From positions 1-64,000 of the forward strand of contig JACMRL010000021.1 of assembly GCA_014376435.1 (NCBI GenBank): a stretch of DNA of 64,000 nucleotides, read 5' to 3'. Position 1 is the first letter of the stretch. Each line of letters begins with the position of its first letter. The notes beneath the pieces were generated by a model. That model did no database searches. It saw only the letters and a program-made list of their open reading frames with translations, and was not told where the DNA came from. Of the stretch, positions 1-64,000 are shown piece after piece. The translations under genes were made by a program, and so were the position numbers. The DNA comes from Bdellovibrio sp. (GTDB taxonomy: Bacteria; Bdellovibrionota; Bdellovibrionia; Bdellovibrionales; Bdellovibrionaceae).

Positions 1-1
1 A

Positions 2-3000
2 ATATTAAAAAATATTGTAGTGGCGGGTACAGGATCAAAAATTACTTACGATGCAAAAGGTCGCGTAACGGCTTCGGTGAATTTAAATTCTGCAGATATT
101 ACGACGGCGCTTGGTTATACGCCCGGTTCGGGTGGAGGAACTGTTGGTTCAGTTACATCAGCTGCGACTTCTGGAAATCCGATTACAGTTAGTGCATCGA
201 GTACTTCACCATCGATCGATATTTCGCGTGCGACGGCATCAGTAAACGGATACTTAGCATCTTCAGACTTTTCAATCTTTTCTGCTAAAGGTTCCGGATC
301 AGTGACGAGTGCAACGGCAGCGTCTACTTCAGGAAATCCGATCACGGTGAGTGCATCGAGCACTTCGCCATCGATTGATATTTCGCGTGCGACGGTTTCA
401 TTAAACGGATATTTAGCATCTTCAGATTTTACAATCTTTTCTGCTAAAGGTTCTGGATCAGTAATAAGTGCAACGGCAGCGTCTACTTCGGGAAATCCGA
501 TCACGGTGAGTGCATCGAGCACTTCGCCATCAATCGATATCTCAAAAGCGACGGCTTTAGTAAATGGATACTTAGCATCAAGTGATTTTACGACGTTCAA
601 TAACAAAGTTTCTTCGCAATGGGTTACAAACGGCAGTGGTGATATTTCAAGATCGAGTGGCAACGTCGGCATAGGAACGACAACGCCGAGTTCTTCATCT
701 TTGCTGGATGTATCGTCAACAACAAAAGGTTTTTTACCGCCACGAATGACGCGTGCACAGCGAAACGCTATAGTTTCTCCTGCGCAGGCACTTATGGTTT
801 ACAATACTGATGATAACACAATTGATTATTATAATGGTGCTGCTTGGTTTAGTTTAAATGGTTCACCTAAATACATTAAATTAGGAGTGAGCTCAGGAAA
901 CCTCGCAGTAGATAACGGAAATATTATTAGTTTCGATAGTGTGAAAGCTAGTAGTGGGATGACTAGTACAGGTAACGGAATTAATTTAAAGGCGGGCGTT
1001 ACTTATCGTATCGAAGCTGCAATTGATATTAATTTTTCAGATTCAAATAATTATTTAGGTTATCGATTACACAACGGAACTGCTCTTTTTGGTGGAACAG
1101 CTTACACGGGCGAGGGCGATGTAACAGCATATGGCTTTAAATCAAGTATTCTGGAAATTTACAAACCGACAGTCGATGAGACGATCACGATCAGAGTAAT
1201 CGATGATGGAATTGGAACTGGAGTCGTGAACGGTAGTTGGAATACTAATTTTACTGTGACCGAGCTTGTGCCATCCGGTCCCGGCGGTGGTGGCGCTGAT
1301 AACTTAGGAAATCATACTGCAACACAAAACATTGCACTTGGCTCGTATTGGTTATCTGGTGACGGTAGTAATAAAGGAATCCGTATTGATGCTACTGGAA
1401 ACGTTGGTATCGGAACGTCAACGCCAGCTTATGCGTTATCGGTCTCAGGAGATGTAAACGTAACGGGTAACTTCAAAGTGAACGGCGTAAACTTCGCCGG
1501 AGTACCCGCTTTAACGAGTGGAAATATTTTTGTTGGTAATGCTACGAACCTAGCAGAAAGCCGATTGATGTCAGGCGACGCGACGATTTCAAGTTTAGGT
1601 ATATTAACTTTTAATAACAATGCAACAGCGCGAACGAATTTAGGCTTAGGAACGGCAGCGGTATTTAACGTACCCGCAGCGGGCGATGCAGCAACCGGAG
1701 AAGTTGTACGCGGAAATGATTCTCGATTAACAAATCCGCGCGCACCTGCAGGTACTGCGTCTGGCGATCTATCAGGAACTTATCCATCTCCGACACTAGC
1801 CGTGATTAACGGTGGCGGTATGGGAACAAAAATTACTTACGATACCAAAGGTCGCGTAATCTCATCGACGAATATTAATTCAAGCGATGTGACCACTGCG
1901 CTTGGCTATACACCAGCAACTTCAATATGGACTGCGAATGCAAGCAGCGACATTTCGTACATTGCTGGAAGTGTTAGTGTTGGAAACTCAACACCAGCAG
2001 CTTCTGCAATATTAGATATTTCAAGCACAACAAAAGGTTTTTTGCCTCCACGGATGACTGCAGTGGAAAGAGCTGCGATTACTTCGCCAGCAGCGGGTTT
2101 GATTGTTTACGATACGACTGATTCGAATCTTTATGTTTTTAAAAATTCGATTTGGACAAAAGTGTCTGACACTTCAGAAGTTAGTTTTTCTGTAAGACAA
2201 GTGGTAAGCCAAAATTTGGCAGCAACAACTCAAACTAAAGTTGACTGGGATTTGAAAACATTTGATACGAATTCGGCTTTCAATTTAACTTCAGATCGCT
2301 TTCAACCATTAGTAGCGGGTAAATATTTAATTATTTTGAATAGCTTTGCCAGTGGATTGCCGAGCGCGTCTGATAGTTACGTTCAACATTACATTATCAA
2401 AAATGGAGCCAGTGTAACCTATAATTACACGCGAACGCCATCTGTTAATGCGACAGTGACGACTACTTATCTGATACAGATGAATGGCACGACAGACTAT
2501 TTAGAATTTTCAGTCTTATGTTCGCATGCCTGTACTTTGAATCAAGCAGCGCTTGATAACGGTAACTTTATTCAGGGATTTTTAATTAGTGGCGGTAGCG
2601 GTGGTGGCTCCTCGTCATTAGCCAACGGAAGCATTTTTGTCGGTAATGCATCGAATGTGGCAACAGCCGTAGCGTTATCGGGTGATGCGACAATTTCAAA
2701 TTTAGGAATAATTACTTTTAATAACTCAAGCACCGCGCGATCAAATCTTGGTTTAGGAACTGCTGCCGCGTTAAATATACCCGCAGCGGGCGATGCGGGC
2801 GTTGGTGAAATTGTTCGGGGTACAGATACGCGACTAACAAATTCGCGCGCTCCAGCGGGAACAGCCAGTGGCGATTTATCCGGAACGTACCCATCGCCCG
2901 CGTTAGCCGCGATCGGTGCGGGCGGTACGGGAACAAAAATTACTTACGATACCAAAGGCCGCGTGACGGCTTCGACCAGTTTAAATTCAGCTGATGTCAC

Positions 3001-4231
3001 GACGGCTTTGGGTTTCACGCCATCGAATGTGGCATGGAGTAAAAATGCATCTAACGATGCTTCGTACTCTGCCGGTAACGTTGGCATCGGCACTGCGACG
3101 CCTGGTCAGAGACTAACGGTGGCGGGGACTATTGAATCAACATCGGGTGGTGTAAAATTTCCGGATGGTACAGTTCAGGCGACAGCGGCAGGAAGCGGAC
3201 CTTATAAAGCTGCCGAATCAAGAACAACAACGGCGCAAACGGCTGCACATGCCACATGGACTATAATTTCGAATCTTGTAAATCAATACGATACGGGCGG
3301 TTTTTGGTCGGCTGGGGCTCCGGATAGATTCACAATTCCGGTTGGAGTTAATTATGTAAGAGTCACAGGATATATGGCATGGGCAGCTAACTCCACGGGC
3401 CCCCGCTATATACAAGTTTTTAAAAATGGAGCCGCGATTTTTCATGGTGTTGCTGGCGGCCCCTATATAACAACGATGGATGCTACTTCTGATTCGGCTG
3501 GACGGGGGCAGGTTGTATCGCCTCCGATCCCGGTTGTTTCTGGTGACTACCTACAAATCGCGGTCTATCAAGCTTCTGGCGCGCCTTTAAATCTGCAAGA
3601 TGGTGGAATTTCCATAGAGGCCGCAAACGGCACCACAAGTTCCAGCGCGGGAAGCGGAACAGCTAATTACATTCCATTATGGGCGAACAGCACCTCACTA
3701 GGAAATAGTCCGATTGCAGTTTCTGGCGGAAACGTGGGTATTGGCACGACAACGCCGTCCAGCAAGCTAAGCGTTAGCGGAACAATTGAATCGACCACGG
3801 GCGGAGTCAAATTTCCCGATGGCACAACTCAAACATCGGCGTCTGGCGGTGCTGTCGCTATGAGATACTATGCAGGTGGTACAACGTCTATACCAGCGGG
3901 TTCTTTTTCTGGTAGTATTCAATTCAGCACTAAAGTTTATGATACCCACAATGCATTCAATGGAACCACATACACTACACCGGTTACTGGGGTTTACAAT
4001 ATTTGTACGTCACTGATTTCCGGGAATCCGACAAACTGGGAAATTGATCTTTTTATAAATGGTGTGCGTCAGCATGGGTTTGGGTTTCAGCCGAGTGGCG
4101 CAGTTGTTACAGGATGTACAATGACCCAACTATCTGCTTCGGATGTTGTTAGCGTTAGAAGTTCTCAATCAAATGCTGACACTATAGCGGCGAACTCGCT
4201 TTGGACTTGGATCGCTATCACAAAAATGTAA
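2..4231 (+). CDS. MAT-type trimeric fibre/adhesin with four globular tips, 5' end outside window
   Basis: The reading frame is open from base 2, and the first codons match two internal copies of the motif KITYDxKGRVT, so the gene begins upstream; the GTG at 20 is not the real start. The protein is repetitive: three tandem ~53-residue GNPITVSASSTSPSIDIS units, then NVGIGTTTP hinge motifs near nt 661, 1399, 1972 (degenerate), 3079 and 3732, and two SSTTKGFLPPRMT motifs. Between the hinges lie four ~130-150-residue segments (about nt 870-1290, 2160-2600, 3195-3640, 3850-4231) that read like C1q/TNF-type jelly-rolls; the last ends the protein. This composition is known from the mosaic adhesive trimeric (MAT) fibres of Bdellovibrio bacteriovorus, trimers with receptor-binding tips. 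The jelly-roll assignment is inferred from strand pattern and lengths. Phage tail fibres share these motifs, but no phage genes are nearby. Confidence 0.82.
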   Translation: MLKNIVVAGTGSKITYDAKGRVTASVNLNSADITTALGYTPGSGGGTVGSVTSAATSGNPITVSASSTSPSIDISRATASVNGYLASSDFSIFSAKGSGSVTSATAASTSGNPITVSASSTSPSIDISRATVSLNGYLASSDFTIFSAKGSGSVISATAASTSGNPITVSASSTSPSIDISKATALVNGYLASSDFTTFNNKVSSQWVTNGSGDISRSSGNVGIGTTTPSSSSLLDVSSTTKGFLPPRMTRAQRNAIVSPAQALMVYNTDDNTIDYYNGAAWFSLNGSPKYIKLGVSSGNLAVDNGNIISFDSVKASSGMTSTGNGINLKAGVTYRIEAAIDINFSDSNNYLGYRLHNGTALFGGTAYTGEGDVTAYGFKSSILEIYKPTVDETITIRVIDDGIGTGVVNGSWNTNFTVTELVPSGPGGGGADNLGNHTATQNIALGSYWLSGDGSNKGIRIDATGNVGIGTSTPAYALSVSGDVNVTGNFKVNGVNFAGVPALTSGNIFVGNATNLAESRLMSGDATISSLGILTFNNNATARTNLGLGTAAVFNVPAAGDAATGEVVRGNDSRLTNPRAPAGTASGDLSGTYPSPTLAVINGGGMGTKITYDTKGRVISSTNINSSDVTTALGYTPATSIWTANASSDISYIAGSVSVGNSTPAASAILDISSTTKGFLPPRMTAVERAAITSPAAGLIVYDTTDSNLYVFKNSIWTKVSDTSEVSFSVRQVVSQNLAATTQTKVDWDLKTFDTNSAFNLTSDRFQPLVAGKYLIILNSFASGLPSASDSYVQHYIIKNGASVTYNYTRTPSVNATVTTTYLIQMNGTTDYLEFSVLCSHACTLNQAALDNGNFIQGFLISGGSGGGSSSLANGSIFVGNASNVATAVALSGDATISNLGIITFNNSSTARSNLGLGTAAALNIPAAGDAGVGEIVRGTDTRLTNSRAPAGTASGDLSGTYPSPALAAIGAGGTGTKITYDTKGRVTASTSLNSADVTTALGFTPSNVAWSKNASNDASYSAGNVGIGTATPGQRLTVAGTIESTSGGVKFPDGTVQATAAGSGPYKAAESRTTTAQTAAHATWTIISNLVNQYDTGGFWSAGAPDRFTIPVGVNYVRVTGYMAWAANSTGPRYIQVFKNGAAIFHGVAGGPYITTMDATSDSAGRGQVVSPPIPVVSGDYLQIAVYQASGAPLNLQDGGISIEAANGTTSSSAGSGTANYIPLWANSTSLGNSPIAVSGGNVGIGTTTPSSKLSVSGTIESTTGGVKFPDGTTQTSASGGAVAMRYYAGGTTSIPAGSFSGSIQFSTKVYDTHNAFNGTTYTTPVTGVYNICTSLISGNPTNWEIDLFINGVRQHGFGFQPSGAVVTGCTMTQLSASDVVSVRSSQSNADTIAANSLWTWIAITKM
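149..609 (+). repeat. Three tandem ~150-159 bp repeats inside the fibre gene
   Basis: Units begin near 151, 301 and 460. Each encodes a glycine-serine linker, GNPITVSASSTSPSIDIS and then NGYLASSDF. DNA identity between units is high by eye, with many shared blocks, so the copy number could change by recombination or slippage. They would form extra stalk segments in the trimer. Confidence 0.8.
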
Positions 4232-4259
4232 GATATCTCAAGGGCTTTGGTGTGTGTTG

Positions 4260-5032
4260 AACGAGGGTATTGGTCAGACCACACCACTCGGGAAGCTTGA
4301 TATACAACAAACAACTGCCGGCTCTGCGGCGATCTTAGCGGAAAGCGCTGGAACAAATTTCTTGAAAGTTTTAAACCCCGCTGGCGGCATTACTTCGACG
4401 TACAACGCAGCCAATTCAGTTCTTACGTTGGATCTAATACTGCCACTGGTCGTTCAATCAATGCTTCAGGAACTGTCAGCACAGGCGGCGCTGACTTTGC
4501 TGAATGGGTTGACTGGTCATCAGAAACCAAACCTGAAATGGGTTCAATCGTTTCATACAAAGGTGGCTATGTTGTTGTCTCTTCACCGTTTACAGCAGCA
4601 TTCGTTGGTAACGACACCAAAGATCCAAAACACGCAATCCTTGTAGCTTTTGCTGGTCAGTTACCAGTTCTTGTCCGTGGCGTTGTTCACAAAGGCGATC
4701 TGATCGTCGCAAACGGCGACGGAACAGGCTCTGCCGTATCAAGAGACCTTGTGAGTCTTGCAATGGCTAAAAATGCAGTGGGCACGGCGTGGGCTTCGTC
4801 TAATGATGAGGGCTTAAAGCGTGTCAACGTAGCCGTTGGAATCGGTTTAGGTGGTAACGGTGCGCGTGATATTGCTTCTATCAAGGCTGAGAACGCGCAA
4901 CTTAAAGCCGACTCTGAAAAACTGAAACAAGAAAATGCTGCAATTAAATCTAAAGTGCAAAAAACTGAGCAAGAAAACGCCGCAATCAAAGCACGCTTAG
5001 ATAAAATCGAAAAAGCTCTCAACTCAAAATAA
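4260..5032 (+). pseudogene. Decayed C-terminal module of a MAT-type fibre, with a frameshift
   Basis: Beginning 28 nt after the stop of the upstream fibre gene, the translation reads NEGIGQTTPLGKLDI, a mutated NVGIGTTTP hinge. It continues as a fibre module in the frame of 4260 to about 4433 and then in another frame as SNTATGRSINASGTVSTGG...DFAEWVDW, running to a coiled-coil rich C-terminus (ENAQLKADSEKLKQENAAIK) and TAA at 5030-5032. One missing base near 4433 (gat-ct instead of gat-tct) would join the two halves. The piece has no start codon context of its own. I read it as the former C-terminus of the neighbouring fibre, displaced when the present tip was acquired. A sequencing error could explain the frameshift, but not the separate upstream stop. 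Confidence 0.72.
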
Positions 5033-5059
5033 ACGCACTTTACATCGTGGCGTTTTCCG

Positions 5060-5280
5060 GTGTCCGATTTTTTGAATGTCCGATGATCTGAGAGCCTCTT
5101 TTTAGGCTCATTTCTAAGCCCAAAAAGAGGCCCTCAGAGAATCTTTTCGGACACAAAAACTGAAAAATTTCTGTGTCCGAAATTTCAAAAAAATCGCGTT
5201 TGTGTCCGACAGGTGTCCTTTTATTTTTAGCAATTTTTAGAAAACTGCCATTTTCGGAGACGAAATCGTCGGACACAAAC
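5060..5280. repeat. Cluster of GTGTCCGA words forming nested inverted repeats
   Basis: Copies or near copies: 5060-5067 (+), 5077-5083 (+, TGTCCGA), 5147-5154 (-), 5173-5180 (+), 5202-5209 (+), 5213-5218 (+, GTGTCC only) and 5269-5276 (-). They pair as inverted repeats: 5145-5155 with 5172-5182 (11 bp, perfect) and 5198-5210 with 5268-5280 (13 bp, perfect). The density is far above chance for an 8-mer in 220 bp. Confidence 0.8.
5088..5137. terminator. Long bidirectional hairpin after the fibre remnant
   Basis: A stem of about 21 bp with two mismatches pairs 5088-5108 with 5117-5137 around an 8-nt loop. The stem contains CTCTTTTT/AAAAAGAG, so either strand gives a stem with U-rich sequence. 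There is no clean T-tract after the stem, so termination is likely but unproven. Confidence 0.5.
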
Positions 5281-5582
5281 CACCTTTTACCAATTCTAAG
5301 ACTGCGCAACAATCCTCAAAAATGGAGCTTTGTCGTTATCACCATCATAGGCAACTATGAGCGAGGTTGAGAACTTAAAAGATTGTAAATTCAAATGATT
5401 TTATAACGCTACTGCAATGTAAGCGCTGGAAAGCGTTTCAGATTGCGAACGGATATCAGCATTTATTTGCTTCTAGATGTAAGTAGCTAGTTTTGTTTGA
5501 ATGGAATATGATAAAAATTAAAGTAAAACACTAGCTTACGTATTCGCACGTATTCGTATTGCTCGACTTAAGTCCTAACCCG

Positions 5583-5610
5583 TAAAGTATTTCAACAAAT
5601 TAGCCGATAA
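5583..5610 (+). promoter_or_regulatory. Sigma-28 (FliA)-like promoter, leaderless geometry
   Basis: TAAAGTAT (5583-5590), a 12-nt spacer and GCCGATAA (5603-5610) closely match the FliA consensus TAAAGTTT-N11-GCCGATAA. Only 6 nt separate the -10 box from the ATG at 5617, so transcription should begin at or within a base or two of the start codon. No Shine-Dalgarno sequence is present. Confidence 0.7.
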
Positions 5611-5616
5611 GTAAAC

Positions 5617-7923
5617 ATGCAGATTTGTTTAGGCTTTATAACCTTTTTAAAGAAATTTTTTTTTCTTTTCACGCTTGTTTTTCTGAGCGTATTTTCTGTA
5701 TCGATCGCGGTTGCCGCACCGAAATTAATTTCATTTCAAACGAAGATCTATAAGCCTGATGGTACCCCGCTAGAAGCAACCTCGGTGCAATTTAAATTCT
5801 CATTAATGAATCCTCTATCAACGTGCGTGATTTATTCAGAAACTTTTTCGAACGTAGATCTATCAAGTTCAGGCGGCAGTGTTGTTTTAGCTTTAGGTGA
5901 TCCGGTTAAAGCGTTACGTACTTATCCCACCTCAGGCAGCATGAAATGGTACGATGCTTTTAATAACACGACACCCACTTACGCATGTCAGACCACGGGA
6001 ACTTTTTCTCCGAGCTTCATCGATAACCGCAGACTGGTGATGCAGTTCAATGATGGTGGCGGAAGTGGTTGGCAAACTTTACCCCCGATGGATATCAATA
6101 GCGTACCTTTTGCGATGTTCGCTGAACTGGCAGAGACGGTTCCAGCAAGCGGTATTTTACAAGGCGGGGCAACGCCCGGCCAAGTATTAAAGTGGACGGG
6201 TACTAGCTGGGCAGCATCCACGGATAACTCGAATGCTAGCGGCGTCAGTAACGTTAGCAGTGCTACTAGTTATTTAAGTATCGCTAACGGCGGAACAACG
6301 CCTGTATTAACCGTCAACGTCGGTACAGGCATCAATACGGTTGCGGCGGGCAATGATGCACGTATTACCGGAGCTTTTCAATCAGCGACCAGCTTAAGCG
6401 GAGATTTAACGGGTACATTACCGAATGCCACGATTGCGGCGGGTGCGGTGACAAACTCGAAAATCACTTCGATGGCTTTTAGTAAGTTAACTGGCGTTCC
6501 TACAACTTTGTCGGGTCACGGTATCACGATGACTTCATCTGATATCACGACAGCGTTGACGTACACGCCAACTATTTCCCAATGGGTGACCAATGCCAGT
6601 AGTGACATCACATACATTGGTGGCAACGTCGGTATCGGAACGACTGCGCCCTCGCGAACATTTGAGGTGGATGCCATTACTTCCGGCGTTGTTCAACGGA
6701 CCATGCTTATGGGCACTGATGGTTTGACGTTGGGACAAGGAATCACCCCATCAACAATTACAATTAATTCTTCAGGGAACACCCCGTTGGCGCCTACTGC
6801 TGTTTCGTATTACGATACATTAGGCGGGATGCAGTTTAATGCTTGGGATGGAACTTCTTACATACCCACTGCATCTATGACCATGCGGGTGGCGAATGGT
6901 GTTTCTACTGGTAAAATTCCTAGTCAAATCGAATTTAATACCACAGATTTAGGAGCTTCGGCGCCTACGCCACGAATGGTTGTTGGAATTCGTGGTGTTG
7001 GAATCAATGTTGCCCCGAATGGTGCTGCGTTAGATGTATCGAACCCCGTTGGATCCAACAATGCCTTTACTGCTCAGTTTAGTGATAATAGGGCTCTCTT
7101 TCCAACTTGGCTTAATTTTATTAATAAGCCTGGGTCATCTACAAGATTTGATTTTACGGAATCGGGCTATCTCTACTGGAATTTCTTTGCAAGTCCTAGT
7201 GTTTTCAGAATAGCTGGCTATCAATCAACGCCAAATACCGCTGGAGCTCCGCTTTATTTGCTAGCTATGGATGCGGCTTATTCCGCAACGGATAAAGAGG
7301 GTGGTACATTGTTCATCGGAAGCGGGCAATCGACCGGAACAGGCGCATCTAATATTGAATTTCAAACAGCTACCCCGCAGGCAAGTGGCGCGACTGCAAA
7401 TAATCGGACAACAAAGATGATCTTGCTTGGCAACGGAAACGTAGGTATCGGAACGACAGCGCCGGCCGCAAAACTAGATGTGGCGGGTGATGTTGTCGGG
7501 AATGCTCAAGTATTCCGAGCCTATCTCTTAACATCTTTTTCAAAAGGCGCTACCTGGGAGAAGATCCCTTTCAACGCTACTTATTTCAATACGTTGCAGG
7601 GAGCTTTTGATACGGTCAATAACCGTTTTACAGCTTCACGTAGTGGATACTATCAAGTCGGCGTTTCAGGTTACTCTACAGCTTCTTCCGCGACAGGCGA
7701 TCGATATGGCTTTGCGCTTTTGAAAAACGGATCGCAAGAAACAATTACAGGCGGAAACTACTCGGTGGGCGATACGCCCTTCGCGCCGTTTAATACAATC
7801 GTATACATGAATGGAACTACTGACTATATAGAAATCCATATGTATTCTGCGATTGCCGCGACCCTATCCGGTGGATCTACCGGTTATGGTATGCAATGGA
7901 ATATGTCTTACATTGGAAAATAA
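5617..7923 (+). CDS. MAT-type trimeric fibre/adhesin, complete, 768 residues
   Basis: Complete secreted fibre. Residues 1-33 form a signal peptide with a hydrophobic core, cleaved near AVAA-P. A conserved N-terminal domain follows (LISFQTKIYKPDGTPL ... MQFNDGGGSGW ... INSVPFAMFAE, about 34-180). Next come GDLTGTLPNATI and GNVGIGTTAP hinges (near residues 342 and 611), a long middle segment, and a C-terminal ~130-residue domain that reads like the C1q-like tips of the preceding gene and ends MQWNMSYIGK. MAT fibres in Bdellovibrio present such tips toward prey. The ATG at 5617 has no Shine-Dalgarno sequence but follows a sigma-28-like promoter by 6 nt, suggesting leaderless attack-phase expression. 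The exact ligand cannot be predicted from sequence. Confidence 0.82.
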   Translation: MQICLGFITFLKKFFFLFTLVFLSVFSVSIAVAAPKLISFQTKIYKPDGTPLEATSVQFKFSLMNPLSTCVIYSETFSNVDLSSSGGSVVLALGDPVKALRTYPTSGSMKWYDAFNNTTPTYACQTTGTFSPSFIDNRRLVMQFNDGGGSGWQTLPPMDINSVPFAMFAELAETVPASGILQGGATPGQVLKWTGTSWAASTDNSNASGVSNVSSATSYLSIANGGTTPVLTVNVGTGINTVAAGNDARITGAFQSATSLSGDLTGTLPNATIAAGAVTNSKITSMAFSKLTGVPTTLSGHGITMTSSDITTALTYTPTISQWVTNASSDITYIGGNVGIGTTAPSRTFEVDAITSGVVQRTMLMGTDGLTLGQGITPSTITINSSGNTPLAPTAVSYYDTLGGMQFNAWDGTSYIPTASMTMRVANGVSTGKIPSQIEFNTTDLGASAPTPRMVVGIRGVGINVAPNGAALDVSNPVGSNNAFTAQFSDNRALFPTWLNFINKPGSSTRFDFTESGYLYWNFFASPSVFRIAGYQSTPNTAGAPLYLLAMDAAYSATDKEGGTLFIGSGQSTGTGASNIEFQTATPQASGATANNRTTKMILLGNGNVGIGTTAPAAKLDVAGDVVGNAQVFRAYLLTSFSKGATWEKIPFNATYFNTLQGAFDTVNNRFTASRSGYYQVGVSGYSTASSATGDRYGFALLKNGSQETITGGNYSVGDTPFAPFNTIVYMNGTTDYIEIHMYSAIAATLSGGSTGYGMQWNMSYIGK

Positions 7924-8627
7924 CTCAAAAAAAATGATTTTCACAGCATGACGAGGTTTATTACAGTAGGTTGGCAATTAGAAAAGCCTCAAAGCCGATC
8001 CAAATTGTTCCTTCTCAATAAAAGAAAAATCCGCTAATTGTCGGTACCGGAACCGCAACGCCATGTGCAAAGCTTGACGTGGCGAACAAAGTGAAGCTCG
8101 GTCACACATCTTCAACGTGTAATGCAACGAACAAGGGTCAGCAAAAATATAGTTCGACGACAAAAGCGATGACTCACGGTGGAAAGTAAGGATTGGGCAC
8201 CGAAACGAACACTCAGGGTGTGATGTTCGCGACATCTGTTCATGTGAAAGTATATCCAACTAACCTTAATCAAGGAGCACGCGACGGTTGGTGCGCAAAC
8301 GATAGTATTCAGATACTTTACCGCAGATAGCGCTGCAGAAAGTAGCCCTTTTTAAGTTTACAACCCGAATGGAACTGACGACACTCGGTTAGCCCAAACG
8401 TGCTCCGTTTACGTAGTGACCGAGATTGTAGATTAATTTATTTATAGTAGTTTCTCTTCAATCGATGATAAAATGCCGTCAGTTAAATTTTAGGAAGTAT
8501 GAAGCGTTTAAGTCGAGCTGTGTGAAGTGCCAAGCTTTGTACTTTGTTGATATTGAACAAGGGGCAGAGCAAAATAACCGACCAAGGGCTAGTGGAAATT
8601 ACAATTAAAACAAGCGACAATTAACGA
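7924..8627. other. Gene-poor region holding a fibre remnant
   Basis: The region contains the fibre-derived remnant at 8040-8330. I see nothing else with coding character, no hairpin with a T-tract, and no clear promoter. The last ~170 bp before the gene at 8628 are unassigned. Confidence 0.5.
8040..8330 (+). pseudogene. Decayed fibre fragment starting at the VGIGT hinge
   Basis: The frame of 8040 reads VGTGTATPCAKLDV, a mutated NVGIGTATP hinge, and then KVKLGHTSSTCNATNKGQQKYSSTTKAM. That is the segment that follows the hinge in many Bdellovibrio fibre and anchor proteins. A TAA at 8187-8189 interrupts it, and the same frame stays open to a TAG at 8328-8330. There is no start codon or ribosome site. 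It lies 116 bp after the stop of a live fibre gene, the same arrangement as the remnant at 4260. The family assignment of the first 50 codons is firm; the second half is unrecognised. Confidence 0.65.
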
Positions 8628-9131
8628 ATGCAAGCAGTCATCGCATTCCTTATTTTGATGAGCATCAATATTGTTTCTTTGGGTTCCGAGTATGCTTGTT
8701 TTAAAAATGAAGATGAATACAAGACTGTTAAAGATAAATTACCAAAAATTTTACAAGAAGTTCCAGTTTATTTTGCGGTAAAAGACACCGCAGTACTTTT
8801 TAAAAAAGTGTCGGTTGTGGTCAATATGCAATTTATTGAGACTAAAATTCGTTTTAACTTACAAGCTTCGGTCGATATAGATAGTCAGCCCCAAGAACTT
8901 GTTAGTATTTGCGCCAATGAAAATCAAGTTAAGCTTACATTTTCAAATAAAAAAACAGAACGATTTGGGATCGATGGCGATACCATGATTGTCACTTACG
9001 GAGTTAAAATCAAAAAAGTAGATTCAGCTCAGTATAAAACAGTGTTAAAAATGATTGCTGCCAAAACACTTGATGATTCACCTGAATCAAAAGCACTGAA
9101 CGTACCCATATCGTCGGGGGCTAAGCAGTGA
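8628..9131 (+). CDS. Secreted protein of unknown function, 167 aa
   Basis: The N-terminus (MQAVIAFLILMSINIVSLGSEYA) is a typical signal peptide, so the product should be exported. The mature part is mixed alpha/beta with two cysteines and no motif I recognise. The stop codon overlaps the GTG start of the next gene by 4 nt, so the two are translationally coupled and probably work together in the envelope. There is no evident Shine-Dalgarno sequence upstream of this ATG. Confidence 0.65.
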   Translation: MQAVIAFLILMSINIVSLGSEYACFKNEDEYKTVKDKLPKILQEVPVYFAVKDTAVLFKKVSVVVNMQFIETKIRFNLQASVDIDSQPQELVSICANENQVKLTFSNKKTERFGIDGDTMIVTYGVKIKKVDSAQYKTVLKMIAAKTLDDSPESKALNVPISSGAKQ

Positions 9132-9664
9132 TTTATAAAATAAAAACTATTTTAGTAATTATATTTTTCACTCCAAGTTTATTTGCAGACAATAAACGAA
9201 AGCCGTCCTCTATCAATTTGAAATCTTCAAATGAAATTGCTTTTTATGCAAAAAAAGATTTACCATTTTCAGAGTTTGGTAAAATTGACGAGTTTGAAGG
9301 ACAGCTTGTGCGCTTAGACGAAGAAGCCGTGCAATTCAGTATGGCTGATTTATATAGATTTCGTGGCGAAGCAAGATCAAAAATGTCAGAACAGCTTTGC
9401 AATACCTACGCTGATAAAATCTTTGGCCCTGAATCCGATCGCGCACTAAAAATGAAAGATTCTTTAGTTTTGTTCGATACGGCAGTTGGAAAAGCTTGCG
9501 CATATAAATTAAAAGATACTTATGCTCGGGCAAAAAAACCTTACGCTTACGCCATCTCTGGTTTTATCCATGGTCGGTTAACTATTTTGGTTTGGACCTT
9601 GAGCAGATCCCCCGCTGACGACGAAGTAGCAAAGTTACGTAACTTCTGGAAAACGCTGAAGTAA
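9128..9664 (+). CDS. Secreted protein of unknown function, 178 aa, coupled to the preceding gene
   Basis: GTG start overlapping the upstream stop (GTGA). A signal peptide (MIYKIKTILVIIFFTPSLFA) precedes a charged, mostly helical mature domain with two cysteines. No family is recognised. The C-terminal part (ISGFIHGRLTILVWTLSRSPADDEV) looks like a folded core rather than a linker. The 4-nt overlap makes a two-gene operon with the 167-aa secreted protein. Confidence 0.65.
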   Translation: MIYKIKTILVIIFFTPSLFADNKRKPSSINLKSSNEIAFYAKKDLPFSEFGKIDEFEGQLVRLDEEAVQFSMADLYRFRGEARSKMSEQLCNTYADKIFGPESDRALKMKDSLVLFDTAVGKACAYKLKDTYARAKKPYAYAISGFIHGRLTILVWTLSRSPADDEVAKLRNFWKTLK

Positions 9665-9689
9665 GATAGCAGCACCATTGAAGTGGCGC

Positions 9690-10007
9690 TTAAAACTGGT
9701 TCAGTTTGTCTTTTAATTGGCCGATGATGGTTTTTATTTTTTGTAATTGCTCTTCTTCTGGGCTAAGGATCACGTCGCCTTTTTCTAACTCTTCCCAAGT
9801 GTCTAGGGCTTTTTCTAGATCATTTTGAATAAAAGACCAGCGTTTTAACTTACCATTTGTGTCTGGCGTGGCTCCAACGTTCGCGGTATGTGCATTTGGA
9901 TGGGTTGATAAAGGCGTTACATCAGAAATAGACGCGTATGCGCTTTTCTTTGATCCACTTTTAACGGATTTTTTTGATTTCTTATTACGGTCGGACAAGT
10001 TGCTCAT
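9690..10007 (-). CDS. Small basic protein of unknown function, 105 aa
   Basis: I chose the ATG at 10007 because the codon before it is TTG. The N-terminal half is Lys/Ser-rich and probably disordered (MSNLSDRNKKSKKSVKSGSK). The C-terminal half (about 60-105) is amphipathic helix with coiled-coil character (EELEKGDVILSPEEEQLQKI). No signal peptide, no known domain. It stands divergently to ettA, with about 80 bp between the starts. Confidence 0.55.
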   Translation of the reverse strand: MSNLSDRNKKSKKSVKSGSKKSAYASISDVTPLSTHPNAHTANVGATPDTNGKLKRWSFIQNDLEKALDTWEELEKGDVILSPEEEQLQKIKTIIGQLKDKLNQF

Positions 10008-10088
10008 CAATATTCATCATGCTAGTGTTCCCATTCATAACTGACAAGCGAAAATACGAATTTTTTTAATAAATAAAAGAGGTTCAAT

Positions 10089-11765
10089 ATGTCTCAAGAT
10101 ATTATCTATACAATGAAGGGTGTTTCGAAAGTTTACCCACCCAACCGGTACGTTCTTAAAAATATTTACTTATCCTATTTTTACGGTGCGAAAATCGGCG
10201 TTCTTGGACTGAACGGATCAGGAAAATCTTCTTTGCTTAGAATTATGGCGGGGATCGATAATGAATTTATCGGCGAAGCTTTTCCGGCGAAGAAAATGAA
10301 AGTTGGCTACCTAGAACAAGAGCCTCACTTAGATGAAGAAGCAACGGTTCGCGATAATATTTTTTCGGGCATGGGCGAACTTCCGCAGTTAATGAAAGAC
10401 TACAACGCGATCAACGATAAATTCTCTGATCCTGATTTAGATCCGGACGAGATGACGAAAATGATCGAAAAACAAGGCGACTTACAAGAAAAAATCGAAG
10501 CCTTGGGCGGTTGGGAAGTCGATCAAAAAATCGAGCAAGCTTCGATCGCATTACAAGTTCCAGATGGCGACCTAATTGTTAAAAATTTATCCGGTGGTGA
10601 AAAACGCCGCGTAGCTTTAACCCGTTTAATTATGAGTAACCCAGATATTTTATTATTAGACGAGCCAACGAATCACTTGGATGCAGAATCAGTTGCTTGG
10701 TTAGAACAATATTTATCAAAATTTCCGGGCACCGTCATCGCGGTTACGCACGATCGTTACTTCTTAGATAACGTAGCTGGTTGGATTTTAGAATTAGACC
10801 GCGGTGAAGGTATTCCTTGGAAAGGCAATTACACTTCTTGGTTAGAACAAAAAGATAAGCGTCAAAACCAAGAACAAAATGCCAGTAGTAAGCGTTCAAA
10901 AAATATGGAGCGTGAGTTAGAATGGATTCGCCAAGGTGCGAAAGGTCGTCAATCTAAAGGTAAAGCACGTCTAAATGCATATGAGAATTTATTAAAAGAA
11001 CCAACGGCTGAAAAATTACAAGAGATGAGCATCTATATTCCACCGGGACCTCGTTTAGGTGAAATCGTGGTTGAATCTCACGGCGTTTCAAAAAGCTATG
11101 GTAAAAAAATGCTTTTAGATAACGTGGACTTTACAATTCCTAAGGGCGCGATTGTTGGCGTTATCGGGCCAAACGGTGTGGGTAAGACAACTTTATTTAA
11201 AATGATCACGGGTAAAGAAAAACCAGACGCAGGAACTTTCAAAGTCGGCGACACGGTAAAAATCGCTTACGTCGATCAATCACGTGAAACTTTAGATCCC
11301 AACAAAACGATTTATGAAGAGCTATCGGGCGGCCAAGATGTAATCATGCTGGGCGGAAAAGAAATGAATGCGCGTCAGTACGTTAGCTGGTTTAACTTTT
11401 CAGGTAGTGACCAATCTAAAAAAGTTGGAACCTTATCCGGTGGTGAGCGTAACCGCGTGAATTTAGCAAAAATTTTAAAAGAAGGTGCGAACTTACTTCT
11501 ACTCGATGAGCCAACAAATGACTTAGACGTGAATACCATGCGTGCGCTGGAAGAAGCGTTAAACGAATTCGGCGGCAGTGCCATTGTGATTTCGCATGAT
11601 CGTTGGTTTTTAGATCGAATTTGTACGCACACGCTAGCGTTCGAAGGCGATTCAAAAGTATTCTTCTATCCAGGAAGTTTCTCTGAGTACGAAGAAGATC
11701 GCAAAAAACGCATGGGCGACGCGGCTGCGCCAAAACGCATGCGCTTTAAAATGATTGAAGCGTAG
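10089..11765 (+). CDS. ettA: Energy-dependent translational throttle protein EttA (ABC-F ATPase)
   Basis: At 558 aa this is the usual EttA length. Two ABC domains are visible: Walker A GLNGSGKSS (40-48), signature LSGGEKRR (~167) and Walker B LLLLDEPTNHLD (~187), then GPNGVGKTT (~360), LSGGERNR (~450) and LLLLDEPTNDLD (~470). The ARM and the inter-domain linker expected of EttA are present. EttA binds the ribosomal E site and gates entry into elongation according to the ADP/ATP ratio. The start has an upstream AGAGG. The product is cytosolic and looks intact. Confidence 0.95.
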   Translation: MSQDIIYTMKGVSKVYPPNRYVLKNIYLSYFYGAKIGVLGLNGSGKSSLLRIMAGIDNEFIGEAFPAKKMKVGYLEQEPHLDEEATVRDNIFSGMGELPQLMKDYNAINDKFSDPDLDPDEMTKMIEKQGDLQEKIEALGGWEVDQKIEQASIALQVPDGDLIVKNLSGGEKRRVALTRLIMSNPDILLLDEPTNHLDAESVAWLEQYLSKFPGTVIAVTHDRYFLDNVAGWILELDRGEGIPWKGNYTSWLEQKDKRQNQEQNASSKRSKNMERELEWIRQGAKGRQSKGKARLNAYENLLKEPTAEKLQEMSIYIPPGPRLGEIVVESHGVSKSYGKKMLLDNVDFTIPKGAIVGVIGPNGVGKTTLFKMITGKEKPDAGTFKVGDTVKIAYVDQSRETLDPNKTIYEELSGGQDVIMLGGKEMNARQYVSWFNFSGSDQSKKVGTLSGGERNRVNLAKILKEGANLLLLDEPTNDLDVNTMRALEEALNEFGGSAIVISHDRWFLDRICTHTLAFEGDSKVFFYPGSFSEYEEDRKKRMGDAAAPKRMRFKMIEA

Positions 11766-11815
11766 CTTCATCCCTAATGACGAAGCGTAGCTTCATCCGT
11801 AACGACGAAGCGTAA
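11757..11815 (+). repeat. 25-bp tandem repeat spanning the ettA stop codon
   Basis: Units at 11757-11781 and 11782-11806 differ at two positions, and a 9-nt partial third follows (11807-11815). Each unit contains GAAGCGTAGCTTC, a small hairpin (GAAGC/GCTTC). The ettA TAG lies in the first unit. The final TTTTTT could make the array act as a weak terminator. Confidence 0.75.
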
Positions 11816-11840
11816 TTTTTTACAAGAAATCGGTAGGGAG

Positions 11841-13136
11841 TTAAATCCCGCCGACGTTTAATAAGTAAGTATCTCCGCCTAAAACCGATTCCATATCAAA
11901 AAGTACATCTTTCCATAATGGATCTTTTGTATCCGGATCAAGTAAGCGATCCATCAAGGCCGACCACACCGAATTCGAAGTATGAAAATAGCTAGATAGC
12001 GCATACGAAATAATATCGATTTTTGCTTTGGTTTTTTCTGCCGCAAAATTTTCTAAGTAATAGGAATAGCTTGAGCACGAATCGAAAAAGAATAACTGCT
12101 TTTTCTGTGGGTTAAATTTAAATTTACCGGCTTTATCTTGCAGAAGCTCTAAATCTAAATTTCCGCCTAAGCCGGAATGGCCACCGTATAAAATTACGTC
12201 GGCGGTTTCGATGGCTTCTTTAAAAAATTGCGCAAACACCACGGAACCCGAACTGATCGAAGTGGTCGCCAGCAGGTGACGTACTTCAACATTAATTTTT
12301 TTACCGTCTTTTAAGATTAATTTTTTTGTGTAGATATTCATCGGATTCATCGAATGCGGCTTCATGCGCGCTTCGGTAAATCCATTCGCTGATAAATAGT
12401 GGTTGAATTCTTCATAGTTGACTCGTCCGGAATCATCTTTTTGCGGACCTGATTCAAAGCCGTGGATTGCATAGATTAAAAATAACGAACCATTTTTATT
12501 ATCGCCGCGTAACATCGGCAATTTAGGAGTTAAATCCATTTTCTTTTTCGTCGTGCTACTTAACGCAATTCGAACTATTTCTGACATCGGAGGTTTTGAC
12601 AAATAAGTACAGCCTTCTCGGTAAATATCATAGAAATACCAGTAATCACCAAACGAAGTATAATGCTCGTCGGTACATTTTTTATCGTAGATTGCGTAAG
12701 GATCGGATGGCATCGGAATATCTAAGTAACCTTTTTCCAAAAGAACTTCGGCCGCATTATTATGAAAAAGCATTTTTCCGGCATTTGAATACGTGATCGC
12801 AACTTTATCGCCGATCACTTCTGAAGATAAAATCTGAATATTCGTGTGCGCGCGAGGTGAACCAATCCCGCCAGCCATACCTCCCGGAATATGATATTGA
12901 GCAATCATTTTTGGAGTGTGAAATAAACCAAATAAATGCGAGGCATGTAATTGGGCCCGTTCTTGATCGGTTTGCTCGTCCGCGCTAACCGGAATGGTGA
13001 AATGAGCTTGATACTTAAAATTAACCTCTTGGCCCGACGGGCTGATGATCTGCGCCTGTGTGATCGAAGCGGCCAAGGCCAAAGACGTAAGTGTTAAAAA
13101 CATCGACAACTTAGTAATTAAGTTAAAGCCATTCAT
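11841..13136 (-). CDS. Secreted clan-CD-like (caspase/gingipain fold) protein
   Basis: I start at ATG 13136 rather than 13196: GAGG lies just upstream, and the product then begins MNGFNLITKLSMFLTLTSLALAASITQA, a clean signal peptide. The C-terminal half carries a His-Gly-type motif, VILYGGHSGLGG (His about residue 319), and a Cys motif after a hydrophobic strand, LFFFDSCSSYSYY (Cys about 354). This spacing and order are typical of clan CD cysteine peptidases (C14, C25, C11, CHAT). The N-terminal half is not recognised. Activity as a protease is inference. The mature protein should be periplasmic or released. The residue before the Cys is Ser rather than the usual Ala. Confidence 0.6.
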   Translation of the reverse strand: MNGFNLITKLSMFLTLTSLALAASITQAQIISPSGQEVNFKYQAHFTIPVSADEQTDQERAQLHASHLFGLFHTPKMIAQYHIPGGMAGGIGSPRAHTNIQILSSEVIGDKVAITYSNAGKMLFHNNAAEVLLEKGYLDIPMPSDPYAIYDKKCTDEHYTSFGDYWYFYDIYREGCTYLSKPPMSEIVRIALSSTTKKKMDLTPKLPMLRGDNKNGSLFLIYAIHGFESGPQKDDSGRVNYEEFNHYLSANGFTEARMKPHSMNPMNIYTKKLILKDGKKINVEVRHLLATTSISSGSVVFAQFFKEAIETADVILYGGHSGLGGNLDLELLQDKAGKFKFNPQKKQLFFFDSCSSYSYYLENFAAEKTKAKIDIISYALSSYFHTSNSVWSALMDRLLDPDTKDPLWKDVLFDMESVLGGDTYLLNVGGI

Positions 13137-13209
13137 CTGAGCCTCGTTATAGTGAAGTTCGCTGATCGCTACTCTATAAAGCAAGGCGTAAGCCAAAATG
13201 ACAGACTAA

Positions 13210-14745
13210 TTAATTAATGTGTTTTTGCTGACGGGAAGTAAGTGAATTTTTGCGAGTCGCTTCCGCGGAAACCACCAGATTTTGTTTCAAAAAGTGCGGC
13301 ATATCGCGGCGTTTTGCACCGTAACAGAAGTCTTTTTCAATCATTTCGCGCGCGGTTTGATCGTTCACGTTTTGTTCTTTTAAAAATAGCCAAGCTTTTT
13401 CGGCTAAGTTCATGAGTGAAATACTGTGAATTTCACTAAAGTGCCCAGATAAAAATTCAGAAAACGCGAAGAATTTCCAAAAAAATGAAGTACCCTCATT
13501 CAAAGAAGCTTTGAACCACAACATAAAATTTTTGAATTCTCCGCTATTGGCGTACAGATCCCAAAATTTAGCGAAACGATTCATTTTTTGTAAAGTCAGA
13601 TAATCCATCGTCGACGTGGTCAGAATTTGGTAAGGTGTGGTTTCTGAGTAGATCATATTAAAAGTCTTTTCATGACGGGCAATCGGCGTGCCTTTCAGAC
13701 GTTTTAATATCCCAACCTGAATCTCATCCGGTCCCATCCGTGCTAATTGATCAAAGCCTGCGGCAAAGCTTTCAATGGACTCACCCGGAAGACCCACGAT
13801 TAAATCCGCGTGCGTGTGAACGTGCGTATGAGTTTTTAAGTAAGTAAAATTCTCGGCTACTTTGACTAAATCATTTTTGCGCGAAACGTTTGCGGCGACC
13901 TGTGGATTTAAAGTTTGAATACCCACTTCAAATTGTAAACTGCCTTGTGGAAATTCTTTAATCAGTTCACGAATTTCTAAAGGTAAGCGGTCGGGCACTA
14001 ATTCAAAATGTAGAAATAATCCAAGCTCAATATGTTCTAAAAAAAATTTCAAAATGCGGGTTGAGGTCGTGGGTGAAAGATTAAATGTACGATCGACGAA
14101 TTTAAAAGTTCGCGCTCCGCGGTCCATCAATTTTTTCATCTCGGTTAAGAAAGTTTCAGTTTCAAAATTACGCACAGATTTATCCAGTGAAGAAAGACAG
14201 TACTCACATTTATACGGACAGCCGCGCGAGGCTTCGACATAAATGACGCGGTTTTGAATATCTTCGGCCGAGTATAAATCGTAAGGCATTTTAATCTGCT
14301 TAATTTCCGGAAGTTCGGCAGAGATGATCTTTGTTACGGGAAGCTCCTGGCGAAGCAGAATGCCTTCACACAGGGCGCGAAACGAGAAGTCGGCTTCGCC
14401 CTTCACCACGTAGTCGCACCACTTCAGGTGTGCCTGCGCTTCGGTCTCGAACGAGATCTCGGGGCCGCCTAATACGATGATGATTTCGGGCGCTACTTTT
14501 TTTAGCGTCATCAGAACTTTCAAAGTTTCGTCGGTATTCCATATATATAGACTAAAACCCACGATGCGGGGTTTTAGCTCAAGGATTTTCTCTACGATGG
14601 TGCGCGGGTTTTCTTTAATCGTAAATTCGATGATTCGCGTCGCCGGCTGTAATTCGCCCATGTTTGCAAATAGGTAGCGAAGGCCAAACGAGGAGTGCTG
14701 GAAGGTCGAATTCAAAGTGCAAAGTAAAATGGAAGGTGAGGTCAC
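13210..14745 (-). CDS. B12-binding-domain radical SAM protein (DUF4080 type)
   Basis: 511 aa. Residues 1-140 have a cobalamin-binding Rossmann-like domain (PRIVGFSLYIWN ... IIIVLGGPEISFE). The radical SAM core follows with CPYKCEYC (Cys 176, 180, 183), which binds the 4Fe-4S cluster. The C-terminal ~150 residues fit the DUF4080 extension. The family includes methyltransferases and sulfur-transfer enzymes; the substrate here is unknown. GTG start. It lies 3 nt after the J-domain gene, forming one operon with it. Confidence 0.85.
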   Translation of the reverse strand: MTSPSILLCTLNSTFQHSSFGLRYLFANMGELQPATRIIEFTIKENPRTIVEKILELKPRIVGFSLYIWNTDETLKVLMTLKKVAPEIIIVLGGPEISFETEAQAHLKWCDYVVKGEADFSFRALCEGILLRQELPVTKIISAELPEIKQIKMPYDLYSAEDIQNRVIYVEASRGCPYKCEYCLSSLDKSVRNFETETFLTEMKKLMDRGARTFKFVDRTFNLSPTTSTRILKFFLEHIELGLFLHFELVPDRLPLEIRELIKEFPQGSLQFEVGIQTLNPQVAANVSRKNDLVKVAENFTYLKTHTHVHTHADLIVGLPGESIESFAAGFDQLARMGPDEIQVGILKRLKGTPIARHEKTFNMIYSETTPYQILTTSTMDYLTLQKMNRFAKFWDLYANSGEFKNFMLWFKASLNEGTSFFWKFFAFSEFLSGHFSEIHSISLMNLAEKAWLFLKEQNVNDQTAREMIEKDFCYGAKRRDMPHFLKQNLVVSAEATRKNSLTSRQQKHIN

Positions 14746-14748
14746 GCC

Positions 14749-15171
14749 TTACTTATTAACGAAGGCTAGCAGAATTTGATAGCTTTTTTTAACGGCTTGA
14801 AAACTTTCAGCGGTTCCGCCTTGGTCCGGATGGGTTTTAAGCACGGAGTGTCGGTAAGCCGAGCGTAACTCGCGTAAGTTAAAGTTATTATTCAGTATTG
14901 GTGAATGTGCACGAAGGTTTTCGTAAGCTAAAATTTCCTCAACGCTAAACAAATGTGCGGGGCGTGGGCGAGCGGGGTAAGCTTGGTGTTTGGCTTTTTG
15001 CGAGGGTGTAACTTGAGAAATACGACCCATCAAGAAAGCTAAGTGCGAAGGCTCAAGCGAAGTTTCCCATCCGGCGTTCATCTTTACTGAAGCTTGAGAA
15101 TCAACGGTTTCAGACTGATGATCAGATTGGATTTCTTCGAATATTTCTGAGAATGATCTGGGATTAAGCAT
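14749..15171 (-). CDS. J-domain (DnaJ-like) protein, 140 aa
   Basis: The C-terminal 70 residues form a J domain: FSVEEILAYENLRAHS, then LRELRSAYRHSVLKTHPDQGG with the HPD triad at about 114-116, then FQAVKKSYQILL. The N-terminal 70 residues are low-complexity. J domains stimulate the ATPase of a DnaK-type partner. Its first gene position in the operon with the radical SAM gene may reflect a client relationship (inference). No Shine-Dalgarno sequence; an ACCGATAA box lies 6 nt upstream of the ATG, which suggests a leaderless message. Confidence 0.85.
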   Translation of the reverse strand: MLNPRSFSEIFEEIQSDHQSETVDSQASVKMNAGWETSLEPSHLAFLMGRISQVTPSQKAKHQAYPARPRPAHLFSVEEILAYENLRAHSPILNNNFNLRELRSAYRHSVLKTHPDQGGTAESFQAVKKSYQILLAFVNK

Positions 15172-15177
15172 GCTTTC

Positions 15178-15185
15178 TTATCGGT
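15178..15185 (-). promoter_or_regulatory. Possible sigma-28-type -10 box for the J-domain gene
   Basis: On the minus strand ACCGATAA ends 6 nt before the ATG at 15171, the same geometry as at 5617 and close to 61460. The -35 position (about 15198-15205, CTTTGGGT) is a poor match to TAAAGTTT, so this is weaker than the other two. Confidence 0.35.
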
Positions 15186-15316
15186 TTCCCTCGAGAAACC
15201 CAAAGACCAGTCACTAAAAACACGACGCACGACGGGCTTTTCCAGAGGAGAAATCGCGGAAAAACGTCAGTTTCCCCTCGAGAATTCGACATTTTCCTCA
15301 CGATCTCCTCGAGAAA
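15185..15316. repeat. Three CTCGAG-centred sites between divergent genes
   Basis: On the minus strand the sites read TTTCTCGAGGGAAAC, ATTCTCGAGGGGAAAC and TTTTCTCGAGGAGA, with palindrome centres at 15190-15195, 15277-15282 and 15308-15313. A fourth weaker relative (AGAGGAGAAA) is near 15245. They sit between the J-domain and SWIB genes and could be operators for one regulator of both. Confidence 0.5.
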
Positions 15317-15451
15317 AATGAAAAAAAATCGTTTTTTATGTATTTTTATATTGGACAAACCTAAAAACTTGCCCTTAGACTGTGTTCATTGGATTTTAGT
15401 CTCGCGACTAAAGATTTAAAAACAAAGCCAACCTTATCGGAGGATATACAC

Positions 15452-15796
15452 ATGGCAAAAGCAAAAAAAGCTACTAAGAAAGCCGCTCCTAAAAAAGCTG
15501 CTCCAGCAAAAAAAGCCGCTCCAGCAAAAAAAGTTGCTACGAAGCGTAAACCAAACGCAGCGTTCATGAAGGCTTTAACTCCTTCTTCAACTCTTGCAAT
15601 GGTTGTAGGTGCTACACCTTTAGCACGTACAGAAGTTGTTAAAAAATTATGGGCTTACATCAAAAAGAATAATCTTCAAGATTCTAAAAATCGTCGCAAC
15701 ATCAATGCTGACGACAAATTGATGCCTATTTTTGGAAAAAAACAAGTTTCTATGTTCGAAATGACAAAGCTTGTTTCTAAGCACTTAAAAGGTTAA
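15452..15796 (+). CDS. SWIB/MDM2-domain protein with histone-H1-like lysine/alanine N-terminus
   Basis: The start at 15452 is set by GGAGG at 15439-15443; the longer frame from 15389 has no ribosome site. Residues 1-35 are KKAAP/AKKA repeats of histone H1 or Hc1 type, which bind DNA. The rest (about 38-114) is a SWIB domain (PNAAFMKALTPSSTLAMVVG ... KKLWAYIKKNNLQD ... INADDKLMPIFGKKQVSMFEMTKLV). Such fusions occur in Chlamydia and Bdellovibrio and are thought to be chromatin-associated. A nucleoid-compaction role in the non-growing stage is inference. A strong terminator follows. Confidence 0.88.
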   Translation: MAKAKKATKKAAPKKAAPAKKAAPAKKVATKRKPNAAFMKALTPSSTLAMVVGATPLARTEVVKKLWAYIKKNNLQDSKNRRNINADDKLMPIFGKKQVSMFEMTKLVSKHLKG

Positions 15797-15853
15797 TTGC
15801 CGCTCGAACGTTTTTAACGTTAGGTGATCAATTATAACTATAGAAGTTATAGA

Positions 15854-15888
15854 CCCCTTAAAGCTCATGTAGCCTTAAGGGGTTTTTT
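15854..15888 (+). terminator. Rho-independent terminator after the SWIB gene
   Basis: CCCCTTAAAGCT pairs with AGCCTTAAGGGG (one mismatch, 5-nt loop), followed by TTTTTT. Confidence 0.9.
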
Positions 15889-15905
15889 GTTTTAAGATCC
15901 CGTGC

Positions 15906-16670
15906 ATGCCACAAAAGCCTTTAGACAAAGAAGAAATCGCAAAAATGCGCATCGCTTGCCGAATGGCGGCCGATGTTCTGAGCTACACGGGAAAGTTGAT
16001 CAAGCCGGGCATGACTACTTTAGAGATCGACGAAATCGCCAATGATCGAACGCTGACCATTGGTGGCGTATCAGCTTGCATCGGTTACCATGGCTACCCC
16101 AAATCCACATGTATTTCTCCTAACCAAGTCGTTTGCCACGGCCTACCGGGCGACTACGTAATCAAAGACGGCGATATTGTTAACCTTGATGTAACCGTAA
16201 AAAAAGACGGCTTCTTTGGAGACACCTCAAAAACTTTTATGATCGGTCAAGTTTCTGAAGACGCAAAAGATTTAGTTGCAGCGGCGCACGAAGCGATGAT
16301 GATCGGGATTAAAGCCATTACGCCAAATGGTTGGACAGGCGATATCGGTTTTGAAACAAATAAATTTGTAACCCGTAAAGGCTACACAACCATTAAAGAA
16401 ATCGGTGGGCACGGAATCGGACGTGTATTTCACGATGAACCTTTTGTTCCGGCGTACGGCAAAAAAGGTAAAGGCGAAAAACTTCGCCCGTGGACCTGTT
16501 TTACAGTCGAGCCGATGGTGAACGAAGGAACGGATGAGTTTATTGAGAGAACCATTCATGGCTCGTCAATTAAGTATTATGAAACCGCCGACGGCTTGCT
16601 TTCGGCGCAGTTCGAGCACACGATCTTATTAACGGATACTGGATATGAAATTTTAACTCTCGAACCCTAG
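15906..16670 (+). CDS. map: Type I methionine aminopeptidase
   Basis: 254 aa, normal for a type I enzyme without N-terminal extension. The five metal ligands are in place: Asp95 (LDVTV), Asp106 (GDTSKTF), His169 (GGHGIG), Glu202 (TVEPM) and Glu237 (QFEHT); the His of YHGYPKS is also present. It removes the initiator Met from nascent proteins in the cytosol. The gene begins 17 nt after the preceding terminator, with no clear Shine-Dalgarno sequence. Its TAG stop lies inside the loop and stem of its own terminator. Confidence 0.95.
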   Translation: MPQKPLDKEEIAKMRIACRMAADVLSYTGKLIKPGMTTLEIDEIANDRTLTIGGVSACIGYHGYPKSTCISPNQVVCHGLPGDYVIKDGDIVNLDVTVKKDGFFGDTSKTFMIGQVSEDAKDLVAAAHEAMMIGIKAITPNGWTGDIGFETNKFVTRKGYTTIKEIGGHGIGRVFHDEPFVPAYGKKGKGEKLRPWTCFTVEPMVNEGTDEFIERTIHGSSIKYYETADGLLSAQFEHTILLTDTGYEILTLEP

Positions 16671-16685
16671 GTTCGGGATTTTTTT
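16661..16685 (+). terminator. Terminator overlapping the map stop codon
   Basis: CGAACC-cta-GGTTCG (16661-16675) followed by GGGA and a run of eight T. The stop codon TAG (16668-16670) lies at the loop and stem junction. Confidence 0.8.
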
Positions 16686-16715
16686 AAACCATAATTAAAA
16701 CGAAAGAAGTTAAAA

Positions 16716-18149
16716 ATGAGAAACTCAACTCAAGGGACAGATAAAATGGCAAAGAAAAATAAGTTAGTACCAATGACGAAAGCAAAAGCGATCGTGAAAG
16801 CTCCGGTTGTAAAAGTAAAAACAATCGCACGTGACTACGCAGTTGTTAAAGAGGCAATGGAAAATCCAAAAGTATTCGCAGATCTTGCGCGTTGGGGCCG
16901 CGAAGAAATTAAAATCGCGGAAAAAGAAATGCCGGGCTTAATGGCTTTACGCAAAGAATTCGGAAAAACGGAGCCCTTAAAAGGCGCGCGCATTGCGGGT
17001 TGTTTACATATGACAATCCAGACGGCGGTTTTAATTGAAACGTTAATTTACCTAGGTGCTGAAGTTCGTTGGTCATCATGTAATATCTATTCTACGCAAG
17101 ATCACGCTGCCGTAGCCATGGCTGCTGCAGGTATTCCGGTATTTGCCTGGAAGGGCTTAAACGAGAAAGATTTTAGCTGGTGTATCGAACAAACAATCAC
17201 GGGCTGGGGAGACAAAGGTTACAACCTTATTCTTGATGACGGCGGCGATTTAACCAACATGATGCATGAACCACGTTTTGCGAAAGAACTTAAAAAGATC
17301 ATTGGTCTTTCTGAAGAAACAACCACGGGCGTTCATAACTTAGAAGTGATGTTAAAAGCAAAACGTTTAAAATTACCGTCGATCAACGTGAATGATTCAG
17401 TAACTAAAACTAAATTCGATAATCTTTACGGATGTCGCGAATCTTTAGCAGACGGTATCAAGCGCGCGACTGACGTGATGATGGCGGGTAAAATCGTTGT
17501 TGTTGCCGGTTACGGAGATGTCGGTAAAGGTTCGGCTTTTTCTGTTAAAGGTTTAGGCGCGCGCGTTTTAGTTACGGAAGTTGATCCGATCTGTGCTTTA
17601 CAAGCCGCGATGGAAGGTTTTCAAGTTGTAACCATGGAAGAAGCAGCTCCAATCGCAGATATTTTTGTAACGGCAACAGGCTGCTGCGATATTATCACTG
17701 AGAAACATTTCATGAAAATGAAAGATAACGCGATCGTTTGCAATATTGGTCACTTCGACATTGAAATCGATATGGCTTGGTTAAATAAAAATTCAAAACA
17801 ACGCGAAGTAAAACCACAAGTTGATGTTCACACATTGAAGAATGGTAATGAAATCGTTGTCTTGGCCAAAGGCCGTTTAGTTAATTTAGGTTGTGCGACA
17901 GGACATCCATCATTTGTGATGAGTAACTCGTTTACGAACCAAGTATTAGCGCAAATGGAACTTTATTTAAACCGTGAGAAGTACCAGCAAGTCGCGATCT
18001 ACCGCTTACCAAAGCACTTAGATGAAAAAGTGGCGGCGTTACACTTAGGTCAACTAGGCGTGAACTTAACGAAACTATCTGCAAAGCAAGCTAAGTATCT
18101 TCATATGGATGTAGAGGGCCCTTTCAAGCCAGAGCATTATCGTTACTAA
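16716..18149 (+). CDS. ahcY: S-adenosyl-L-homocysteine hydrolase
   Basis: 477 aa. It hydrolyses SAH to adenosine and homocysteine, clearing the product inhibitor of methyltransferases. Family signatures are all present: [56 protein letters not shown], the NAD-binding [10 protein letters not shown] (~265) and the C-terminal KPEHYRY. The start at 16716 gives a short extra N-terminus; an ATG at 16746 preceded by AAGGGA is an equally good candidate. No SAH riboswitch fits in the 45-bp gap upstream. The gene is monocistronic between terminators. Confidence 0.95.
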
Positions 18150-18176
18150 GTTATTTCTGTTATAATCAGAATATTA

Positions 18177-18206
18177 AAGCCCCGTGACAACACGGGGCTT
18201 TTTTTT
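18177..18206 (+). terminator. Strong terminator after ahcY
   Basis: AAGCCCCGTG-acaa-CACGGGGCTT, a perfect 10-bp stem with the flank, followed by a run of T. It also separates the convergent gene on the other strand. Confidence 0.93.
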
Positions 18207-19104
18207 AAAACGCGATACCAATGGCTGCAAAAACAACTGAATTATCTTCATCGACAACGGCAAAATTTGAATCTTGTCCGTTAGCTTTTAGGGCCACGCC
18301 CGCATTGGTATGGCCAATGGAAAAAGCGAAATTTTTATTGATGTCGTAATTGATGGCTTCGGTTAATTCAAAACCTTCACGGACTGCGTTTTGATAAGTC
18401 CATCTTGATTTATGATTAAATAAAACTGAGAAAGAAAAACTTTGTATTTTATAACCTAGTGTAATCCCTTGATTGGAAGAGTACTGGGCTAAAACTTTAC
18501 CGTTCACATCTTGTTCGTAGCGATGAAAATTTCTACCGGCCGTTAAAGATAAGGCGGCGGAAAAACCAGATCCATCTTTTTCTTTTGGAGAAAAACCTAA
18601 ACTTAAGCCCGCAACGAATGCGCCTTGCATTTCATCGTACTTAACTGATTTTTTTGATAGCGGAAATAAAACGGTTAAAGAAGGCCCCAGCTTAACGTTC
18701 ATGGTGTCTAGTTCAGAAATCTGAATCGGCTTGTGAGCATAGGCTAAAAACGGATCATTGAAATCTGAATCACCTTCATAGCTACTACGTAAATTTTGTG
18801 AGTAAGAAATATTTGCCAGCATCACTCCCGTAGGAAGTTTGTAAGCTAAATTAAGTTCGTAACCTAAATTATCGACGAATGTTCCATCTTTTCGATCGTA
18901 CAAGCTATTATTTTTCATCAAAGAAAAACTACCGCCAAACGAACCTTCAGTTGCTTCGTCTGTTTTTTTAACGGCGGATTTTTTGCTTCTGTTAATACTC
19001 ACTTTTGTTACCGCAGAATCTACTTGCTCGCCACCCTGGGCTAAGCAAGTGCTGCTGATCAAAAGACTAAGGCTAAGAATAATGGTGCGGCCTAAGTTTT
19101 TCAA
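18205..19104 (-). CDS. Predicted outer-membrane beta-barrel protein, 299 aa
   Basis: Signal peptide (MKNLGRTIILSLSLLISSTCLAQ), then a polar linker, then about ten alternating hydrophobic strands (GYELNLAYKLPTG, VMLANISYSQNL, GFSAALSLTAGRN, SFSVLFNHKSRW, FAFSIGHTNAGV). It ends in a C-terminal phenylalanine, as expected for BamA-inserted barrels. It begins 10 nt after the metzincin lipoprotein gene and is co-transcribed with it. Whether it is a transporter or a surface partner of that protease is unknown. Confidence 0.65.
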   Translation of the reverse strand: MKNLGRTIILSLSLLISSTCLAQGGEQVDSAVTKVSINRSKKSAVKKTDEATEGSFGGSFSLMKNNSLYDRKDGTFVDNLGYELNLAYKLPTGVMLANISYSQNLRSSYEGDSDFNDPFLAYAHKPIQISELDTMNVKLGPSLTVLFPLSKKSVKYDEMQGAFVAGLSLGFSPKEKDGSGFSAALSLTAGRNFHRYEQDVNGKVLAQYSSNQGITLGYKIQSFSFSVLFNHKSRWTYQNAVREGFELTEAINYDINKNFAFSIGHTNAGVALKANGQDSNFAVVDEDNSVVFAAIGIAF

Positions 19105-19114
19105 AATTTAAATC

Positions 19115-22100
19115 CTAATTGTATTCTGAAATTCTTCTTAATAAACTTAAGATTAATTCATACTGAGTTTGTAATTCATCGTAGTCGTAGATATCATTCG
19201 AAATAGCTTCGCCCGCTTTCGCTTTGTTAGCTTCAACATATTTCGTAGCCATTTCTTGGATCATTTTTACGTTGATATTGTAATCTTTTTTAATAGGCGC
19301 CATGCGTTCTTTTAAACGATCTCCAACATTACCATAGAAACTTGCCCAGGCCTCACTTGTTCCGGCGAAATCGTTACTTGGGTCAAACATTGGCAAAACA
19401 AGGTCACGAGTTAATCCAGTTTCGATTGGTAAAAGTCTTTTCCAGTGAACACGGTTTTTATCGTTATCTTTTTGATCTTTAGGGCGCGAATAATTCTTAT
19501 TTTGTTTTCCAGGATTTGCTTCATCATCGATTACTAAGTGCATAAAGCGAAGTAGTTTGACGTAGTCGACTTTTTCGTCATTACCTAATTCACTTTTTGC
19601 TAATTCGATTAATCCAGAGAAAGTCTCTTCTGTTACGGGTACTGCCGCCGCAATACGCGCTGGCAAAGTTTCTAGTTTTTCAAGTAACTTGATCGCTTCT
19701 GTTGCATCGGGCTCAAGCACTACGTAGCTGCTTGTGCCATCGGGTGACAGAACCTTTTTGATCGCTTTATCTAATGTGTCTTTTTTGTCTGTATACTTCA
19801 TCGCAAATTTCTTTTTACGTTTACGTGTCGCGAATTCTTTTTCCGGAACTTCTAAGCCGTCGAAGAATACCGAAGACACTAAGTTTTCGATGTAGCGTTT
19901 ATCATTCTTAAATTTTTCTAAGAATACATGATCTTTTGTTTTTACTAAGCGATCTGAAGACACACCCTTGCTTAAGCGATCTGCTAAGTAACCAAGTAAT
20001 TTATCGCGATTGTCTGGCTCATCCACGAAATTTGGTAAAAACGCGTTCTCTTCATATTTTTGCGAAAGGGCCGCGCGAACCGTCAATACCGAAACCGCAA
20101 TATTTTTCTCCGGCATAAGTCCGATAATATCGAAAGGTTCTTTAGCTGCTTTTGCATCCATGTTGTAACGAACATCTTCTAGTTCATAACCGCTTTGCGT
20201 TGTTGGTACAAAACCAGATTTTTGTTTTACGTAAGCTACAGCTTCAGCATCCATACAGCTTTTTACAATTTTAGGGTCCGTTGCTTTAGTCATATTGTAT
20301 ACGGCTTTACGAACTTCACTGAACTCGATTGAAGCCATTGTACCATTACGTTCGCCGATACAATATCTAGTTGGTAAAGTTGCAATCTGCATCGCAAAAT
20401 TAAAGATCTCGTCCGCCGCTGGTTTATATAAGTTATAAGTTGCAGAAAACTGAGGATCGTTTTTCATTTGTTCTAGTTTTGCCGCGTAAGATTTTGCATC
20501 ATAATTTTCTAGATACTCATTACCTTGGCCTAAATAATCTACTAATTTAAATCTCCACTCATCGTAGTAACGCTTTAATCCAACCCAGTATCTTTGTACG
20601 CGGTAGTTTGTTAAACGAGCAGGGTCAATTCCGCGTGCACGGTCAAAGCGGTAATTGTACGTCGCGATTGAAGTATTATATTCTTGAATAAGACTTTTTA
20701 CGATCTCAAGCGGGGTCGTTCCAGAGTCATGACGAGCACACATTGGATCTTCATTTAATTCTACATCTTCATCCGTACAAAATTTAAAGCTTTTCGCTTT
20801 TACGTTAGATTTGGCTAAATTTTCGTTAATCGTCATTGAAGTATTTAAAGGCAAGATCTTTTTATCAACTGTTTCGACCGCATCAGCGTATCCGTAGCGA
20901 ATTGCCGCGATATCGTATTTACCAACCGTTGTTAAACGGTCTTCACTGAAGCTTGGGTACTCCATCACTGAAGATGAGCGTACTTGATCTTTTGTCTTAG
21001 ATTCTTCCGTCGATAGAAAGTTAATAGCATCCGTCGAAGCGTAAAAGTTATGACGTAATCCAAAATTATGACCTAACTCGTGTAGTAAAGTTCCTACCAT
21101 TTTACCTGGTAATACTTTTTCAGAACAGGCTACAATAATATCAGTTTCTTTTTCATCGCGGCCATATTTTTGAATGTTTGCGACTAAAGAGTTTAACTCA
21201 GGGCAACGAGTTTCAATTTCTTCATTTAGGTGTTTTCCAGAAACACCCATATCAAATTCACGACCCCAGTTTTTAGATTTCTTTAACATCGACTTAGCAT
21301 CCGTTTTGTTAGCCTCGATATCGATCATTTGTAATTGATTACCAACCATGATTGGTAATTTCTTTAAAAAGTAATTTTGACTACTGGTCGAATTGATAAC
21401 ATCTTTTCCCGTGCTGGCTGATTTAGTAACTGATACATTGGGCATGTATTCAGGTGGTACAACAAATAGAGTTGCATCTTTTGTGCGACCTGATTTGTAC
21501 AGCAAATAGTTACGGATATGAGTGACTAGTGCTGATTGAATCGTTGTAACGTGCATATTCGTTACGGCCGAAATAATTTCGCCCGTATCTGGGTCAGTGA
21601 TTGATGGACCAAAACCAAAAAGATTTGTTTCGTTAACCGTTTTGATTAGATTAATTTGATTATAACGTAAATCACCTAAACCTACGCGCTTCGTCGTGTC
21701 GGCTTCAATGCGTAATGGAACGCCCGCTTTTTCAAAAGCTTTATCCCATTCTTTTACGGCTTCCGCCGCCGCTGGAATTAATGATTCATCAGATCCTTGC
21801 GTAAAGTAGAACGTTACTTTGCCATCGGCCACGTTGAAGCGATTGATAAAAGTATTTTTATCAAGGTCTTCTTTTTTGTACTTCTCGAACATGCTGCCGC
21901 CAGCTTTTTTAGTCGTGAAGAATCCAAATTTATCAAAATCTTTTTCTAAATGTAGCTTTGGGGTATAGGCTTTACGGCCTTCTGATTTTAAGAAAGAGTA
22001 CTTGATACGCACGTTAAATCTATTTTCTTGTACAGTAAAGCTAAAGTAATTGTCATCTAACTCTAAGTCAACTAAGGCGAAGTTATTTGCCATTACCGTA

Positions 22101-23131
22101 GATGAAATTAAGCCTTCGTAAGCAATTTGTAAAAATTCTTTTTTATCCCAGCTAAGTGATTCAACTTCTTCTTCGGCCATATCAAAAGAATTACCTTTTG
22201 GTGTTGGACGGTAGGCTTTCCAAGTAATTGGTAATTTCAATAAAACGTTTTGATTTAATTCGTCATTTAAATCTAATTTTGGGTTTACGTTCGTCGTCAT
22301 GGCGCGCATCTCGCGACCATTAAAACTAAAGCGTACTTTTGTGGTTGGATTTAATTCTTGATCGTACTGGCTTAATGTTTGACCGATCATTTCTTTATTT
22401 TGTTTATCGGTCGCAATGATTGTTTCTGCGTAGTACCAGTCACCTTTGAAATAATCTTTATGGAATACGTCTAATTTTTCTTTTAATTTGTAGATCGTTT
22501 TACCATTGTAATCGATTCTCATATACTTGGCGTTGCCTTTATCATTGGCCGGCATTTCCAATAGCTTACTTGATTTCTCATCATTCTCGACGGCATTTTC
22601 AACATTGAAAAAACCTTTGATCGGGTAAGAAACTAATGGAACCGCTAACAAAGTAGAGTTGTCATCTTTGAAGGCCCCGGGAACTTCTTTAGGATGTAAA
22701 TTAGCTTTATCCGCTAATTTATAAACGACTAAAGAGCTGCCTTGAACTTTATATTGTACTTTATAACTAGTTGAATCGTTAGCGCGCGCAATGAATGGTA
22801 CATCGCCAACCAGTTGAGCTTTTGTATTAATTTTCACTGGTGCTAATTTCCAGCTATTAAATTTACTTTTTGTTTCGACGTTAGTGACACGTGAACTTAA
22901 TACTTCATCTTTAATCGTCACGGATTGAGAAGCGGCCCCGATTTCATTTAAAGTCTCTACATCAAATAGCTTATTATCTAAATCGCTAATCGCAATTAGA
23001 TCTTGCCCTTGTCCTTGGCCAAACTTTTCATCGCGTTTTTTCGTACACGAAGTAAGCCCCACCATTAAAGCTATGATCAGCATGTGAATCTTTGTAGAAC
23101 CGGCCTTTTGAAGACATTGAGTTAATTGCAT
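19115..23131 (-). CDS. Large zinc metalloprotease lipoprotein (metzincin type)
   Basis: I start at ATG 23131, which has GAGGAG upstream; the frame could extend to 23167 without a ribosome site. The N-terminus is a lipoprotein signal with lipobox GLTSC (MLIIALMVGLTSCTKK). The extended zinc motif HELGHNFGLRH at about 684-694 gives three His ligands and the catalytic Glu, followed by SSVMEYPSF, a Met-turn-like segment. About 1,340 aa, comparable to DUF5117/DUF4953 zinc-dependent metalloproteases. It is probably anchored in the outer membrane or periplasm and degrades protein. A periplasmic or prey-directed role is inference. Operon with the downstream barrel gene. Confidence 0.85.
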   Translation of the reverse strand: MQLTQCLQKAGSTKIHMLIIALMVGLTSCTKKRDEKFGQGQGQDLIAISDLDNKLFDVETLNEIGAASQSVTIKDEVLSSRVTNVETKSKFNSWKLAPVKINTKAQLVGDVPFIARANDSTSYKVQYKVQGSSLVVYKLADKANLHPKEVPGAFKDDNSTLLAVPLVSYPIKGFFNVENAVENDEKSSKLLEMPANDKGNAKYMRIDYNGKTIYKLKEKLDVFHKDYFKGDWYYAETIIATDKQNKEMIGQTLSQYDQELNPTTKVRFSFNGREMRAMTTNVNPKLDLNDELNQNVLLKLPITWKAYRPTPKGNSFDMAEEEVESLSWDKKEFLQIAYEGLISSTVMANNFALVDLELDDNYFSFTVQENRFNVRIKYSFLKSEGRKAYTPKLHLEKDFDKFGFFTTKKAGGSMFEKYKKEDLDKNTFINRFNVADGKVTFYFTQGSDESLIPAAAEAVKEWDKAFEKAGVPLRIEADTTKRVGLGDLRYNQINLIKTVNETNLFGFGPSITDPDTGEIISAVTNMHVTTIQSALVTHIRNYLLYKSGRTKDATLFVVPPEYMPNVSVTKSASTGKDVINSTSSQNYFLKKLPIMVGNQLQMIDIEANKTDAKSMLKKSKNWGREFDMGVSGKHLNEEIETRCPELNSLVANIQKYGRDEKETDIIVACSEKVLPGKMVGTLLHELGHNFGLRHNFYASTDAINFLSTEESKTKDQVRSSSVMEYPSFSEDRLTTVGKYDIAAIRYGYADAVETVDKKILPLNTSMTINENLAKSNVKAKSFKFCTDEDVELNEDPMCARHDSGTTPLEIVKSLIQEYNTSIATYNYRFDRARGIDPARLTNYRVQRYWVGLKRYYDEWRFKLVDYLGQGNEYLENYDAKSYAAKLEQMKNDPQFSATYNLYKPAADEIFNFAMQIATLPTRYCIGERNGTMASIEFSEVRKAVYNMTKATDPKIVKSCMDAEAVAYVKQKSGFVPTTQSGYELEDVRYNMDAKAAKEPFDIIGLMPEKNIAVSVLTVRAALSQKYEENAFLPNFVDEPDNRDKLLGYLADRLSKGVSSDRLVKTKDHVFLEKFKNDKRYIENLVSSVFFDGLEVPEKEFATRKRKKKFAMKYTDKKDTLDKAIKKVLSPDGTSSYVVLEPDATEAIKLLEKLETLPARIAAAVPVTEETFSGLIELAKSELGNDEKVDYVKLLRFMHLVIDDEANPGKQNKNYSRPKDQKDNDKNRVHWKRLLPIETGLTRDLVLPMFDPSNDFAGTSEAWASFYGNVGDRLKERMAPIKKDYNINVKMIQEMATKYVEANKAKAGEAISNDIYDYDELQTQYELILSLLRRISEYN

Positions 23132-23345
23132 ATGTACTCCTCTAACCAGAACTGTTTCAAGAAGCATGCGCTGTCTCAGTTTGAAACGCGAGAAGTAACT
23201 ACTTAGAATAATTCAGGAATACATTGCTAAAAAAAGCGAATGTCATGCAATTTCACACCAGTGCGCAAGAGCGCGCGGTAATTCAAAGGGCTGTCAAAAC
23301 GCTGGTCATTCAAAATGAGACAGGGGAATTTAAGAACAGCAGAGA

Positions 23346-23894
23346 TTATTTCTTTAAATAATCCAGGTAAAAACGCAGCTCGCCGATGCTTTCGCGGATA
23401 TCATCCAAAGCCCGGTGCGAGTTCTGTTTTTTATACTCAATATTAAATTTGTTATTACAAATCACTTTCCACGAACTAACATCCACCATGCGGTAGTGTA
23501 GGCGGGAAGACAAAGTCAAAAAATATTTATCGATAAACAAGCGGTCCTGCATAATCGAATTACCCGCTAACATCGGGCGCTTTTTTAAATCTTTTTGTGA
23601 CTCCGGAAAATGCTTATTAATCAAATCGACCAACTTCGCTTCAACCATGTCGGGCTCCATGCCCGAAGGTACTTTAAAGGTTAAGCCTGACTTACCGTGA
23701 TGTTCAGTATTCCAGGCATCCATATTATCTAAATACGATTGCGGCTGCTTCACCACGGTTTCAAAACTATCAAGCTCACGAAAATTCATATCCGTAACGA
23801 TGCACGCAACTTCAATGATCACTTCTTTATTAATATCTAGGCCTGACATTTCCATATCAAGCCATAGCAAATTCTCCACTTTTTCGTAAGCCAT
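23346..23894 (-). CDS. orn: Oligoribonuclease (DEDDh 3'-5' exoribonuclease)
   Basis: 182 aa, the standard length. DEDDh residues are visible: Asp13 and Glu15 in LWLDMEMSGLD, an Asp in MQDRLFIDKY, and His160/Asp165 in HRALDDIRES. The enzyme degrades 2-5 nt RNA and pGpG at the end of mRNA and c-di-GMP turnover. It lies 5 nt downstream of the HMA-domain gene on the same strand. Confidence 0.95.
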   Translation of the reverse strand: MAYEKVENLLWLDMEMSGLDINKEVIIEVACIVTDMNFRELDSFETVVKQPQSYLDNMDAWNTEHHGKSGLTFKVPSGMEPDMVEAKLVDLINKHFPESQKDLKKRPMLAGNSIMQDRLFIDKYFLTLSSRLHYRMVDVSSWKVICNNKFNIEYKKQNSHRALDDIRESIGELRFYLDYLKK

Positions 23895-23899
23895 GTATT

Positions 23900-24205
23900 T
23901 TACTTAGTTTCTTCTTTAGTTACTTTATATTCTTCGCCCGCCGCTGAAATTGATTTTTTTGCTTCTGCTAAATCAATTTTTTTATCTTTTTTAGATACCA
24001 AAACTACTTTACCAGTTTGTTTCTTCATATTCGTGATCGAAACATTACACGATTCGATATCGGCTGTTAATTTTTCGTTCTTACAAACTTTTTCTGAGAT
24101 CATGTGTTTGCAACCAGAACAATGCATCCCTTCAACCGTAAAAGTTGTGGTTTCTGCAAAAGCGGCTGAGCTAAAAATAGTTAAAGCGATCAATACTGAC
24201 TTCAT
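23900..24205 (-). CDS. Periplasmic heavy-metal-associated (HMA) domain protein
   Basis: The start at ATG 24205 is chosen because AAGGAA precedes it and the product then begins with a good signal peptide (MKSVLIALTIFSSAAFAE). The HMA domain follows directly: FTVEGMHCSGCKHMI, with the CxxC copper-binding pair. The mature protein of ~85 aa is a single ferredoxin-like domain with a Lys-rich tail, likely a periplasmic Cu(I) chaperone. It is the first gene of a pair with orn. Confidence 0.8.
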   Translation of the reverse strand: MKSVLIALTIFSSAAFAETTTFTVEGMHCSGCKHMISEKVCKNEKLTADIESCNVSITNMKKQTGKVVLVSKKDKKIDLAEAKKSISAAGEEYKVTKEETK

Positions 24206-24330
24206 CGTTATTCCTTTGTGAATAGGTTTAAATAAAGGCATTTCAAACGTTAAGATTAATAGCGTAGCAAGACGATAGCCCCTGGTCAGCTCATTTCATG
24301 CATGATTTGTAAGCAAATGCGAATTTCTAG

Positions 24331-24357
24331 TTGAAATGCGGGGCCTTAGGCTATAAC
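24331..24357 (+). promoter_or_regulatory. Promoter of tRNA-Asp
   Basis: TTGAAA (24331-24336), a 15-bp spacer and TATAAC (24352-24357), ending 26 nt before the mature tRNA 5' end. The spacer is short for sigma-70. A GC-rich stretch lies between the boxes. Confidence 0.4.
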
Positions 24358-24383
24358 TTTGTCCCCACAAGTGTCTTCACTAC

Positions 24384-24460
24384 GGAGAGGTAGTTAAGTT
24401 GGTTATAACGTCCGCCTGTCACGCGGAAGGCCGCGGGTTCGAGTCCCGTTCTCTCCGCCA
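24384..24460 (+). tRNA. tRNA-Asp(GTC)
   Basis: Full cloverleaf: acceptor GGAGAGG/TCTCTCC (one G-U), D stem GTTA/TAAC, anticodon stem TCCGC/GCGGA with loop CTGTCAC (anticodon GTC at 24418-24420), T arm GCGGG-TTCGAGT-CCCGT, discriminator G and encoded CCA. Its 3' half is the attachment site of the integrated element, and the recombinase gene runs antisense into it. Confidence 0.97.
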
Positions 24461-25930
24461 TTTTTCTAAATTGGTCACATTAGCAAACATAGAAAACGGT
24501 TTTTTCAAGTCATATCGCAGACTTCCGTTTTCTATTCGTGGGTTCGATAGTACCAAATTCACTAATTCACGTTTTTCATCAGTTGTCATAGATTTGAAAA
24601 GTGTAGGAGCTTGTCTAGCGAGTTCCATAAGTTGAATATCTTGATTCATATTAGATTCTTTAGATGTGCGAAGCTGAGTTAATTGTGACTCAATAGAAGA
24701 TAGCTCTAGTTGAAGTCGATTGTTTTGTTGAATCCAAAAGTCTAAATCAATATGACCTTCAAGTTTGTCTTCATAGGCTTTGTTAATTTTATTTTCTACA
24801 GTTCGATAGCGATTTTCTAAAGTCGTTCTTTGTAGGTTTTGATATTCGATTTCTTTTGAATGGGAATCTTGTAGTGCCTTTTTAGTCCACTCAATTATTT
24901 CTTCAGGTATTTGAATCTGTGTTAATGCTTCGCTAATCCATGAATCAATTTTACGTTCTTCAATATAAGTAACGTCAGGGCAATTTCCCTTACCCGAAGT
25001 GCAATGATAGTAAACATAACGAAGACCTGACTTTTTAATTTTCTCTTCTGCTGTAATTGAACAACCACATGACCCGCAAGTCATTGTGCCAGTAAAAGCA
25101 AAATTCTTTTTAGTTAGCTTTCCTTTTTTGACCAAACCCATTTGAACCTGAACTCGATCAAATAGTTCTTTTGTTATTATTGGTTTGTGCGAACCCTTGT
25201 GAAAAGCACCTTTCCAATAAAAATCTCCGTAGTATAATGGATTACTCAAGACCCTTTGCATCTGGCTTTTGCTTAATTCAGATTTTGCTCTAGGGGATCT
25301 TAATCCTTCTTGAAAAAGAATTCGTTTTAGTTTTGATAAAGAATAATTACCAGTAGCAGCTAACTCAAAACCACGTTTAATGATCGGTGCAAGTTTTTGA
25401 TCGGGCTCGATCGTGTGATCAATTCTGTTATTAGTGAAACCCATAGGCGCAGCTGATGGCCACATTCCCTGGTCTGCTTTTTCATTTAAACCTTTTCTTA
25501 CTTCTTCAGAGAGATTGTCTGAATAGTTTTTTGCCATTAAAACTTTTATTCCATGAATGAGTTTTTGATGCGACCTTGAGTCTTTAGATAAAACTTCATT
25601 TTCTTTTGCTAGATGAATTGATAAATGAACCCAGTCCGCAGGGTCTAAGATATTATAATCTTTGAGGTTGCGATAAAGACGATCAGTTTTTTCAACAAGT
25701 AAGTGCTGAACTTCTTCATTCTCTGTTAGATATTTTACTAAGGCCTTAAATTGTGTTCGACCAGCTGATTTAGCTGATTCAGACTCTTCAAAGACTTTAA
25801 CAACTGTAAAGCCTTTCTCTAAAGCATATTCATTCAGATACTTTTTTTGAGCGGGAATTGAAAATCCTTCCCGCTCTTGTTCTTTCGATGAAACTCTGAC
25901 GTAAATTACGGCTTTATATTTCTTCTCCAT
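24419..25930 (-). CDS. Large serine recombinase (integrase of the tRNA-Asp element)
   Basis: 503 aa. Resolvase domain 1-150 with nucleophile Ser14 in VIYVRVSSKEQEREG. Recombinase DNA-binding domain in the middle (GMWPSAAPMGFTNNR ... LKRILFQEGLRSPRAKSELSKSQ ... NPLYYGDFYWKG). Zinc ribbon MTCGSCGCSI...YHCTSGKGNCP. Then a coiled coil (LENRYRTVENKINKAYEDKLEG), as in phiC31/TndX-type integrases. The last 13 residues and the TGA are encoded by the complement of tRNA-Asp, so the integration site supplies the gene's 3' end. It overlaps the MerR-like gene by 17 nt, which may act as directionality factor. Confidence 0.93.
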   Translation of the reverse strand: MEKKYKAVIYVRVSSKEQEREGFSIPAQKKYLNEYALEKGFTVVKVFEESESAKSAGRTQFKALVKYLTENEEVQHLLVEKTDRLYRNLKDYNILDPADWVHLSIHLAKENEVLSKDSRSHQKLIHGIKVLMAKNYSDNLSEEVRKGLNEKADQGMWPSAAPMGFTNNRIDHTIEPDQKLAPIIKRGFELAATGNYSLSKLKRILFQEGLRSPRAKSELSKSQMQRVLSNPLYYGDFYWKGAFHKGSHKPIITKELFDRVQVQMGLVKKGKLTKKNFAFTGTMTCGSCGCSITAEEKIKKSGLRYVYYHCTSGKGNCPDVTYIEERKIDSWISEALTQIQIPEEIIEWTKKALQDSHSKEIEYQNLQRTTLENRYRTVENKINKAYEDKLEGHIDLDFWIQQNNRLQLELSSIESQLTQLRTSKESNMNQDIQLMELARQAPTLFKSMTTDEKRELVNLVLSNPRIENGSLRYDLKKPFSMFANVTNLEKWRRERDSNPRPSA

Positions 25931-26135
25931 CGATCAAAATACCTTTCAAGTCATTTAATGCAAACATACGATAGTTATTGATCGGATGGCGATAGCTCTT
26001 TATTCGACCACTTCGCTCCCAACGACGTATCGTATCAGGGTGAACTTCAAACAATTTGGCAAGATCGCCTACGAGAATCATGTGCTTACTTAACTCAAGA
26101 ACTTTAGATAGGGTTGCTGCATCTTTGTTTAACAT
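25914..26135 (-). CDS. MerR-like HTH protein, possible excisionase/regulator
   Basis: 73 aa with one helix-turn-helix of MerR/excisionase type: LVGDLAKLFEVHPDTIRRWERSGRIKSYRHPINNYRMF. A near-perfect AAGGAGGC lies 6-8 nt before the ATG. It is translated just upstream of, and overlapping, the recombinase gene. Recombination directionality factors often sit in this position. That role is inferred; a simple repressor is equally possible. Confidence 0.75.
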   Translation of the reverse strand: MLNKDAATLSKVLELSKHMILVGDLAKLFEVHPDTIRRWERSGRIKSYRHPINNYRMFALNDLKGILIDGEEI

Positions 26136-26165
26136 ATTATGCCTCCTTTTTCATAAACGAACCTA

Positions 26166-26678
26166 TTATACGCCCCGAGTTAAAAAATCTACGATATGAC
26201 AAAATCGACTTAAAAACTGTGTTTCATATTTTGTATAAACATTCTCCAACCCAGCGAGCTTATCGGGGTGAATTGTCATTGCCTCCCCTTTGCTTACAAG
26301 AACGGTTTCGAATTTGTCTGAAAAAAAACTTGTGTCAGGTCCCACGCCTTTGCGTACAAGTTTTTCTTCATACTTGGGTGGATTTAATAATTCACGCATA
26401 AATTCAGATTCAAATCGTGTGCATCTTTTCAGTCGAATATGCAGTATTGCAAGTTGGGTAATAAGAATCTGTCTTGAGGGGCTATCTGCACCAAATTCCT
26501 CAGCAAATTTATTATATGCTTCTTCAAAAGTTACATCGTCGTAACTCGTACTAAATGTGGCAAGTATTCCATGTTTAAAAGAATTTTGTGATGAAACAGT
26601 TTTACCCTGATCTGTTTTTACGCCTCCCTTTTTGCCGTTGATAGGACTTGTTTTAGTTCGTTTGTCTAATGCATCCAT
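26166..26678 (-). CDS. Mobile-element protein of unknown function, 170 aa
   Basis: The N-terminal motif INGKKGGVKTDQGKTVSSQN followed by SFKHGI resembles the GPKTxxGKxRSSxNAxKHG motif found near the start of many element- and phage-encoded proteins of unknown role. The remainder is helical (FGADSPSRQILITQLAILHIRLKRCTRFESEFM). It overlaps the upstream Rep-like gene by 13 nt, so the two are co-translated. Confidence 0.6.
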   Translation of the reverse strand: MDALDKRTKTSPINGKKGGVKTDQGKTVSSQNSFKHGILATFSTSYDDVTFEEAYNKFAEEFGADSPSRQILITQLAILHIRLKRCTRFESEFMRELLNPPKYEEKLVRKGVGPDTSFFSDKFETVLVSKGEAMTIHPDKLAGLENVYTKYETQFLSRFCHIVDFLTRGV

Positions 26679-27658
26679 GTTTTTACCCCCTGTGGTTTGA
26701 TGAATGTTTCTATTTTAGTCTTAAAAAGTTGTGATGGCTGGATTTTCCAGTTATCAACTTTAATTAGTTTTGAAAAATCCCGATCAAAATTACGTGACTG
26801 ATTCATCATTTTTTTTGCTGAATAGAAGCCGTCACGTTCGAGATTGTGTTTAAATGCAGCAAGGCGTAGTGATTGTTCTGTGTTCAATGGTAAATCAGTG
26901 AATCGAGTATTTACACCAACAAGTCCTTCGAAATGCAAACCAGCTGCGACCATATTTGGAATGTCAATAATAGAACGAGACGGGAGTTTGGATTTTCCCA
27001 ATCGAAGTTCAATGCGAGTAAAATTGTCAGTTAAATTTTCTTTTTTTGCTTTGTCATAGATTTCAATTTTTTCGTTACCTTTCCCGATAATTAAGCCAGT
27101 TCGACTTCCACTTTCGTCAATAAAAGTAAGAGAGCTTCTTTTGTTTTTAATATCTAACATTTGAGTTAACGCAGAAAATGAACATTCAAAATCAAGATTC
27201 AGGTCAAGCCTTGTTACCTTAGCATTTAAAATTGGTTCCTTTGGTACGACAGAATTGATAAAAGTATAATAGTTTTGCCAATTTATAAATTTATTTGGAT
27301 TTGAAATCAGACCTGTAATATCAGTTTCGCCGTAGCTAAGTTTTAAGTGAATTTGATTTGAATCCGAACTGATAACTAAATAGGGCTTTCGATCCTTAAG
27401 AAACACACGTTTGATCGTATATCCAAAAAGTTTTGCCGCTTTATGAATTTGACCAATTTGAATCGTTTCGGTGAAATAAGCATTGAGTTTGTCAATTCCA
27501 GCTCCTATCACTTTTGGTTGATCATTGTCTGACGAAGGTTTTACCCTTAATACCCTGTTGTTAGCACTTTTAAGAATGTTAAAAAATGATGCTAGCGATT
27601 GACGGCAATCACATAAATTATTGGTCTGGCAGATTAGGCATTGCTCCGTAACATTCAT
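26666..27658 (-). CDS. Replication-initiator-like protein (Rep_trans/phage RIF type)
   Basis: 330 aa. The core resembles replication initiation factors of rolling-circle plasmids and elements: a conserved strand with acidic residues (AKVTRLDLNLDFECSF), IYDKAKKENLTDNFTRIELRLGKSKL with a Tyr in IYDK as possible nucleophile, and a C-terminal helical region. The N-terminus has a Cys cluster (CLICQTNNLCDC) that may bind zinc. An integrated element with its own initiator could replicate after excision, as ICEs and IMEs do. The family assignment is by motif only. Confidence 0.55.
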   Translation of the reverse strand: MNVTEQCLICQTNNLCDCRQSLASFFNILKSANNRVLRVKPSSDNDQPKVIGAGIDKLNAYFTETIQIGQIHKAAKLFGYTIKRVFLKDRKPYLVISSDSNQIHLKLSYGETDITGLISNPNKFINWQNYYTFINSVVPKEPILNAKVTRLDLNLDFECSFSALTQMLDIKNKRSSLTFIDESGSRTGLIIGKGNEKIEIYDKAKKENLTDNFTRIELRLGKSKLPSRSIIDIPNMVAAGLHFEGLVGVNTRFTDLPLNTEQSLRLAAFKHNLERDGFYSAKKMMNQSRNFDRDFSKLIKVDNWKIQPSQLFKTKIETFIKPQGVKTWMH

Positions 27659-27730
27659 GGAGCCTAGTTAAGCATTGAGACAGCTTTTGGTAACTCGCCT
27701 CACTTTTTTAAAGTGGGTGCTGTATAATTA

Positions 27731-28837
27731 TCAAGTAATTTCAATATCTTGAAATACTCTTTTTAGAAGAGATGAGCTTAGTAGCCATGGATTTTTAGCT
27801 GGTAAATCCAAAAAATAAATTAAATAGTCCAAATATTCTCTTTCTATACCAGAAAGATCGACCCCAAAATGTTTGTTTTGAACTTTTAATAATTGAATAT
27901 GAATTTTATCAAATGATTTAGGGCTTTGAATGTAATTATGTTCTGCAAGTATTTCGAGGATGAGTGACTTAAGTGACTTAGTATTAAATAGAAGCAATTT
28001 GTAGCTATCAGGTATTTGTCTTCTAATACAAAAATTTTCAAATTCTGACTGGTTAAAAGTTTTCTTTTTATGGCTTTCAATATAGTAAAGTGCTTCAGCG
28101 TGTATTTCATTATACATGATTGAAACATGCCAATCATCTTGCGTACTGCGTTTCTTATTGCCATCGCCGAGTAGTATTTTACTAATTCGCTTTAATATAA
28201 CTTCGCTATTCTTTTTCACTGACAAAGTGCCATGAAGTCTATTCCATCTAAGGTTTTCGATCCATTCATAAACATGTTGATCGGATATATAAGAAATCGA
28301 AAATGACATTAAAAAGGGAAGCATTTCCGCAGGTGCAAATAGTGCAACCAACTCCTGCAGAGCAATTCTCGCTCTAATCTTGTGTAGGAATTGATCTTTA
28401 AGTCTATTTTTAAATTGGGTAAGCATTTTTTTTTCAAAATCAAAATGATAAATATTTTTTTTAAAAAACTCATCATCAGAAATTGATGGATCAATAAATT
28501 TCCGCATATTTCTCAAGCCATTAGAAAGTTGCATTATTCTTTTTGCATTTAATTCTTCAGGCTTCCTAAGCTCGTCAATGGCCACCAAAACCGATACATC
28601 AAAATCATCGATAATTATTTTATCACTAAGAGCAAGTTCTAAAAACTTTTTACGTAGTTCTGTAGTATTCTTGTTTTGGCTATCACTTGCTTGAAGTAGA
28701 CGAGTTAATTCATCAATGTTTGCTAAGTTGAATTTTGCAATCAGCGCCAAGCGCCACTGAATTTGATCAAGAGTTTGGGGTATAGATAGGCCTATGTTTG
28801 GATTAGTCATTTGTTTTTTTGATCTTCTTTTAAGCAT
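27731..28837 (-). CDS. Unknown protein of the element, 368 aa
   Basis: Not recognised. It is Lys/Leu/Ile-rich, predominantly helical and predicted cytosolic, with no signal peptide or membrane segment. An alternative start is Met10 (MTNPNIGLSIP). It is divergent from the HTH-hsdMSR operon, with about 120 bp between the starts, and its position beside restriction genes makes a defence or regulatory role possible. Very AT-rich, like the rest of the element. No catalytic motif could be picked out by eye. Confidence 0.55.
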   Translation of the reverse strand: MLKRRSKKQMTNPNIGLSIPQTLDQIQWRLALIAKFNLANIDELTRLLQASDSQNKNTTELRKKFLELALSDKIIIDDFDVSVLVAIDELRKPEELNAKRIMQLSNGLRNMRKFIDPSISDDEFFKKNIYHFDFEKKMLTQFKNRLKDQFLHKIRARIALQELVALFAPAEMLPFLMSFSISYISDQHVYEWIENLRWNRLHGTLSVKKNSEVILKRISKILLGDGNKKRSTQDDWHVSIMYNEIHAEALYYIESHKKKTFNQSEFENFCIRRQIPDSYKLLLFNTKSLKSLILEILAEHNYIQSPKSFDKIHIQLLKVQNKHFGVDLSGIEREYLDYLIYFLDLPAKNPWLLSSSLLKRVFQDIEIT

Positions 28838-28957
28838 CTAAGTAACGATAAATGTTCTCCGCTAAAATTGTCGAAATACTATATCTTTCTTATACTTGCA
28901 TTATCTTTGGTTATCATTAAAAATTATGACTTGGTAGTTGTGATGGAGGCTTTTTGT

Positions 28958-29191
28958 ATGACTGAACGATGGTTAAATGTTGAAGAAATTGCTCAGCACT
29001 TGGGCGTCGCCGCAATCACGGTTTACAGGTGGCTTGAAAAGGGTTCGATACCCTCGCATAGGGTTGGTAAGCTATGGCGTTTTAAGGCCTCTGAAGTCGA
29101 TGAGTGGATCGGCATTGGCGGGGCTGGGAGCGATTCATCAAATAAATTATCAAATTTAAAATCAACTAAAAATTTACATCAGGAGAAATAG
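28958..29191 (+). CDS. Excisionase-family HTH regulator leading the hsd operon
   Basis: The start at 28958 is set by GGAGG at 28945-28949; the in-frame extension to 28868 is hydrophobic and lacks a ribosome site. The 77-residue product is a compact HTH_17 domain: LNVEEIAQHLGVAAITVYRWLEKGSIPSHRVGKLWRFKASEVDEWI. It ends 2 nt before hsdM, so it is part of the restriction operon. Control of hsd expression, as C proteins do for type II systems, is a plausible inference. Confidence 0.8.
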   Translation: MTERWLNVEEIAQHLGVAAITVYRWLEKGSIPSHRVGKLWRFKASEVDEWIGIGGAGSDSSNKLSNLKSTKNLHQEK

Positions 29192-29193
29192 CA

Positions 29194-30648
29194 GTGTTTG
29201 AGCAAACCTTTAAAAATATAGATGACATACTTCACAAAGATGCAGGCTGCGGTAGCGAATTAGACTATGTAGAACAGACCTCTTGGGTATTGTTTTTAAA
29301 GTATTTAGATGACCTTGAAAAAGACAAAAAAACTGCCGCTGAACTTGCAGGTAATGACTACAAGCCCATTATCGATAAACAATACCGCTGGGAAGTTTGG
29401 GCAGCTCCAAAAGATAAAGATGGCAAAATTGACCACGATAAAGCACTAACTGGCGACGACTTAAAAGACTTCGTTGATTTAAAACTGATCCCATACTTAA
29501 AAAAGTTCAAAGCCAATGCTGAATCGGCTGATACAATTGAATATAAAGTTGGTGAAATTTTTAGTGAACTGAAAAACAAAATTCAAAGTGGCTACAATAT
29601 GCGTGAAGTGATAAACCGCATTGATGAATTACGTTTTCGTTCTCACGCTGAAAAGCATGAGATGTCACATTTGTACGAAGCTAAAATCCAAAATATGGGT
29701 AATGCTGGCCGTAATGGGGGAGAGTACTACACTCCACGCCCATTGATTAGAACTATCGTTAAGGTAGTTGAACCTAAAATAGGCGATAAAATTTATGATG
29801 GTGCAGTTGGGTCTGCTGGCTTTTTGTGTGAGGCTTTTGAGTATTTAAAAGAAAGTAAAAAACTAACGACTAAAGACATTGAAACACTTCAAAAAAAGAC
29901 TTTCTACGGAAAAGAAAAAAAGTCATTGGCCTACATTATCGGAACCATGAATATGATTTTGCATGGGGTTGAAGCTCCAAACATAGTTCATACAAATACG
30001 TTGGCTGAAAACTTATCAGATATTCAAGAAAAAGACCGCTATGATGTTATTTTAGCGAATCCACCTTTTGGTGGCAAAGAACGTGCAGAAGTTCAGCAAA
30101 ATTTTCCAATCAAGACTGGTGAAACAGCCTCCTTGTTTTTGCAGCATTTTATTAAAATACTTAAAGCTGGAGGTAAAGCTGGCATCGTTATAAAAAATAC
30201 TTTTTTAAGCAATACCGATAATGCAACTGTTAGTATAAGAAAACTTATTTTAGAAAACTGCAACCTTCATTCAGTGTTAGATTTACCTAGCGGCACGTTC
30301 ACTGGTGCAGGTGTGAAAACCGTAGTTCTTTTTTTTGACAAGGGTACTCCAACAAAAAAAGTATGGTTTTATCAACTTAATTTAGATCGAAATTTAGGTA
30401 AAACAAATGCACTAAGCGAAAGAGACTTGGCTGATTTTGTTAAACTTCAAAAAACAAAAACTGAAAGTGAAAACGCTTGGACTATTAACGTAAAAGATAT
30501 AGATCAAAAGACGTTTGATTTGAGTGCTAAAAATCCGAATAAAAAAGAAGTAGCTTCTTTACGCCAACCGCAAGATATTTTAGAAGAAATGAAAGCGCTG
30601 GATGAAGCGAGTACGGAGATATTAGATTCAATTATGGAACTACTATGA
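29194..30648 (+). CDS. hsdM: Type I restriction-modification methyltransferase subunit HsdM
   Basis: 484 aa. N-terminal HsdM helical domain (LHKDAGCGSELDYVEQTSWVLFLKYLDDLE), then the N6-adenine methylase domain: GGEYYTPRPLIRTIV, the SAM-binding DGAVGSAGFLCEAF and catalytic NPPF at 289-292. GTG start preceded by AGGAG. With HsdS it methylates the host sequence and protects it from HsdR. Its stop overlaps the hsdS ATG by 4 nt. Confidence 0.95.
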   Translation: MFEQTFKNIDDILHKDAGCGSELDYVEQTSWVLFLKYLDDLEKDKKTAAELAGNDYKPIIDKQYRWEVWAAPKDKDGKIDHDKALTGDDLKDFVDLKLIPYLKKFKANAESADTIEYKVGEIFSELKNKIQSGYNMREVINRIDELRFRSHAEKHEMSHLYEAKIQNMGNAGRNGGEYYTPRPLIRTIVKVVEPKIGDKIYDGAVGSAGFLCEAFEYLKESKKLTTKDIETLQKKTFYGKEKKSLAYIIGTMNMILHGVEAPNIVHTNTLAENLSDIQEKDRYDVILANPPFGGKERAEVQQNFPIKTGETASLFLQHFIKILKAGGKAGIVIKNTFLSNTDNATVSIRKLILENCNLHSVLDLPSGTFTGAGVKTVVLFFDKGTPTKKVWFYQLNLDRNLGKTNALSERDLADFVKLQKTKTESENAWTINVKDIDQKTFDLSAKNPNKKEVASLRQPQDILEEMKALDEASTEILDSIMELL

Positions 30649-31847
30649 AGCAAGGTTGGGAAATAAAAAAACTATCCGATATTGGCAAAGTTTTTAATGG
30701 CAACAGTATTAACGAAAAAGTTAAAAAAGATAATTATACAGATTTAGTTGATGGCTACTCATTTGTCGCTACAAAAGATGTAGGGTTTGATAGTAAAATT
30801 GATTATGAAAATGGAGTAAAAATTCCTTTTTCTGAAAAGGCCCAATTTAAAATTGCACCAGCAAATACGCCGTTAATTTGTGCGGAAGGAGGGAGCGCAG
30901 GAAAGAAAATAGCTATTACAAATCAAGATGTTTGTTTTGGCAATAAGTTGTTCGCCTTAGTTCCAAATAAAAACGTAGATAGCAAATTTATATTTTACTA
31001 CTATTTCCATTCTTCATTTCAGAAGTATTTTGCTGCTGAAATGGCCGGAATTATTGGGGGTGTTTCAATGAATAAATTTAAGGAAATCGAAATCCCCCTC
31101 CCACCCCTTCCCGAGCAAAAACAAATCGTAGCAATTTTAGATGAATCTTTCGCCGCCATTGATAAAGCAAAAGCCAATGCCAAGCTAAACCACAAAAACG
31201 CCAAAGAACTTTTTGAAAGTTATTTGCATGGTGTATTTGAAAATAAAATGGCTACTGGTAAAATTAAAACCTTAATTGATTTTTGTGAGTTTAAACAAGG
31301 GATTCAACGAGACGTTAAACTTCAAAGTGAAATTGAGGGCAACAATCAAGTAAGATTTTTACGAATCATCGACTTTACTCAAGGCGATGAGTTACACCGA
31401 TACATTGATAATCCTGGTGCAGAATATGTTTTGGGCGAGAATGATATTTCCCTAGTGCGTTATGGCGCATCTACTGGTTTCGTTTGTACAGGTTTGAGTG
31501 GGGCTTTAGCCAATAATTTGTTTCGGGTTATTCCTAGAAACAAGAACGAACTGATCAATGAATTTTTATACTTTTATCTTAAAGCTCCCATTTTCCAAAG
31601 AGTTATTAAAGAAAGCATGAATGGGGCGGCGATGCCTGCAATTAGTTTTGGATTAATAGAAGATATTCCATTTCCAGTAGTTTCTCTTAGTCATCAGAAA
31701 GAAATAGTTCAAAAACTTAAAACTTTGGCTGACGATGTGCTAAGGCTAGAATCAATTTACAAACAGAAAATCGACGATTTAGAGGAGCTTAAAAAATCAA
31801 TCCTGCAAAAAGCCTTTTGCGGTGAGCTAGAAGGAGCTTCTCAATGA
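30645..31847 (+). CDS. hsdS: Type I restriction-modification specificity subunit HsdS
   Basis: 400 aa with the classic two-half design. The first target-recognition domain is followed by a conserved helix region (EIPLPPLPEQKQIVAILDES, about 145-195); the second target-recognition domain is followed by the second helix region (DDVLRLESIYKQKIDDLEELKKSILQKAF). The two halves determine a bipartite DNA target, which cannot be read from sequence alone. Overlaps of 4 nt with hsdM and hsdR show tight coupling. Confidence 0.92.
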   Translation: MKQGWEIKKLSDIGKVFNGNSINEKVKKDNYTDLVDGYSFVATKDVGFDSKIDYENGVKIPFSEKAQFKIAPANTPLICAEGGSAGKKIAITNQDVCFGNKLFALVPNKNVDSKFIFYYYFHSSFQKYFAAEMAGIIGGVSMNKFKEIEIPLPPLPEQKQIVAILDESFAAIDKAKANAKLNHKNAKELFESYLHGVFENKMATGKIKTLIDFCEFKQGIQRDVKLQSEIEGNNQVRFLRIIDFTQGDELHRYIDNPGAEYVLGENDISLVRYGASTGFVCTGLSGALANNLFRVIPRNKNELINEFLYFYLKAPIFQRVIKESMNGAAMPAISFGLIEDIPFPVVSLSHQKEIVQKLKTLADDVLRLESIYKQKIDDLEELKKSILQKAFCGELEGASQ

Positions 31848-34156
31848 ATGAAGCTGAAACAAGGGCAGAACTAATTGACCCCAAGCTATTACAAAGCGGC
31901 TGGGGTGTAGTTGAAAACACGAAAGTTCTTAGAGAGCATCAAATCACTGCTGGTAAAATTCAAACTGGTGGCGGTCGGTTAAAGCAGCAAATTGCTGACT
32001 ATGTATTGGTTTACAAAGGTCGCAAGTTAGCCGTTGTTGAAGCTAAAAGTGATGACCTTGAAGTTGGTGAAGGTGTCGCTCAAGCTAAGAAATATGCAGA
32101 AATGCTTCAAGTTGAAACTACATTTTCAAGCAATGGAAATGAAATTTATCAAATTTGTTTAAAAACCTGCACTGAAGGTTTAGTAAGTAAATTTCCTACA
32201 CCCGAAGAACTTTGGGCTAAAACTTATGGTGTTGAAAATAATTGGCGTGATATATTCAATGCTGTTCCATTTGAAGATGTTGGCGGGTCTAAGGGCGCCA
32301 GGTACTATCAAGAAAACGCAGTAAATAATGTAATGGCGGCAATCGCCAATAAGAAGCCTCGAATTTTACTTACCTTAGCAACAGGTACTGGAAAAACATT
32401 TATTGCATTTCAAATTGCTTGGAAGTTATTTCAGACTAGATGGAATTTAAAACGTGACGGAGCAAGAAGGCCTCGAATTTTATTTCTTGCAGATCGAAAC
32501 ATATTAGCTGATCAGGCTTTCAATTCTTTTTCAGCTTTTCCTGAAGATGCTCTCGTGCGTATCAACCCTAAAGAGATCAGTAAAAAAGGAAGTGTTCCAA
32601 CTAATGGCAGTATTTTCTTTACTATTTTTCAAACTTTTATGAGTGGTAAAGACGATAAGCCTAATTTTGGTTCGTACCCACCCGATTATTTTGATTTTAT
32701 TATTATTGATGAGTGTCATCGTGGCGGAGCAAATGACGAAGGCAATTGGAGAGGAATTTTAGATTATTTTTCTCCAGCAGTTCAGCTTGGTTTAACAGCT
32801 ACACCAAAGCGCAAAGATAATACTGATACTTACAGATACTTTGGCGAGCCAGTGTACATTTACTCTTTGAAAGAAGGAATCAATGACGGCTACTTAACAC
32901 CTTTCAAAGTTAAAAGAATTAAAACCACTTTAGACGATTATATTTATACTTCTGACGATCAATTGGTTGAAGGCGAAATTGAAGAAGGCAAAAGATACGT
33001 TGAAAGTGATTTTAATAAAATAATTGAAATCAAACAGCGTGAAGCTAAGCGTGTTCAAATTATGCTTGATAACGTTGATCAGTCAGAAAAAACTATCGTA
33101 TTTTGTGCGAACCAAGCCCATGCGGCTGCTATTCGAGATCTAATCAATCAAAATACAAAGAGAAAAGATCCCAATTACTGTGCAAGGGTTACTGCTAATG
33201 ATGGCGAAATTGGCGAACAGTTTTTGCGTGAATTTCAGGACAATGAAAAAACTATTCCTACTATGCTTACAACATCACAAAAACTATCTACGGGTGTTGA
33301 TGCCAGAAACGTTAGAAACATAGTTCTTATGCGTCCAGTGAACTCAATGATCGAATTTAAGCAGATCGTTGGTCGTGGAACTCGTTTATTTGACGGTAAG
33401 GAGTTCTTTACGATTTATGACTTCGTGGACGCCTATCAACATTTCGCTGATCCTGAGTGGGATGGTGAGCCTTTAGCGCCTGAAGCGCCAGTAGATCCAA
33501 AAGATCCCAGTAAGCCTAAGGAGCCAAAAGAACCGAGTGGCTCAGATGAGCCAAAGGCCGAAAGAAAAAAGAAGATTAAGGTAAAACTCAGGGATGGAAA
33601 AGAGCGAGAAATTCAGCACATGATTTCAACCTCGTTTTGGGGTGCTGATGGTAAGCCAATTTCAGCTGAAGAGTTTCTGCATAACCTTTACGGCGCATTA
33701 CCAGCCTTTTTTAAAAGCGAAGATGAGCTTCGTAAAATTTGGTCTAGCCCGATAACCCGTAAGACACTGTTGGATAAACTAGCTGAGGGTGGTTTTGGTA
33801 AAGATGAATTGGTGGCATTGCAAAAACTGATTGATGCGGAAAAAAGCGATTTGTTCGATGTTCTTGAATATGTTTCATTTGCAGTTAAGCCAATAACCAG
33901 AGAAGCCAGAGTTGCTGGTGCGCAATCTAATATCTTTGCAATGTTAAACAGTAAACAAAAAGATTTCTTGGACTTTGTTTTATCTAAATACATCGAAACT
34001 GGTGTTGAAGAACTTGATCAAGAGAAGTTACCAAAGCTACTGACGTTAAAGTATCTGTCGCTTGATGATGCAAGTAGCGTACTTGGCGATGTTCCAAAAA
34101 TACGTTCTATGTTTATTGATTTTCAAAAGCATTTGTATGATCAAAGAGGTGCATAA
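31844..34156 (+). CDS. hsdR: Type I restriction endonuclease/translocase subunit HsdR (EcoEI-like)
   Basis: 770 aa, within the size range of the EcoEI (type IB) branch. N-terminal nuclease motif Asp52 ... Glu66-Ala-Lys68 (IADYVLVYKGRKLAVVEAK). Helicase motor: Walker A ATGTGKT (179-185), DECH (289-292), LGLTATPKR, and motif VI-like QIVGRGTRL. A Pro/Lys-rich linker (PVDPKDPSKPKEPKEPSGS) precedes an EcoEI-type C-terminal domain. All catalytic residues look intact. Its stop is 2 nt before the dynamin-like gene. Confidence 0.94.
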   Translation: MNEAETRAELIDPKLLQSGWGVVENTKVLREHQITAGKIQTGGGRLKQQIADYVLVYKGRKLAVVEAKSDDLEVGEGVAQAKKYAEMLQVETTFSSNGNEIYQICLKTCTEGLVSKFPTPEELWAKTYGVENNWRDIFNAVPFEDVGGSKGARYYQENAVNNVMAAIANKKPRILLTLATGTGKTFIAFQIAWKLFQTRWNLKRDGARRPRILFLADRNILADQAFNSFSAFPEDALVRINPKEISKKGSVPTNGSIFFTIFQTFMSGKDDKPNFGSYPPDYFDFIIIDECHRGGANDEGNWRGILDYFSPAVQLGLTATPKRKDNTDTYRYFGEPVYIYSLKEGINDGYLTPFKVKRIKTTLDDYIYTSDDQLVEGEIEEGKRYVESDFNKIIEIKQREAKRVQIMLDNVDQSEKTIVFCANQAHAAAIRDLINQNTKRKDPNYCARVTANDGEIGEQFLREFQDNEKTIPTMLTTSQKLSTGVDARNVRNIVLMRPVNSMIEFKQIVGRGTRLFDGKEFFTIYDFVDAYQHFADPEWDGEPLAPEAPVDPKDPSKPKEPKEPSGSDEPKAERKKKIKVKLRDGKEREIQHMISTSFWGADGKPISAEEFLHNLYGALPAFFKSEDELRKIWSSPITRKTLLDKLAEGGFGKDELVALQKLIDAEKSDLFDVLEYVSFAVKPITREARVAGAQSNIFAMLNSKQKDFLDFVLSKYIETGVEELDQEKLPKLLTLKYLSLDDASSVLGDVPKIRSMFIDFQKHLYDQRGA

Positions 34157-34158
34157 CA

Positions 34159-36807
34159 ATGAGCATAGATCAATCAGATGTTCAACTAAAGCAATATTCA
34201 GATGGATTAACCAAATTACTGGATATTATAAATTCAAAAAGTGGCGTATTCGATTTAAATAATAATGTTAATGACATTAAAAAAAATGAAGCTATTAGGC
34301 TTTTGCGAAGTTTAGATGAGTATAATGGTAGAGAGAAATCGTTAATTTATTTAGGATTTCTAGGGCATTACTCTACAGGTAAATCTAGTACAATAAATTC
34401 TATTCTAAATTTACAAGGAGAAAGCGCCCGCCCACATGGTTTGGATAGAACAGATAAGCAGATCACACTTATCACTAAACAAGAAAATTTAAACTCGCTA
34501 ATTCTAATGGTTAGAACGGGCGATGTGCCAATACGAATTTCTAGTATTGAGTCTGATTTATTAAAGAATATAGTGTTAATGGACACGCCAGGGTCTGGTG
34601 ATCCTAGTATTTTAAATGAGCTTGTCAGGGATATACTGCCTGTTTGTGACTACTTATTTTACTTTATTTCTGCCGCCAACCCATTAGATGATGCTGATTT
34701 GCCGTTACTCAAAGAAAAGAGTAGGGATTTAAAATTTATTCCAATGAAAGTTATTCTTACCAGAGCAAATGAGTTTGCTCAGGATGAAAATGAGCAACTT
34801 ACAGAAACAAACTTTAATGAAAAATCAAGCAAGGAGTTGGTGGGAAATTTAATAGCAAAGTTTAAAGAATTTGCGTCGATTGAAATGGATGAAAAAGATG
34901 TGTTTCTTATTGATAACAAGGCTTGTTTTCGAATCGAAGCTCTGCGTGAGTTTATTATCCACGAAGTTTCAAGTCGAAGCACCGACAAGGCCTTACAAGT
35001 TCACTCGCATAAGGTTAATTTTTTTAAAACAAAATCTAGTGCTTTACGTGAGCATTTTTTTAAAATTGTGATTAGTAAGATTGAAGACCTTGGTTTATAT
35101 CTCAAAAAAGCAGAAGAGAATAAAAAAAAATACGAGGATTCTGTAAATATCAGTAATAATAATTTGACCAATTCTTGGTTTCAAAAAGAGCAAAAAATTA
35201 AGACGTCATTTACAGAATTTGAAAAAGCCATTACGGAAACCGCGAAAAAACTAACTCTCCCTGAAAATATTTGGCAAGCGGTAAATTTTATAAAATGGCA
35301 AAACGATGTTAAGCTATTCATTCACCAAGAGGCGGTAAGTGAGTCTAATTTAATAATAATGAATTATAAAAATGAATTAAAAAATTCAATTTCTATGCAA
35401 GTTTTTGATTTGAAAATTAAACTGAGCAATCACGAATTTGATGAAAATACTGACATTGGCGAACTGTTAAAATTGGATTTTAACTTTAAGTTAGATGTAA
35501 AAAGAGAACTGCATGGCTCGACTGACTTAAATTACAAAGTATCAAGATTTTGGCATGAGAGTCGTTCGGTTGTTAAAGAGACAGCAGAAGAAATTAAAAG
35601 TAATATTTCAACAATGTTGGGGCGAATTAGGGGTAAATACCCTTTAAAAAATTTAAAAGACTATGTCGAAGAATCAATGCAAAATTTAAACCAAGACATT
35701 GATAAATTTTTTTCAATTGCTGAGTTGTATAGAACAGCGATTCTGTCTAGACATGTAAAGGATTATATAAATAATTTGAACTTGGGAAAAAATTTAGACG
35801 ATTTAGACCAAGATTTTTTAGCCCAAGATAAGCTGCAACTGGCGCAAGAGGCCTCAAATGCTATATATTTCAACTACGAATTGAAGAATAGCAAGACGGA
35901 GCAAATTTTTAGCCAAATTGAAAACGACATTTTAAACGTAAAAATTCAAAATATTGTTTTGGAAGACGAATTAAACATCAAAGGCAAACAGGAAAAGCTA
36001 TTTAGTGACATCAAGCCAGCGATTGTTTTTCAAAATGTTTATGATATTTTTTCACAAAAAGTAGAAAATAGACTTCTGAAAGAATATGAAAACATAACAC
36101 AAAGAGTTTCGAAGATTTATATTGGTAAAAGAAATACTTATTTGGAAGAGATCGATAATTGGAAAAAAGATACAAAAAAGCTGATAAAAAATATTATTCT
36201 ACTAATTTTGACTACTGTTTTAGTCTTAGCAATAACCTTCAATTTTAATATGGAAATTCCACAAACAATATTTTGGGTAATTATTACGACGATAATTTCA
36301 GGAACTATTTTTGAGCTCTATAAAAATTATATTTCATTAAGTATATTTAAAAATTTCGTTAAGTCAGGTAGTCGAGTTTTTGCAGCAAAGAATAAATTTT
36401 CATTGGAAATGAGGCATGCAATCGATGAGATAATAACTGATTTTGATTTGGGTTCTCTTGAGATTGAAAATAGTATTATATATACCGAGATTGAAAGAGA
36501 GTGGAGCCAGCAGTTTGAAACATTGAAGTCAAATACAGAAGCAATGAGTCTGGCTGAGATTTATACACAATTAAATAATATTTCTATAGAGCTTCGATCT
36601 ATAAATTTAAAGTATTCACAGACAGGCACTGAGGTATTTAGTCAGTATTTAAGTTATTATAACAATCCAGAGAGTAATATAAGTCATTTAAATGGAATAT
36701 CGAATAAAATCAAAATTAATTCAATTGAGCCTTCTTTTCTGCATCTGCAAGAAGTCTCCAAAGAATTAAATCTATCTAAAGAAAACATAGGTGCTGTCGT
36801 TTTTTAA
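34159..36807 (+). CDS. Dynamin-like membrane GTPase in the restriction operon
   Basis: 882 aa. GTPase domain: G1 GHYSTGKSS (69-77), G3 DTPGSGD (142-148), and TRANEF (201-206) in the place of the NKxD G4 motif. A long helical or coiled-coil stalk follows. Two adjacent membrane segments at about 678-695 and 703-720 separated by a short polar loop recall the paddle of bacterial dynamin-like proteins. Then comes a second helical region. Bacterial dynamins occur in defence islands (for example the LeoBC/Eleos system) and in membrane repair. The 2-nt gap from hsdR argues that it belongs to the same functional unit. It is strongly AT-rich. Defence function is inference. Confidence 0.75.
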   Translation: MSIDQSDVQLKQYSDGLTKLLDIINSKSGVFDLNNNVNDIKKNEAIRLLRSLDEYNGREKSLIYLGFLGHYSTGKSSTINSILNLQGESARPHGLDRTDKQITLITKQENLNSLILMVRTGDVPIRISSIESDLLKNIVLMDTPGSGDPSILNELVRDILPVCDYLFYFISAANPLDDADLPLLKEKSRDLKFIPMKVILTRANEFAQDENEQLTETNFNEKSSKELVGNLIAKFKEFASIEMDEKDVFLIDNKACFRIEALREFIIHEVSSRSTDKALQVHSHKVNFFKTKSSALREHFFKIVISKIEDLGLYLKKAEENKKKYEDSVNISNNNLTNSWFQKEQKIKTSFTEFEKAITETAKKLTLPENIWQAVNFIKWQNDVKLFIHQEAVSESNLIIMNYKNELKNSISMQVFDLKIKLSNHEFDENTDIGELLKLDFNFKLDVKRELHGSTDLNYKVSRFWHESRSVVKETAEEIKSNISTMLGRIRGKYPLKNLKDYVEESMQNLNQDIDKFFSIAELYRTAILSRHVKDYINNLNLGKNLDDLDQDFLAQDKLQLAQEASNAIYFNYELKNSKTEQIFSQIENDILNVKIQNIVLEDELNIKGKQEKLFSDIKPAIVFQNVYDIFSQKVENRLLKEYENITQRVSKIYIGKRNTYLEEIDNWKKDTKKLIKNIILLILTTVLVLAITFNFNMEIPQTIFWVIITTIISGTIFELYKNYISLSIFKNFVKSGSRVFAAKNKFSLEMRHAIDEIITDFDLGSLEIENSIIYTEIEREWSQQFETLKSNTEAMSLAEIYTQLNNISIELRSINLKYSQTGTEVFSQYLSYYNNPESNISHLNGISNKIKINSIEPSFLHLQEVSKELNLSKENIGAVVF

Positions 36808-36945
36808 TATAATTTAGGAAAAACGCTTCTAATCAAATGTCAGGGAATTGAAACTTGAGTGATTAAAATATAAATTTATAAATAATGCTAAAGATTCTGC
36901 CCGCGGAATGAGCACAAGTTATTCTAACCTGTTATCTGATCGATA

Positions 36946-36985
36946 CAATAAGTTCGATACTCGTCCCATCGACTCCGCCATTTTT
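36946..36985 (+). repeat. 40-nt tRNA-end-like element, copy B (probable attR)
   Basis: Begins CAATAAGTTC and ends CGCCATTTTT. It aligns without gaps to the copies at 38102 and 40613 (about 32/40 and 30/40 identities by hand). Its last 23 nt match the tRNA-Asp 3' end and flank at about 19 positions. It lies 138 nt after the dynamin gene stop. Confidence 0.7.
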
Positions 36986-37058
36986 TCCATGAATAATTTA
37001 AAATAGTTGGATAGAGTTTTTTGAGTAAGGCCTTACTGGTCTCGAACCTTATGCGATC

Positions 37059-37346
37059 ATGAGCTTTTTTGGAAATGAGGGCTATGGAGTCACAGCAACC
37101 GAACGCAACTATCCTGACAAACAGAATACGAATATCCTATATTACGGATACTTGGAAGGTCATGCTGGCTTCGCTAAATATAATAGTATGATGTCGGGAA
37201 ATCCAGAAGGTAGAAATTTTAGATTGCAGTATATGTTTTCTGGAACGGGTCCTAAATATCGCGTAACAATTATAGATGAAAATTTATCGATAACAGAAAT
37301 CCCTTGGGCAGGATGTTACTTTTCGGCGGAATTAGAAAAGCAATAA
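37059..37346 (+). pseudogene. Orphan coding fragment, 95 codons, no ribosome site
   Basis: The translation (MSFFGNEGYGVTATERNYPD ... YYGYLEGHAGFAKYNSMMSG ...) has the look of a real protein, with aromatic and glycine-rich strands and no low complexity. However, the frame continues only about 10 codons upstream to a stop and no Shine-Dalgarno sequence precedes the ATG. I read it as the C-terminal part of a lost gene. The family is not recognised. Its TAA is embedded in a diverged copy of the 40-nt element (37341 onward). Confidence 0.4.
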
Positions 37347-37390
37347 GTTTTTAAGCTCGACCCATCGGATCTTGAGTTATCCGCCACATT
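37341..37390 (+). repeat. Diverged copy of the tRNA-end-like element
   Basis: CAATAAGTT at 37341, CTCGACCCATCGG at about 37356-37368 and CCGCCACATTT at 37381-37391 reproduce the blocks of copy B in order, but with an insertion of about 9 nt before the last block. The CAATAA includes the stop codon of the preceding fragment. Confidence 0.45.
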
Positions 37391-37432
37391 TCCGCCCTTA
37401 AATATTTCAGATCGTATTAAAACCAATCTAAG

Positions 37433-37482
37433 TTGCGAGGTATACCTTGTAAGGGTATACCTAAGTAAGGTATATTAAGTCA
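37433..37482 (+). promoter_or_regulatory. higBA promoter with three phased GGTATACC operator boxes
   Basis: GGTATACC at 37439-37446 and 37454-37461 and GGTATATT at 37469-37476 recur every 15 bp, ending just before the higB ATG at 37482. TTGCGA (37433-37438), a 17-bp spacer and TATACC (37456-37461) form a promoter within them. This is the layout expected for autorepression by the HigA antitoxin. Confidence 0.75.
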
Positions 37483-37775
37483 TGGCGATTCAATTATTCT
37501 CGGACCATGCAACAGAAGTTTTATTCAAAGATGGAACCGTCAAAAAGGCAGTTGGCTGGCATAATGTCAGTAAAGTGGCTTTGCGTAAATTAGATATGCT
37601 TCATTACGCCGCTAAGTTGACGGATTTAAAGTCTCCTCCGAATAACCGGCTTGAAGCCCTTAAAGGTAAATTGAAGGGCAAATACAGTATTCGTATTAAT
37701 GTTCAGTGGAGAATTGTTTTCCGCTGGACTGATTTAGGACCGACCGAAGTTGAAATTATGGATTATCACAAATGA
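37482..37775 (+). CDS. higB: HigB-type toxin (RelE superfamily mRNA interferase)
   Basis: 97 aa, matching the HigB/RelE length. Sequence features are typical: VGWHNVSKVALRKLDMLHYAAKLTDLKSPPNNRLEALKG, then KGKYSIRINVQWRIVFRWTD and EVEIMDYHK. Such toxins cleave mRNA on the ribosome. The toxin-first order and a 4-nt overlap with the antitoxin frame are characteristic of hig loci. No Shine-Dalgarno sequence is seen because the operator boxes reach the ATG. Confidence 0.88.
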   Translation: MAIQLFSDHATEVLFKDGTVKKAVGWHNVSKVALRKLDMLHYAAKLTDLKSPPNNRLEALKGKLKGKYSIRINVQWRIVFRWTDLGPTEVEIMDYHK

Positions 37776-37783
37776 GGATTAAT

Positions 37784-38074
37784 ATGAGCCAACAACGAAA
37801 ACCAACTACACCTGGTGAAATTTTGAGTGAAGAGTTTTTAGCTCCGCTTAAAATGACACAAAAGCAATTAGCTGACCATATTGACTGTGATGTGAAAGTT
37901 ATTAACAGGCTTGTTAATGAACGAACAGCGGTCACTGCCGAAATGGCTTTAAAGCTAGGTGCTGCATTGCGCACAACCGCTGACTTCTGGCTTAACGCTC
38001 AAAAGGCAGTTGATCTATACGAAGCACGTAAAAGCCTTGGTGGACTTCCAAAGCCAATTAAAAAGGCAAGTTAA
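37784..38074 (+). CDS. higA: HigA-type antitoxin (XRE HTH)
   Basis: I start at the ATG at 37784, which has GAGG just upstream; a frame-extending ATG at 37772 overlaps the higB stop. The N-terminal TTPGEILSEEFLAPLKMTQKQLADHI is the HigA/VapI signature, followed by the recognition helix region (CDVKVINRLVNERTAVTAEMALKL). It neutralises HigB and, with it, represses the promoter upstream. Confidence 0.88.
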   Translation: MSQQRKPTTPGEILSEEFLAPLKMTQKQLADHIDCDVKVINRLVNERTAVTAEMALKLGAALRTTADFWLNAQKAVDLYEARKSLGGLPKPIKKAS

Positions 38075-38101
38075 CGGAGTTAAGCGATTTGGGTAGTCCA
38101 A

Positions 38102-38141
38102 CAAAAAGTTCTAAACTCGTCCCATTTGGCCCGCCATTTTT
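38102..38141 (+). repeat. 40-nt tRNA-end-like element, copy C
   Basis: Ungapped relative of copy B, beginning CAAAAAGTTC, with ACTCGTCCCAT in the middle and CGCCATTTTT at the end. It lies 27 nt after the higA stop. Its 3' flank TTTAAATTCTTCC resembles the tRNA-Asp flank TTCTAAATTGGTC, so it could also be a right end of the island. Confidence 0.7.
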
Positions 38142-38192
38142 TTAAATTCTTCCTTTTCAGTTTATCAATACCAGTACTAGAATGTAAATTAT

Positions 38193-38618
38193 ATGAGTCA
38201 AAAATTATTAGAGTTATTTAAATCCGATTTTGTAGATGCATTGGGTGCTCTTGAACATAGTTGGATGAAGCTAAAAAATCAGCCTATTCCGCATTTGGAA
38301 AAAAAAGATCTAGAAGCGCTAGAGCCTTGGGAAGCGTTGACCGCGCGTTTTGCACGAACCACAGATATCTTCTTAAGTAAATACATTCGATTTTTAATTT
38401 TAAATCTTGATCCAGGATTTCGTGGAGAAATACGAGATTATTTAGACAAGGCTGAAAAAGCCCAATTTATTGTCGATGCGGATCAATGGATGAAGATTCG
38501 TGAGCTAAGAAATAAAATTTCTCATGAGTACAGTAAAGTCGATCTAGAGAAAACTTTAAAAGATGTTGTGCATTTTACGCCTTTCGTTTTGAAAGAATTA
38601 GAAAAATTTAAATCGTGA
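38193..38618 (+). CDS. HEPN-domain protein of a HEPN/MNT toxin-antitoxin pair
   Basis: 141 aa, four-helix HEPN fold. The RX4H ribonuclease motif is seen at Arg106 to His111 (RELRNKISHEY). In HEPN/MNT systems this protein is the RNase toxin, and the adjacent nucleotidyltransferase modifies it. It overlaps the next gene by 4 nt (GTGA). No ribosome site is visible at the ATG. Confidence 0.82.
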   Translation: MSQKLLELFKSDFVDALGALEHSWMKLKNQPIPHLEKKDLEALEPWEALTARFARTTDIFLSKYIRFLILNLDPGFRGEIRDYLDKAEKAQFIVDADQWMKIRELRNKISHEYSKVDLEKTLKDVVHFTPFVLKELEKFKS

Positions 38619-38929
38619 GACTACAACCTGAACAAGTTTCACAATTACATTCGGTTGTGCGACGTTACTTTTCAAATATTAGTTATGATTTATTTTTGTA
38701 CGGTAGTCGCGCAGACGATGCGCTCAAAGGCGGAGATATCGACCTTCTGCTTGTAACATCCACAAAGGGTGTATCGTTATTTGAAGATAAAAATTTAGAT
38801 CTACTTGTAGATATCAAAAAACAATCAGCCATTGGTCAGCGTCGTATTGATTTGAAAGCCACAACTGCTGATCAGCTTAGTACAGATCCGTTTTTGAAGG
38901 TCATTGCGCAGACGATGGTGCGTATTTAA
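38615..38929 (+). CDS. MNT-type minimal nucleotidyltransferase, antitoxin partner
   Basis: 104 aa, GTG start overlapping the HEPN stop. The nucleotidyltransferase motif is complete: GSRADDALKGGDIDLL with Gly30-Ser31 and Asp41/Asp43, plus a later Asp in RRIDLKA. Related MNT proteins AMPylate their HEPN partner on a Tyr near the RX4H motif; here the following RNKISHEY has a Tyr two residues after the His, as in that mechanism (inferred). Confidence 0.85.
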   Translation: MRLQPEQVSQLHSVVRRYFSNISYDLFLYGSRADDALKGGDIDLLLVTSTKGVSLFEDKNLDLLVDIKKQSAIGQRRIDLKATTADQLSTDPFLKVIAQTMVRI

Positions 38930-39046
38930 GGTTCTACGGTTCTACTGACTCGATGGTGGAATATGGGTTTAGGCCTAACCATATGATTCTGCGTTAGTTT
39001 TATTGATGATTTGCCAAACGGGGCTTCTTTCAAATAAACTCATTGC

Positions 39047-39694
39047 ATGAGCGAAGTTAAGATTTCTCTTTTTCCTATTCCTGGAAGCGTTTCACTGCCG
39101 TTTGATAAAATCTCTCTACATGTTTTTGAACCGCGGTACAGAAAAATGATTTTAGATTCGATTGAATCGAAACGGCGTGTCGGCATCGCGCACACGCAAA
39201 AAATGATTGGTGAATCCAAAGTCAAACCCAACAGATCAAAAGAGGAAATTTTAAATAGCAACCATGAATCCTATTTGGCTCAGAAAGTATTTTCTGCAGG
39301 CTTTGCTGAAATCATCGAAACTTTACCTGATGGTCGGATGCTTGTTGAAATTACGACCGATAATCGTTACGAAATAAGCGAAGTAAAACAAGCTATCCCG
39401 TATCAGATTGTTATATGCCGAACTTTCCAGGATAAGCCTGAGCCACCTGTTCAGCAACTACGTGCCGAATTAGAACAGATCCTACAAAACATTGGTGCAG
39501 AAACGTCTGAAGACTTAAAGAAATATCTTCAAAGTAAAACTTGGTTACAATTATCTGATTTTGAATACAGCTTTAAAATTTATTCGCTTGTTCCGTTTGA
39601 TCCTAATTCGATGCAAAAAGTTTTAGAATTGAAGTCAATCGCTGCTAGAATTAGCTTTCTAATAGATATTTTGACCCGCGGAACACTTCAGTAA
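39047..39694 (+). CDS. LON-substrate-binding-domain protein
   Basis: 215 aa made of a lone Lon N-terminal domain: ISLFPIPGSVSLPFDKISLHVFEPRYRKMI at the start and the usual beta-strand core (VFSAGFAEIIETLPDGRMLVEI), with helices at the end. No AAA or protease domain. Such stand-alone proteins are widespread, and their role is unclear; binding of unfolded protein is suspected. No Shine-Dalgarno sequence. It is independent of the HEPN/MNT pair upstream. Confidence 0.85.
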   Translation: MSEVKISLFPIPGSVSLPFDKISLHVFEPRYRKMILDSIESKRRVGIAHTQKMIGESKVKPNRSKEEILNSNHESYLAQKVFSAGFAEIIETLPDGRMLVEITTDNRYEISEVKQAIPYQIVICRTFQDKPEPPVQQLRAELEQILQNIGAETSEDLKKYLQSKTWLQLSDFEYSFKIYSLVPFDPNSMQKVLELKSIAARISFLIDILTRGTLQ

Positions 39695-39840
39695 CCCAGG
39701 CACAATTTTACCGCACTTCATTTATTTGCAAGCATGGTAATTGCGGTCATGTAGCTCTAGACAGCGAGATTCCGTTCAGATCGAGGCGCAAAAACGTCAA
39801 CAGGAAAATTAAAATTGATGAAAGTATTTATAATGATAAG

Positions 39841-40608
39841 TCGATTCCAAGAAAAATTGATTTAAGATCTGAACAATCAACAGTAAAAAGCCAGGGCCAA
39901 AGAGGAAGTTGCACCTATTTTGTTATGACCAGTCTGTTAGAAAGTCTAATCATTCAAAAACAAAAAACTGAAATTGATATTTCAGAAGAATATTTCGCCT
40001 GGGCTAGTAAGGTAAAAAATAGATTAAGACTGCGCGAGGAAGATTCATCTATCGCTGTTAATGCATCCACAGTGCAAAAATTTGGATTTATGCTAGAGAA
40101 AAATCTTAAATACCAGGGAAGCTGGTTTGATCAAGGAATGCCTTGTGAATTGCAAAAAGATAAAAAATTGATAGATCCTGTTTGCTATTCTCATACAGGC
40201 CCCATTGCAGAAGATAAAAGGAAAATTATTAATGGGTCCAAATTTATTTTTAAGGCTGTAGCTTCGGGTAGCGCTGACGTTATTTACACGATGGCTCATC
40301 TTAAAAGTCCTATTACAGCATCTATACGTGCTCATCCCATGACCTGGAAAATATCTTCTGAAACGGGTCACTTGGTTTTAACAGAAGAGCATAAAAAAGA
40401 GTGTATATCTAAAGTAGCTAAATGTTCTGCCCATGCCGTGCTCATTGTAGGGTATGACCTTGATAAAAAGGTGTTTCATTTCAAGAACAGCTGGGGCGCC
40501 AAATGGGGGGATAAAGGTTACGGAACCATTCCATTTAATTATATGGATCAGATGTCGGTTAGAAAATTTATGACGGGGACACTTACAAAAAAATTAAAGC
40601 TGGGCTGA
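39841..40608 (+). pseudogene. Papain-like (C1) cysteine peptidase lacking a start
   Basis: The active-site region IPRKIDLRSEQSTVKSQGQ followed by RGSCTYF (catalytic Cys at 39910-39912) lies upstream of the first ATG (39925), in the same open frame. That frame has no ATG, GTG or TTG back to the preceding gene. The His (CSAHAVLIVGYD) and Asn (FKNSWGAKWGDKGYG) motifs follow, so the catalytic core is complete and only the 5' end with signal and propeptide is missing. A truncation at a recombination junction is likely. A protein starting at 39925 would lack the catalytic Cys. Confidence 0.75.
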
Positions 40609-40612
40609 TAAG

Positions 40613-40652
40613 CAATAGGTTCTGAAATCGTTCCATTTACCCCGCGATTTTT
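40613..40652 (+). repeat. 40-nt tRNA-end-like element, copy D
   Basis: CAATAGGTTC ... TCGTTCCATTTACC ... CGCGATTTTT, ungapped to copies B and C (about 30/40 and 32/40 by hand). It lies 4 nt after the peptidase stop codon. Confidence 0.65.
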
Positions 40653-40752
40653 ATCTTCATAAAATTCGAATAGTTAGCTACGATTTTAATCGTCAGGCTA
40701 AATAATTCTCGAACTTTTTTGTTGTAGCTCAACATTAACAGGAGGATTGAAA

Positions 40753-40827
40753 TTGATAAAATTGGGACTGTGTTTATTTGCATTCATTTTATTCATTCAT
40801 GATACCTTGTGTTTCATCATTGACTGA
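40753..40827 (+). CDS. Possible 24-aa hydrophobic peptide or orphan signal peptide
   Basis: TTG start 7 nt after a perfect AGGAGG (40740-40745). The product (MIKLGLCLFAFILFIHDTLC and four more residues) reads like a signal peptide. It may be the stump of a secreted protein gene or a small membrane peptide. Confidence 0.25.
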   Translation: MIKLGLCLFAFILFIHDTLCFIID

Positions 40828-41085
40828 GAAGAGTCTTATCAAATCAAACTGGTATTATTTATGCCGGCAATCTTTATATTTAGAAGTTTATTAAATTTAA
40901 AATCTCATTTTGAGACAACACAATGTCAATATTTCAAACAACTCGCTACTATTTTTGTTCCAGTGTCCGTTTTTAATCTTAAAAGTTCGTAGCAAACGTA
41001 ATAATTGATTAGAGCAGCTTAACAGAAGTCTTACTTTTGCATGCTTAATTCTATATAGACATCTATATTTAAGGAAAATTTAATC

Positions 41086-42771
41086 ATGAAAAAAAATAAA
41101 TCTATTTTCTATAACTTCATATTTTCGTTTATTATCGCACAAACCACAACAGCATTTATTAGCACCGCTGCTTCGGCTCAATCTTGTAGAGTTTTATTTG
41201 ATAGTCTACAAAAATTAGAACCTATTTCCTTAGCGCTCATTCCGGCACCACCCTTAAGCGACTTACAAATTAAAGCTCAAAAAATTGCATTTGAAACTCC
41301 AAAACTGGGAGCATATAGCCGAATTACCGTCGGATTAAATGAAGGAAATTTTAGTATTGTATCTGACTCTTCTGCAAGTTGGCTAAAAATTTCGATTAAA
41401 TCAAAAATAGGAAAAGAAATTGAACAAGTAAATCAGAACGATATAAAAAATTATTTGGCTCAAATTGCAAACGAAAATTTATCTCACCTAGTTGTTCCGC
41501 GCTTGCATGCTTACCGTGGCGTAGATCGCACTATATTTCGCGATAAGGAAACATACTATTTAGAAGAATTGATGAACGACGAAAAGCGAAAAGATCTTTC
41601 ATTGGCACTGATAGGACAGATGCTTTTTGAAACGTATGCTAAAAAAGACAGCCGCCTTGTGCAAGCAACAAATAATGGAAAACCAGTTTTTGCGTTATTA
41701 TTAAATGGAAAATCACCCGAGGTTTTAATTCCAGGAAGATGTGAAGGAGCCGGCTGCGGTGAAGATTTTTCTAAAATTTATTTGAGTGTTTCTTCTAAAC
41801 CACAAAATGCGAGCAAAGATCAAAAACAGACTTTTCTTTATGATATGAATGGAAATACTCAAGTTTTAAATATTATTGGACGAAGTCCACTGGAGCGCTT
41901 GATTAAGTCTGATGAAGAACTACTTATTAATGCGAAGCCAGATGAACTTGTACCAGTAGAATCCTATTTTGTTGCGCAGCATCGCCCCGCGGGAAGCACG
42001 GCATTTCGTATCGGCGAAACTATTTATCATTTTGGTGGAGAAGGATGGAATCTTTATCGTGGTACAGAAAAAGTAAAAGGATTTTTGGTAAGTAATCCCT
42101 ATCTTCGTCATCATGCTCAGGCCTATGCTAGTCTTCAGGTTCCACCGTTTAATGTTGGCGTTGTTATGATGATTCCCAAAAAACATATTGATCAATTTAT
42201 CGCCAGCGTCGTTGCAGAAATGGCAAAACCGGAAGATGAAAGAATTAAGTTTGATTATTATAAATCAAATTGTAATCATGTGCCACTTTGTCACTTTCGT
42301 GACGCTGGAATATCGATGGGATCACCTACTGGCATCAGTGGTTTTAGTACTTCGGCCACCGCAAGAAATATTTTTCTAAACCCGCCATATCAAGTTCGCA
42401 GTAGAAATATTTATCCACTAGCGGGGACTGAGCTTACTGAGGCGCAAATACGTGATTTATTTCCACCCCTGCTATATCGGTTTCACACACTTAAACACGA
42501 TGGTCATTTATTAAATATTACCGAGTCTGAAAAGATTCGCTGGCAAACTGCACACTTATTGAATGTTATTAAAAATAATCCAGAATTTGGTGCAGAACAA
42601 GTGATCGTGATGCTGAAAAAATTAAATCTTGATTTAGACCCTGGCCAAATTGAAAAACTGATTGAAACAGCTAGACAGATAAATTTAATTACTGGTAGTG
42701 ATCAACTTCAGCTAACGCAAGACGGAATAAATCAGCTGAAAGTCCAAGAAGGTGATTATATTTTAAATTAG
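41086..42771 (+). CDS. Secreted protein with possible permuted papain-like domain, 561 aa
   Basis: AAGGAAA precedes the ATG. A 32-residue signal peptide ends TAASAQ-SC. The centre holds PAGSTAFRIGETIYHFGGEG and, about 85 residues later, FDYYKSNCNHVPLCHF. That His-before-Cys order (YHFG ... NCNH) recalls circularly permuted NlpC/P60, LRAT and PPPDE-type enzymes. The C-terminal ~100 residues are helical, winged-helix-like (LLNVIKNNPEFGAEQVIVML ... LTQDGINQLKV). No family name can be given with certainty. Likely a periplasmic or released hydrolase. Confidence 0.6.
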   Translation: MKKNKSIFYNFIFSFIIAQTTTAFISTAASAQSCRVLFDSLQKLEPISLALIPAPPLSDLQIKAQKIAFETPKLGAYSRITVGLNEGNFSIVSDSSASWLKISIKSKIGKEIEQVNQNDIKNYLAQIANENLSHLVVPRLHAYRGVDRTIFRDKETYYLEELMNDEKRKDLSLALIGQMLFETYAKKDSRLVQATNNGKPVFALLLNGKSPEVLIPGRCEGAGCGEDFSKIYLSVSSKPQNASKDQKQTFLYDMNGNTQVLNIIGRSPLERLIKSDEELLINAKPDELVPVESYFVAQHRPAGSTAFRIGETIYHFGGEGWNLYRGTEKVKGFLVSNPYLRHHAQAYASLQVPPFNVGVVMMIPKKHIDQFIASVVAEMAKPEDERIKFDYYKSNCNHVPLCHFRDAGISMGSPTGISGFSTSATARNIFLNPPYQVRSRNIYPLAGTELTEAQIRDLFPPLLYRFHTLKHDGHLLNITESEKIRWQTAHLLNVIKNNPEFGAEQVIVMLKKLNLDLDPGQIEKLIETARQINLITGSDQLQLTQDGINQLKVQEGDYILN

Positions 42772-42937
42772 GGTCCAGGCTTTGTAGGTAAGCAAGATAA
42801 GCTCGCAACGGCAAAAACGGCTATTCAAAATAAACTATTTTTATCAATTTTTTTAATGACTGGACTTACGACTAATATGATTTTTATTACAAAATTGTCA
42901 TTAGCTTAGTGCTGACTGATGAAGATAACATTTACTT

Positions 42938-43582
42938 ATGTTTAACCTATATAGTTATTCGCTAAAAAATTTAATATTCCTGGTTTTTCTATTTTTATCT
43001 GCTTGTGCAACGGCAGAACAGTCATCCAGTGAAGTTACTTTACCGATTGCAAATTCTTCTAATTTAACAACTGAGGCGGAAAGTATTCCCCGAGAACCTC
43101 AGTCCAAAGGACCAACACCGTCTATTCAAAATACTCATAATCCACAAATTGCTGGTCCAAATAATTGCGCACGGGCTGCGTACCCTGATTCAAAGTATAC
43201 ACCAGGCGCAACATTTATAAATTTAACTGAAAAACAACTTTGTACCCCGGGCTACACCGCTACGGTAAGAAATGTGACTAACAAGGAAGCAAGACAAGTT
43301 TTTGTAAATTACGGCATTGAAGCAAAGTATTTAACAAAAGAGCGTGGTAATTACGAAGTTGATCATTTTATTAGTTTAGAGCTAGGTGGAAGTAATGATG
43401 TCGCAAATCTTTAGCCGCAGTCGTACGAGCCCAAACCAGGTGCCAGACAAAAAGATGTCGTTGAGACAAATCTACATCGTCGTGTATGCGCGCATGAATT
43501 AACCTTAAGCCAAGCGCAGGATATTATCAAACACGATTGGTGTGCAGAGTATTTGAATATTATTAATAAACAAAGTCAGTAA
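42938..43582 (+). pseudogene. HNH-type endonuclease lipoprotein interrupted by a Trp-to-TAG stop
   Basis: The first 158 codons give a lipoprotein signal (LFLSAC) and a Ser/Pro linker, then an HNH-like core ending YEVDHFISLELGGSNDVANL. A TAG at 43412-43414 follows, exactly where family members have the Trp of NLWPQ. The same frame then continues as PQSYEPKPGARQKDVVETNL, HRRVCAHELTLSQAQ and DW to TAA at 43580-43582. A single G-to-A change (TGG to TAG) explains it. The truncated product keeps the first His but loses the C-terminal part of the fold. Sequencing error is the main alternative. Confidence 0.8.
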
Positions 43583-43742
43583 ATTGAATTATTATTTAAT
43601 CTCGATATTAAATTTTTATTAACATAGTTAGCTATGAGCTTTAATAATTCCACTTTCACTGTAATCGTTCGAAATTTGTCGAGAAAAAAATTTAATAAGT
43701 TAGGTTTAAACTGAAGTATTTAAACAAAAAAGGGGTTCATTA

Positions 43743-44732
43743 ATGATTAAAATAAATATAATTTTCATTAATATAGTTTATTTTTTATTTTTGAGTGGTT
43801 GCACAACACCAAAAAAATTAGACTCGATATTTTCTGACAGGTCTCCCCAAACTGTAGCGTATTCAAATTCTGGTGTTATCGAAATAAGTGACGCTTCTAT
43901 TTTCTCTCAAGTAATCGTACTAAGTGATGTTCATGGGATGTTCGATCAAGTTGTTACACTTTTAAAAGCAAGTCAGGTGATCGATAAAGATAATAATTGG
44001 ATTGCCGGTCATGCTCTTTTAATAATTAATGGAGACTCAATCGATAAAGGACCAAAAAGTTTAGAGGTATTAAACCTGTGGATTAAGTTGGAAAAACAAT
44101 CTGGTATTGCAGGTGGAAAGTTTATTCATGTACTCGGAAATCACGAAGCTGAATTTTTGGCTGATCCGCTTAATGACAAAAAAGCAGCTGAGCTAATCTC
44201 TGAGATGCAGGATCAAAATATCCCAGTATCTGATTTAACTCAGACGCAAAGTCCAAGAGGTATTTTTATCCATAGCGAACCCGTTGCCGCCCGAGTGGGA
44301 AAATGGCTCTTTTGTCATTCAGGGTTTTATCCAAACATGACTTGGAATGATTTTTTGGAAGTGGCTAAAAAAACTGTTGCAAGCCAAAATTATGCTAGCG
44401 ACTTTTTACTTGGTGATAATTCTATTCTTGAAGCAAAAGATTGGGAAAAAAGTGCTTCAACTTTAAGGCCCGTTATCAATCGCTTGGACACGCTGGGATT
44501 ATTTGGTATTGTTTTTGGTCATCAGCCAAATGCTTTTAAAATAAAGGGTCGCTCTGCCGCGAAGGCAAAAGGACGATTAATTAAAATTGATAATGGTATG
44601 GCTCCAGAGGGTGGATCGTATCCTGGATCTGTTTTAATTTTTACAAAGCCTTCAGAAATGAATATACTTAAATATCCTCATATTAAGATTGTTTTTCCAG
44701 ATAGCTCATCACAAGAATTAATTCCTGAATAA
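43743..44732 (+). CDS. Calcineurin-like metallophosphoesterase lipoprotein
   Basis: 329 aa. Lipoprotein signal with lipobox LSGC near residue 20. Metallophosphatase motifs in order: VVLSDVHGMFDQ-type (DxH), LIINGDSIDKGP (GDxxDxG), VLGNHEAEF (GNHE), FCHSGFYP and VFGHQPN (GHxxP-like). Such enzymes hydrolyse phosphoesters with two metal ions; related bacterial members resemble PPP-type phosphatases. AAGGGG precedes the ATG. Anchored in the envelope, facing the periplasm or outside. Confidence 0.82.
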   Translation: MIKINIIFINIVYFLFLSGCTTPKKLDSIFSDRSPQTVAYSNSGVIEISDASIFSQVIVLSDVHGMFDQVVTLLKASQVIDKDNNWIAGHALLIINGDSIDKGPKSLEVLNLWIKLEKQSGIAGGKFIHVLGNHEAEFLADPLNDKKAAELISEMQDQNIPVSDLTQTQSPRGIFIHSEPVAARVGKWLFCHSGFYPNMTWNDFLEVAKKTVASQNYASDFLLGDNSILEAKDWEKSASTLRPVINRLDTLGLFGIVFGHQPNAFKIKGRSAAKAKGRLIKIDNGMAPEGGSYPGSVLIFTKPSEMNILKYPHIKIVFPDSSSQELIPE

Positions 44733-44852
44733 ATGATGATTGAATAGACACGCACTCGCTTTTGTCAAAATATGATAAAATTTTTCGCGTTTTTTAAAAA
44801 TTGCTTACGCCGTGAGCTTTCGCGACGATTTCTGTGTCTTTACAGTGAAGCA

Positions 44853-45716
44853 TTATTTCAGTTCTTTGGGGGCTTGTTGTTTTGTTCTAAAAAATAACAA
44901 GGCCAGTAAAGTCATAAGATAAGGCGTCATCTGAATAAATTCAGCGGGAATTTGTGCCGCAATTAAAGAATTAGATTGAGCCTGAATTTGAATTGCTTCG
45001 CAAAATCCAAAAAATAAACTAATGAGTATAGTTTTTCTTAAATCCCAGCCGGCAAAAATGATAGCCGCTAAAGCAATGTAGCCGCGACCTGCGCTCATTA
45101 GCGGAGAATAGGCGGAAGCCAAGTAAGTGGATAGAATAGCTCCGCCAAGCCCCGTGATTAGTGCACCAAAGCTGATGGCTTGCCATTGGCGGATTGCCGG
45201 GGATACGCCAACAGCTAAGAGCGCTTCTTGTTTTTCTCCGGCAAATTTAATTTGTAAACCCCATAAAGTTTTTTCAGATACATAAAGGCTACCTAAAACA
45301 ACAACCGCTAAAACTATGATTGGAAGTAAGGCGGTCGTATTAATATCTATTAATGCGGGAGTTGATCCAGTGGAATCAAAGATTGATTTGCTCATTAAAG
45401 GGATCAAGCCAATCGCAAGCAAATTAAGCCCAGTCCCGACTACGATTGAATTAGCCTTCAACTTAAGAACGAGGAGACAAAAAATCTGCGCAAAAAATAG
45501 CGAAGCCAAAACAGCGGCCATATAACCAACTAAAAGTGAATGCGATAAGTAAGTGGCTGTTGCCGCTGAAAAAGCACCAACTAATAAAAAGGCTTCTAAG
45601 CCAATTTGTGCCACTCCGGATTTTTCGGAAAAATAACCGCCAATAGAAGCTAATATAAGCGGTAAGGAAAGCCGAAATGTGGATAATAAAAGTAAAATAA
45701 AAACCGATTCCATCAT
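44853..45716 (-). CDS. Nucleoside ABC transporter permease (second subunit)
   Basis: 287 aa with about 8-9 membrane segments. LILASIGGYFSEKSGVAQIGLEAFLLVGAF is the family signature of the BPD_transp_2 permeases of BmpA-type systems. Last gene of the four-gene operon, overlapping the other permease by 4 nt. It should form the inner-membrane channel with that partner. Inner membrane; substrate likely nucleosides. Confidence 0.9.
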   Translation of the reverse strand: MMESVFILLLLSTFRLSLPLILASIGGYFSEKSGVAQIGLEAFLLVGAFSAATATYLSHSLLVGYMAAVLASLFFAQIFCLLVLKLKANSIVVGTGLNLLAIGLIPLMSKSIFDSTGSTPALIDINTTALLPIIVLAVVVLGSLYVSEKTLWGLQIKFAGEKQEALLAVGVSPAIRQWQAISFGALITGLGGAILSTYLASAYSPLMSAGRGYIALAAIIFAGWDLRKTILISLFFGFCEAIQIQAQSNSLIAAQIPAEFIQMTPYLMTLLALLFFRTKQQAPKELK

Positions 45717-46765
45717 TTAGTGACTTCGCTTTCTACTTTTATTTTCTTTCGACTAAAAAAGAAATAAGACGCGGCCACACTGAATATGATTAAGGCCTGT
45801 AATACCTGTGAAAAATCACGCGTTAGAAACTGAGTTTCTAAATCTAAATCAGAAGCTCCTTTATGTAAAATCGCGACTAAAAAAGAAGACGCAATTAATC
45901 CTAAAAAGTGCTGGCGTGCTAATAAAGCGACAGCTATACCCAGAAATCCGTAAGCGGGAGAAAAGCCAAGTTTATATTGATAAGTATTTCCCATCACTTC
46001 AGTCAGCCCGATGAAGGCCGAAAAAAAGCCGGCCAGTAACATAACGGTTGCTAAAATTTTAATTTCTGAAAAGCCAAAGCGCTGGTTGGCCTGGCGGTTC
46101 GCTCCATAACTTTTGATGACCTGAAAATAAAGTATTTTAGGCTCGAGCCAATAAAGAAATATACAGATCGCAACCGCGACAATAAAAAATAAACTGATCG
46201 GGGATTGATCGAAATAAATTTTTAATGGATCACTTTTAAAAATTTGAAATTGATCAGCAATCATTGCCGTTTCTGGATTTTGAGAATTGGGGTTTTGAAA
46301 ATGATTTATCGTAAGCCACGTACTAATCGCGGCAAATATAAAATTAAGCATAATGGCCACCACAACTTCATGGGCCTTTCGATAGTATTTAAATAGGGCG
46401 ATAATCAGAGCTGAAAGCATTCCGGTTAAGGCGGTTATTACAAATATAATTAAAATTCCAAACCAATTATGCGTTGGTAGAATCGATCCCAATACGGCAG
46501 CGACGACCGCGCTGATCGTTAGCTGACCTTCCGCGCCGATGTGAAATAGGCCTGCGCGAAGTGGAATTGAAAAAGCAAGGCCCGAAAAAATAAAGCAGGT
46601 GGTATAAAATAAAGTTAATCCAAAATCAAATTTTGAATTCAGAAAGCTTGTGGTGACAATTTTTAATACATGCAGGGGGCTTTCGTTAAAAAATAAAGCC
46701 AGTAAACAGGATAATGCTAACCCAAATAGAAATCCAAACCAGGGCGCTAATCTTTGTAGGCTCAT
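45713..46765 (-). CDS. Nucleoside ABC transporter permease (first subunit)
   Basis: 350 aa with about 9-10 membrane segments. PLRAGLFHIGAEGQLTISAVVAAVLGS is the conserved permease signature of this family. The 4-nt overlaps with the ATPase and second permease genes imply coupled translation. It pairs with the 287-aa subunit as a heterodimeric channel. Confidence 0.9.
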   Translation of the reverse strand: MSLQRLAPWFGFLFGLALSCLLALFFNESPLHVLKIVTTSFLNSKFDFGLTLFYTTCFIFSGLAFSIPLRAGLFHIGAEGQLTISAVVAAVLGSILPTHNWFGILIIFVITALTGMLSALIIALFKYYRKAHEVVVAIMLNFIFAAISTWLTINHFQNPNSQNPETAMIADQFQIFKSDPLKIYFDQSPISLFFIVAVAICIFLYWLEPKILYFQVIKSYGANRQANQRFGFSEIKILATVMLLAGFFSAFIGLTEVMGNTYQYKLGFSPAYGFLGIAVALLARQHFLGLIASSFLVAILHKGASDLDLETQFLTRDFSQVLQALIIFSVAASYFFFSRKKIKVESEVTK

Positions 46766-48198
46766 GTCAGAGCCCCTAATTGATATTTTTTCTGATGCGG
46801 ATGCGAGCCGGTCATAAATTGGCCGATCTCTGTCTCGGATAATTGTTGTTTTTTAAAAGGGCCAAAAAGTTTTAATTTATAAAGAATAACGTATTGATCA
46901 GAGAGCTTTAAAACTTCATCAAGATCCGATGAAACTAAGACCACAGCTTTTCCGTCAGCGCGCTGTTTGATCAACGCGGCATGAATCATTTGCTGGGCCC
47001 CTAGATCTACGCCCCGGGTTGGGTGAGCGGCTAAGACCAATTCCGGATGATGAAATAGTTCACGACCGATCACAAACTTTTGCTGATTGCCACCCGAAAA
47101 TTGACCGGCTAGCAAATCGATATTTCTAGGGCGCACGTCCCAGTCTTCTACAATTTTCTGAGTCACGGCAGTCGCATGCTTTTTTCGGATAAAACCATAT
47201 TGAGATAATTGTGGATGGCGAAGAATCATATGATCCCGTAACGACATTCCCTCAAAAAGAGCAAACTTCAAACGATCCTCTGGAATATCAGCAAATGATA
47301 CTGAGTTTGCTTTTGCTTCCGTCAAGATCAGCTGGATCAGCAGCCCTTGTCCATGGCCTTCAATCCCGGCCACGCCTAAAATTTCATTGCGCCTGAGGGG
47401 TAAGGAAATTTTCTTTATGAATATTAAGTTTTGCTTTTTCTCAATCGCTTGAAATTCATCTTTGGCATACACTAACTTTTGGCCGATCATGTTTTCGGCA
47501 ATTTCTAATAAAGAAAGTTTTGAAGTTTCAGAAGTTAAAATACAGCGCCCATGACGTAAAATTGTAAGTTGGTCAGCCACTTCCTGAATTTCGGTCAATT
47601 TGTGCGAAATCAAAATAATGGTTTTACCTTCCGACTTTAATTGCTTAAGAAAATTCAAAAAATGAGTAATCTCTTGAGGCGCAAGGACGGCCGTTGGTTC
47701 ATCAAAAATGATAATATCAGGATTTGCTAGAAGAGCCTTAATAATTTCTACACATTGTTGTTCACCCACCGATAACTGATTAATCTTTGCATGAAGATCG
47801 ATCGTCCAGTTAAATTTTTTGACAAAGGTTTCTACTTTTTTCAAAAGTTTTGAATTTGAAAATAAAGAAAATAATTTTTGCCCAGGCCAATTTAAAATTA
47901 AATGCTGTAACACCGTTAAATTGTCGGCCAATAAGAAATGCTGATGAATGAATCCAATGCGACAGGCAAAAGCTTCCTTCGCTGATGTCGGGTGGTAAGC
48001 TTTTTCATGAACAAGAATTTCTCCGCGATCGGCTTGCTCAAGACCCCCCAGTAAGTTCATCAATGTTGATTTTCCGGCGCCGTTTTCACCAACCAGAGCA
48101 TGAATGTCACCGCGCTTTATTTTAAACGAAATATCTTGGCAGGCTTTCACCGCGCCGTAAGTTTTATTTAAATTTTTGAACTCAACGGCGATAGTCAA
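46762..48198 (-). CDS. Nucleoside ABC transporter ATPase, two ABC domains
   Basis: 478 aa. The first domain is complete: Walker A GENGAGKST, signature LSVGEQQCVEI and Walker B IIIFDEPTAVL. The second has a degenerate Walker A (GIEGHGQGLL, lacking GKS/T), IPEDRL, the signature FSGGNQQKFVIGREL and HPTRGVDL in place of a Walker B. This asymmetry is normal for sugar/nucleoside importers of the RbsA/YufO type. TTG start (48198) 6 nt after the bmpA-like gene. Confidence 0.92.
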   Translation of the reverse strand: MTIAVEFKNLNKTYGAVKACQDISFKIKRGDIHALVGENGAGKSTLMNLLGGLEQADRGEILVHEKAYHPTSAKEAFACRIGFIHQHFLLADNLTVLQHLILNWPGQKLFSLFSNSKLLKKVETFVKKFNWTIDLHAKINQLSVGEQQCVEIIKALLANPDIIIFDEPTAVLAPQEITHFLNFLKQLKSEGKTIILISHKLTEIQEVADQLTILRHGRCILTSETSKLSLLEIAENMIGQKLVYAKDEFQAIEKKQNLIFIKKISLPLRRNEILGVAGIEGHGQGLLIQLILTEAKANSVSFADIPEDRLKFALFEGMSLRDHMILRHPQLSQYGFIRKKHATAVTQKIVEDWDVRPRNIDLLAGQFSGGNQQKFVIGRELFHHPELVLAAHPTRGVDLGAQQMIHAALIKQRADGKAVVLVSSDLDEVLKLSDQYVILYKLKLFGPFKKQQLSETEIGQFMTGSHPHQKKYQLGALT

Positions 48199-48203
48199 TT
48201 TGA

Positions 48204-49196
48204 TTACTTCGTTTTGTAGTAGTCAGGAACTGAAATTTTCCCACTAATGATTTGCTTTTTAATTTCTGTCATTTTTTGCTTTTCAGCAGAGGACCACAGC
48301 TTTTCATTGTTTGCATCTAAGGCCCAGTCGACCCCAGAATTTTTTAAGCCGAAGCGCATGATGCCGGATTGAAACTTTTTTTCAGTGACTGATTTAATCG
48401 TTTCAAAGACAGCCACGTCGACGCGTTTTAGCATACTTGTTAACACCACCCCGGGTTTAATCCAGTTTTGATTCGAATCGACCCCGATCGCAAAAATCTT
48501 TTTTTCGGCCGCCGCATCAAACAATCCTGCGCCGGACGCGCCCGCCGCGTGAAAAATGACATCTGCTTTTTGACCAATTTGTGAAAAAGCCATTTCTTTT
48601 GCTTTCGCAGGATTATTCCACGCTTCGCCTGTAACACCGATATAGTTGTGGATGATCATTACTTTTGGATTTACGTGCTTCGCGCCGGCATCATAACCTT
48701 TTTGAAAGCGGCGAATTAATGGAATATCCATTCCACCAATAAATCCGATGACTTCCGTTTTTGATTTCATCGCGGCCGCAGATCCCATTAAAAAAGAACC
48801 TTCGTGCTCTTCAAATAAAAGAGAACGCACATTTTTTGCAGAAACTTCGCCGTCAACGATTGCAAATTGTGTTTCCGGAAACAAAGCAGAAACTTTTTTA
48901 ATCGCATCCGTTTGCGCAAAGCCAATTCCAATTATAAGATCATATTTTTTTTGTGCGAAATTACGATGTAAAGTTTCTAAAGAATTATGATCCGTAGCTT
49001 CTACATACTTTAGCTCAATGCCTAATTCTTTTTCTGCTTTCTTCGCACCCTCATAAGCGGAAGTATTGAATGACTTATCGTCTTTGCCACCTTTATCCAG
49101 AACTAAACCAATTTTGATGGCAGCAAAAACGGTTGAGCTTATGCCGAACGAAAAGAAACAAACGGCAAAATATCGAAAGATTTGATTTTTTCGCAC
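48204..49196 (-). CDS. BmpA-family nucleoside-binding protein
   Basis: 330 aa, GTG start with AAGGAG upstream. Signal peptide ends SSTVFA-A with no lipobox Cys, so it should be a soluble periplasmic protein rather than the lipoprotein common in other phyla. Family motifs: IGLVLDKGGKDDKSFNTSAYEGAKKAEKELG, DLIIGIGFAQTDAI, VIGFIGGMDIPLIRRFQKGYDAGAK, VIFHAAGASGAGLFDAA and IGVDSNQN. It delivers nucleosides to the permeases downstream. First gene of the operon. A predator would use it to scavenge nucleosides from prey (inference). Confidence 0.92.
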   Translation of the reverse strand: MRKNQIFRYFAVCFFSFGISSTVFAAIKIGLVLDKGGKDDKSFNTSAYEGAKKAEKELGIELKYVEATDHNSLETLHRNFAQKKYDLIIGIGFAQTDAIKKVSALFPETQFAIVDGEVSAKNVRSLLFEEHEGSFLMGSAAAMKSKTEVIGFIGGMDIPLIRRFQKGYDAGAKHVNPKVMIIHNYIGVTGEAWNNPAKAKEMAFSQIGQKADVIFHAAGASGAGLFDAAAEKKIFAIGVDSNQNWIKPGVVLTSMLKRVDVAVFETIKSVTEKKFQSGIMRFGLKNSGVDWALDANNEKLWSSAEKQKMTEIKKQIISGKISVPDYYKTK

Positions 49197-49606
49197 GCTA
49201 ACTCCTTGATAATATTAAGATAAATTAACTTGGTTGTTTTATGTTTGGCATGCAATTCAGTCAAGTGAATTATATGTGTAAGTTTGTCAACTTAAGCCTA
49301 GTTGGATATAGAAAACTTCACGATCGAATTTACCATAACTAGACATGACGACATTTGTTTAGAAGTATCACGTACCGTTGCAATGATTTGTGCGCTTTGA
49401 ACACAGTTAGTCTGGCGTGGCATTCGGTAGCCTGCAGACCCAATCGTTGATCCAGTGATGAAATGACATGCCGACAACAGAGGTCTGCCAAAGAACGCAG
49501 TTTCCGCTGGAACTTGGATGATAGACTTCTTTTCTTACCATTTGGTAATGATCTCGCTCGATTTATCTACAGCGAGTCGATTTTCTTCGATCTTCGCTCG
49601 CACTGC
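49197..49606. other. Intergenic region with a possible degraded secreted-protein remnant
   Basis: The bmpA-like promoter should lie near 49215-49250 on the minus strand (TTGACT, 17 bp, TAAAAC is one option). The rest contains the minus-strand open frame noted separately. No hairpin terminator was seen. Confidence 0.4.
49298..49534 (-). pseudogene. Possible remnant of a secreted protein
   Basis: The minus-strand frame is open between TAA and TAG for about 78 codons without a proper start. It reads KSIIQVPAETAFFGRPLLSA then CHFITGSTIGSAGYRMPRQT then NCVQSAQIIATV, which has the composition of a folded exported domain with paired cysteines. No family was recognised. It may be chance. Confidence 0.3.
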
Positions 49607-50740
49607 CTACTTCCAAACCGCCATAAGTATTTCATAGCTGATCAGAATAATAACAATAATCTCTAAAACATTACTGCGGCGGTGATTAATTTCCCCCTGA
49701 AGCAAATTAGAAACTTGTGCTAAAATATTCATTTTACGAGTCACGTTATTCTGCCAATCAGAAAGACGAAAACGGTTCGTCGAGGCCCGGTATAAAGTAG
49801 CTAAGTAAAAATCACCGACAACTTTTAATGAATTTTCAACGCGCTCGATAAATTCAATAAATTCGATGTAACGGGCAGTGGCTTCTTTGTAGACTCGCTC
49901 GTGCTTTCCGGTGAAGATCGAAGAGCGTTTTTGTTGAACATCTTCCGAAAGTGCTTTGAGTTTTTTATCAAGTAAGTCGTCGTAAAAACGCATTTCCATT
50001 AATTGCGTCACGGCAAATTCTAAGATATCCGGAACATCGCGCGAGCCATTCGGTTCAACGACGATTGCTGAATTCCATTCGATCAAGGCTAAGTCATTTT
50101 CAGAATATTGGTAATATTGTTCTTTCAAAGATTTGCGGGTTGATTCTGAAAGTTTCACTTGGTCTTCGGCTAGCAGTAAAGCGGGTATGTCGGCGTGGCT
50201 GATTAGATTTTTTGCATCAATACCATCTTCGAATTCTTCAAAAAAATAAATAATATAATCTTCAAAACTGCTCCACAAGCTTGGTTTCGTCATTGTATCC
50301 GCAATACTAGTAGAGACTTCTTTAACTTGCTGTAAAGCCAGTTCATCGATTTCAGAGCCTTCTTCAAGAAGACTGGCAAATTCAACCAGCTGCTGCCACG
50401 TGGTTCCGGGTGCGATCGAAATTTGGTAAATTAAAGATAAAACTCCAAATTGACGAACTTTTACGAAGACCTCTGCTTGAATTTCAACCCCTTTGATGAC
50501 AAGGGTCTCTTGCCCTAAGCCGAAAGTAACTGGTGGATTTTTAATTTCGATTGCGCGGTCAATATACTTTGGAACCTTAAATTGATCAGGCCCACGGTTA
50601 TCACGTAAAATAGCTTCCACCCGCGGAATATTTATTTCTTCCGCGACATCAAAAATACGATAAATAAGAATGCTACCTTTTTTTATTTTAACCATCCGTA
50701 GACTGTACGGGCAGACATAGCAGATGTGAAGACTATTCAT
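49607..50740 (-). CDS. RMND1/Rmd1 (DUF155) family protein
   Basis: 377 aa from the ATG at 50740; the TTG at 50755 adds five codons, and there is no clear ribosome site for either. The DUF155 hallmark is at the C-terminus: FRLSDWQNNVTRKMNILAQV, SNLLQGEINHRRSNVLEIIV and a terminal membrane helix (LEIIVIILISYEILMAVW). Upstream it has a mixed alpha/beta domain and long helices. Eukaryotic homologues support mitochondrial translation and vacuolar functions; the bacterial role is unknown. Tail-anchored in the inner membrane. Confidence 0.78.
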   Translation of the reverse strand: MNSLHICYVCPYSLRMVKIKKGSILIYRIFDVAEEINIPRVEAILRDNRGPDQFKVPKYIDRAIEIKNPPVTFGLGQETLVIKGVEIQAEVFVKVRQFGVLSLIYQISIAPGTTWQQLVEFASLLEEGSEIDELALQQVKEVSTSIADTMTKPSLWSSFEDYIIYFFEEFEDGIDAKNLISHADIPALLLAEDQVKLSESTRKSLKEQYYQYSENDLALIEWNSAIVVEPNGSRDVPDILEFAVTQLMEMRFYDDLLDKKLKALSEDVQQKRSSIFTGKHERVYKEATARYIEFIEFIERVENSLKVVGDFYLATLYRASTNRFRLSDWQNNVTRKMNILAQVSNLLQGEINHRRSNVLEIIVIILISYEILMAVWK

Positions 50741-51002
50741 TTTTATTGCAGTCAAAAAACGATAAGCAAGGGGTGATGAATCACGGTAATCGATTCTATT
50801 TTCATTGCTCAGAAAAATGAAATTCTAAGCTAAAGTCTAAATCAATGTCCTAAAGTCATGCTAGCCTGTCAGCCAGGTTTGCTGCGCAGGTAGCTATTAA
50901 GTCTAGTCGTACCCGCCCTTAGTAGAATTTGTTTAATCCGGACTCACTACATTTTAAAAAATTCTATAACGTTAACACTTAAGCAAAAAAAGGGAGCTTT
51001 AA

Positions 51003-51164
51003 GTGAAATTAATTACGATACGCAATTTGATTTTTTTAGGTTTAGCTGGAACCGTAGCGGCCATCGCAGCTTGTTCATCGGGAAGTGGCATTGGGTCTTC
51101 TGCTTCGCTGTTTGGACTACCCAAAGTGGAAATGAAATGTAACGGCCAAGCTTGTATTCAATAA
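51003..51164 (+). CDS. Small lipoprotein, 53 aa
   Basis: GTG start preceded by AGGGAG. The product MKLITIRNLIFLGLAGTVAA then IAACSSGSGIG has a lipobox (IAAC) and a short mature part with two further cysteines (MKCNGQACIQ). It lies 11 nt before the next secreted protein gene, so the two form an operon. Function unknown; possibly an accessory factor of that protein. Confidence 0.7.
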   Translation: MKLITIRNLIFLGLAGTVAAIAACSSGSGIGSSASLFGLPKVEMKCNGQACIQ

Positions 51165-51175
51165 GGAAAATAAAT

Positions 51176-52273
51176 ATGAAAAATATATCAAAAAAACTTT
51201 TAACTCTTGCGATCACTTTAACTTCGGTTTCTTCCCTGGCAGCGCCGCAATCAGTTCTTCAGCGCGTGCGTGAAGGATACTTTATGATTGCCGGTTTTCC
51301 TTCTTCAATTATTTCAAATGGTCCGCCCCAAGACGGCTTAATCTCATTTGCAGAATTTTTCTCGTCAAGTGCGCAAAGTATTGCGGGTAGTAATGGCGTA
51401 TCATCTTGTGCTGAAGTTCCAGCAACGGGAACGGTTAGCACTTCATTAACAATTCCAACTGCTTTACAAGCTTTTCTTGGTTCAACCGCGTTGGTCACAA
51501 TGACTTATGAAACTCCAGTGGTGACGGCTCCGTCAGGATGGAGTGGTGCAGGTTCACTTTTTCAAAAGCGCGTGAAAGTGACAAAAGCGGGGGGCATTGC
51601 TTTTGTAATGGAATTTAATTGTAATACGAATGAGTTATTTGCATCGATTTCAATTCCGGGTGATACGATTGATACCAGTATGCGTGATATCAATATGTAC
51701 ATTCAAAAAAATGGCGCGGCTTTAGCGGTTGATTTTTTAATGACGGTGACAATATCAAGCCGCGCAACATTAATTGATTCACAGATGGTTCGATTAACGA
51801 CGACGGACGGCGATTTATTTAAAGTGTGGAATATCAACGTAACAATGCGTGATGCAACTTATAATTGCCAAGGATCTTCATGCGGAAACCAGTATGGTTA
51901 CGAGCGTTCATTTATTCAAGGAAGTTCAGCCACTAAAACGGGTTCAGTTTATGTAAAAATGGATAAACCTGATTTAACGCTTCAAACCAATGCGACATTA
52001 CGGGCGGCTACAATTACAAGTTCAGTAACTTCGGCGGCCGCGGTAGGGTCTTTTGATTTTAGCGCCAACGAGCCAAATCAAGGAATAATGATAGAGAAGT
52101 CAGGTTGCGTGAATTTCGTAACTTTAGCTGATCCAGCCAGCGGAGCCTACTGCAACGGAGCAGGTAGCACGTTAGCAGCACCAGCAACCGCACCATTAGC
52201 AAACGCGGGTGGCGCCTTCACGGTAAACTGGGTGAAGACTTCGCTAAAAGCTGCGATGAAGTTTGCAAACTAG
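51176..52273 (+). CDS. Secreted protein of unknown function, 365 aa
   Basis: I start at ATG 51176, preceded by AAGGAAAA, which gives a good signal peptide (MKNISKKLLTLAITLTSVSSLAA). The mature part is Ser/Thr/Ala-rich beta protein with three cysteine pairs (SSCAEVP ... EFNCNTNELF; YNCQGSSCGNQYGY; KSGCVNF ... AYCNGAGS). This pattern suggests disulfide-bonded extracytoplasmic domains. Not recognised. Co-transcribed with the 53-aa lipoprotein and followed by a strong terminator. Confidence 0.75.
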   Translation: MKNISKKLLTLAITLTSVSSLAAPQSVLQRVREGYFMIAGFPSSIISNGPPQDGLISFAEFFSSSAQSIAGSNGVSSCAEVPATGTVSTSLTIPTALQAFLGSTALVTMTYETPVVTAPSGWSGAGSLFQKRVKVTKAGGIAFVMEFNCNTNELFASISIPGDTIDTSMRDINMYIQKNGAALAVDFLMTVTISSRATLIDSQMVRLTTTDGDLFKVWNINVTMRDATYNCQGSSCGNQYGYERSFIQGSSATKTGSVYVKMDKPDLTLQTNATLRAATITSSVTSAAAVGSFDFSANEPNQGIMIEKSGCVNFVTLADPASGAYCNGAGSTLAAPATAPLANAGGAFTVNWVKTSLKAAMKFAN

Positions 52274-52306
52274 TTAAAGTCAAAAATTAATTTTGTAATA
52301 TAGAAG

Positions 52307-52339
52307 CACCGAACTTAAATGAGTTCGGTGTTTTTTTTT
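52307..52339 (+). terminator. Rho-independent terminator
   Basis: CACCGAACT-taaatg-AGTTCGGTG (perfect 9-bp stem) followed by nine T. Confidence 0.93.
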
Positions 52340-52700
52340 GAGGTCGCATTGCGAATGCGTTGAAACAGTAAAATCTAAGCTTTCTTTTACCCGCGCGACA
52401 TTTTTTACGATCTTCTTTGCATGAGTGAGCCGTCAGCGAAATGACCTGTGTCGTAAATATAAAAAATCAATTTATTATATTGAAAGATCAAATAGACTGC
52501 GCAAAAAACATTTTTGTAAAATAAGTAGATATTCAGTGACAGTATCATTTCAGAATCATAAATTAGTCGCATGAGGTAATGAATGAGTACTGGCCAAATG
52601 ATGATCTTCGTAAAGTGTCTATGTTACTTAGGTTAAGATCATCCGAAATCCCGAATAAGTTCTCGGCTTTGGTCGTGCAACTGGTGATTGATACTCGAAT
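52340..52700. other. Intergenic region without recognised features
   Basis: No open frame with coding character, no clear hairpin and no strong promoter match. The segment is AT-rich toward its 3' end. Confidence 0.5.
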
Positions 52701-53453
52701 ATGAAAAAGCGTATTTTATCATTTCTTAAAATTTTAGTCGTGTTCGCTGCGGGTAAAATTTTATTACTTTTTGGAGTTTTATTTTTAGCGTCGTACTTCC
52801 TAGTCAATTCGATATCACATAGTACCGATGAGCTAAAAGAAAATAACCGTGCGACAATTTCTAAAAATGCTGAAATACAACCCGTAACGCCTGTGCCGTC
52901 AGCAAAACGTTTTGAATTTCCTAGAATGCAAATCATTTCAATCCATGAACTGCATCAGCAAATACATTACTTAGAAATCGCTGAAGAAATTGAAAGAGAT
53001 TTAAATTCTAATACGCCGATTTCCATGTGCGAGGTTATTTGTAAACCAAGTCCGATGGACAACGATGAATTAAGCGAAAATAAAATGCAGTATTTAAGTT
53101 CCTTTTTTAAGGCACAAGGACGTTTGGCTTTTGAGGATCCGGTATTTCGAAACACGCTAGAAAGTGTCGGGATTTTAGGTAGAATGTATCCTAAGTCGCT
53201 GCGAAAATTAATTTTAGAAATGAATGAAATAGGCCAAATGTCAGAAATGAAAAAAATCTCTTTTTCAGCAAGGCTGCCATTTATTTTTGTGAGTGAATTA
53301 AAGTACATGGTGGAAATATTTCCCAAACTTAAGCAACGAATAAATCAGGCTAAGTCTTATTCCAAGCTGATGCAATCCTGCGAGGGAGAAAACGTTTCTG
53401 CGATCGTGCAAGAGTGTTATGAGTCAGCATCACAGTCGTATAGATCCAAATAA
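52701..53453 (+). CDS. Membrane-anchored protein of unknown function, 250 aa
   Basis: The N-terminus has one strong membrane segment (about 8-36: FLKILVVFAAGKILLLFGVLFLASYFLV), probably an uncleaved anchor. A polar linker follows, then a helical periplasmic domain with four cysteines (SMCEVIC ... SCEGENV ... QECYESA). No family recognised and no ribosome site evident. It stands alone between a terminator and the next gene. Confidence 0.6.
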   Translation: MKKRILSFLKILVVFAAGKILLLFGVLFLASYFLVNSISHSTDELKENNRATISKNAEIQPVTPVPSAKRFEFPRMQIISIHELHQQIHYLEIAEEIERDLNSNTPISMCEVICKPSPMDNDELSENKMQYLSSFFKAQGRLAFEDPVFRNTLESVGILGRMYPKSLRKLILEMNEIGQMSEMKKISFSARLPFIFVSELKYMVEIFPKLKQRINQAKSYSKLMQSCEGENVSAIVQECYESASQSYRSK

Positions 53454-53631
53454 CATTAATTAATCGGAATTACCCCGCTTTCAGATGCTTTTAAGTCTAG
53501 ATGCGACGTCATCTAGATCAGCTTTGTTTTTAATAATTCGATCTTTAAAGATTTTATCAAAACTTATCGCGAACTAGTCTATTTTGAAAAAGTATTTTGA
53601 TGTACCATTTGTAAATTACAAAGGAGTTCAT

Positions 53632-53991
53632 ATGAAATTATTATTATTATCGATTCTTATTTTTGCAGGTTTCGATTCGTATGCAGCAGCAAAGTTTGAA
53701 AGAAAGCCAAATTCCGCCGATATTGAAGGCTCCGCTAACTTATTAGTTCAAGGTAATAAAGATAGTGTGATCAGAATTTCGGGAGAAGCGGCGGCCTACT
53801 TATACAAAACAATGACCGTTAAAGAAACAAATAGTCTGGATGGTGCCGGCCCTGAAACATTTTTCAAAACGGGTAGTTTGTACAGATGTTTTGCGGACGT
53901 AAAAAATGCGGCCAAAGGAACGTCTGATTATACGAATGTACTGTCATATAATTGTGATATTTTCTTAAAGGATATGCAAAAAGGTCGCTAA
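53632..53991 (+). CDS. Small secreted protein of unknown function, 119 aa
   Basis: The start at 53632 is set by AAGGAG 8 nt upstream; the longer frame to 53584 is discarded. The signal peptide (MKLLLLSILIFAGFDSYAA) precedes a ~100-residue domain with two cysteines (SLYRCFADV ... SYNCDIFL) that could form one disulfide. The sequence GSANLLVQGNKDSVIRISGEAAAYLYKTM looks like a folded alpha/beta start. Unrecognised. It is followed by a hairpin at 54028-54054. Confidence 0.65.
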   Translation: MKLLLLSILIFAGFDSYAAAKFERKPNSADIEGSANLLVQGNKDSVIRISGEAAAYLYKTMTVKETNSLDGAGPETFFKTGSLYRCFADVKNAAKGTSDYTNVLSYNCDIFLKDMQKGR

Positions 53992-54027
53992 TCTATTTTA
54001 ACTTCTAGTCTTAATTACCCGATACAT

Positions 54028-54054
54028 GAAGGCGCAACTTTTTGGTGCGCCTTC
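54028..54054 (+). terminator. Hairpin after the small secreted protein gene
   Basis: GAAGGCGCA pairs perfectly with TGCGCCTTC around a 9-nt loop that contains TTTTT. A short CCACTTTT follows. Termination is likely in either direction, since a minus-strand pseudogene ends just beyond. Confidence 0.55.
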
Positions 54055-54060
54055 CCACTT

Positions 54061-54606
54061 TTATGGACCTTTTTTAATGGTGGCCCAAACTCCGCGTCGT
54101 CTATTTTCTCTGGCTAATAGATTAAATTTTTTACCTTGGTCAGGTAATAAACGAATGCAACCGCGTAACACTGTTGTAAATAAGTCGCCCCAATTTGCTT
54201 CGGGAGTTCCGTGGTTTGCATAACCTCGCACAATAAAAACGGCGTAAGGCATATTGCCCAAACCTTGGTAATCACCACCCGGATATATTTTTGAAGAATA
54301 GGCATTATAAATACCGCCCGTTGATGTGGGCCAGATGTAAGACAGTGTCGCATTAATAAAAAGACAAAAATTTTGTTCCTTCAATTTAATTTGTGCTCAA
54401 ACGTGGCATTCGGCGTGGTAACAACGTTTTGAATAAAGGATTTGCGGTGCTAGCCACGCGCTAAACCCCGTGGCTACCTCATAAACCAAATCCATTCGCA
54501 TCATCGTACTTTCAATATTCGGTGAGTTTGGATTTACCTCATCAAATCCATCATTGTGAGCGAAATTAAAAACGGAACAGAATAAAAAATAAAAATAAAC
54601 TTGTTG
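54061..54606 (-). pseudogene. L,D-transpeptidase (YkuD) pseudogene
   Basis: The minus-strand frame holds DEVNPNSPNIESTMM, DLVYEVATGFSAWL, then CYHAECHV, a TGA (54397-54399), then AQIKLKEQNFCLFINATLSY, IWPTSTGG, YSSKIYPGGDYQGLGNMPYA, GYANHGTPEANWG and RGCIRLLPDQGKKF. This is the layout of a Bdellovibrio-type L,D-transpeptidase. The TGA falls where a conserved Trp is expected (CxVWA). The catalytic SHGC is changed to LRGC, losing the His, though Cys remains. No start codon is seen; a signal-like hydrophobic stretch lies at about 54562-54606. The gene is dead by at least three criteria. Confidence 0.78.
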
Positions 54607-55023
54607 AAACGAATGCAGTTTCTCGTTCAGAAAATTATAGGTGTTAGTGAATCTTAAAACATTTCGAAATGTAAATTTTAATTCTGAAAATGATAAAACA
54701 ATTAATAATCCTCGTTGTTGGATGACTTCGACGAGGTGGTAAGAAAAAAACAGGTTTAATGACTCTCCTAGATTAAATAAACTCGTTTACTTTTGACGAC
54801 AAGAAAATTTATTTTATTGTATTTTAAATGTTAAGAAGTCTTGCTCAAGTTTTTTTCTTCAACCAAGTTTCATCCTTGTGCTTAATTCGAAGTCACCTTT
54901 TCTTCAGGAACTCTTTAAATTATTTTTGCGTTAAAATTAGGTTTGGATGTTTTTAATTGGGTAAGTTATAGTTAGATTAACCGTAATAAATGTTTCAAAC
55001 TAAGGAAGGTTAAAAATAAAATT
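54607..55023. other. AT-rich intergenic region without a recognised gene
   Basis: No coding signal stands out on either strand. AAGGAAGG at about 55003-55010 is the probable ribosome site of the acetyltransferase at 55024. Confidence 0.45.
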
Positions 55024-55497
55024 ATGATTGAATTAAGAAAAATGACGCCAGCTGAGTTTTTAGATTACATGGAATACGCTGTAGATAATTACGCCGTAGA
55101 AAAACAAAAGGGCGAGGGCCTCACTCAAGCAGAGGCGCAAAAAGTTTCTAAAGAATCCTATGCTAAATTACTTCCTCAAGGTTTAGAATCAAAAGACCAA
55201 TTTCTTTACTCCGCGATTGAAAAATCGACCCATCGAGCCATTGGCATTTTATGGATGGCAAAAAAATTAAACGGCGAAAAGCCTTACGTTTTTATTTACG
55301 ACATCGAATTACTTCCTGAAAAAAGAGGCCAAGGATTAGGGAAGCAACTTTTAAGTCTGATGGAAGTGGAAGCAAAAAAACTGGGTTGCGTATCTGTAGG
55401 ATTACACGTCTTTGGACATAACGCTGCGGCCGTTGCGCTGTACGAAAAATCAGGATTTGAGACGACCAGCCGAATGATGAAAAAAGATTTTAATTAG
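55024..55497 (+). CDS. GNAT-family N-acetyltransferase, 157 aa
   Basis: Standard GNAT fold length. The acetyl-CoA-binding motif A is clear: YDIELLPEKRGQGLGKQLLSLMEVEAKKLG (RGQGLGK), followed by motif B (VGLHVFGHNAAAVALYEKSGFETTSRMMKKD). The last part is typical of the RimI-like subgroup. Substrate unknown. Cytosolic, single gene. Confidence 0.88.
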   Translation: MIELRKMTPAEFLDYMEYAVDNYAVEKQKGEGLTQAEAQKVSKESYAKLLPQGLESKDQFLYSAIEKSTHRAIGILWMAKKLNGEKPYVFIYDIELLPEKRGQGLGKQLLSLMEVEAKKLGCVSVGLHVFGHNAAAVALYEKSGFETTSRMMKKDFN

Positions 55498-55525
55498 AAT
55501 AAAAAATTTTTGGCGCTGGTTGTGA

Positions 55526-56392
55526 TTATTGACGATTAATCCATTCAATATACTCAAGCGCATTCGTATAAATTGCGGGTCCGTCACAGAACTGGCTACC
55601 TCGGCTGGTTAATCCGATTAAGTAAGCGATGCCTTCGTGCTGATAAATAAGTGGTCCGCCTGAATCACCGACGCAAGTACCGTGACCACGTGATTCATTC
55701 ATGCGAATTTCTTTTTCAGTGAAACCTTCGATTTTAGCTTCAGTGGATCTTAAACGATCCGTTCCAGAAAAAGTAATTTCATAGCAATGAGATAAACTTT
55801 TATCGTAGCAAACGATCTCGCCGGCATCCAAAGCCTGTTGAAATTTTTTACCTTTTTTTAAAGTAACTTCTTCTAATTGAGCGCCACTGGCGCCGTAGCC
55901 AGCCATTTGCACCGACGTGCCCGCCTGAAGTAGGTTTGAGTCTTTTAATATTTTCACGGGCGAGAAGCCATCCGGAAGGCCGCCGGAGAACTGCACTAAG
56001 GCAATATCATTCCAATCTAAATCTGAAGTTGGCTCTTTTTTAAAGTCAGGATGAACTTGAACCGAGGTGGCTGTCCGTAACGATTTTAAATTATTAGAAT
56101 CGTAGGCGGAAAAATCTAAGCCGAATATGATAACGATATTTTTAGCATCGCTTTCTATGCAGTGAGCAGCCGTTACGATTAAGTTTTCACGAATTAAGCT
56201 ACCGGTACAGATAAAGTGAGTTTTTTTATCGTAAAGGCCTACGGTGAAACGGCTAATGGGGCTTTCTGAGCTAACCTCAGTTCCGCCAATGATTGAATGA
56301 TCATGATCGAGCTTGAGTCTAAGTTGCGAGTTTGTGCCCGGAAAGCATGAAAATAAAACGATTGAAATGAAAATGATGATTAATTTATTCAT
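55526..56392 (-). CDS. Trypsin-like serine protease, probable lipoprotein
   Basis: 288 aa from ATG 56392; the TTG at 56428 adds 12 codons. The N-terminus (MNKLIIIFISIVLFSCFPG) has a lipobox-like VLFSC. Mature enzyme starts at SIIGGTEV, the S1 activation site. Triad: His77 (TAAHC), Asp in NDIALVQF and Ser244 (GDSGGP). Disulfide cysteines are present. Secreted or membrane-tethered, probably digestive. Activation would require cleavage before IIGG. Convergent with the acetyltransferase gene. Confidence 0.9.
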   Translation of the reverse strand: MNKLIIIFISIVLFSCFPGTNSQLRLKLDHDHSIIGGTEVSSESPISRFTVGLYDKKTHFICTGSLIRENLIVTAAHCIESDAKNIVIIFGLDFSAYDSNNLKSLRTATSVQVHPDFKKEPTSDLDWNDIALVQFSGGLPDGFSPVKILKDSNLLQAGTSVQMAGYGASGAQLEEVTLKKGKKFQQALDAGEIVCYDKSLSHCYEITFSGTDRLRSTEAKIEGFTEKEIRMNESRGHGTCVGDSGGPLIYQHEGIAYLIGLTSRGSQFCDGPAIYTNALEYIEWINRQ

Positions 56393-56504
56393 TTGCGCAA
56401 GACTAAAACTTAACCGGCTATTCGGCAATCAAGAAGCCGAATGCCTTGATCTCCGTGGAAGAATTACAAGTTTTCAGCTAATACATCGAAAAAGATCGAT
56501 AATT

Positions 56505-56879
56505 TCACAAGCCTACTTGCAGAATGACAAGTGATCCATAAATTATTGAAAAGATTGCTCCGGCTGCATGAACAACGGATTGTTTTTTAGATCCGTGTTT
56601 AAATGTTAATGTGAAATCAGCAATAGCCACGACTGCGATACAAATAAAACAGGCGCCGATTATTTTCGTATCGCCATGCCAATATAATACCAACATAATT
56701 AATCCGATAAAGATGTCTCTTACGCCAGTTGCTACGACATAATGAAGAGCAGGTCCACTAGCTTCAATACCAAAACCTTTTGACGCTTTTGCCGGCGTAA
56801 TCACCGCGAGTAGTCCAATGATCAATGCGACCAGTCCAGCCATCGCGGGAATAAAACTTAAGATTTGTTGCAGACTCAT
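56505..56879 (-). CDS. DUF4267-family small membrane protein
   Basis: 124 aa with four membrane helices. The family motif FGIEASGPALHYVVATGVRDIFIGLIML matches DUF4267. The function of this family is unknown. Inner membrane. The start ATG at 56879 has no distinct ribosome site. It stands alone. Confidence 0.8.
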   Translation of the reverse strand: MSLQQILSFIPAMAGLVALIIGLLAVITPAKASKGFGIEASGPALHYVVATGVRDIFIGLIMLVLYWHGDTKIIGACFICIAVVAIADFTLTFKHGSKKQSVVHAAGAIFSIIYGSLVILQVGL

Positions 56880-56993
56880 GAAGCCTCTTTTCTTTAGGCT
56901 TTTAGCATATCTGTTAAAATCGGGTTCAACAATAGCTTCGGCCTTTAATCTTTAACTTGTCTTAAAAATCTGTAAAAGCTAACGTTAAATTAA

Positions 56994-57914
56994 ATGAGAG
57001 CTCCCAATCATCTGGAAATAAAACAGCAATGCAAAGACGCCATAAATGGTATTTTCAAAAGTATCGGGCGCGCGCCGCCAGCGAAAGTTTATCTAGACGA
57101 TCAAGGCTGGGTTAATCCTTGTATTTTTGCCGACGACTTAGTTGTGCGCTTTAATGCGCGCGACACCCATTTACCCAAATTTCAGCGTGAAAAAATTATT
57201 TTTGATCAGTTGCGATCTATCATTCCTGTTCCAGTTTGTTTGAAGCTGGATGACTCCAGAGCTCTTGTTCCCTTTGATTTTATGATTTGCGAAAAAATTG
57301 ACGGTGAAAACTTAGAAAAAAATTGGGCGACGATGGGTGAAGAGTTAAGTAATTCTTTAGCTTATCAAGCGGGTAAGTTATTGGCGATTATTCATTCAGT
57401 TGAGTTGCCCAGTTTCGGTGAGATTTCTAAAATAGGCATCTTTTCAAAGCCAAAATCGTGGCCTGAGTATTTGAGATTAATTTTGAATTATCATCTCGAT
57501 GAAGCGATGCAGTTGGGTCTTTTTACCGAAAAACAGAAAAATAAATTTTTAGTATCATTTGAAAAAGGTGTCCCTTTATTAGATCAGGTTAAAACGGCAA
57601 ATTTAATTCACGGAGATTTTCATTTCGGAAACCTTTTGTATTCTGATAAGAAAATAGCGGGAGTGCTTGATTTTGAATGGGCTTGCTCAGGCGATCCACT
57701 GTATGATCTGACTCACTTGCGAGACATCGATAGTAAGTGGCCAGGCAGCCAAGATTCATTTAACCAAGGCTATGAAATTAGCGGGTTTAGTGCAGCGGAA
57801 GTTAAAAAAATGAAAATTTACACGATGATCAAAAATGTCGAGTTATGCGTGGTCGCTAAAAAGTTTTTTACTGATGCAGAGGCTAAAGAATTTGTGGAAA
57901 TAACTATAAAATAG
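56994..57914 (+). CDS. Aminoglycoside-phosphotransferase-family kinase (APH fold)
   Basis: 306 aa. Catalytic loop LIHGDFHFGNLLY and metal-binding VLDFEWACSGDPLYDL mark the APH/choline-kinase fold. The N-lobe is shorter than in classical APH enzymes (KVYLDDQGWVNPCIF ... LVVRFNARD). It probably phosphorylates a small molecule such as an amino sugar or amino alcohol; antibiotic resistance is not implied. Followed 53 bp later by an acetyltransferase on the same strand. Confidence 0.82.
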   Translation: MRAPNHLEIKQQCKDAINGIFKSIGRAPPAKVYLDDQGWVNPCIFADDLVVRFNARDTHLPKFQREKIIFDQLRSIIPVPVCLKLDDSRALVPFDFMICEKIDGENLEKNWATMGEELSNSLAYQAGKLLAIIHSVELPSFGEISKIGIFSKPKSWPEYLRLILNYHLDEAMQLGLFTEKQKNKFLVSFEKGVPLLDQVKTANLIHGDFHFGNLLYSDKKIAGVLDFEWACSGDPLYDLTHLRDIDSKWPGSQDSFNQGYEISGFSAAEVKKMKIYTMIKNVELCVVAKKFFTDAEAKEFVEITIK

Positions 57915-57967
57915 CGTAAGCGCTACAAGCCAGTTGATTTGATCAACTTTTATTCCTAAGCTCACTT

Positions 57968-58552
57968 ATGGCAAACAAAATACCATCAGAATATAGAATT
58001 GTTGAATTACCCGATGTTGATTTTCAAAAGCTGTGGGGCGAGTGGGGCCCAATAATATTTCAAGATAACGACACCAGCATGGATGTTAGAAAAGTGCTTT
58101 CTGAATCTGAAGTAAGCCAAGTTCAGGTTTTGAATAAAAACTTATCGCAACTTTATCGCATGAATCTTTGCATATTCCGCGGTGAAGAGTTTTGCGGCTG
58201 GTTTACGGGCGGCCAATATAACCACGAAACTTTCTATATGCGAAACAGTGCGATTTTACCAGATCATCGTAGAAAAGGGCTTTACACTGCACTGATGAAC
58301 GAAGTTATTGGCAAAGTAAAAGATTTAGGATTTCAAATTATTTTATCCCGTCACGTGACAACAAATAATTCGATCATCATTCCTAAGTTAAAAGCTGGTT
58401 TTGTGATTACGGCCATTGAATTGTCAGACCGTTTTGGAACTTTGGTTCATTTAAGCTATTTCTTTAATGAAACCAGAAAAAAAATCATGGAATTCAGAGC
58501 GGGAGATTTAAAACCAGATCAGCAAATCAAAGATGCGTTGGGGATTACGTAA
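57968..58552 (+). CDS. GNAT-family acetyltransferase, 194 aa
   Basis: The motif A region is FYMRNSAILPDHRRKGLYTALMNEVIGKVKDLGF (RRKGLYTALM), preceded by a strand with GWFTGGQYN. A C-terminal extension of ~60 residues is specific to this protein (KLKAGFVITAIELSDRFG ...). Substrate unknown. Overlaps the next frame by 20 nt if the exonuclease starts at 58533. Confidence 0.78.
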   Translation: MANKIPSEYRIVELPDVDFQKLWGEWGPIIFQDNDTSMDVRKVLSESEVSQVQVLNKNLSQLYRMNLCIFRGEEFCGWFTGGQYNHETFYMRNSAILPDHRRKGLYTALMNEVIGKVKDLGFQIILSRHVTTNNSIIIPKLKAGFVITAIELSDRFGTLVHLSYFFNETRKKIMEFRAGDLKPDQQIKDALGIT

Positions 58553-58553
58553 A

Positions 58554-59150
58554 GTGAGTTCGCAAAATCCAACCACACCTTTTGCTAAACCAGTCCAGCT
58601 ACCAAGAATTTCTTTTCCTGGAAAGATTCATTTAATCAATTCAGATCAAGAGCTTCAAGCCATCGCTGCCGAACTAAGCTCGGCGAAAGAATTAGGTTTC
58701 GATACCGAGACTCGTCCTAGTTTTAAAAAAGGTGAAGTGCACAAAGTAGCTTTGTTGCAGCTATCGACTGACGCCGATGCGTATATAATTCGCCTTCATT
58801 ACGTGACTCAATTTCAATTCATCAAAAGTATTTTTGAAAATGAAGCGATTGCTAAAGTGGGCGTTGCGATCCGTGACGATTTAAAAACTCTACAAAAAAC
58901 ATTTAGCTTTGTGCCGAAAAATTTTACCGAGCTGCAAACTTTAGCAAAAACGAAGGGCATGCAAAACTTTGGATTAAAAGGAATGACGGAAGAAGTGATG
59001 CAGATGGCTTTATCCAAAGGGCCCAAGTTAACAAATTGGGAAGCCCGTGAATTAAGTTCGCAACAGGTGATGTATGCTGCTACCGATGCTTGGATTGGGC
59101 TTACTTTGTACCGGAAATTGATATTGATGCCCGATAAAGCAAAAACTTAG
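58554..59150 (+). CDS. RNase D-like 3'-5' exonuclease (DEDDy)
   Basis: 198 aa from the GTG at 58554, chosen because GGGGA lies 9 nt upstream; ATG 58533 is the alternative. DEDDy motifs: LGFDTETRP (Asp, Glu), VGVAIRDDLKTLQ (Asp) and YAATDAWIGLTLY (Tyr, Asp). It lacks the HRDC domain of full RNase D, as in the small bacterial 3'-5' exonuclease family. Coupled to the acetyltransferase gene. Confidence 0.88.
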   Translation: MSSQNPTTPFAKPVQLPRISFPGKIHLINSDQELQAIAAELSSAKELGFDTETRPSFKKGEVHKVALLQLSTDADAYIIRLHYVTQFQFIKSIFENEAIAKVGVAIRDDLKTLQKTFSFVPKNFTELQTLAKTKGMQNFGLKGMTEEVMQMALSKGPKLTNWEARELSSQQVMYAATDAWIGLTLYRKLILMPDKAKT

Positions 59151-59287
59151 TGTATCTATCTGCAACAACACGAGTCCAAACACCGCATTTTCTACAGGCT
59201 GTATCCATTAAAAAATAAGTTTACTCAACCATGTACTTTAAACTAATTAGTCAGTATCCTTAAGCCATGCGATGAGCGGGAAATCAA

Positions 59288-60187
59288 ATGCAGCGAATGG
59301 ATAAGTTCAATTTTTTATTACGTTTTAAAAGCCACCAGCTTTTGTTAACTATTCTTCTTTTTATTTTGCCCGCGAATGCACAAATGATAATCCCGTTTGC
59401 TTTTTGGAAAGATGCTGGTATTTGCCCGGGTGGATCTGTTACCTACACCACTGCCGGAAATTCGACATTTACCTTACCAAGGTACTGCACAAAAATTACA
59501 GTCCAGGCATGGGGCTCCGGCGGCGGTGGCGGCGGCGGAAACGCGACGAAAGCCAATGTCGCAGGCGGCGGTGGTTATGCCACGCAAACGTTTACAAACT
59601 TACCTTATTTCGAAACTTTCACTGTGACCGTAGCTTCTGGCGGGCTTGGAACCGCTTTGGGTGGAGTTGCGGGTGGAAGTGGTTGTTCAGCCGGGGGAAG
59701 TGGCGGCGTTAGTCTATCGGGATCGGTGGGCGGCGGATCATTAGCCGGCGGAGCTGGGGGCATTGGCTCAGGAGTGGGAACTGCTGGCGGCGCAGGTATG
59801 AACGGTGGCGGCGGCGGCGGCGGAAGCTTTACCGCGGGCGAAGGCGGCGGCGGCGGTGGCGGGTCAAGCTGCGTGATTCGAAATACGGGTACCATTACTT
59901 TGGTTCAAGCTGGCGGCGGCGGCGGTGGCGGTGGGTCCGCTAATGCAGCCGGTGGGCTAGCGGGTGCGGGCGGTCCTGGCTGCGGCATTGCGGGTGGTAA
60001 TGGTACGCTAGGAAATCGTGGCGGCGGGGGCGGCGGTGGATCGTGCGTTTGCAACGTAAGTTGCAGTTCAACAGCTTCGGGAACAGGCCAAACACCAGGC
60101 AATTCAGCTCAAGCCGGAGCCAATGCGGCCGGTGGCACGCAAAATGCCGCAGGCACGGCCGGTAAAGTTATCATTACTTACTTTTAA
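59288..60187 (+). CDS. Glycine-rich secreted protein, 299 aa
   Basis: The signal peptide (LLLTILLFILPANAQ) is followed by a beta domain (TFTLPRYCTKITVQAWGSGG) of the glycine-rich-domain type seen in phage tails and bacterial surface proteins. About 160 residues of GGxGG/AGG repeats then follow, interspersed with cysteines (SGCSAGG, SSCVIRN, GPGCGIAG, GSCVCNVSCSS), ending GKVIITYF. Polyglycine-II-type packing is known for phage S16 gp38 adhesin and is a possible model here. Surface adhesin or slime component is inference. The antisense frames are proline-rich shadows. Confidence 0.75.
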   Translation: MQRMDKFNFLLRFKSHQLLLTILLFILPANAQMIIPFAFWKDAGICPGGSVTYTTAGNSTFTLPRYCTKITVQAWGSGGGGGGGNATKANVAGGGGYATQTFTNLPYFETFTVTVASGGLGTALGGVAGGSGCSAGGSGGVSLSGSVGGGSLAGGAGGIGSGVGTAGGAGMNGGGGGGGSFTAGEGGGGGGGSSCVIRNTGTITLVQAGGGGGGGGSANAAGGLAGAGGPGCGIAGGNGTLGNRGGGGGGGSCVCNVSCSSTASGTGQTPGNSAQAGANAAGGTQNAAGTAGKVIITYF

Positions 60188-60257
60188 TTATTTTGATAAA
60201 AAATCGATTTCATTTTCTGCATGAAAATATAAATAAAATGATCTCCGTCATTTTTAA

Positions 60258-60491
60258 TTGCAAACAGTGCAGCATGAAGTTGGGGTACTTAAAATCTCCT
60301 CCGAAAAACACACAAATTTTAAAAAGCAAGCCATCCGCACGACTGAATACGCAAAATACCGAGCAGCTCTACAAAAAGGTTTAGACGAATTCGAATCAAC
60401 AAAAATACGAGAACGCATTCGCCCATTAGCGGAAGCGAATAAAAAACAGGTTTTGGAAAATATAGAGTATTTGAAAAAACTAAAAAAATAG
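60258..60491 (+). CDS. Small charged coiled-coil protein, uncertain
   Basis: 77 codons. Charged helical sequence (YRAALQKGLDEFESTKIRER ...LAEANKKQVLENIEYLKKLKK) is typical of a short coiled coil. The TTG start is uncertain; there is no ribosome site and an in-frame GTG lies three codons on. Its end lies in a hairpin shared with the opposite gene. It may be chance. Confidence 0.35.
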   Translation: MQTVQHEVGVLKISSEKHTNFKKQAIRTTEYAKYRAALQKGLDEFESTKIRERIRPLAEANKKQVLENIEYLKKLKK

Positions 60492-60515
60492 ACCGCGCAC
60501 AGATCTGCACGCGGT
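60482..60515 (-). terminator. Terminator of the minus-strand 83-aa gene
   Basis: ACCGCG/CGCGGT plus an inner CAGATCTG palindrome form a 24-nt hairpin at 60492-60515. On the minus strand it is followed by TATTTTTTT. Confidence 0.7.
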
Positions 60516-60525
60516 AAAACAAAAA

Positions 60526-60777
60526 CTAAGTAGCCGGAGTTTCCGTAGGCGCGGTTTCTTTTTTGAAAGAGCCCTTCATTACTTTTGCATCAATTAAAAG
60601 TTTTTCTTTATCAGTACCATTTACCGTAACACCTTTTGCAGTTACTACGGCAAAACGACCCGAACGTTTTTGAGTAATTGTATGGTCTTTAAATTTTAAA
60701 GGTTCAAAGCCAGTTACTGGTTTTGGTTTAGCAGCTTTTTTCTCTTTAGCATCAGTTTTTGCTTTATTTACAGCCAT
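60526..60777 (-). CDS. Small basic protein of unknown function, 83 aa
   Basis: GGAG 7-10 nt upstream of the ATG. The N-terminal 20 residues are Lys/Ala-rich (MAVNKAKTDAKEKKAAKPKP). The centre (GFEPLKFKDHTITQKRSGRF followed by AVVTAKGVTVNGTDKEKL) looks like a small beta domain. The C-terminus is Thr/Pro-rich. The basic tail suggests nucleic-acid binding; no family recognised. Has its own terminator. Confidence 0.6.
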   Translation of the reverse strand: MAVNKAKTDAKEKKAAKPKPVTGFEPLKFKDHTITQKRSGRFAVVTAKGVTVNGTDKEKLLIDAKVMKGSFKKETAPTETPAT

Positions 60778-60857
60778 GGGTAATCTCCGTGTGTATGGGT
60801 TTGATCGACAGGGATAGACATAGGTTATGTAGCCGTTTGGGTCAATAGCATGGTCTG

Positions 60858-60899
60858 AAAAAAAGCGCTAGACAAGCTCAGTCACGCTAGCGCTAGCGT
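60858..60899 (-). terminator. Terminator with 16-bp palindrome after the 124-aa secreted protein gene
   Basis: The perfect palindrome ACGCTAGCGCTAGCGT (60884-60899) lies just after the minus-strand stop. Its CTAGCGCT also pairs with AGCGCTAG at 60864-60871, which is followed on the minus strand by TTTTTTT. Two alternative hairpins are thus possible, one with a T-tract. Confidence 0.65.
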
Positions 60900-60907
60900 T
60901 TCATGGC

Positions 60908-61282
60908 TTACTGCGGATAGATAACATTCGCTACGTAAGATAATTTAAAAACTTCAAACTCGACCGTTGGATTTGGAAAATGGCCTTTTTCTTTAACGAT
61001 GAAGCCTTCAGCCGTAAATGTAGGTGAAACTAATAATTTAACCGCGCGACAAGCGTCGATCATGCCGGTCATTAAATTTGAAATTCCGCTATCGTCGTTT
61101 GATCCTGGGTTGTAATCAATTAAGTATTCGTGGCCCGCGATCACAATTTTATGAGCGCATCCAGCCATGCGAGGAGCGCAAACTTTTAGTTGAGCAGCAG
61201 GCTCTACAACCAGCGTTGTTTCGTCAGCGTAAGTTGTTAGTGAAGCGGCAAACGCGAATAGTAAAATGAAAAGTGCTTTCAT
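60908..61282 (-). CDS. Small secreted protein of unknown function, 124 aa
   Basis: Signal peptide (MKALFILLFAFAASLTTYA-DE). The mature protein has three cysteines (KVCAPRMAGCAH ... DACRAV) and beta strands. AAGGAG precedes the ATG. Family not recognised. It would be periplasmic. Convergent palindromic terminator downstream. Confidence 0.65.
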   Translation of the reverse strand: MKALFILLFAFAASLTTYADETTLVVEPAAQLKVCAPRMAGCAHKIVIAGHEYLIDYNPGSNDDSGISNLMTGMIDACRAVKLLVSPTFTAEGFIVKEKGHFPNPTVEFEVFKLSYVANVIYPQ

Positions 61283-61424
61283 GGGGCTCCTTAAAGTTTT
61301 GGTGGAAGCGGAAATTTATCTTAGTTTGGTACAAATTGCTAAAATGATATCAGAGCTTGTAGATTTTATAGTTCTGTCCGTAATTTAGCATCGGATATCT
61401 AGGCCAAAGCCAAGCTGTTCGGTT

Positions 61425-61452
61425 TAAAGACTCTTTTTCATCGCACCGATAA
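61425..61452 (+). promoter_or_regulatory. Sigma-28-like promoter with leaderless geometry
   Basis: TAAAGACT (61425-61432), a 12-nt spacer and ACCGATAA (61445-61452). The ATG is 7 nt further on. The spacing is the same as at the fibre gene promoter (5583-5610). Confidence 0.65.
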
Positions 61453-61459
61453 TACTTGG

Positions 61460-62248
61460 ATGATCGCGTGGCTGTTTACCTTCATTATTAGCTTTTCCTT
61501 TGCCCAAGAGAATACTTGTGAAAAGCCTTACGTTTTATTGAATTTGCCTTACACGTTTAAGTTATCTTTGCAGCGTGCCTTAGACCAAGCGTTAATAAAA
61601 AAGTTGCCGGATGGCGGGCCGCCAGAAAATTATTTTCAACGTGAAGTTTTACAGCTGCATCCTGAGTTGGCTTTCGTGGGAAAGTTACAGGGTTGTAAGG
61701 CTTTAATTTTATCTTCGGCGATTTGTGATACGTATGAAAATAAAACCGAAAAATTTGCAGAGATGGCTGATGATGAGTCGGATGCGATTAGACATTTTCT
61801 TTTTACCTCTTTCATCGCTAAAAAAACCGATGTGCAGCGGGCTAAATTAATTACCACCGCGCACGAGGCTTTATCTGCCGGAACAGACGTGCAGGCGATA
61901 CTAAGATCAACCAAGAAATTTAATTCGCAAACGATGGATTTATATAATAATGCAAAAGCTTTAGACTTTATAGGTAGTGCATTTGTAAAGCCCGGCGATG
62001 TGTCTGAAAAAGCCATCATCGAAAGTGCGCTTTATCATTTGCAAAAAGGTTATTTAAAAGTATTGAAAAAAAGCAACAATAGCTGTGCGAACGGTAAGGC
62101 TTTTAAAAAAAGCTGGAAACAAATTAAAAAAGATTACCAGCAGTACTATCAAAAGTACGCCCAGGAACTTCCACTTTGTCGAGACGACATGGGTAAAGCA
62201 AAGGTTTACGACTTTGTATCGGATCCCTTTTCGAGTGACATAAAGTAG
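61460..62248 (+). CDS. Secreted DUF6973-like helical protein, 262 aa
   Basis: A very short signal peptide (MIAWLFTFIISFSFAQ) sits directly at the start, so ATG 61460 is right even without a Shine-Dalgarno sequence. The centre has DDESDAIRHFLFTSFIAKK, AHEALSAG and NSQTMDLYNNAKALDFIGSAF, the conserved helical motifs of DUF6973-type proteins (AxRHxxW, AHE, MDLxNN). Four cysteines. A sigma-28-like promoter suggests expression with motility genes. Enzymatic role unknown. Confidence 0.65.
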   Translation: MIAWLFTFIISFSFAQENTCEKPYVLLNLPYTFKLSLQRALDQALIKKLPDGGPPENYFQREVLQLHPELAFVGKLQGCKALILSSAICDTYENKTEKFAEMADDESDAIRHFLFTSFIAKKTDVQRAKLITTAHEALSAGTDVQAILRSTKKFNSQTMDLYNNAKALDFIGSAFVKPGDVSEKAIIESALYHLQKGYLKVLKKSNNSCANGKAFKKSWKQIKKDYQQYYQKYAQELPLCRDDMGKAKVYDFVSDPFSSDIK

Positions 62249-62450
62249 TTTTTTAAAAAAACTTATCTAACTAGTTTGTGTTATTTTGAGAATTTTTTTT
62301 TTACCCGTTAACGGTTTCAAAATCCGCCCGATGGTAAACTTGCTCAAAAGTTTTTAGCTCACGCTAGATTGTAAAAATAGACTGTACAGAATCTTAACAG
62401 GTGTGAGCGCTAGCGACGGCTGGTATGTTCATGCCAAATTGGGAGAGTGT

Positions 62451-62792
62451 ATGAAGTTTATTTTGATTAGCATACTTGTTTTAATTGCCGCAAAAAATGT
62501 AATGGCGGAAAGACTGCTAAGTTGCAATGCCCCGATCGGTAGCCGCTTACAAGAAGTTGAGATTCAACAACTGGGTCAAAAAATTTATCGTACGGAATTA
62601 AACTTCGCGGGCTCGCGCTCAATTCCAGTTGAAATTTCGACGGCATCTTGGAATAAAAAAGACCTACGTTGGAAAAGTCGTGATGCCGGCATCGTTCGCA
62701 TGCATCAAGTAAAAAAATCGAATCAAACATATTGGCTTTTTGATTCAGCAAACGCCGTGGGCTACTGCGAAGAAAATCCCACTACGCGTTAA
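62451..62792 (+). CDS. Small secreted protein of unknown function, 113 aa
   Basis: The start at 62451 has GGGAG upstream; the GTG at 62403 is discarded. Signal peptide MKFILISILVLIAAKNVMA-E. The mature ~95 residues contain two cysteines, one near each end (LLSCNAPIG ... VGYCEENP), probably a disulfide, and beta strands in between. No family recognised. A 9-bp hairpin follows the stop. Confidence 0.62.
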   Translation: MKFILISILVLIAAKNVMAERLLSCNAPIGSRLQEVEIQQLGQKIYRTELNFAGSRSIPVEISTASWNKKDLRWKSRDAGIVRMHQVKKSNQTYWLFDSANAVGYCEENPTTR

Positions 62793-62797
62793 TTAAA

Positions 62798-62820
62798 GCC
62801 ACAGCTTAATGAGCTGTGGC
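62798..62820 (+). terminator. Hairpin after the small secreted protein gene
   Basis: GCCACAGCT-taatg-AGCTGTGGC, a perfect 9-bp stem, but no T-tract follows. Could be a processing or Rho-related stop. Confidence 0.45.
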
Positions 62821-62881
62821 AAAGCTTCATCTTGTGGGCCATCCGTAAGCAAGTCATACTAAGGCCTCAAAGTGAGGTTTT

Positions 62882-63172
62882 ATGAAAACGAAAATAGTTT
62901 TAGCGCTTCTGACTTTCATCTTTGTCGCTTGTTCATCTCGCCCCGTGTTACCAGAAAAATCTGACGTGAAAGTTTCCCGCGAAACTCCGTCTGAAAAATG
63001 CAAAAATCTAGGTTCGGTTGAAGGACGTTCATCAAAAATAAATGCAAAATACGAAGAGACGTTGGAAGACCTTAAAGCCGATGCGGTTCGTAAAGGAGCC
63101 GATTACGTTCGCATTGAAACCATGGGAACCCATTCTTCCATCCGCGGAACTGCGTATACCTGTAATCAATGA
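62882..63172 (+). CDS. Small lipoprotein (DUF4156-like), 96 aa
   Basis: Lipoprotein signal with lipobox VACS (MKTKIVLALLTFIFVACSSR). The mature part (CKNLGSVEGRSSKINAKYEE and DLKADAVRKGADYVRIETMG) fits the DUF4156-type pattern of small outer-membrane lipoproteins. GAGG precedes the ATG by about 9 nt. Stop overlaps the next ATG by 4 nt. Confidence 0.75.
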   Translation: MKTKIVLALLTFIFVACSSRPVLPEKSDVKVSRETPSEKCKNLGSVEGRSSKINAKYEETLEDLKADAVRKGADYVRIETMGTHSSIRGTAYTCNQ

Positions 63173-63519
63173 CTCATCCGTGTTTAACTTGCGGCGCCTG
63201 CTGCGCATTTTTTCGCGTTTCGTTTCACTGGAGTGAAACACTCACGACCAGTCATGCCGTTCCTGAAGATTTAACACTACAGATTAATCCCTATATGAAT
63301 GCGATGAAGGGTACGGAGACAAAATCTCCGCGTTGCATTTCACTTAAAGGAGATGTGGGCGGAGTTATCAGTTGTGAAATTTATGCGAACCGACCTGAAT
63401 GCTGTCGCTCATTTAGCGCTAGTTTCGAAGATGGAACCGTGAACGAAAGATGCGCCCAAGCCCGAATAAGTAAGGGGTTAACACCCTTAGCCTTATCTAG
63501 TTGGGTTTCAACAGAGTAA
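63169..63519 (+). CDS. YkgJ-family cysteine cluster protein
   Basis: 116 aa. The N-terminal CLTCGACCAFFRVSF is the YkgJ (UPF0153) signature, with further cysteines at RCISL, SCEIYANRPECCRSF and ERCAQ, likely zinc or iron-sulfur ligands. Function unknown in the family. Coupled to the lipoprotein gene by a 4-nt overlap. Confidence 0.85.
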   Translation: MTHPCLTCGACCAFFRVSFHWSETLTTSHAVPEDLTLQINPYMNAMKGTETKSPRCISLKGDVGGVISCEIYANRPECCRSFSASFEDGTVNERCAQARISKGLTPLALSSWVSTE

Positions 63520-63572
63520 AGCCTTAAACGCCGAAATCCCGCGCTATTTAGTCTTTTTCAAAGCGCGGATTA

Positions 63573-63797
63573 TTAGTTAATGCTTAGTTCGTATGAAGGT
63601 AAAGGTGAAAGCTCGCGGGCAATTTCGATTGTTTCTAAATAACTTTCAACTAGTTCGCGGTTATTTCGCAAATCTTTTAATAAAGCCGTCATAATTAAAT
63701 CTTCCGCATCATCTAAGTATGAGCGGGTTAAAAACTGCGGCGCTTCGCTTTCAATGTTTTCTATCATCTCTTCCAAAATTTTAATTTCAATGCTCAT
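63573..63797 (-). CDS. Small acidic helical protein, 74 aa
   Basis: AGGAG 5-9 nt before the ATG. Highly acidic, fully helical (MSIEIKILEEMIENIESEAP, LTRSYLDDAEDLIMTALLKD). No signal peptide and no family recognised. It may be a cytosolic adaptor. Convergent with the YkgJ gene. Confidence 0.6.
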   Translation of the reverse strand: MSIEIKILEEMIENIESEAPQFLTRSYLDDAEDLIMTALLKDLRNNRELVESYLETIEIARELSPLPSYELSIN

Positions 63798-63850
63798 CAG
63801 TGCTCCTAAAATTTGTTTTAGTTTATTACAGCGCTGCCAGTTAAAATTGT

Positions 63851-63919
63851 TTATTTAGCGGCAGGTAGAGCTTTGATCAGTTCCATGTTTTCAATATCGC
63901 GTTCTTTGAATACTCCCAT
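63851..63919 (-). CDS. 22-residue small protein with a strong ribosome site
   Basis: AAGGAGG lies 5-6 nt upstream of the ATG at 63919. The product MGVFKERDIENMELIKALPA and two more residues ends at TAA (63851). TTGACC, 17 bp, TAAGTT upstream (about 63950-63980 on the minus strand) forms a plausible sigma-70 promoter. Too short for family assignment. A leader peptide is possible, though the next gene lies 54 nt downstream with its own ribosome site. Confidence 0.45.
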   Translation of the reverse strand: MGVFKERDIENMELIKALPAAK

Positions 63920-64000
63920 AAAACCTCCTTTTCATTGGTATTTACATATAACTTACATATCTATTGAACGGGGGTCAAGAGGCTATTTTTAAAACCAGAC

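Follow-up and report, generated by a model that had tools for sequence, protein, structure and literature searches.

Bdellovibrio-type bacteria appear to have taken up small mobile units successively behind one tRNA gene, and many of these units are toxin-antitoxin pairs. In the window, the stretch of 64,000 nucleotides from Bdellovibrio sp. that was analysed here, the array was probably built by serial insertion at tRNA-Asp, both by elements encoding a large serine recombinase and by integrase-less cassettes. At the level of sequence, comparison between genomes demonstrated a common location and orientation of the repeats, one pair of filled and empty sites, and the sharing of cassettes across genera and families. 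The half-site described by the R1 model, followed by a short core behind tRNA-Asp, provides a sequence rule indicating gene intake across a whole bacterial order, which includes some predators of other bacteria. The arrays suggest a form of integron-like cassette banking without an integron integrase. They make two ideas testable, namely that a serine recombinase can act in trans on cassettes of a single operon, and that arrays are held together by toxin-antitoxin pairs.

Organisation of the array in the window

The following features were recognised, in the order of their position.

24384..24460, + strand: tRNA-Asp(gtc), the insertion target, which remains intact (ARAGORN; Rfam RF00005)
24455..24465, + strand: core CCGCCATTTTT, lying at the 3' end of the tRNA and forming the array's left attachment site (R1 match)
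24419..25930, - strand: large serine recombinase, 503 aa (Pfam Resolvase, Recombinase, Zn_ribbon_recom)
25914..26135, - strand: MerR-type HTH protein, 73 aa, overlapping the recombinase start (Pfam MerR)
26666..27658, - strand: 330-aa protein of unassigned family accompanying the element (homologues near tRNA-Asp)
28868..34156, + strand: unit 1 cargo, HTH_17 gene and type I restriction-modification M, S and R (Pfam; PADLOC for M and R)
34159..36807, + strand: unit 1 cargo, dynamin-like GTPase (Pfam Dynamin_N, below its cut-off)
36945..36986, + strand: repeat A, right end of unit 1, which bears the recombinase (pattern, R1 model, weight matrix)
36975..37048, + strand: left-end leader of unit 2 with inverted arm GGTCTCGAAC (R2 model, 67 bits, member of the training set)
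37059..37346, + strand: unit 2 cargo, orphan ORF of 95 aa (ORF; no Pfam match)
37341..37390, + strand: repeat B, degraded right end with an insert, CCGCCA core near its end (8.9 bits; cassette comparison by eye)
37482..38074, + strand: unit 3 cargo, HigB toxin and HigA antitoxin (Pfam)
38101..38142, + strand: repeat C, right end of unit 3 (pattern, R1 model, weight matrix)
38193..40608, + strand: unit 4 cargo, HepT-like and MNT nucleotidyltransferase pair, Lon-substrate-domain protein, papain-like protease (Pfam)
40612..40653, + strand: repeat D, right end of unit 4 (pattern, R1 model, weight matrix)
40641..40716, + strand: left-end leader behind repeat D (R2 model, 57.7 bits, member of the training set)

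Positions 17-39 of the R1 model match the tRNA end at 24443-24465 with 12.3 bits; the core is also found at many tRNA-Asp genes without repeats. The recombinase gene abuts tRNA-Asp, and its C-terminal codons extend antisense into the tRNA gene. Homologues of the enzyme were found at tRNA-Asp in genomes G006 (51%) and G037 (64%). The 73-aa MerR-type protein, which has a homologue in the identical place in G006, is a candidate directionality factor. No Pfam match was obtained for the 330-aa protein, homologues of which lie near tRNA-Asp in G006, G037 and G014. A leader resembling that of unit 2 directly follows tRNA-Asp in G034 and G049, and the leader after repeat D suggests a further, older unit (with a 561-aa gene at 41086-42771) whose right end is not recognisable. 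The initial annotation was silent on the serine recombinase abutting tRNA-Asp and on the conserved left-end leader of some cassettes.

Repeat copies and their placement

Three ungapped relatives on the same strand had been reported, and they were recovered as repeats A (36945-36986), C (38101-38142) and D (40612-40653). A search for the repeat consensus, which had been proposed along with them, was done in the host genome of 2.76 Mb. At up to three mismatches, the core pattern matched these three copies only, all behind tRNA-Asp, and a reversed control pattern gave no match in the same genome. A weight matrix derived from 16 copies of other genomes (the odd copy of locus L009 was excluded) scored repeats A, C and D at 47.7, 59.4 and 44.1, respectively (range 44-60), the best remaining sites of the window reaching 4.9 on the + and 8.5 on the - strand. 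The distances from the preceding stop codon, 138 nt behind the dynamin gene (A), 27 nt behind higA (C) and 4 nt behind the papain-like gene (D), agree with those given earlier. Intergenic positions at most 140 nt after a listed stop make up 8.8% of 34159-42771, so that three independent placements of this kind have a p of about 0.0007.

The diverged copy described at 37341 is weak when taken alone (8.9 bits and E of 0.08 with the R1 model in an unfiltered 40-kb search) and ranks sixth on the + strand in the weight-matrix scan of the window. A similar leader (as judged by eye) and the identical core precede the HigBA cassettes of G062:C41 and G034, which supports its place at a cassette junction. 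The weaker trace near 38936-38962 was rejected, as an unfiltered search gave no match there even at E<=10. The proposal of one repeat after each module also failed, since the HepT/MNT, Lon-domain and papain-like genes lie in a single unit. Repeat A shares TCCGCCATTTTT with the tRNA-Asp 3' end, and the left half of the repeat shows a loose likeness to the tRNA only. The earlier idea of tRNA-derived sites is thus right for the core, which is common to tRNA-Asp, but not for the left half, which is element-borne. All in all, the repeats of the window are real and look like attachment-site scars marking the ends of units.

Distribution across the order

R1 matches were obtained in 34 of 140 genomes of the order, spread over 7 families and 18 of 65 genera. 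Using a threshold of R1 > 20 bits, 28 repeats were counted in 18 loci holding both tRNA-Asp and repeats, i.e. 13 loci of the family, four others of the order, and G108, where the tRNA was partly masked. Each of the 28 repeats lies downstream of tRNA-Asp and on the tRNA strand; 12 of the corresponding 28 units are shorter than 1.25 kb. Fourteen of the 26 repeat-bearing family loci that were retrieved show no tRNA, many of them being on short contigs or near a contig end. ARAGORN found no tRNA in eight of 12 order loci, and tRNA-Asp was later located for G108, for G119 (about 57 kb upstream of the repeat, same strand) and for G075 (about 38 kb upstream, same strand); none was present within 57 kb upstream of the repeat in G122.

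At other RNA genes bearing a recombinase, a repeat search gave a 16-nt match at three of nine loci. The matches at tRNA-Leu and tRNA-Glu have the appearance of attachment sites, whereas that at tRNA-Ser looks like chance. Two pattern scans of viral contigs returned no stretch, and a query with the recombinase, suited to detecting close relatives only, gave no match there. Distant relatives of the recombinase are present in phage records, with 30% identity as the best among the matches listed. Among the papers that an open-licence library listed on mobile elements of Bdellovibrio and Bdellovibrionota, none describes such arrays, as judged by title and beginning of the abstract.

The recombinase and a filled and empty site

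A serine recombinase or its remnant was detected at tRNA-Asp in eight family genomes: full-length genes in the window, G006 and G037, and fragments or remnants in G005, G022, G038, G042 and G044, the last of which has no recognisable repeat. In G006, a 7.0-kb element with a related recombinase is located between the tRNA-Asp core and a repeat, and the sequence past this first repeat closely matches the one directly following tRNA-Asp in G003. G003 is the matching empty site for the G006 element. The second G006 repeat is missing in G003, where the adjacent gene is present. For the window's own unit, an empty site was not found, and the filled and empty pair is that of G006 and G003.

Only two of the 28 units (in G000 and G006) contain a full-length relative of the recombinase, leaving 26 without, and 14 of 22 repeat-bearing family genomes, several of which are drafts, have no homologue at E<=1e-5. 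It is for this reason that the action of the recombinase in trans, on units which do not encode it, is something we infer.

Cassettes shared between genera and families

A RelE-type pair is common to G034 (family f1) and G128 (family f9); from the core onward, the two stretches match for 816 nt with 75.5% DNA identity, and the proteins are 85 and 88% identical. HigBA-2 occurs in G062 and G058 (f1), G090 (f8) and G108 (f9) with 75-84% DNA identity, and is preceded in each of them by CCGCCA, in G058 and G090 without the full half-site. In G108, HigBA-2 alone occupies the interval between tRNA-Asp and the repeat; HigBA-1 of the same genome has no core in front. HigA and HigB of the window are 85 and 74% identical, respectively, to the pair behind the repeat in G062:C41, which belongs to another genus; here, BLAST homology begins within the leader and not at the core. 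Among 26 relatives of the window HigA in 19 family genomes, six (the window's included) are on a contig beside repeats, and the remaining ones are elsewhere or unlinked, e.g. in G016 at 3.47 Mb. Leaders of type 4 proved to be conserved when other families were used as a test set, with untrained matches of 66.6, 55.9, 41.7 and 39.5 bits.

Proposed mechanism

The array would grow by repeated site-specific insertion at the tRNA-Asp 3' end. A unit would take the form of a circle that bears, besides the core CCGCCATTTTT, a left half-site (consensus AAGTTCTAAACTCGTCCCAT followed by several variable positions) and a left-end leader of its own. The large serine recombinase, present or left as a remnant in some units, would cross the core of the circle with that of the tRNA end. 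The tRNA would stay intact and adjoin the newest unit, and the repeat would be what remains, at the distal end of the unit, of the element-borne half-site with the core. Such polar growth would push older units outward, which would explain why the repeats are stacked in one orientation. Most units, which have no recombinase relative, would either have been moved in trans or be relics of recombinase loss, and toxin-antitoxin pairs may stabilise the array. The left ends vary between units, and this counts against the mechanism, as a single attP would not predict it. Further points against it are the scarcity of the recombinase among units and repeat-bearing family genomes, the repeat-bearing loci that show no tRNA, the recombinase remnant of G044 with no recognisable repeat, the restriction of the filled and empty pair to the G006 element, the second G006 repeat missing in G003, the HigA relatives away from repeats, and the HigBA cassettes whose homology or core departs from the pattern.

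The initial annotation had offered two readings. Serial insertions leaving stacked right ends gain from the location and orientation in the 18 loci, from the empty site of G003 and from the recombinase or remnant in eight family genomes, even if not every module is followed by a site. The cassette system is retained insofar as units that do not encode this recombinase are met again, preceded by the core, in further genera and families; its sites are neither wholly tRNA-derived nor found after each module. A bolder proposal, which we hold tentatively and at less than even odds, is that the Bdellovibrionales possess a counterpart of the integron based on a serine recombinase, a platform for cassette exchange with units down to one toxin-antitoxin operon and their own two-ended attachment sites, circulating between families and banked in order at tRNA-Asp.

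Alternative explanations

Decay alone could have produced the small units, as deletion leftovers of full recombinase-bearing islands (CIME-like accretion remnants), no cassette being mobile today. The remnants at tRNA-Asp in five genomes, the degraded repeat B, the second G006 repeat missing in G003 and the lack of the recombinase in most units and in 14 of the 22 genomes are all in line with it. Against it stand the one-operon cassettes of identical type that are preceded by the core and share 75-84% DNA identity across genera and families, which independent deletions would not easily yield, and the type-4 leaders conserved in the other-family test set. Decay as the sole cause is rather unlikely.

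More doubtful still is an unseen recombinase, tyrosine or other, acting in an attC-like manner on a composite junction of about 109 nt with inverted outer arms, the serine recombinase being a separate visitor at tRNA-Asp. Repeat A of the window and G034 are 80% identical over 109 nt spanning the junction, junction arms like AAGTTCKARACYCGT are inverted, the same 14 family genomes have no serine recombinase, and tyrosine recombinases are encoded in G062:C96 (one PF00589 match on its contig, Phage_integrase by Pfam) and, as judged by eye, in L254. Yet single-strand folds are no better than shuffles in three of five junctions (DNA-fold z-scores of -0.69, -0.04, -2.61, -0.83 and -2.55), compensatory changes are not evident in the pair table when inspected by eye, and PF00589 gave no match either on contig C12 or within units at the 13 family tRNA-Asp loci. 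The G006 serine-recombinase element, moreover, bears this very right end. The L254 protein was rejected as the array integrase, as the distribution of its relatives does not follow that of the arrays: of the 27 genomes (among 140) that have such relatives, 7 are also among the 34 repeat genomes, against 6.6 expected by chance. If the repeats were transcription terminators or RNA elements of 3'-UTRs, their location directly behind stop codons and their terminal T-run would be accounted for. This reading is disfavoured and highly improbable, since no hairpin precedes the T-run (by eye), no Rfam match except tRNA reaches the gathering threshold, only the three copies occur in 2.76 Mb at up to three mismatches, all behind tRNA-Asp, and RelE-type cassette homology between hosts begins at the core.

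Comparison with known systems

Chromosomal integrons grow from one anchor and consist of small cassettes that often encode toxin-antitoxin pairs, with a recombination site behind every cassette. The arrays resemble them in their small toxin-antitoxin cassettes, recombination-site-like repeats and single anchor, and differ in the serine recombinase, in sites arranged around a tRNA end and in having no tyrosine integrase in the family tRNA-Asp arrays. As regards attC-like sites, inverted arms are present, and the folds are no better than shuffles in three of the five junctions described above. Staphylococcal SCC elements target rlmH by means of CcrAB or CcrC and form larger units. Like the arrays, they have serine recombinases, are stacked in tandem at the 3' end of one gene and include elements without a recombinase, whereas the target is tRNA-Asp here, in place of rlmH with a CcrAB pair and larger units.

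Tandem accretion of CIMEs was reportedly treated by Pavlovic in 2004. A CIME is described as an integrase-less element, decayed from an ICE or IME, that retains its att sites and is stacked by site-specific recombination (PMC5704250). The 26 units without a full-length serine recombinase relative, flanked by putative att sites, are similar; unlike CIMEs as described there, the same small cassettes recur in different hosts. For a CIME-type origin by decay, recombinase remnants are found in some units and shared small cassettes in others.

In the flexible genomic island fGI-2 of Methylophilaceae, repeated tRNA 3' ends accompany variable islands of one gene upward, from 330 bp to 42 kb (PMC10872708). 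As in such additive islands, including fGI1 of Alteromonas (PMC4119200, which also describes a chromosomal integron with toxin-antitoxin cassettes), the tRNA gene is the target of cassettes. In the relevant parts of these accounts, the island repeats are simply tRNA ends and a serine recombinase is not mentioned, whereas the units of the present arrays have in common an element-borne left half of the repeat.

The ssrA islands of Dehalococcoides, which have been compared with SCC elements, form a tandem series behind a single RNA gene. A short direct repeat of the 3' end of this gene delimits every island and is immediately preceded by a motif foreign to the gene (McMurdie et al., 2011; PMC3146451). 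A CcrB-like serine recombinase on the reverse strand adjoins attL, and 15 islands without an integration module were termed possible cis-mobilizable elements (PMC3146451). Likewise, a large serine recombinase adjoins the RNA gene in the window, G006 and G037 and is missing from most repeat-bearing genomes, and the right end consists of an RNA-gene 3'-end repeat with an upstream element-borne motif. Unlike those islands, reported at tmRNA in one genus and with many dehalogenase genes (PMC3146451), the arrays are found at tRNA-Asp in a whole order, their units go down to a single toxin-antitoxin operon, a left leader is conserved in some, and cassettes are common to several families. The arrays are best read as akin to the Dehalococcoides ssrA islands and to additive islands, but cassette-sized and order-wide.

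Repeats in the window and in other genomes

The following features of the window were considered:
24384..24460, + strand, tRNA-Asp(gtc), the proposed insertion target
24419..25930, - strand, serine recombinase of 503 aa
36945-36986, + strand, repeat A
37341-37390, + strand, repeat B
38101-38142, + strand, repeat C
40612-40653, + strand, repeat D

Repeats A, C and D had been described in the initial annotation as ungapped copies in the same orientation, and this was confirmed. With up to 3 mismatches allowed, a pattern search returned them as the sole matches in the host genome (2.76 Mb, 42 contigs), and a matrix made only from copies of other genomes scored them far over every other site of the window. 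Repeat B held as a copy, albeit a degraded one, while the trace reported at 38936 is no repeat copy.

In a collection of 84,980 species, seven stretches matched the strict exact repeat pattern, the record name in every case indicating a relative of Bdellovibrio or Bdellovibrionales. Six belong to the window's family, e.g. Bdellovibrio sp. UBA4095 (G014) and Pseudobdellovibrionaceae AF21 (G034), and the seventh is RBG_16_40_8 (G128, family f9). R1, a profile of the repeat (half-site and core), matched in 22 of 66 family genomes (E<=0.01) and in 34 of 140 genomes of the order, representing 7 families (E<=0.001). Training of R1 used 20 copies, all of them from the family of the window, so the copies in other families constitute an independent test.

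Position behind tRNA-Asp

Of the 26 family loci fetched, 12 contain a tRNA by ARAGORN, as do 4 of the 12 order loci; it is tRNA-Asp each time. Genome G108 has a tRNA-Asp as well, part-masked. Many of the remaining loci lacking a detected tRNA are on short contigs. All 28 counted repeats (R1 >20 bits; 18 loci, window included) lie downstream of tRNA-Asp and on its strand, repeat B, weaker matches in locus L263 and a matrix match behind tRNA-Asp in G065 being left out of the count. Unit size ranges from 235 to 12,525 nt with a median of 2.1 kb; 12 of the 28 units are below 1.25 kb, one of which (G049, 599 nt) is cut by a contig end. Repeats were found 57 kb (G119) and 38 kb (G075) from an upstream tRNA-Asp; in G122, none was detected within 57 kb upstream of the repeat.

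In five drafts (G048:C73, G054:C69, G020:C236, G040:C142 and G043:C273), a contig ends no more than 60 nt from the 3' end of tRNA-Asp. The hotspot may therefore interrupt assemblies, in which case the content of the arrays would be underestimated.

The recombinase element

In the window, the large serine recombinase adjoins tRNA-Asp, and eight family genomes, the window's included, carry the recombinase or a remnant there. In the repeat-less tRNA-Asp regions of G018, G013, G009, G016, G003 and G023, a terminator-like sequence lies directly behind the tRNA-Asp CCA and T-run. In G006 it comes after the first repeat, not after tRNA-Asp, from which this repeat is separated by 7.0 kb encoding a recombinase with 51% identity to that of the window. 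G003 closely matches G006 on the far side of the element, and the 7.0 kb are absent. This comparison points to the repeat as the right-hand attachment site of a recombinase element, its left half derived from the element and its core, CCGCCATTTTT, common to the target. G003 also lacks the second repeat of G006 though the adjacent gene is kept, so that repeats can also be lost.

The C-terminal residues of the window's recombinase, RDSNPRPSA, are coded antisense inside tRNA-Asp (window:24422-24460), and the recombinases of G006 and G005 end in the same tail. Relatives of this recombinase lie near many RNA genes: in 25 of 30 fetched loci (family genomes, L076-L105, window's own included), a tRNA or tmRNA gene is no more than about 1.5 kb away, the RNA genes being Asp, Leu, Ser, Glu/Lys, Met, Phe, Gln, Pro and tmRNA. 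A search of 9 such loci gave likely attachment repeats for tRNA-Leu of G004 (10.9 kb off) and tRNA-Glu of G009 (14.8 kb off).

Left ends

Part of the units start with a conserved leader, roughly 75 nt long. It resembles an inverted tRNA T-arm, and at its end the left arm of the repeat recurs in inverted form. R2, a model of this leader, gave 28 family matches at E<=0.01, of which 11 belonged to the training set; of the untrained ones, 9 (17.7 to 49.9 bits) lay at arrays or no further than 5 kb from tRNA-Asp, and 8 (17.7 to 23.9 bits) elsewhere. Outside the family, four untrained matches reached 39.5 to 66.6 bits, in loci L255 and L263. The leaders of other units differ, so that any definition of the site's left half is provisional. 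By eye, a short A/T-rich near-palindrome, TCAAATATTTAG (reverse complement CTAAATATTTGA), was seen behind the core in cassettes; its orientation varies between them (e.g. L066:9477-9510, L059:6143-6217).

Cassettes and cargo

As initially annotated, genes for HigBA, a HepT/MNT-like pair, a Lon-domain protein, a papain-like protease and, by a weak assignment, a dynamin-like GTPase are found near the repeats; the window also carries type I restriction-modification genes. Other units encode HipA with Fic/Doc, HEPN-nucleotidyltransferase, Fic and RES proteins (chosen proteins scanned). Most genes from tRNA-Asp to the last repeat have no counterpart near tRNA-Asp in other fetched loci, and one gene upstream of tRNA-Asp is common to 35 loci. 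Downstream of repeat D, a cassette-type leader is followed by a 561-aa gene without Pfam match (window:41086-42771), possibly the cargo of an older unit.

Some cargo recurs across families. The RelE-type pair of G034 was found again in G128; DNA homology runs from the core to the antitoxin gene end, and no half-site stands in front of the G128 pair. One HigBA pair is common to G062, G058, G090 and G108 (three families), with CCGCCA ahead of all four and a full repeat ahead in G062 only; in G108 it is the sole content between tRNA-Asp, directly ahead, and a repeat. The closest family relative of the window's HigBA, in a different genus, likewise follows a repeat. Only 6 of 26 HigA relatives (19 family genomes; window's counted) are on a contig beside repeats.

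Mechanism and comparison with known systems

The best account of the array is stacking at tRNA-Asp, in which serine-recombinase elements would insert and accumulate, and cassettes without a recombinase would be mobilised in trans. A full-length relative of the recombinase occurs in only 2 of 28 units, and no homologue was detected at E<=1e-5 in 14 of 22 repeat-bearing family genomes. The chief weakness of this account is that no such serine recombinase was detected in most array genomes, so that there is room for pure decay as the origin of the arrays, or for another recombinase acting on them.

A 367-aa protein without Pfam match (L254:7848-8951) appeared by eye to be a divergent tyrosine recombinase. 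It was rejected as the array integrase: 27 of the 140 genomes of the order contain relatives, and their distribution does not follow that of the arrays.

The plan of the Dehalococcoides ssrA islands is very close to that of the tRNA-Asp arrays, and additive islands with tRNA-end repeats and CIME accretion provide the general concepts. As far as literature searches show, the order-wide system at tRNA-Asp, with its common element-borne half-site and its single-operon cassettes shared across families, is new.
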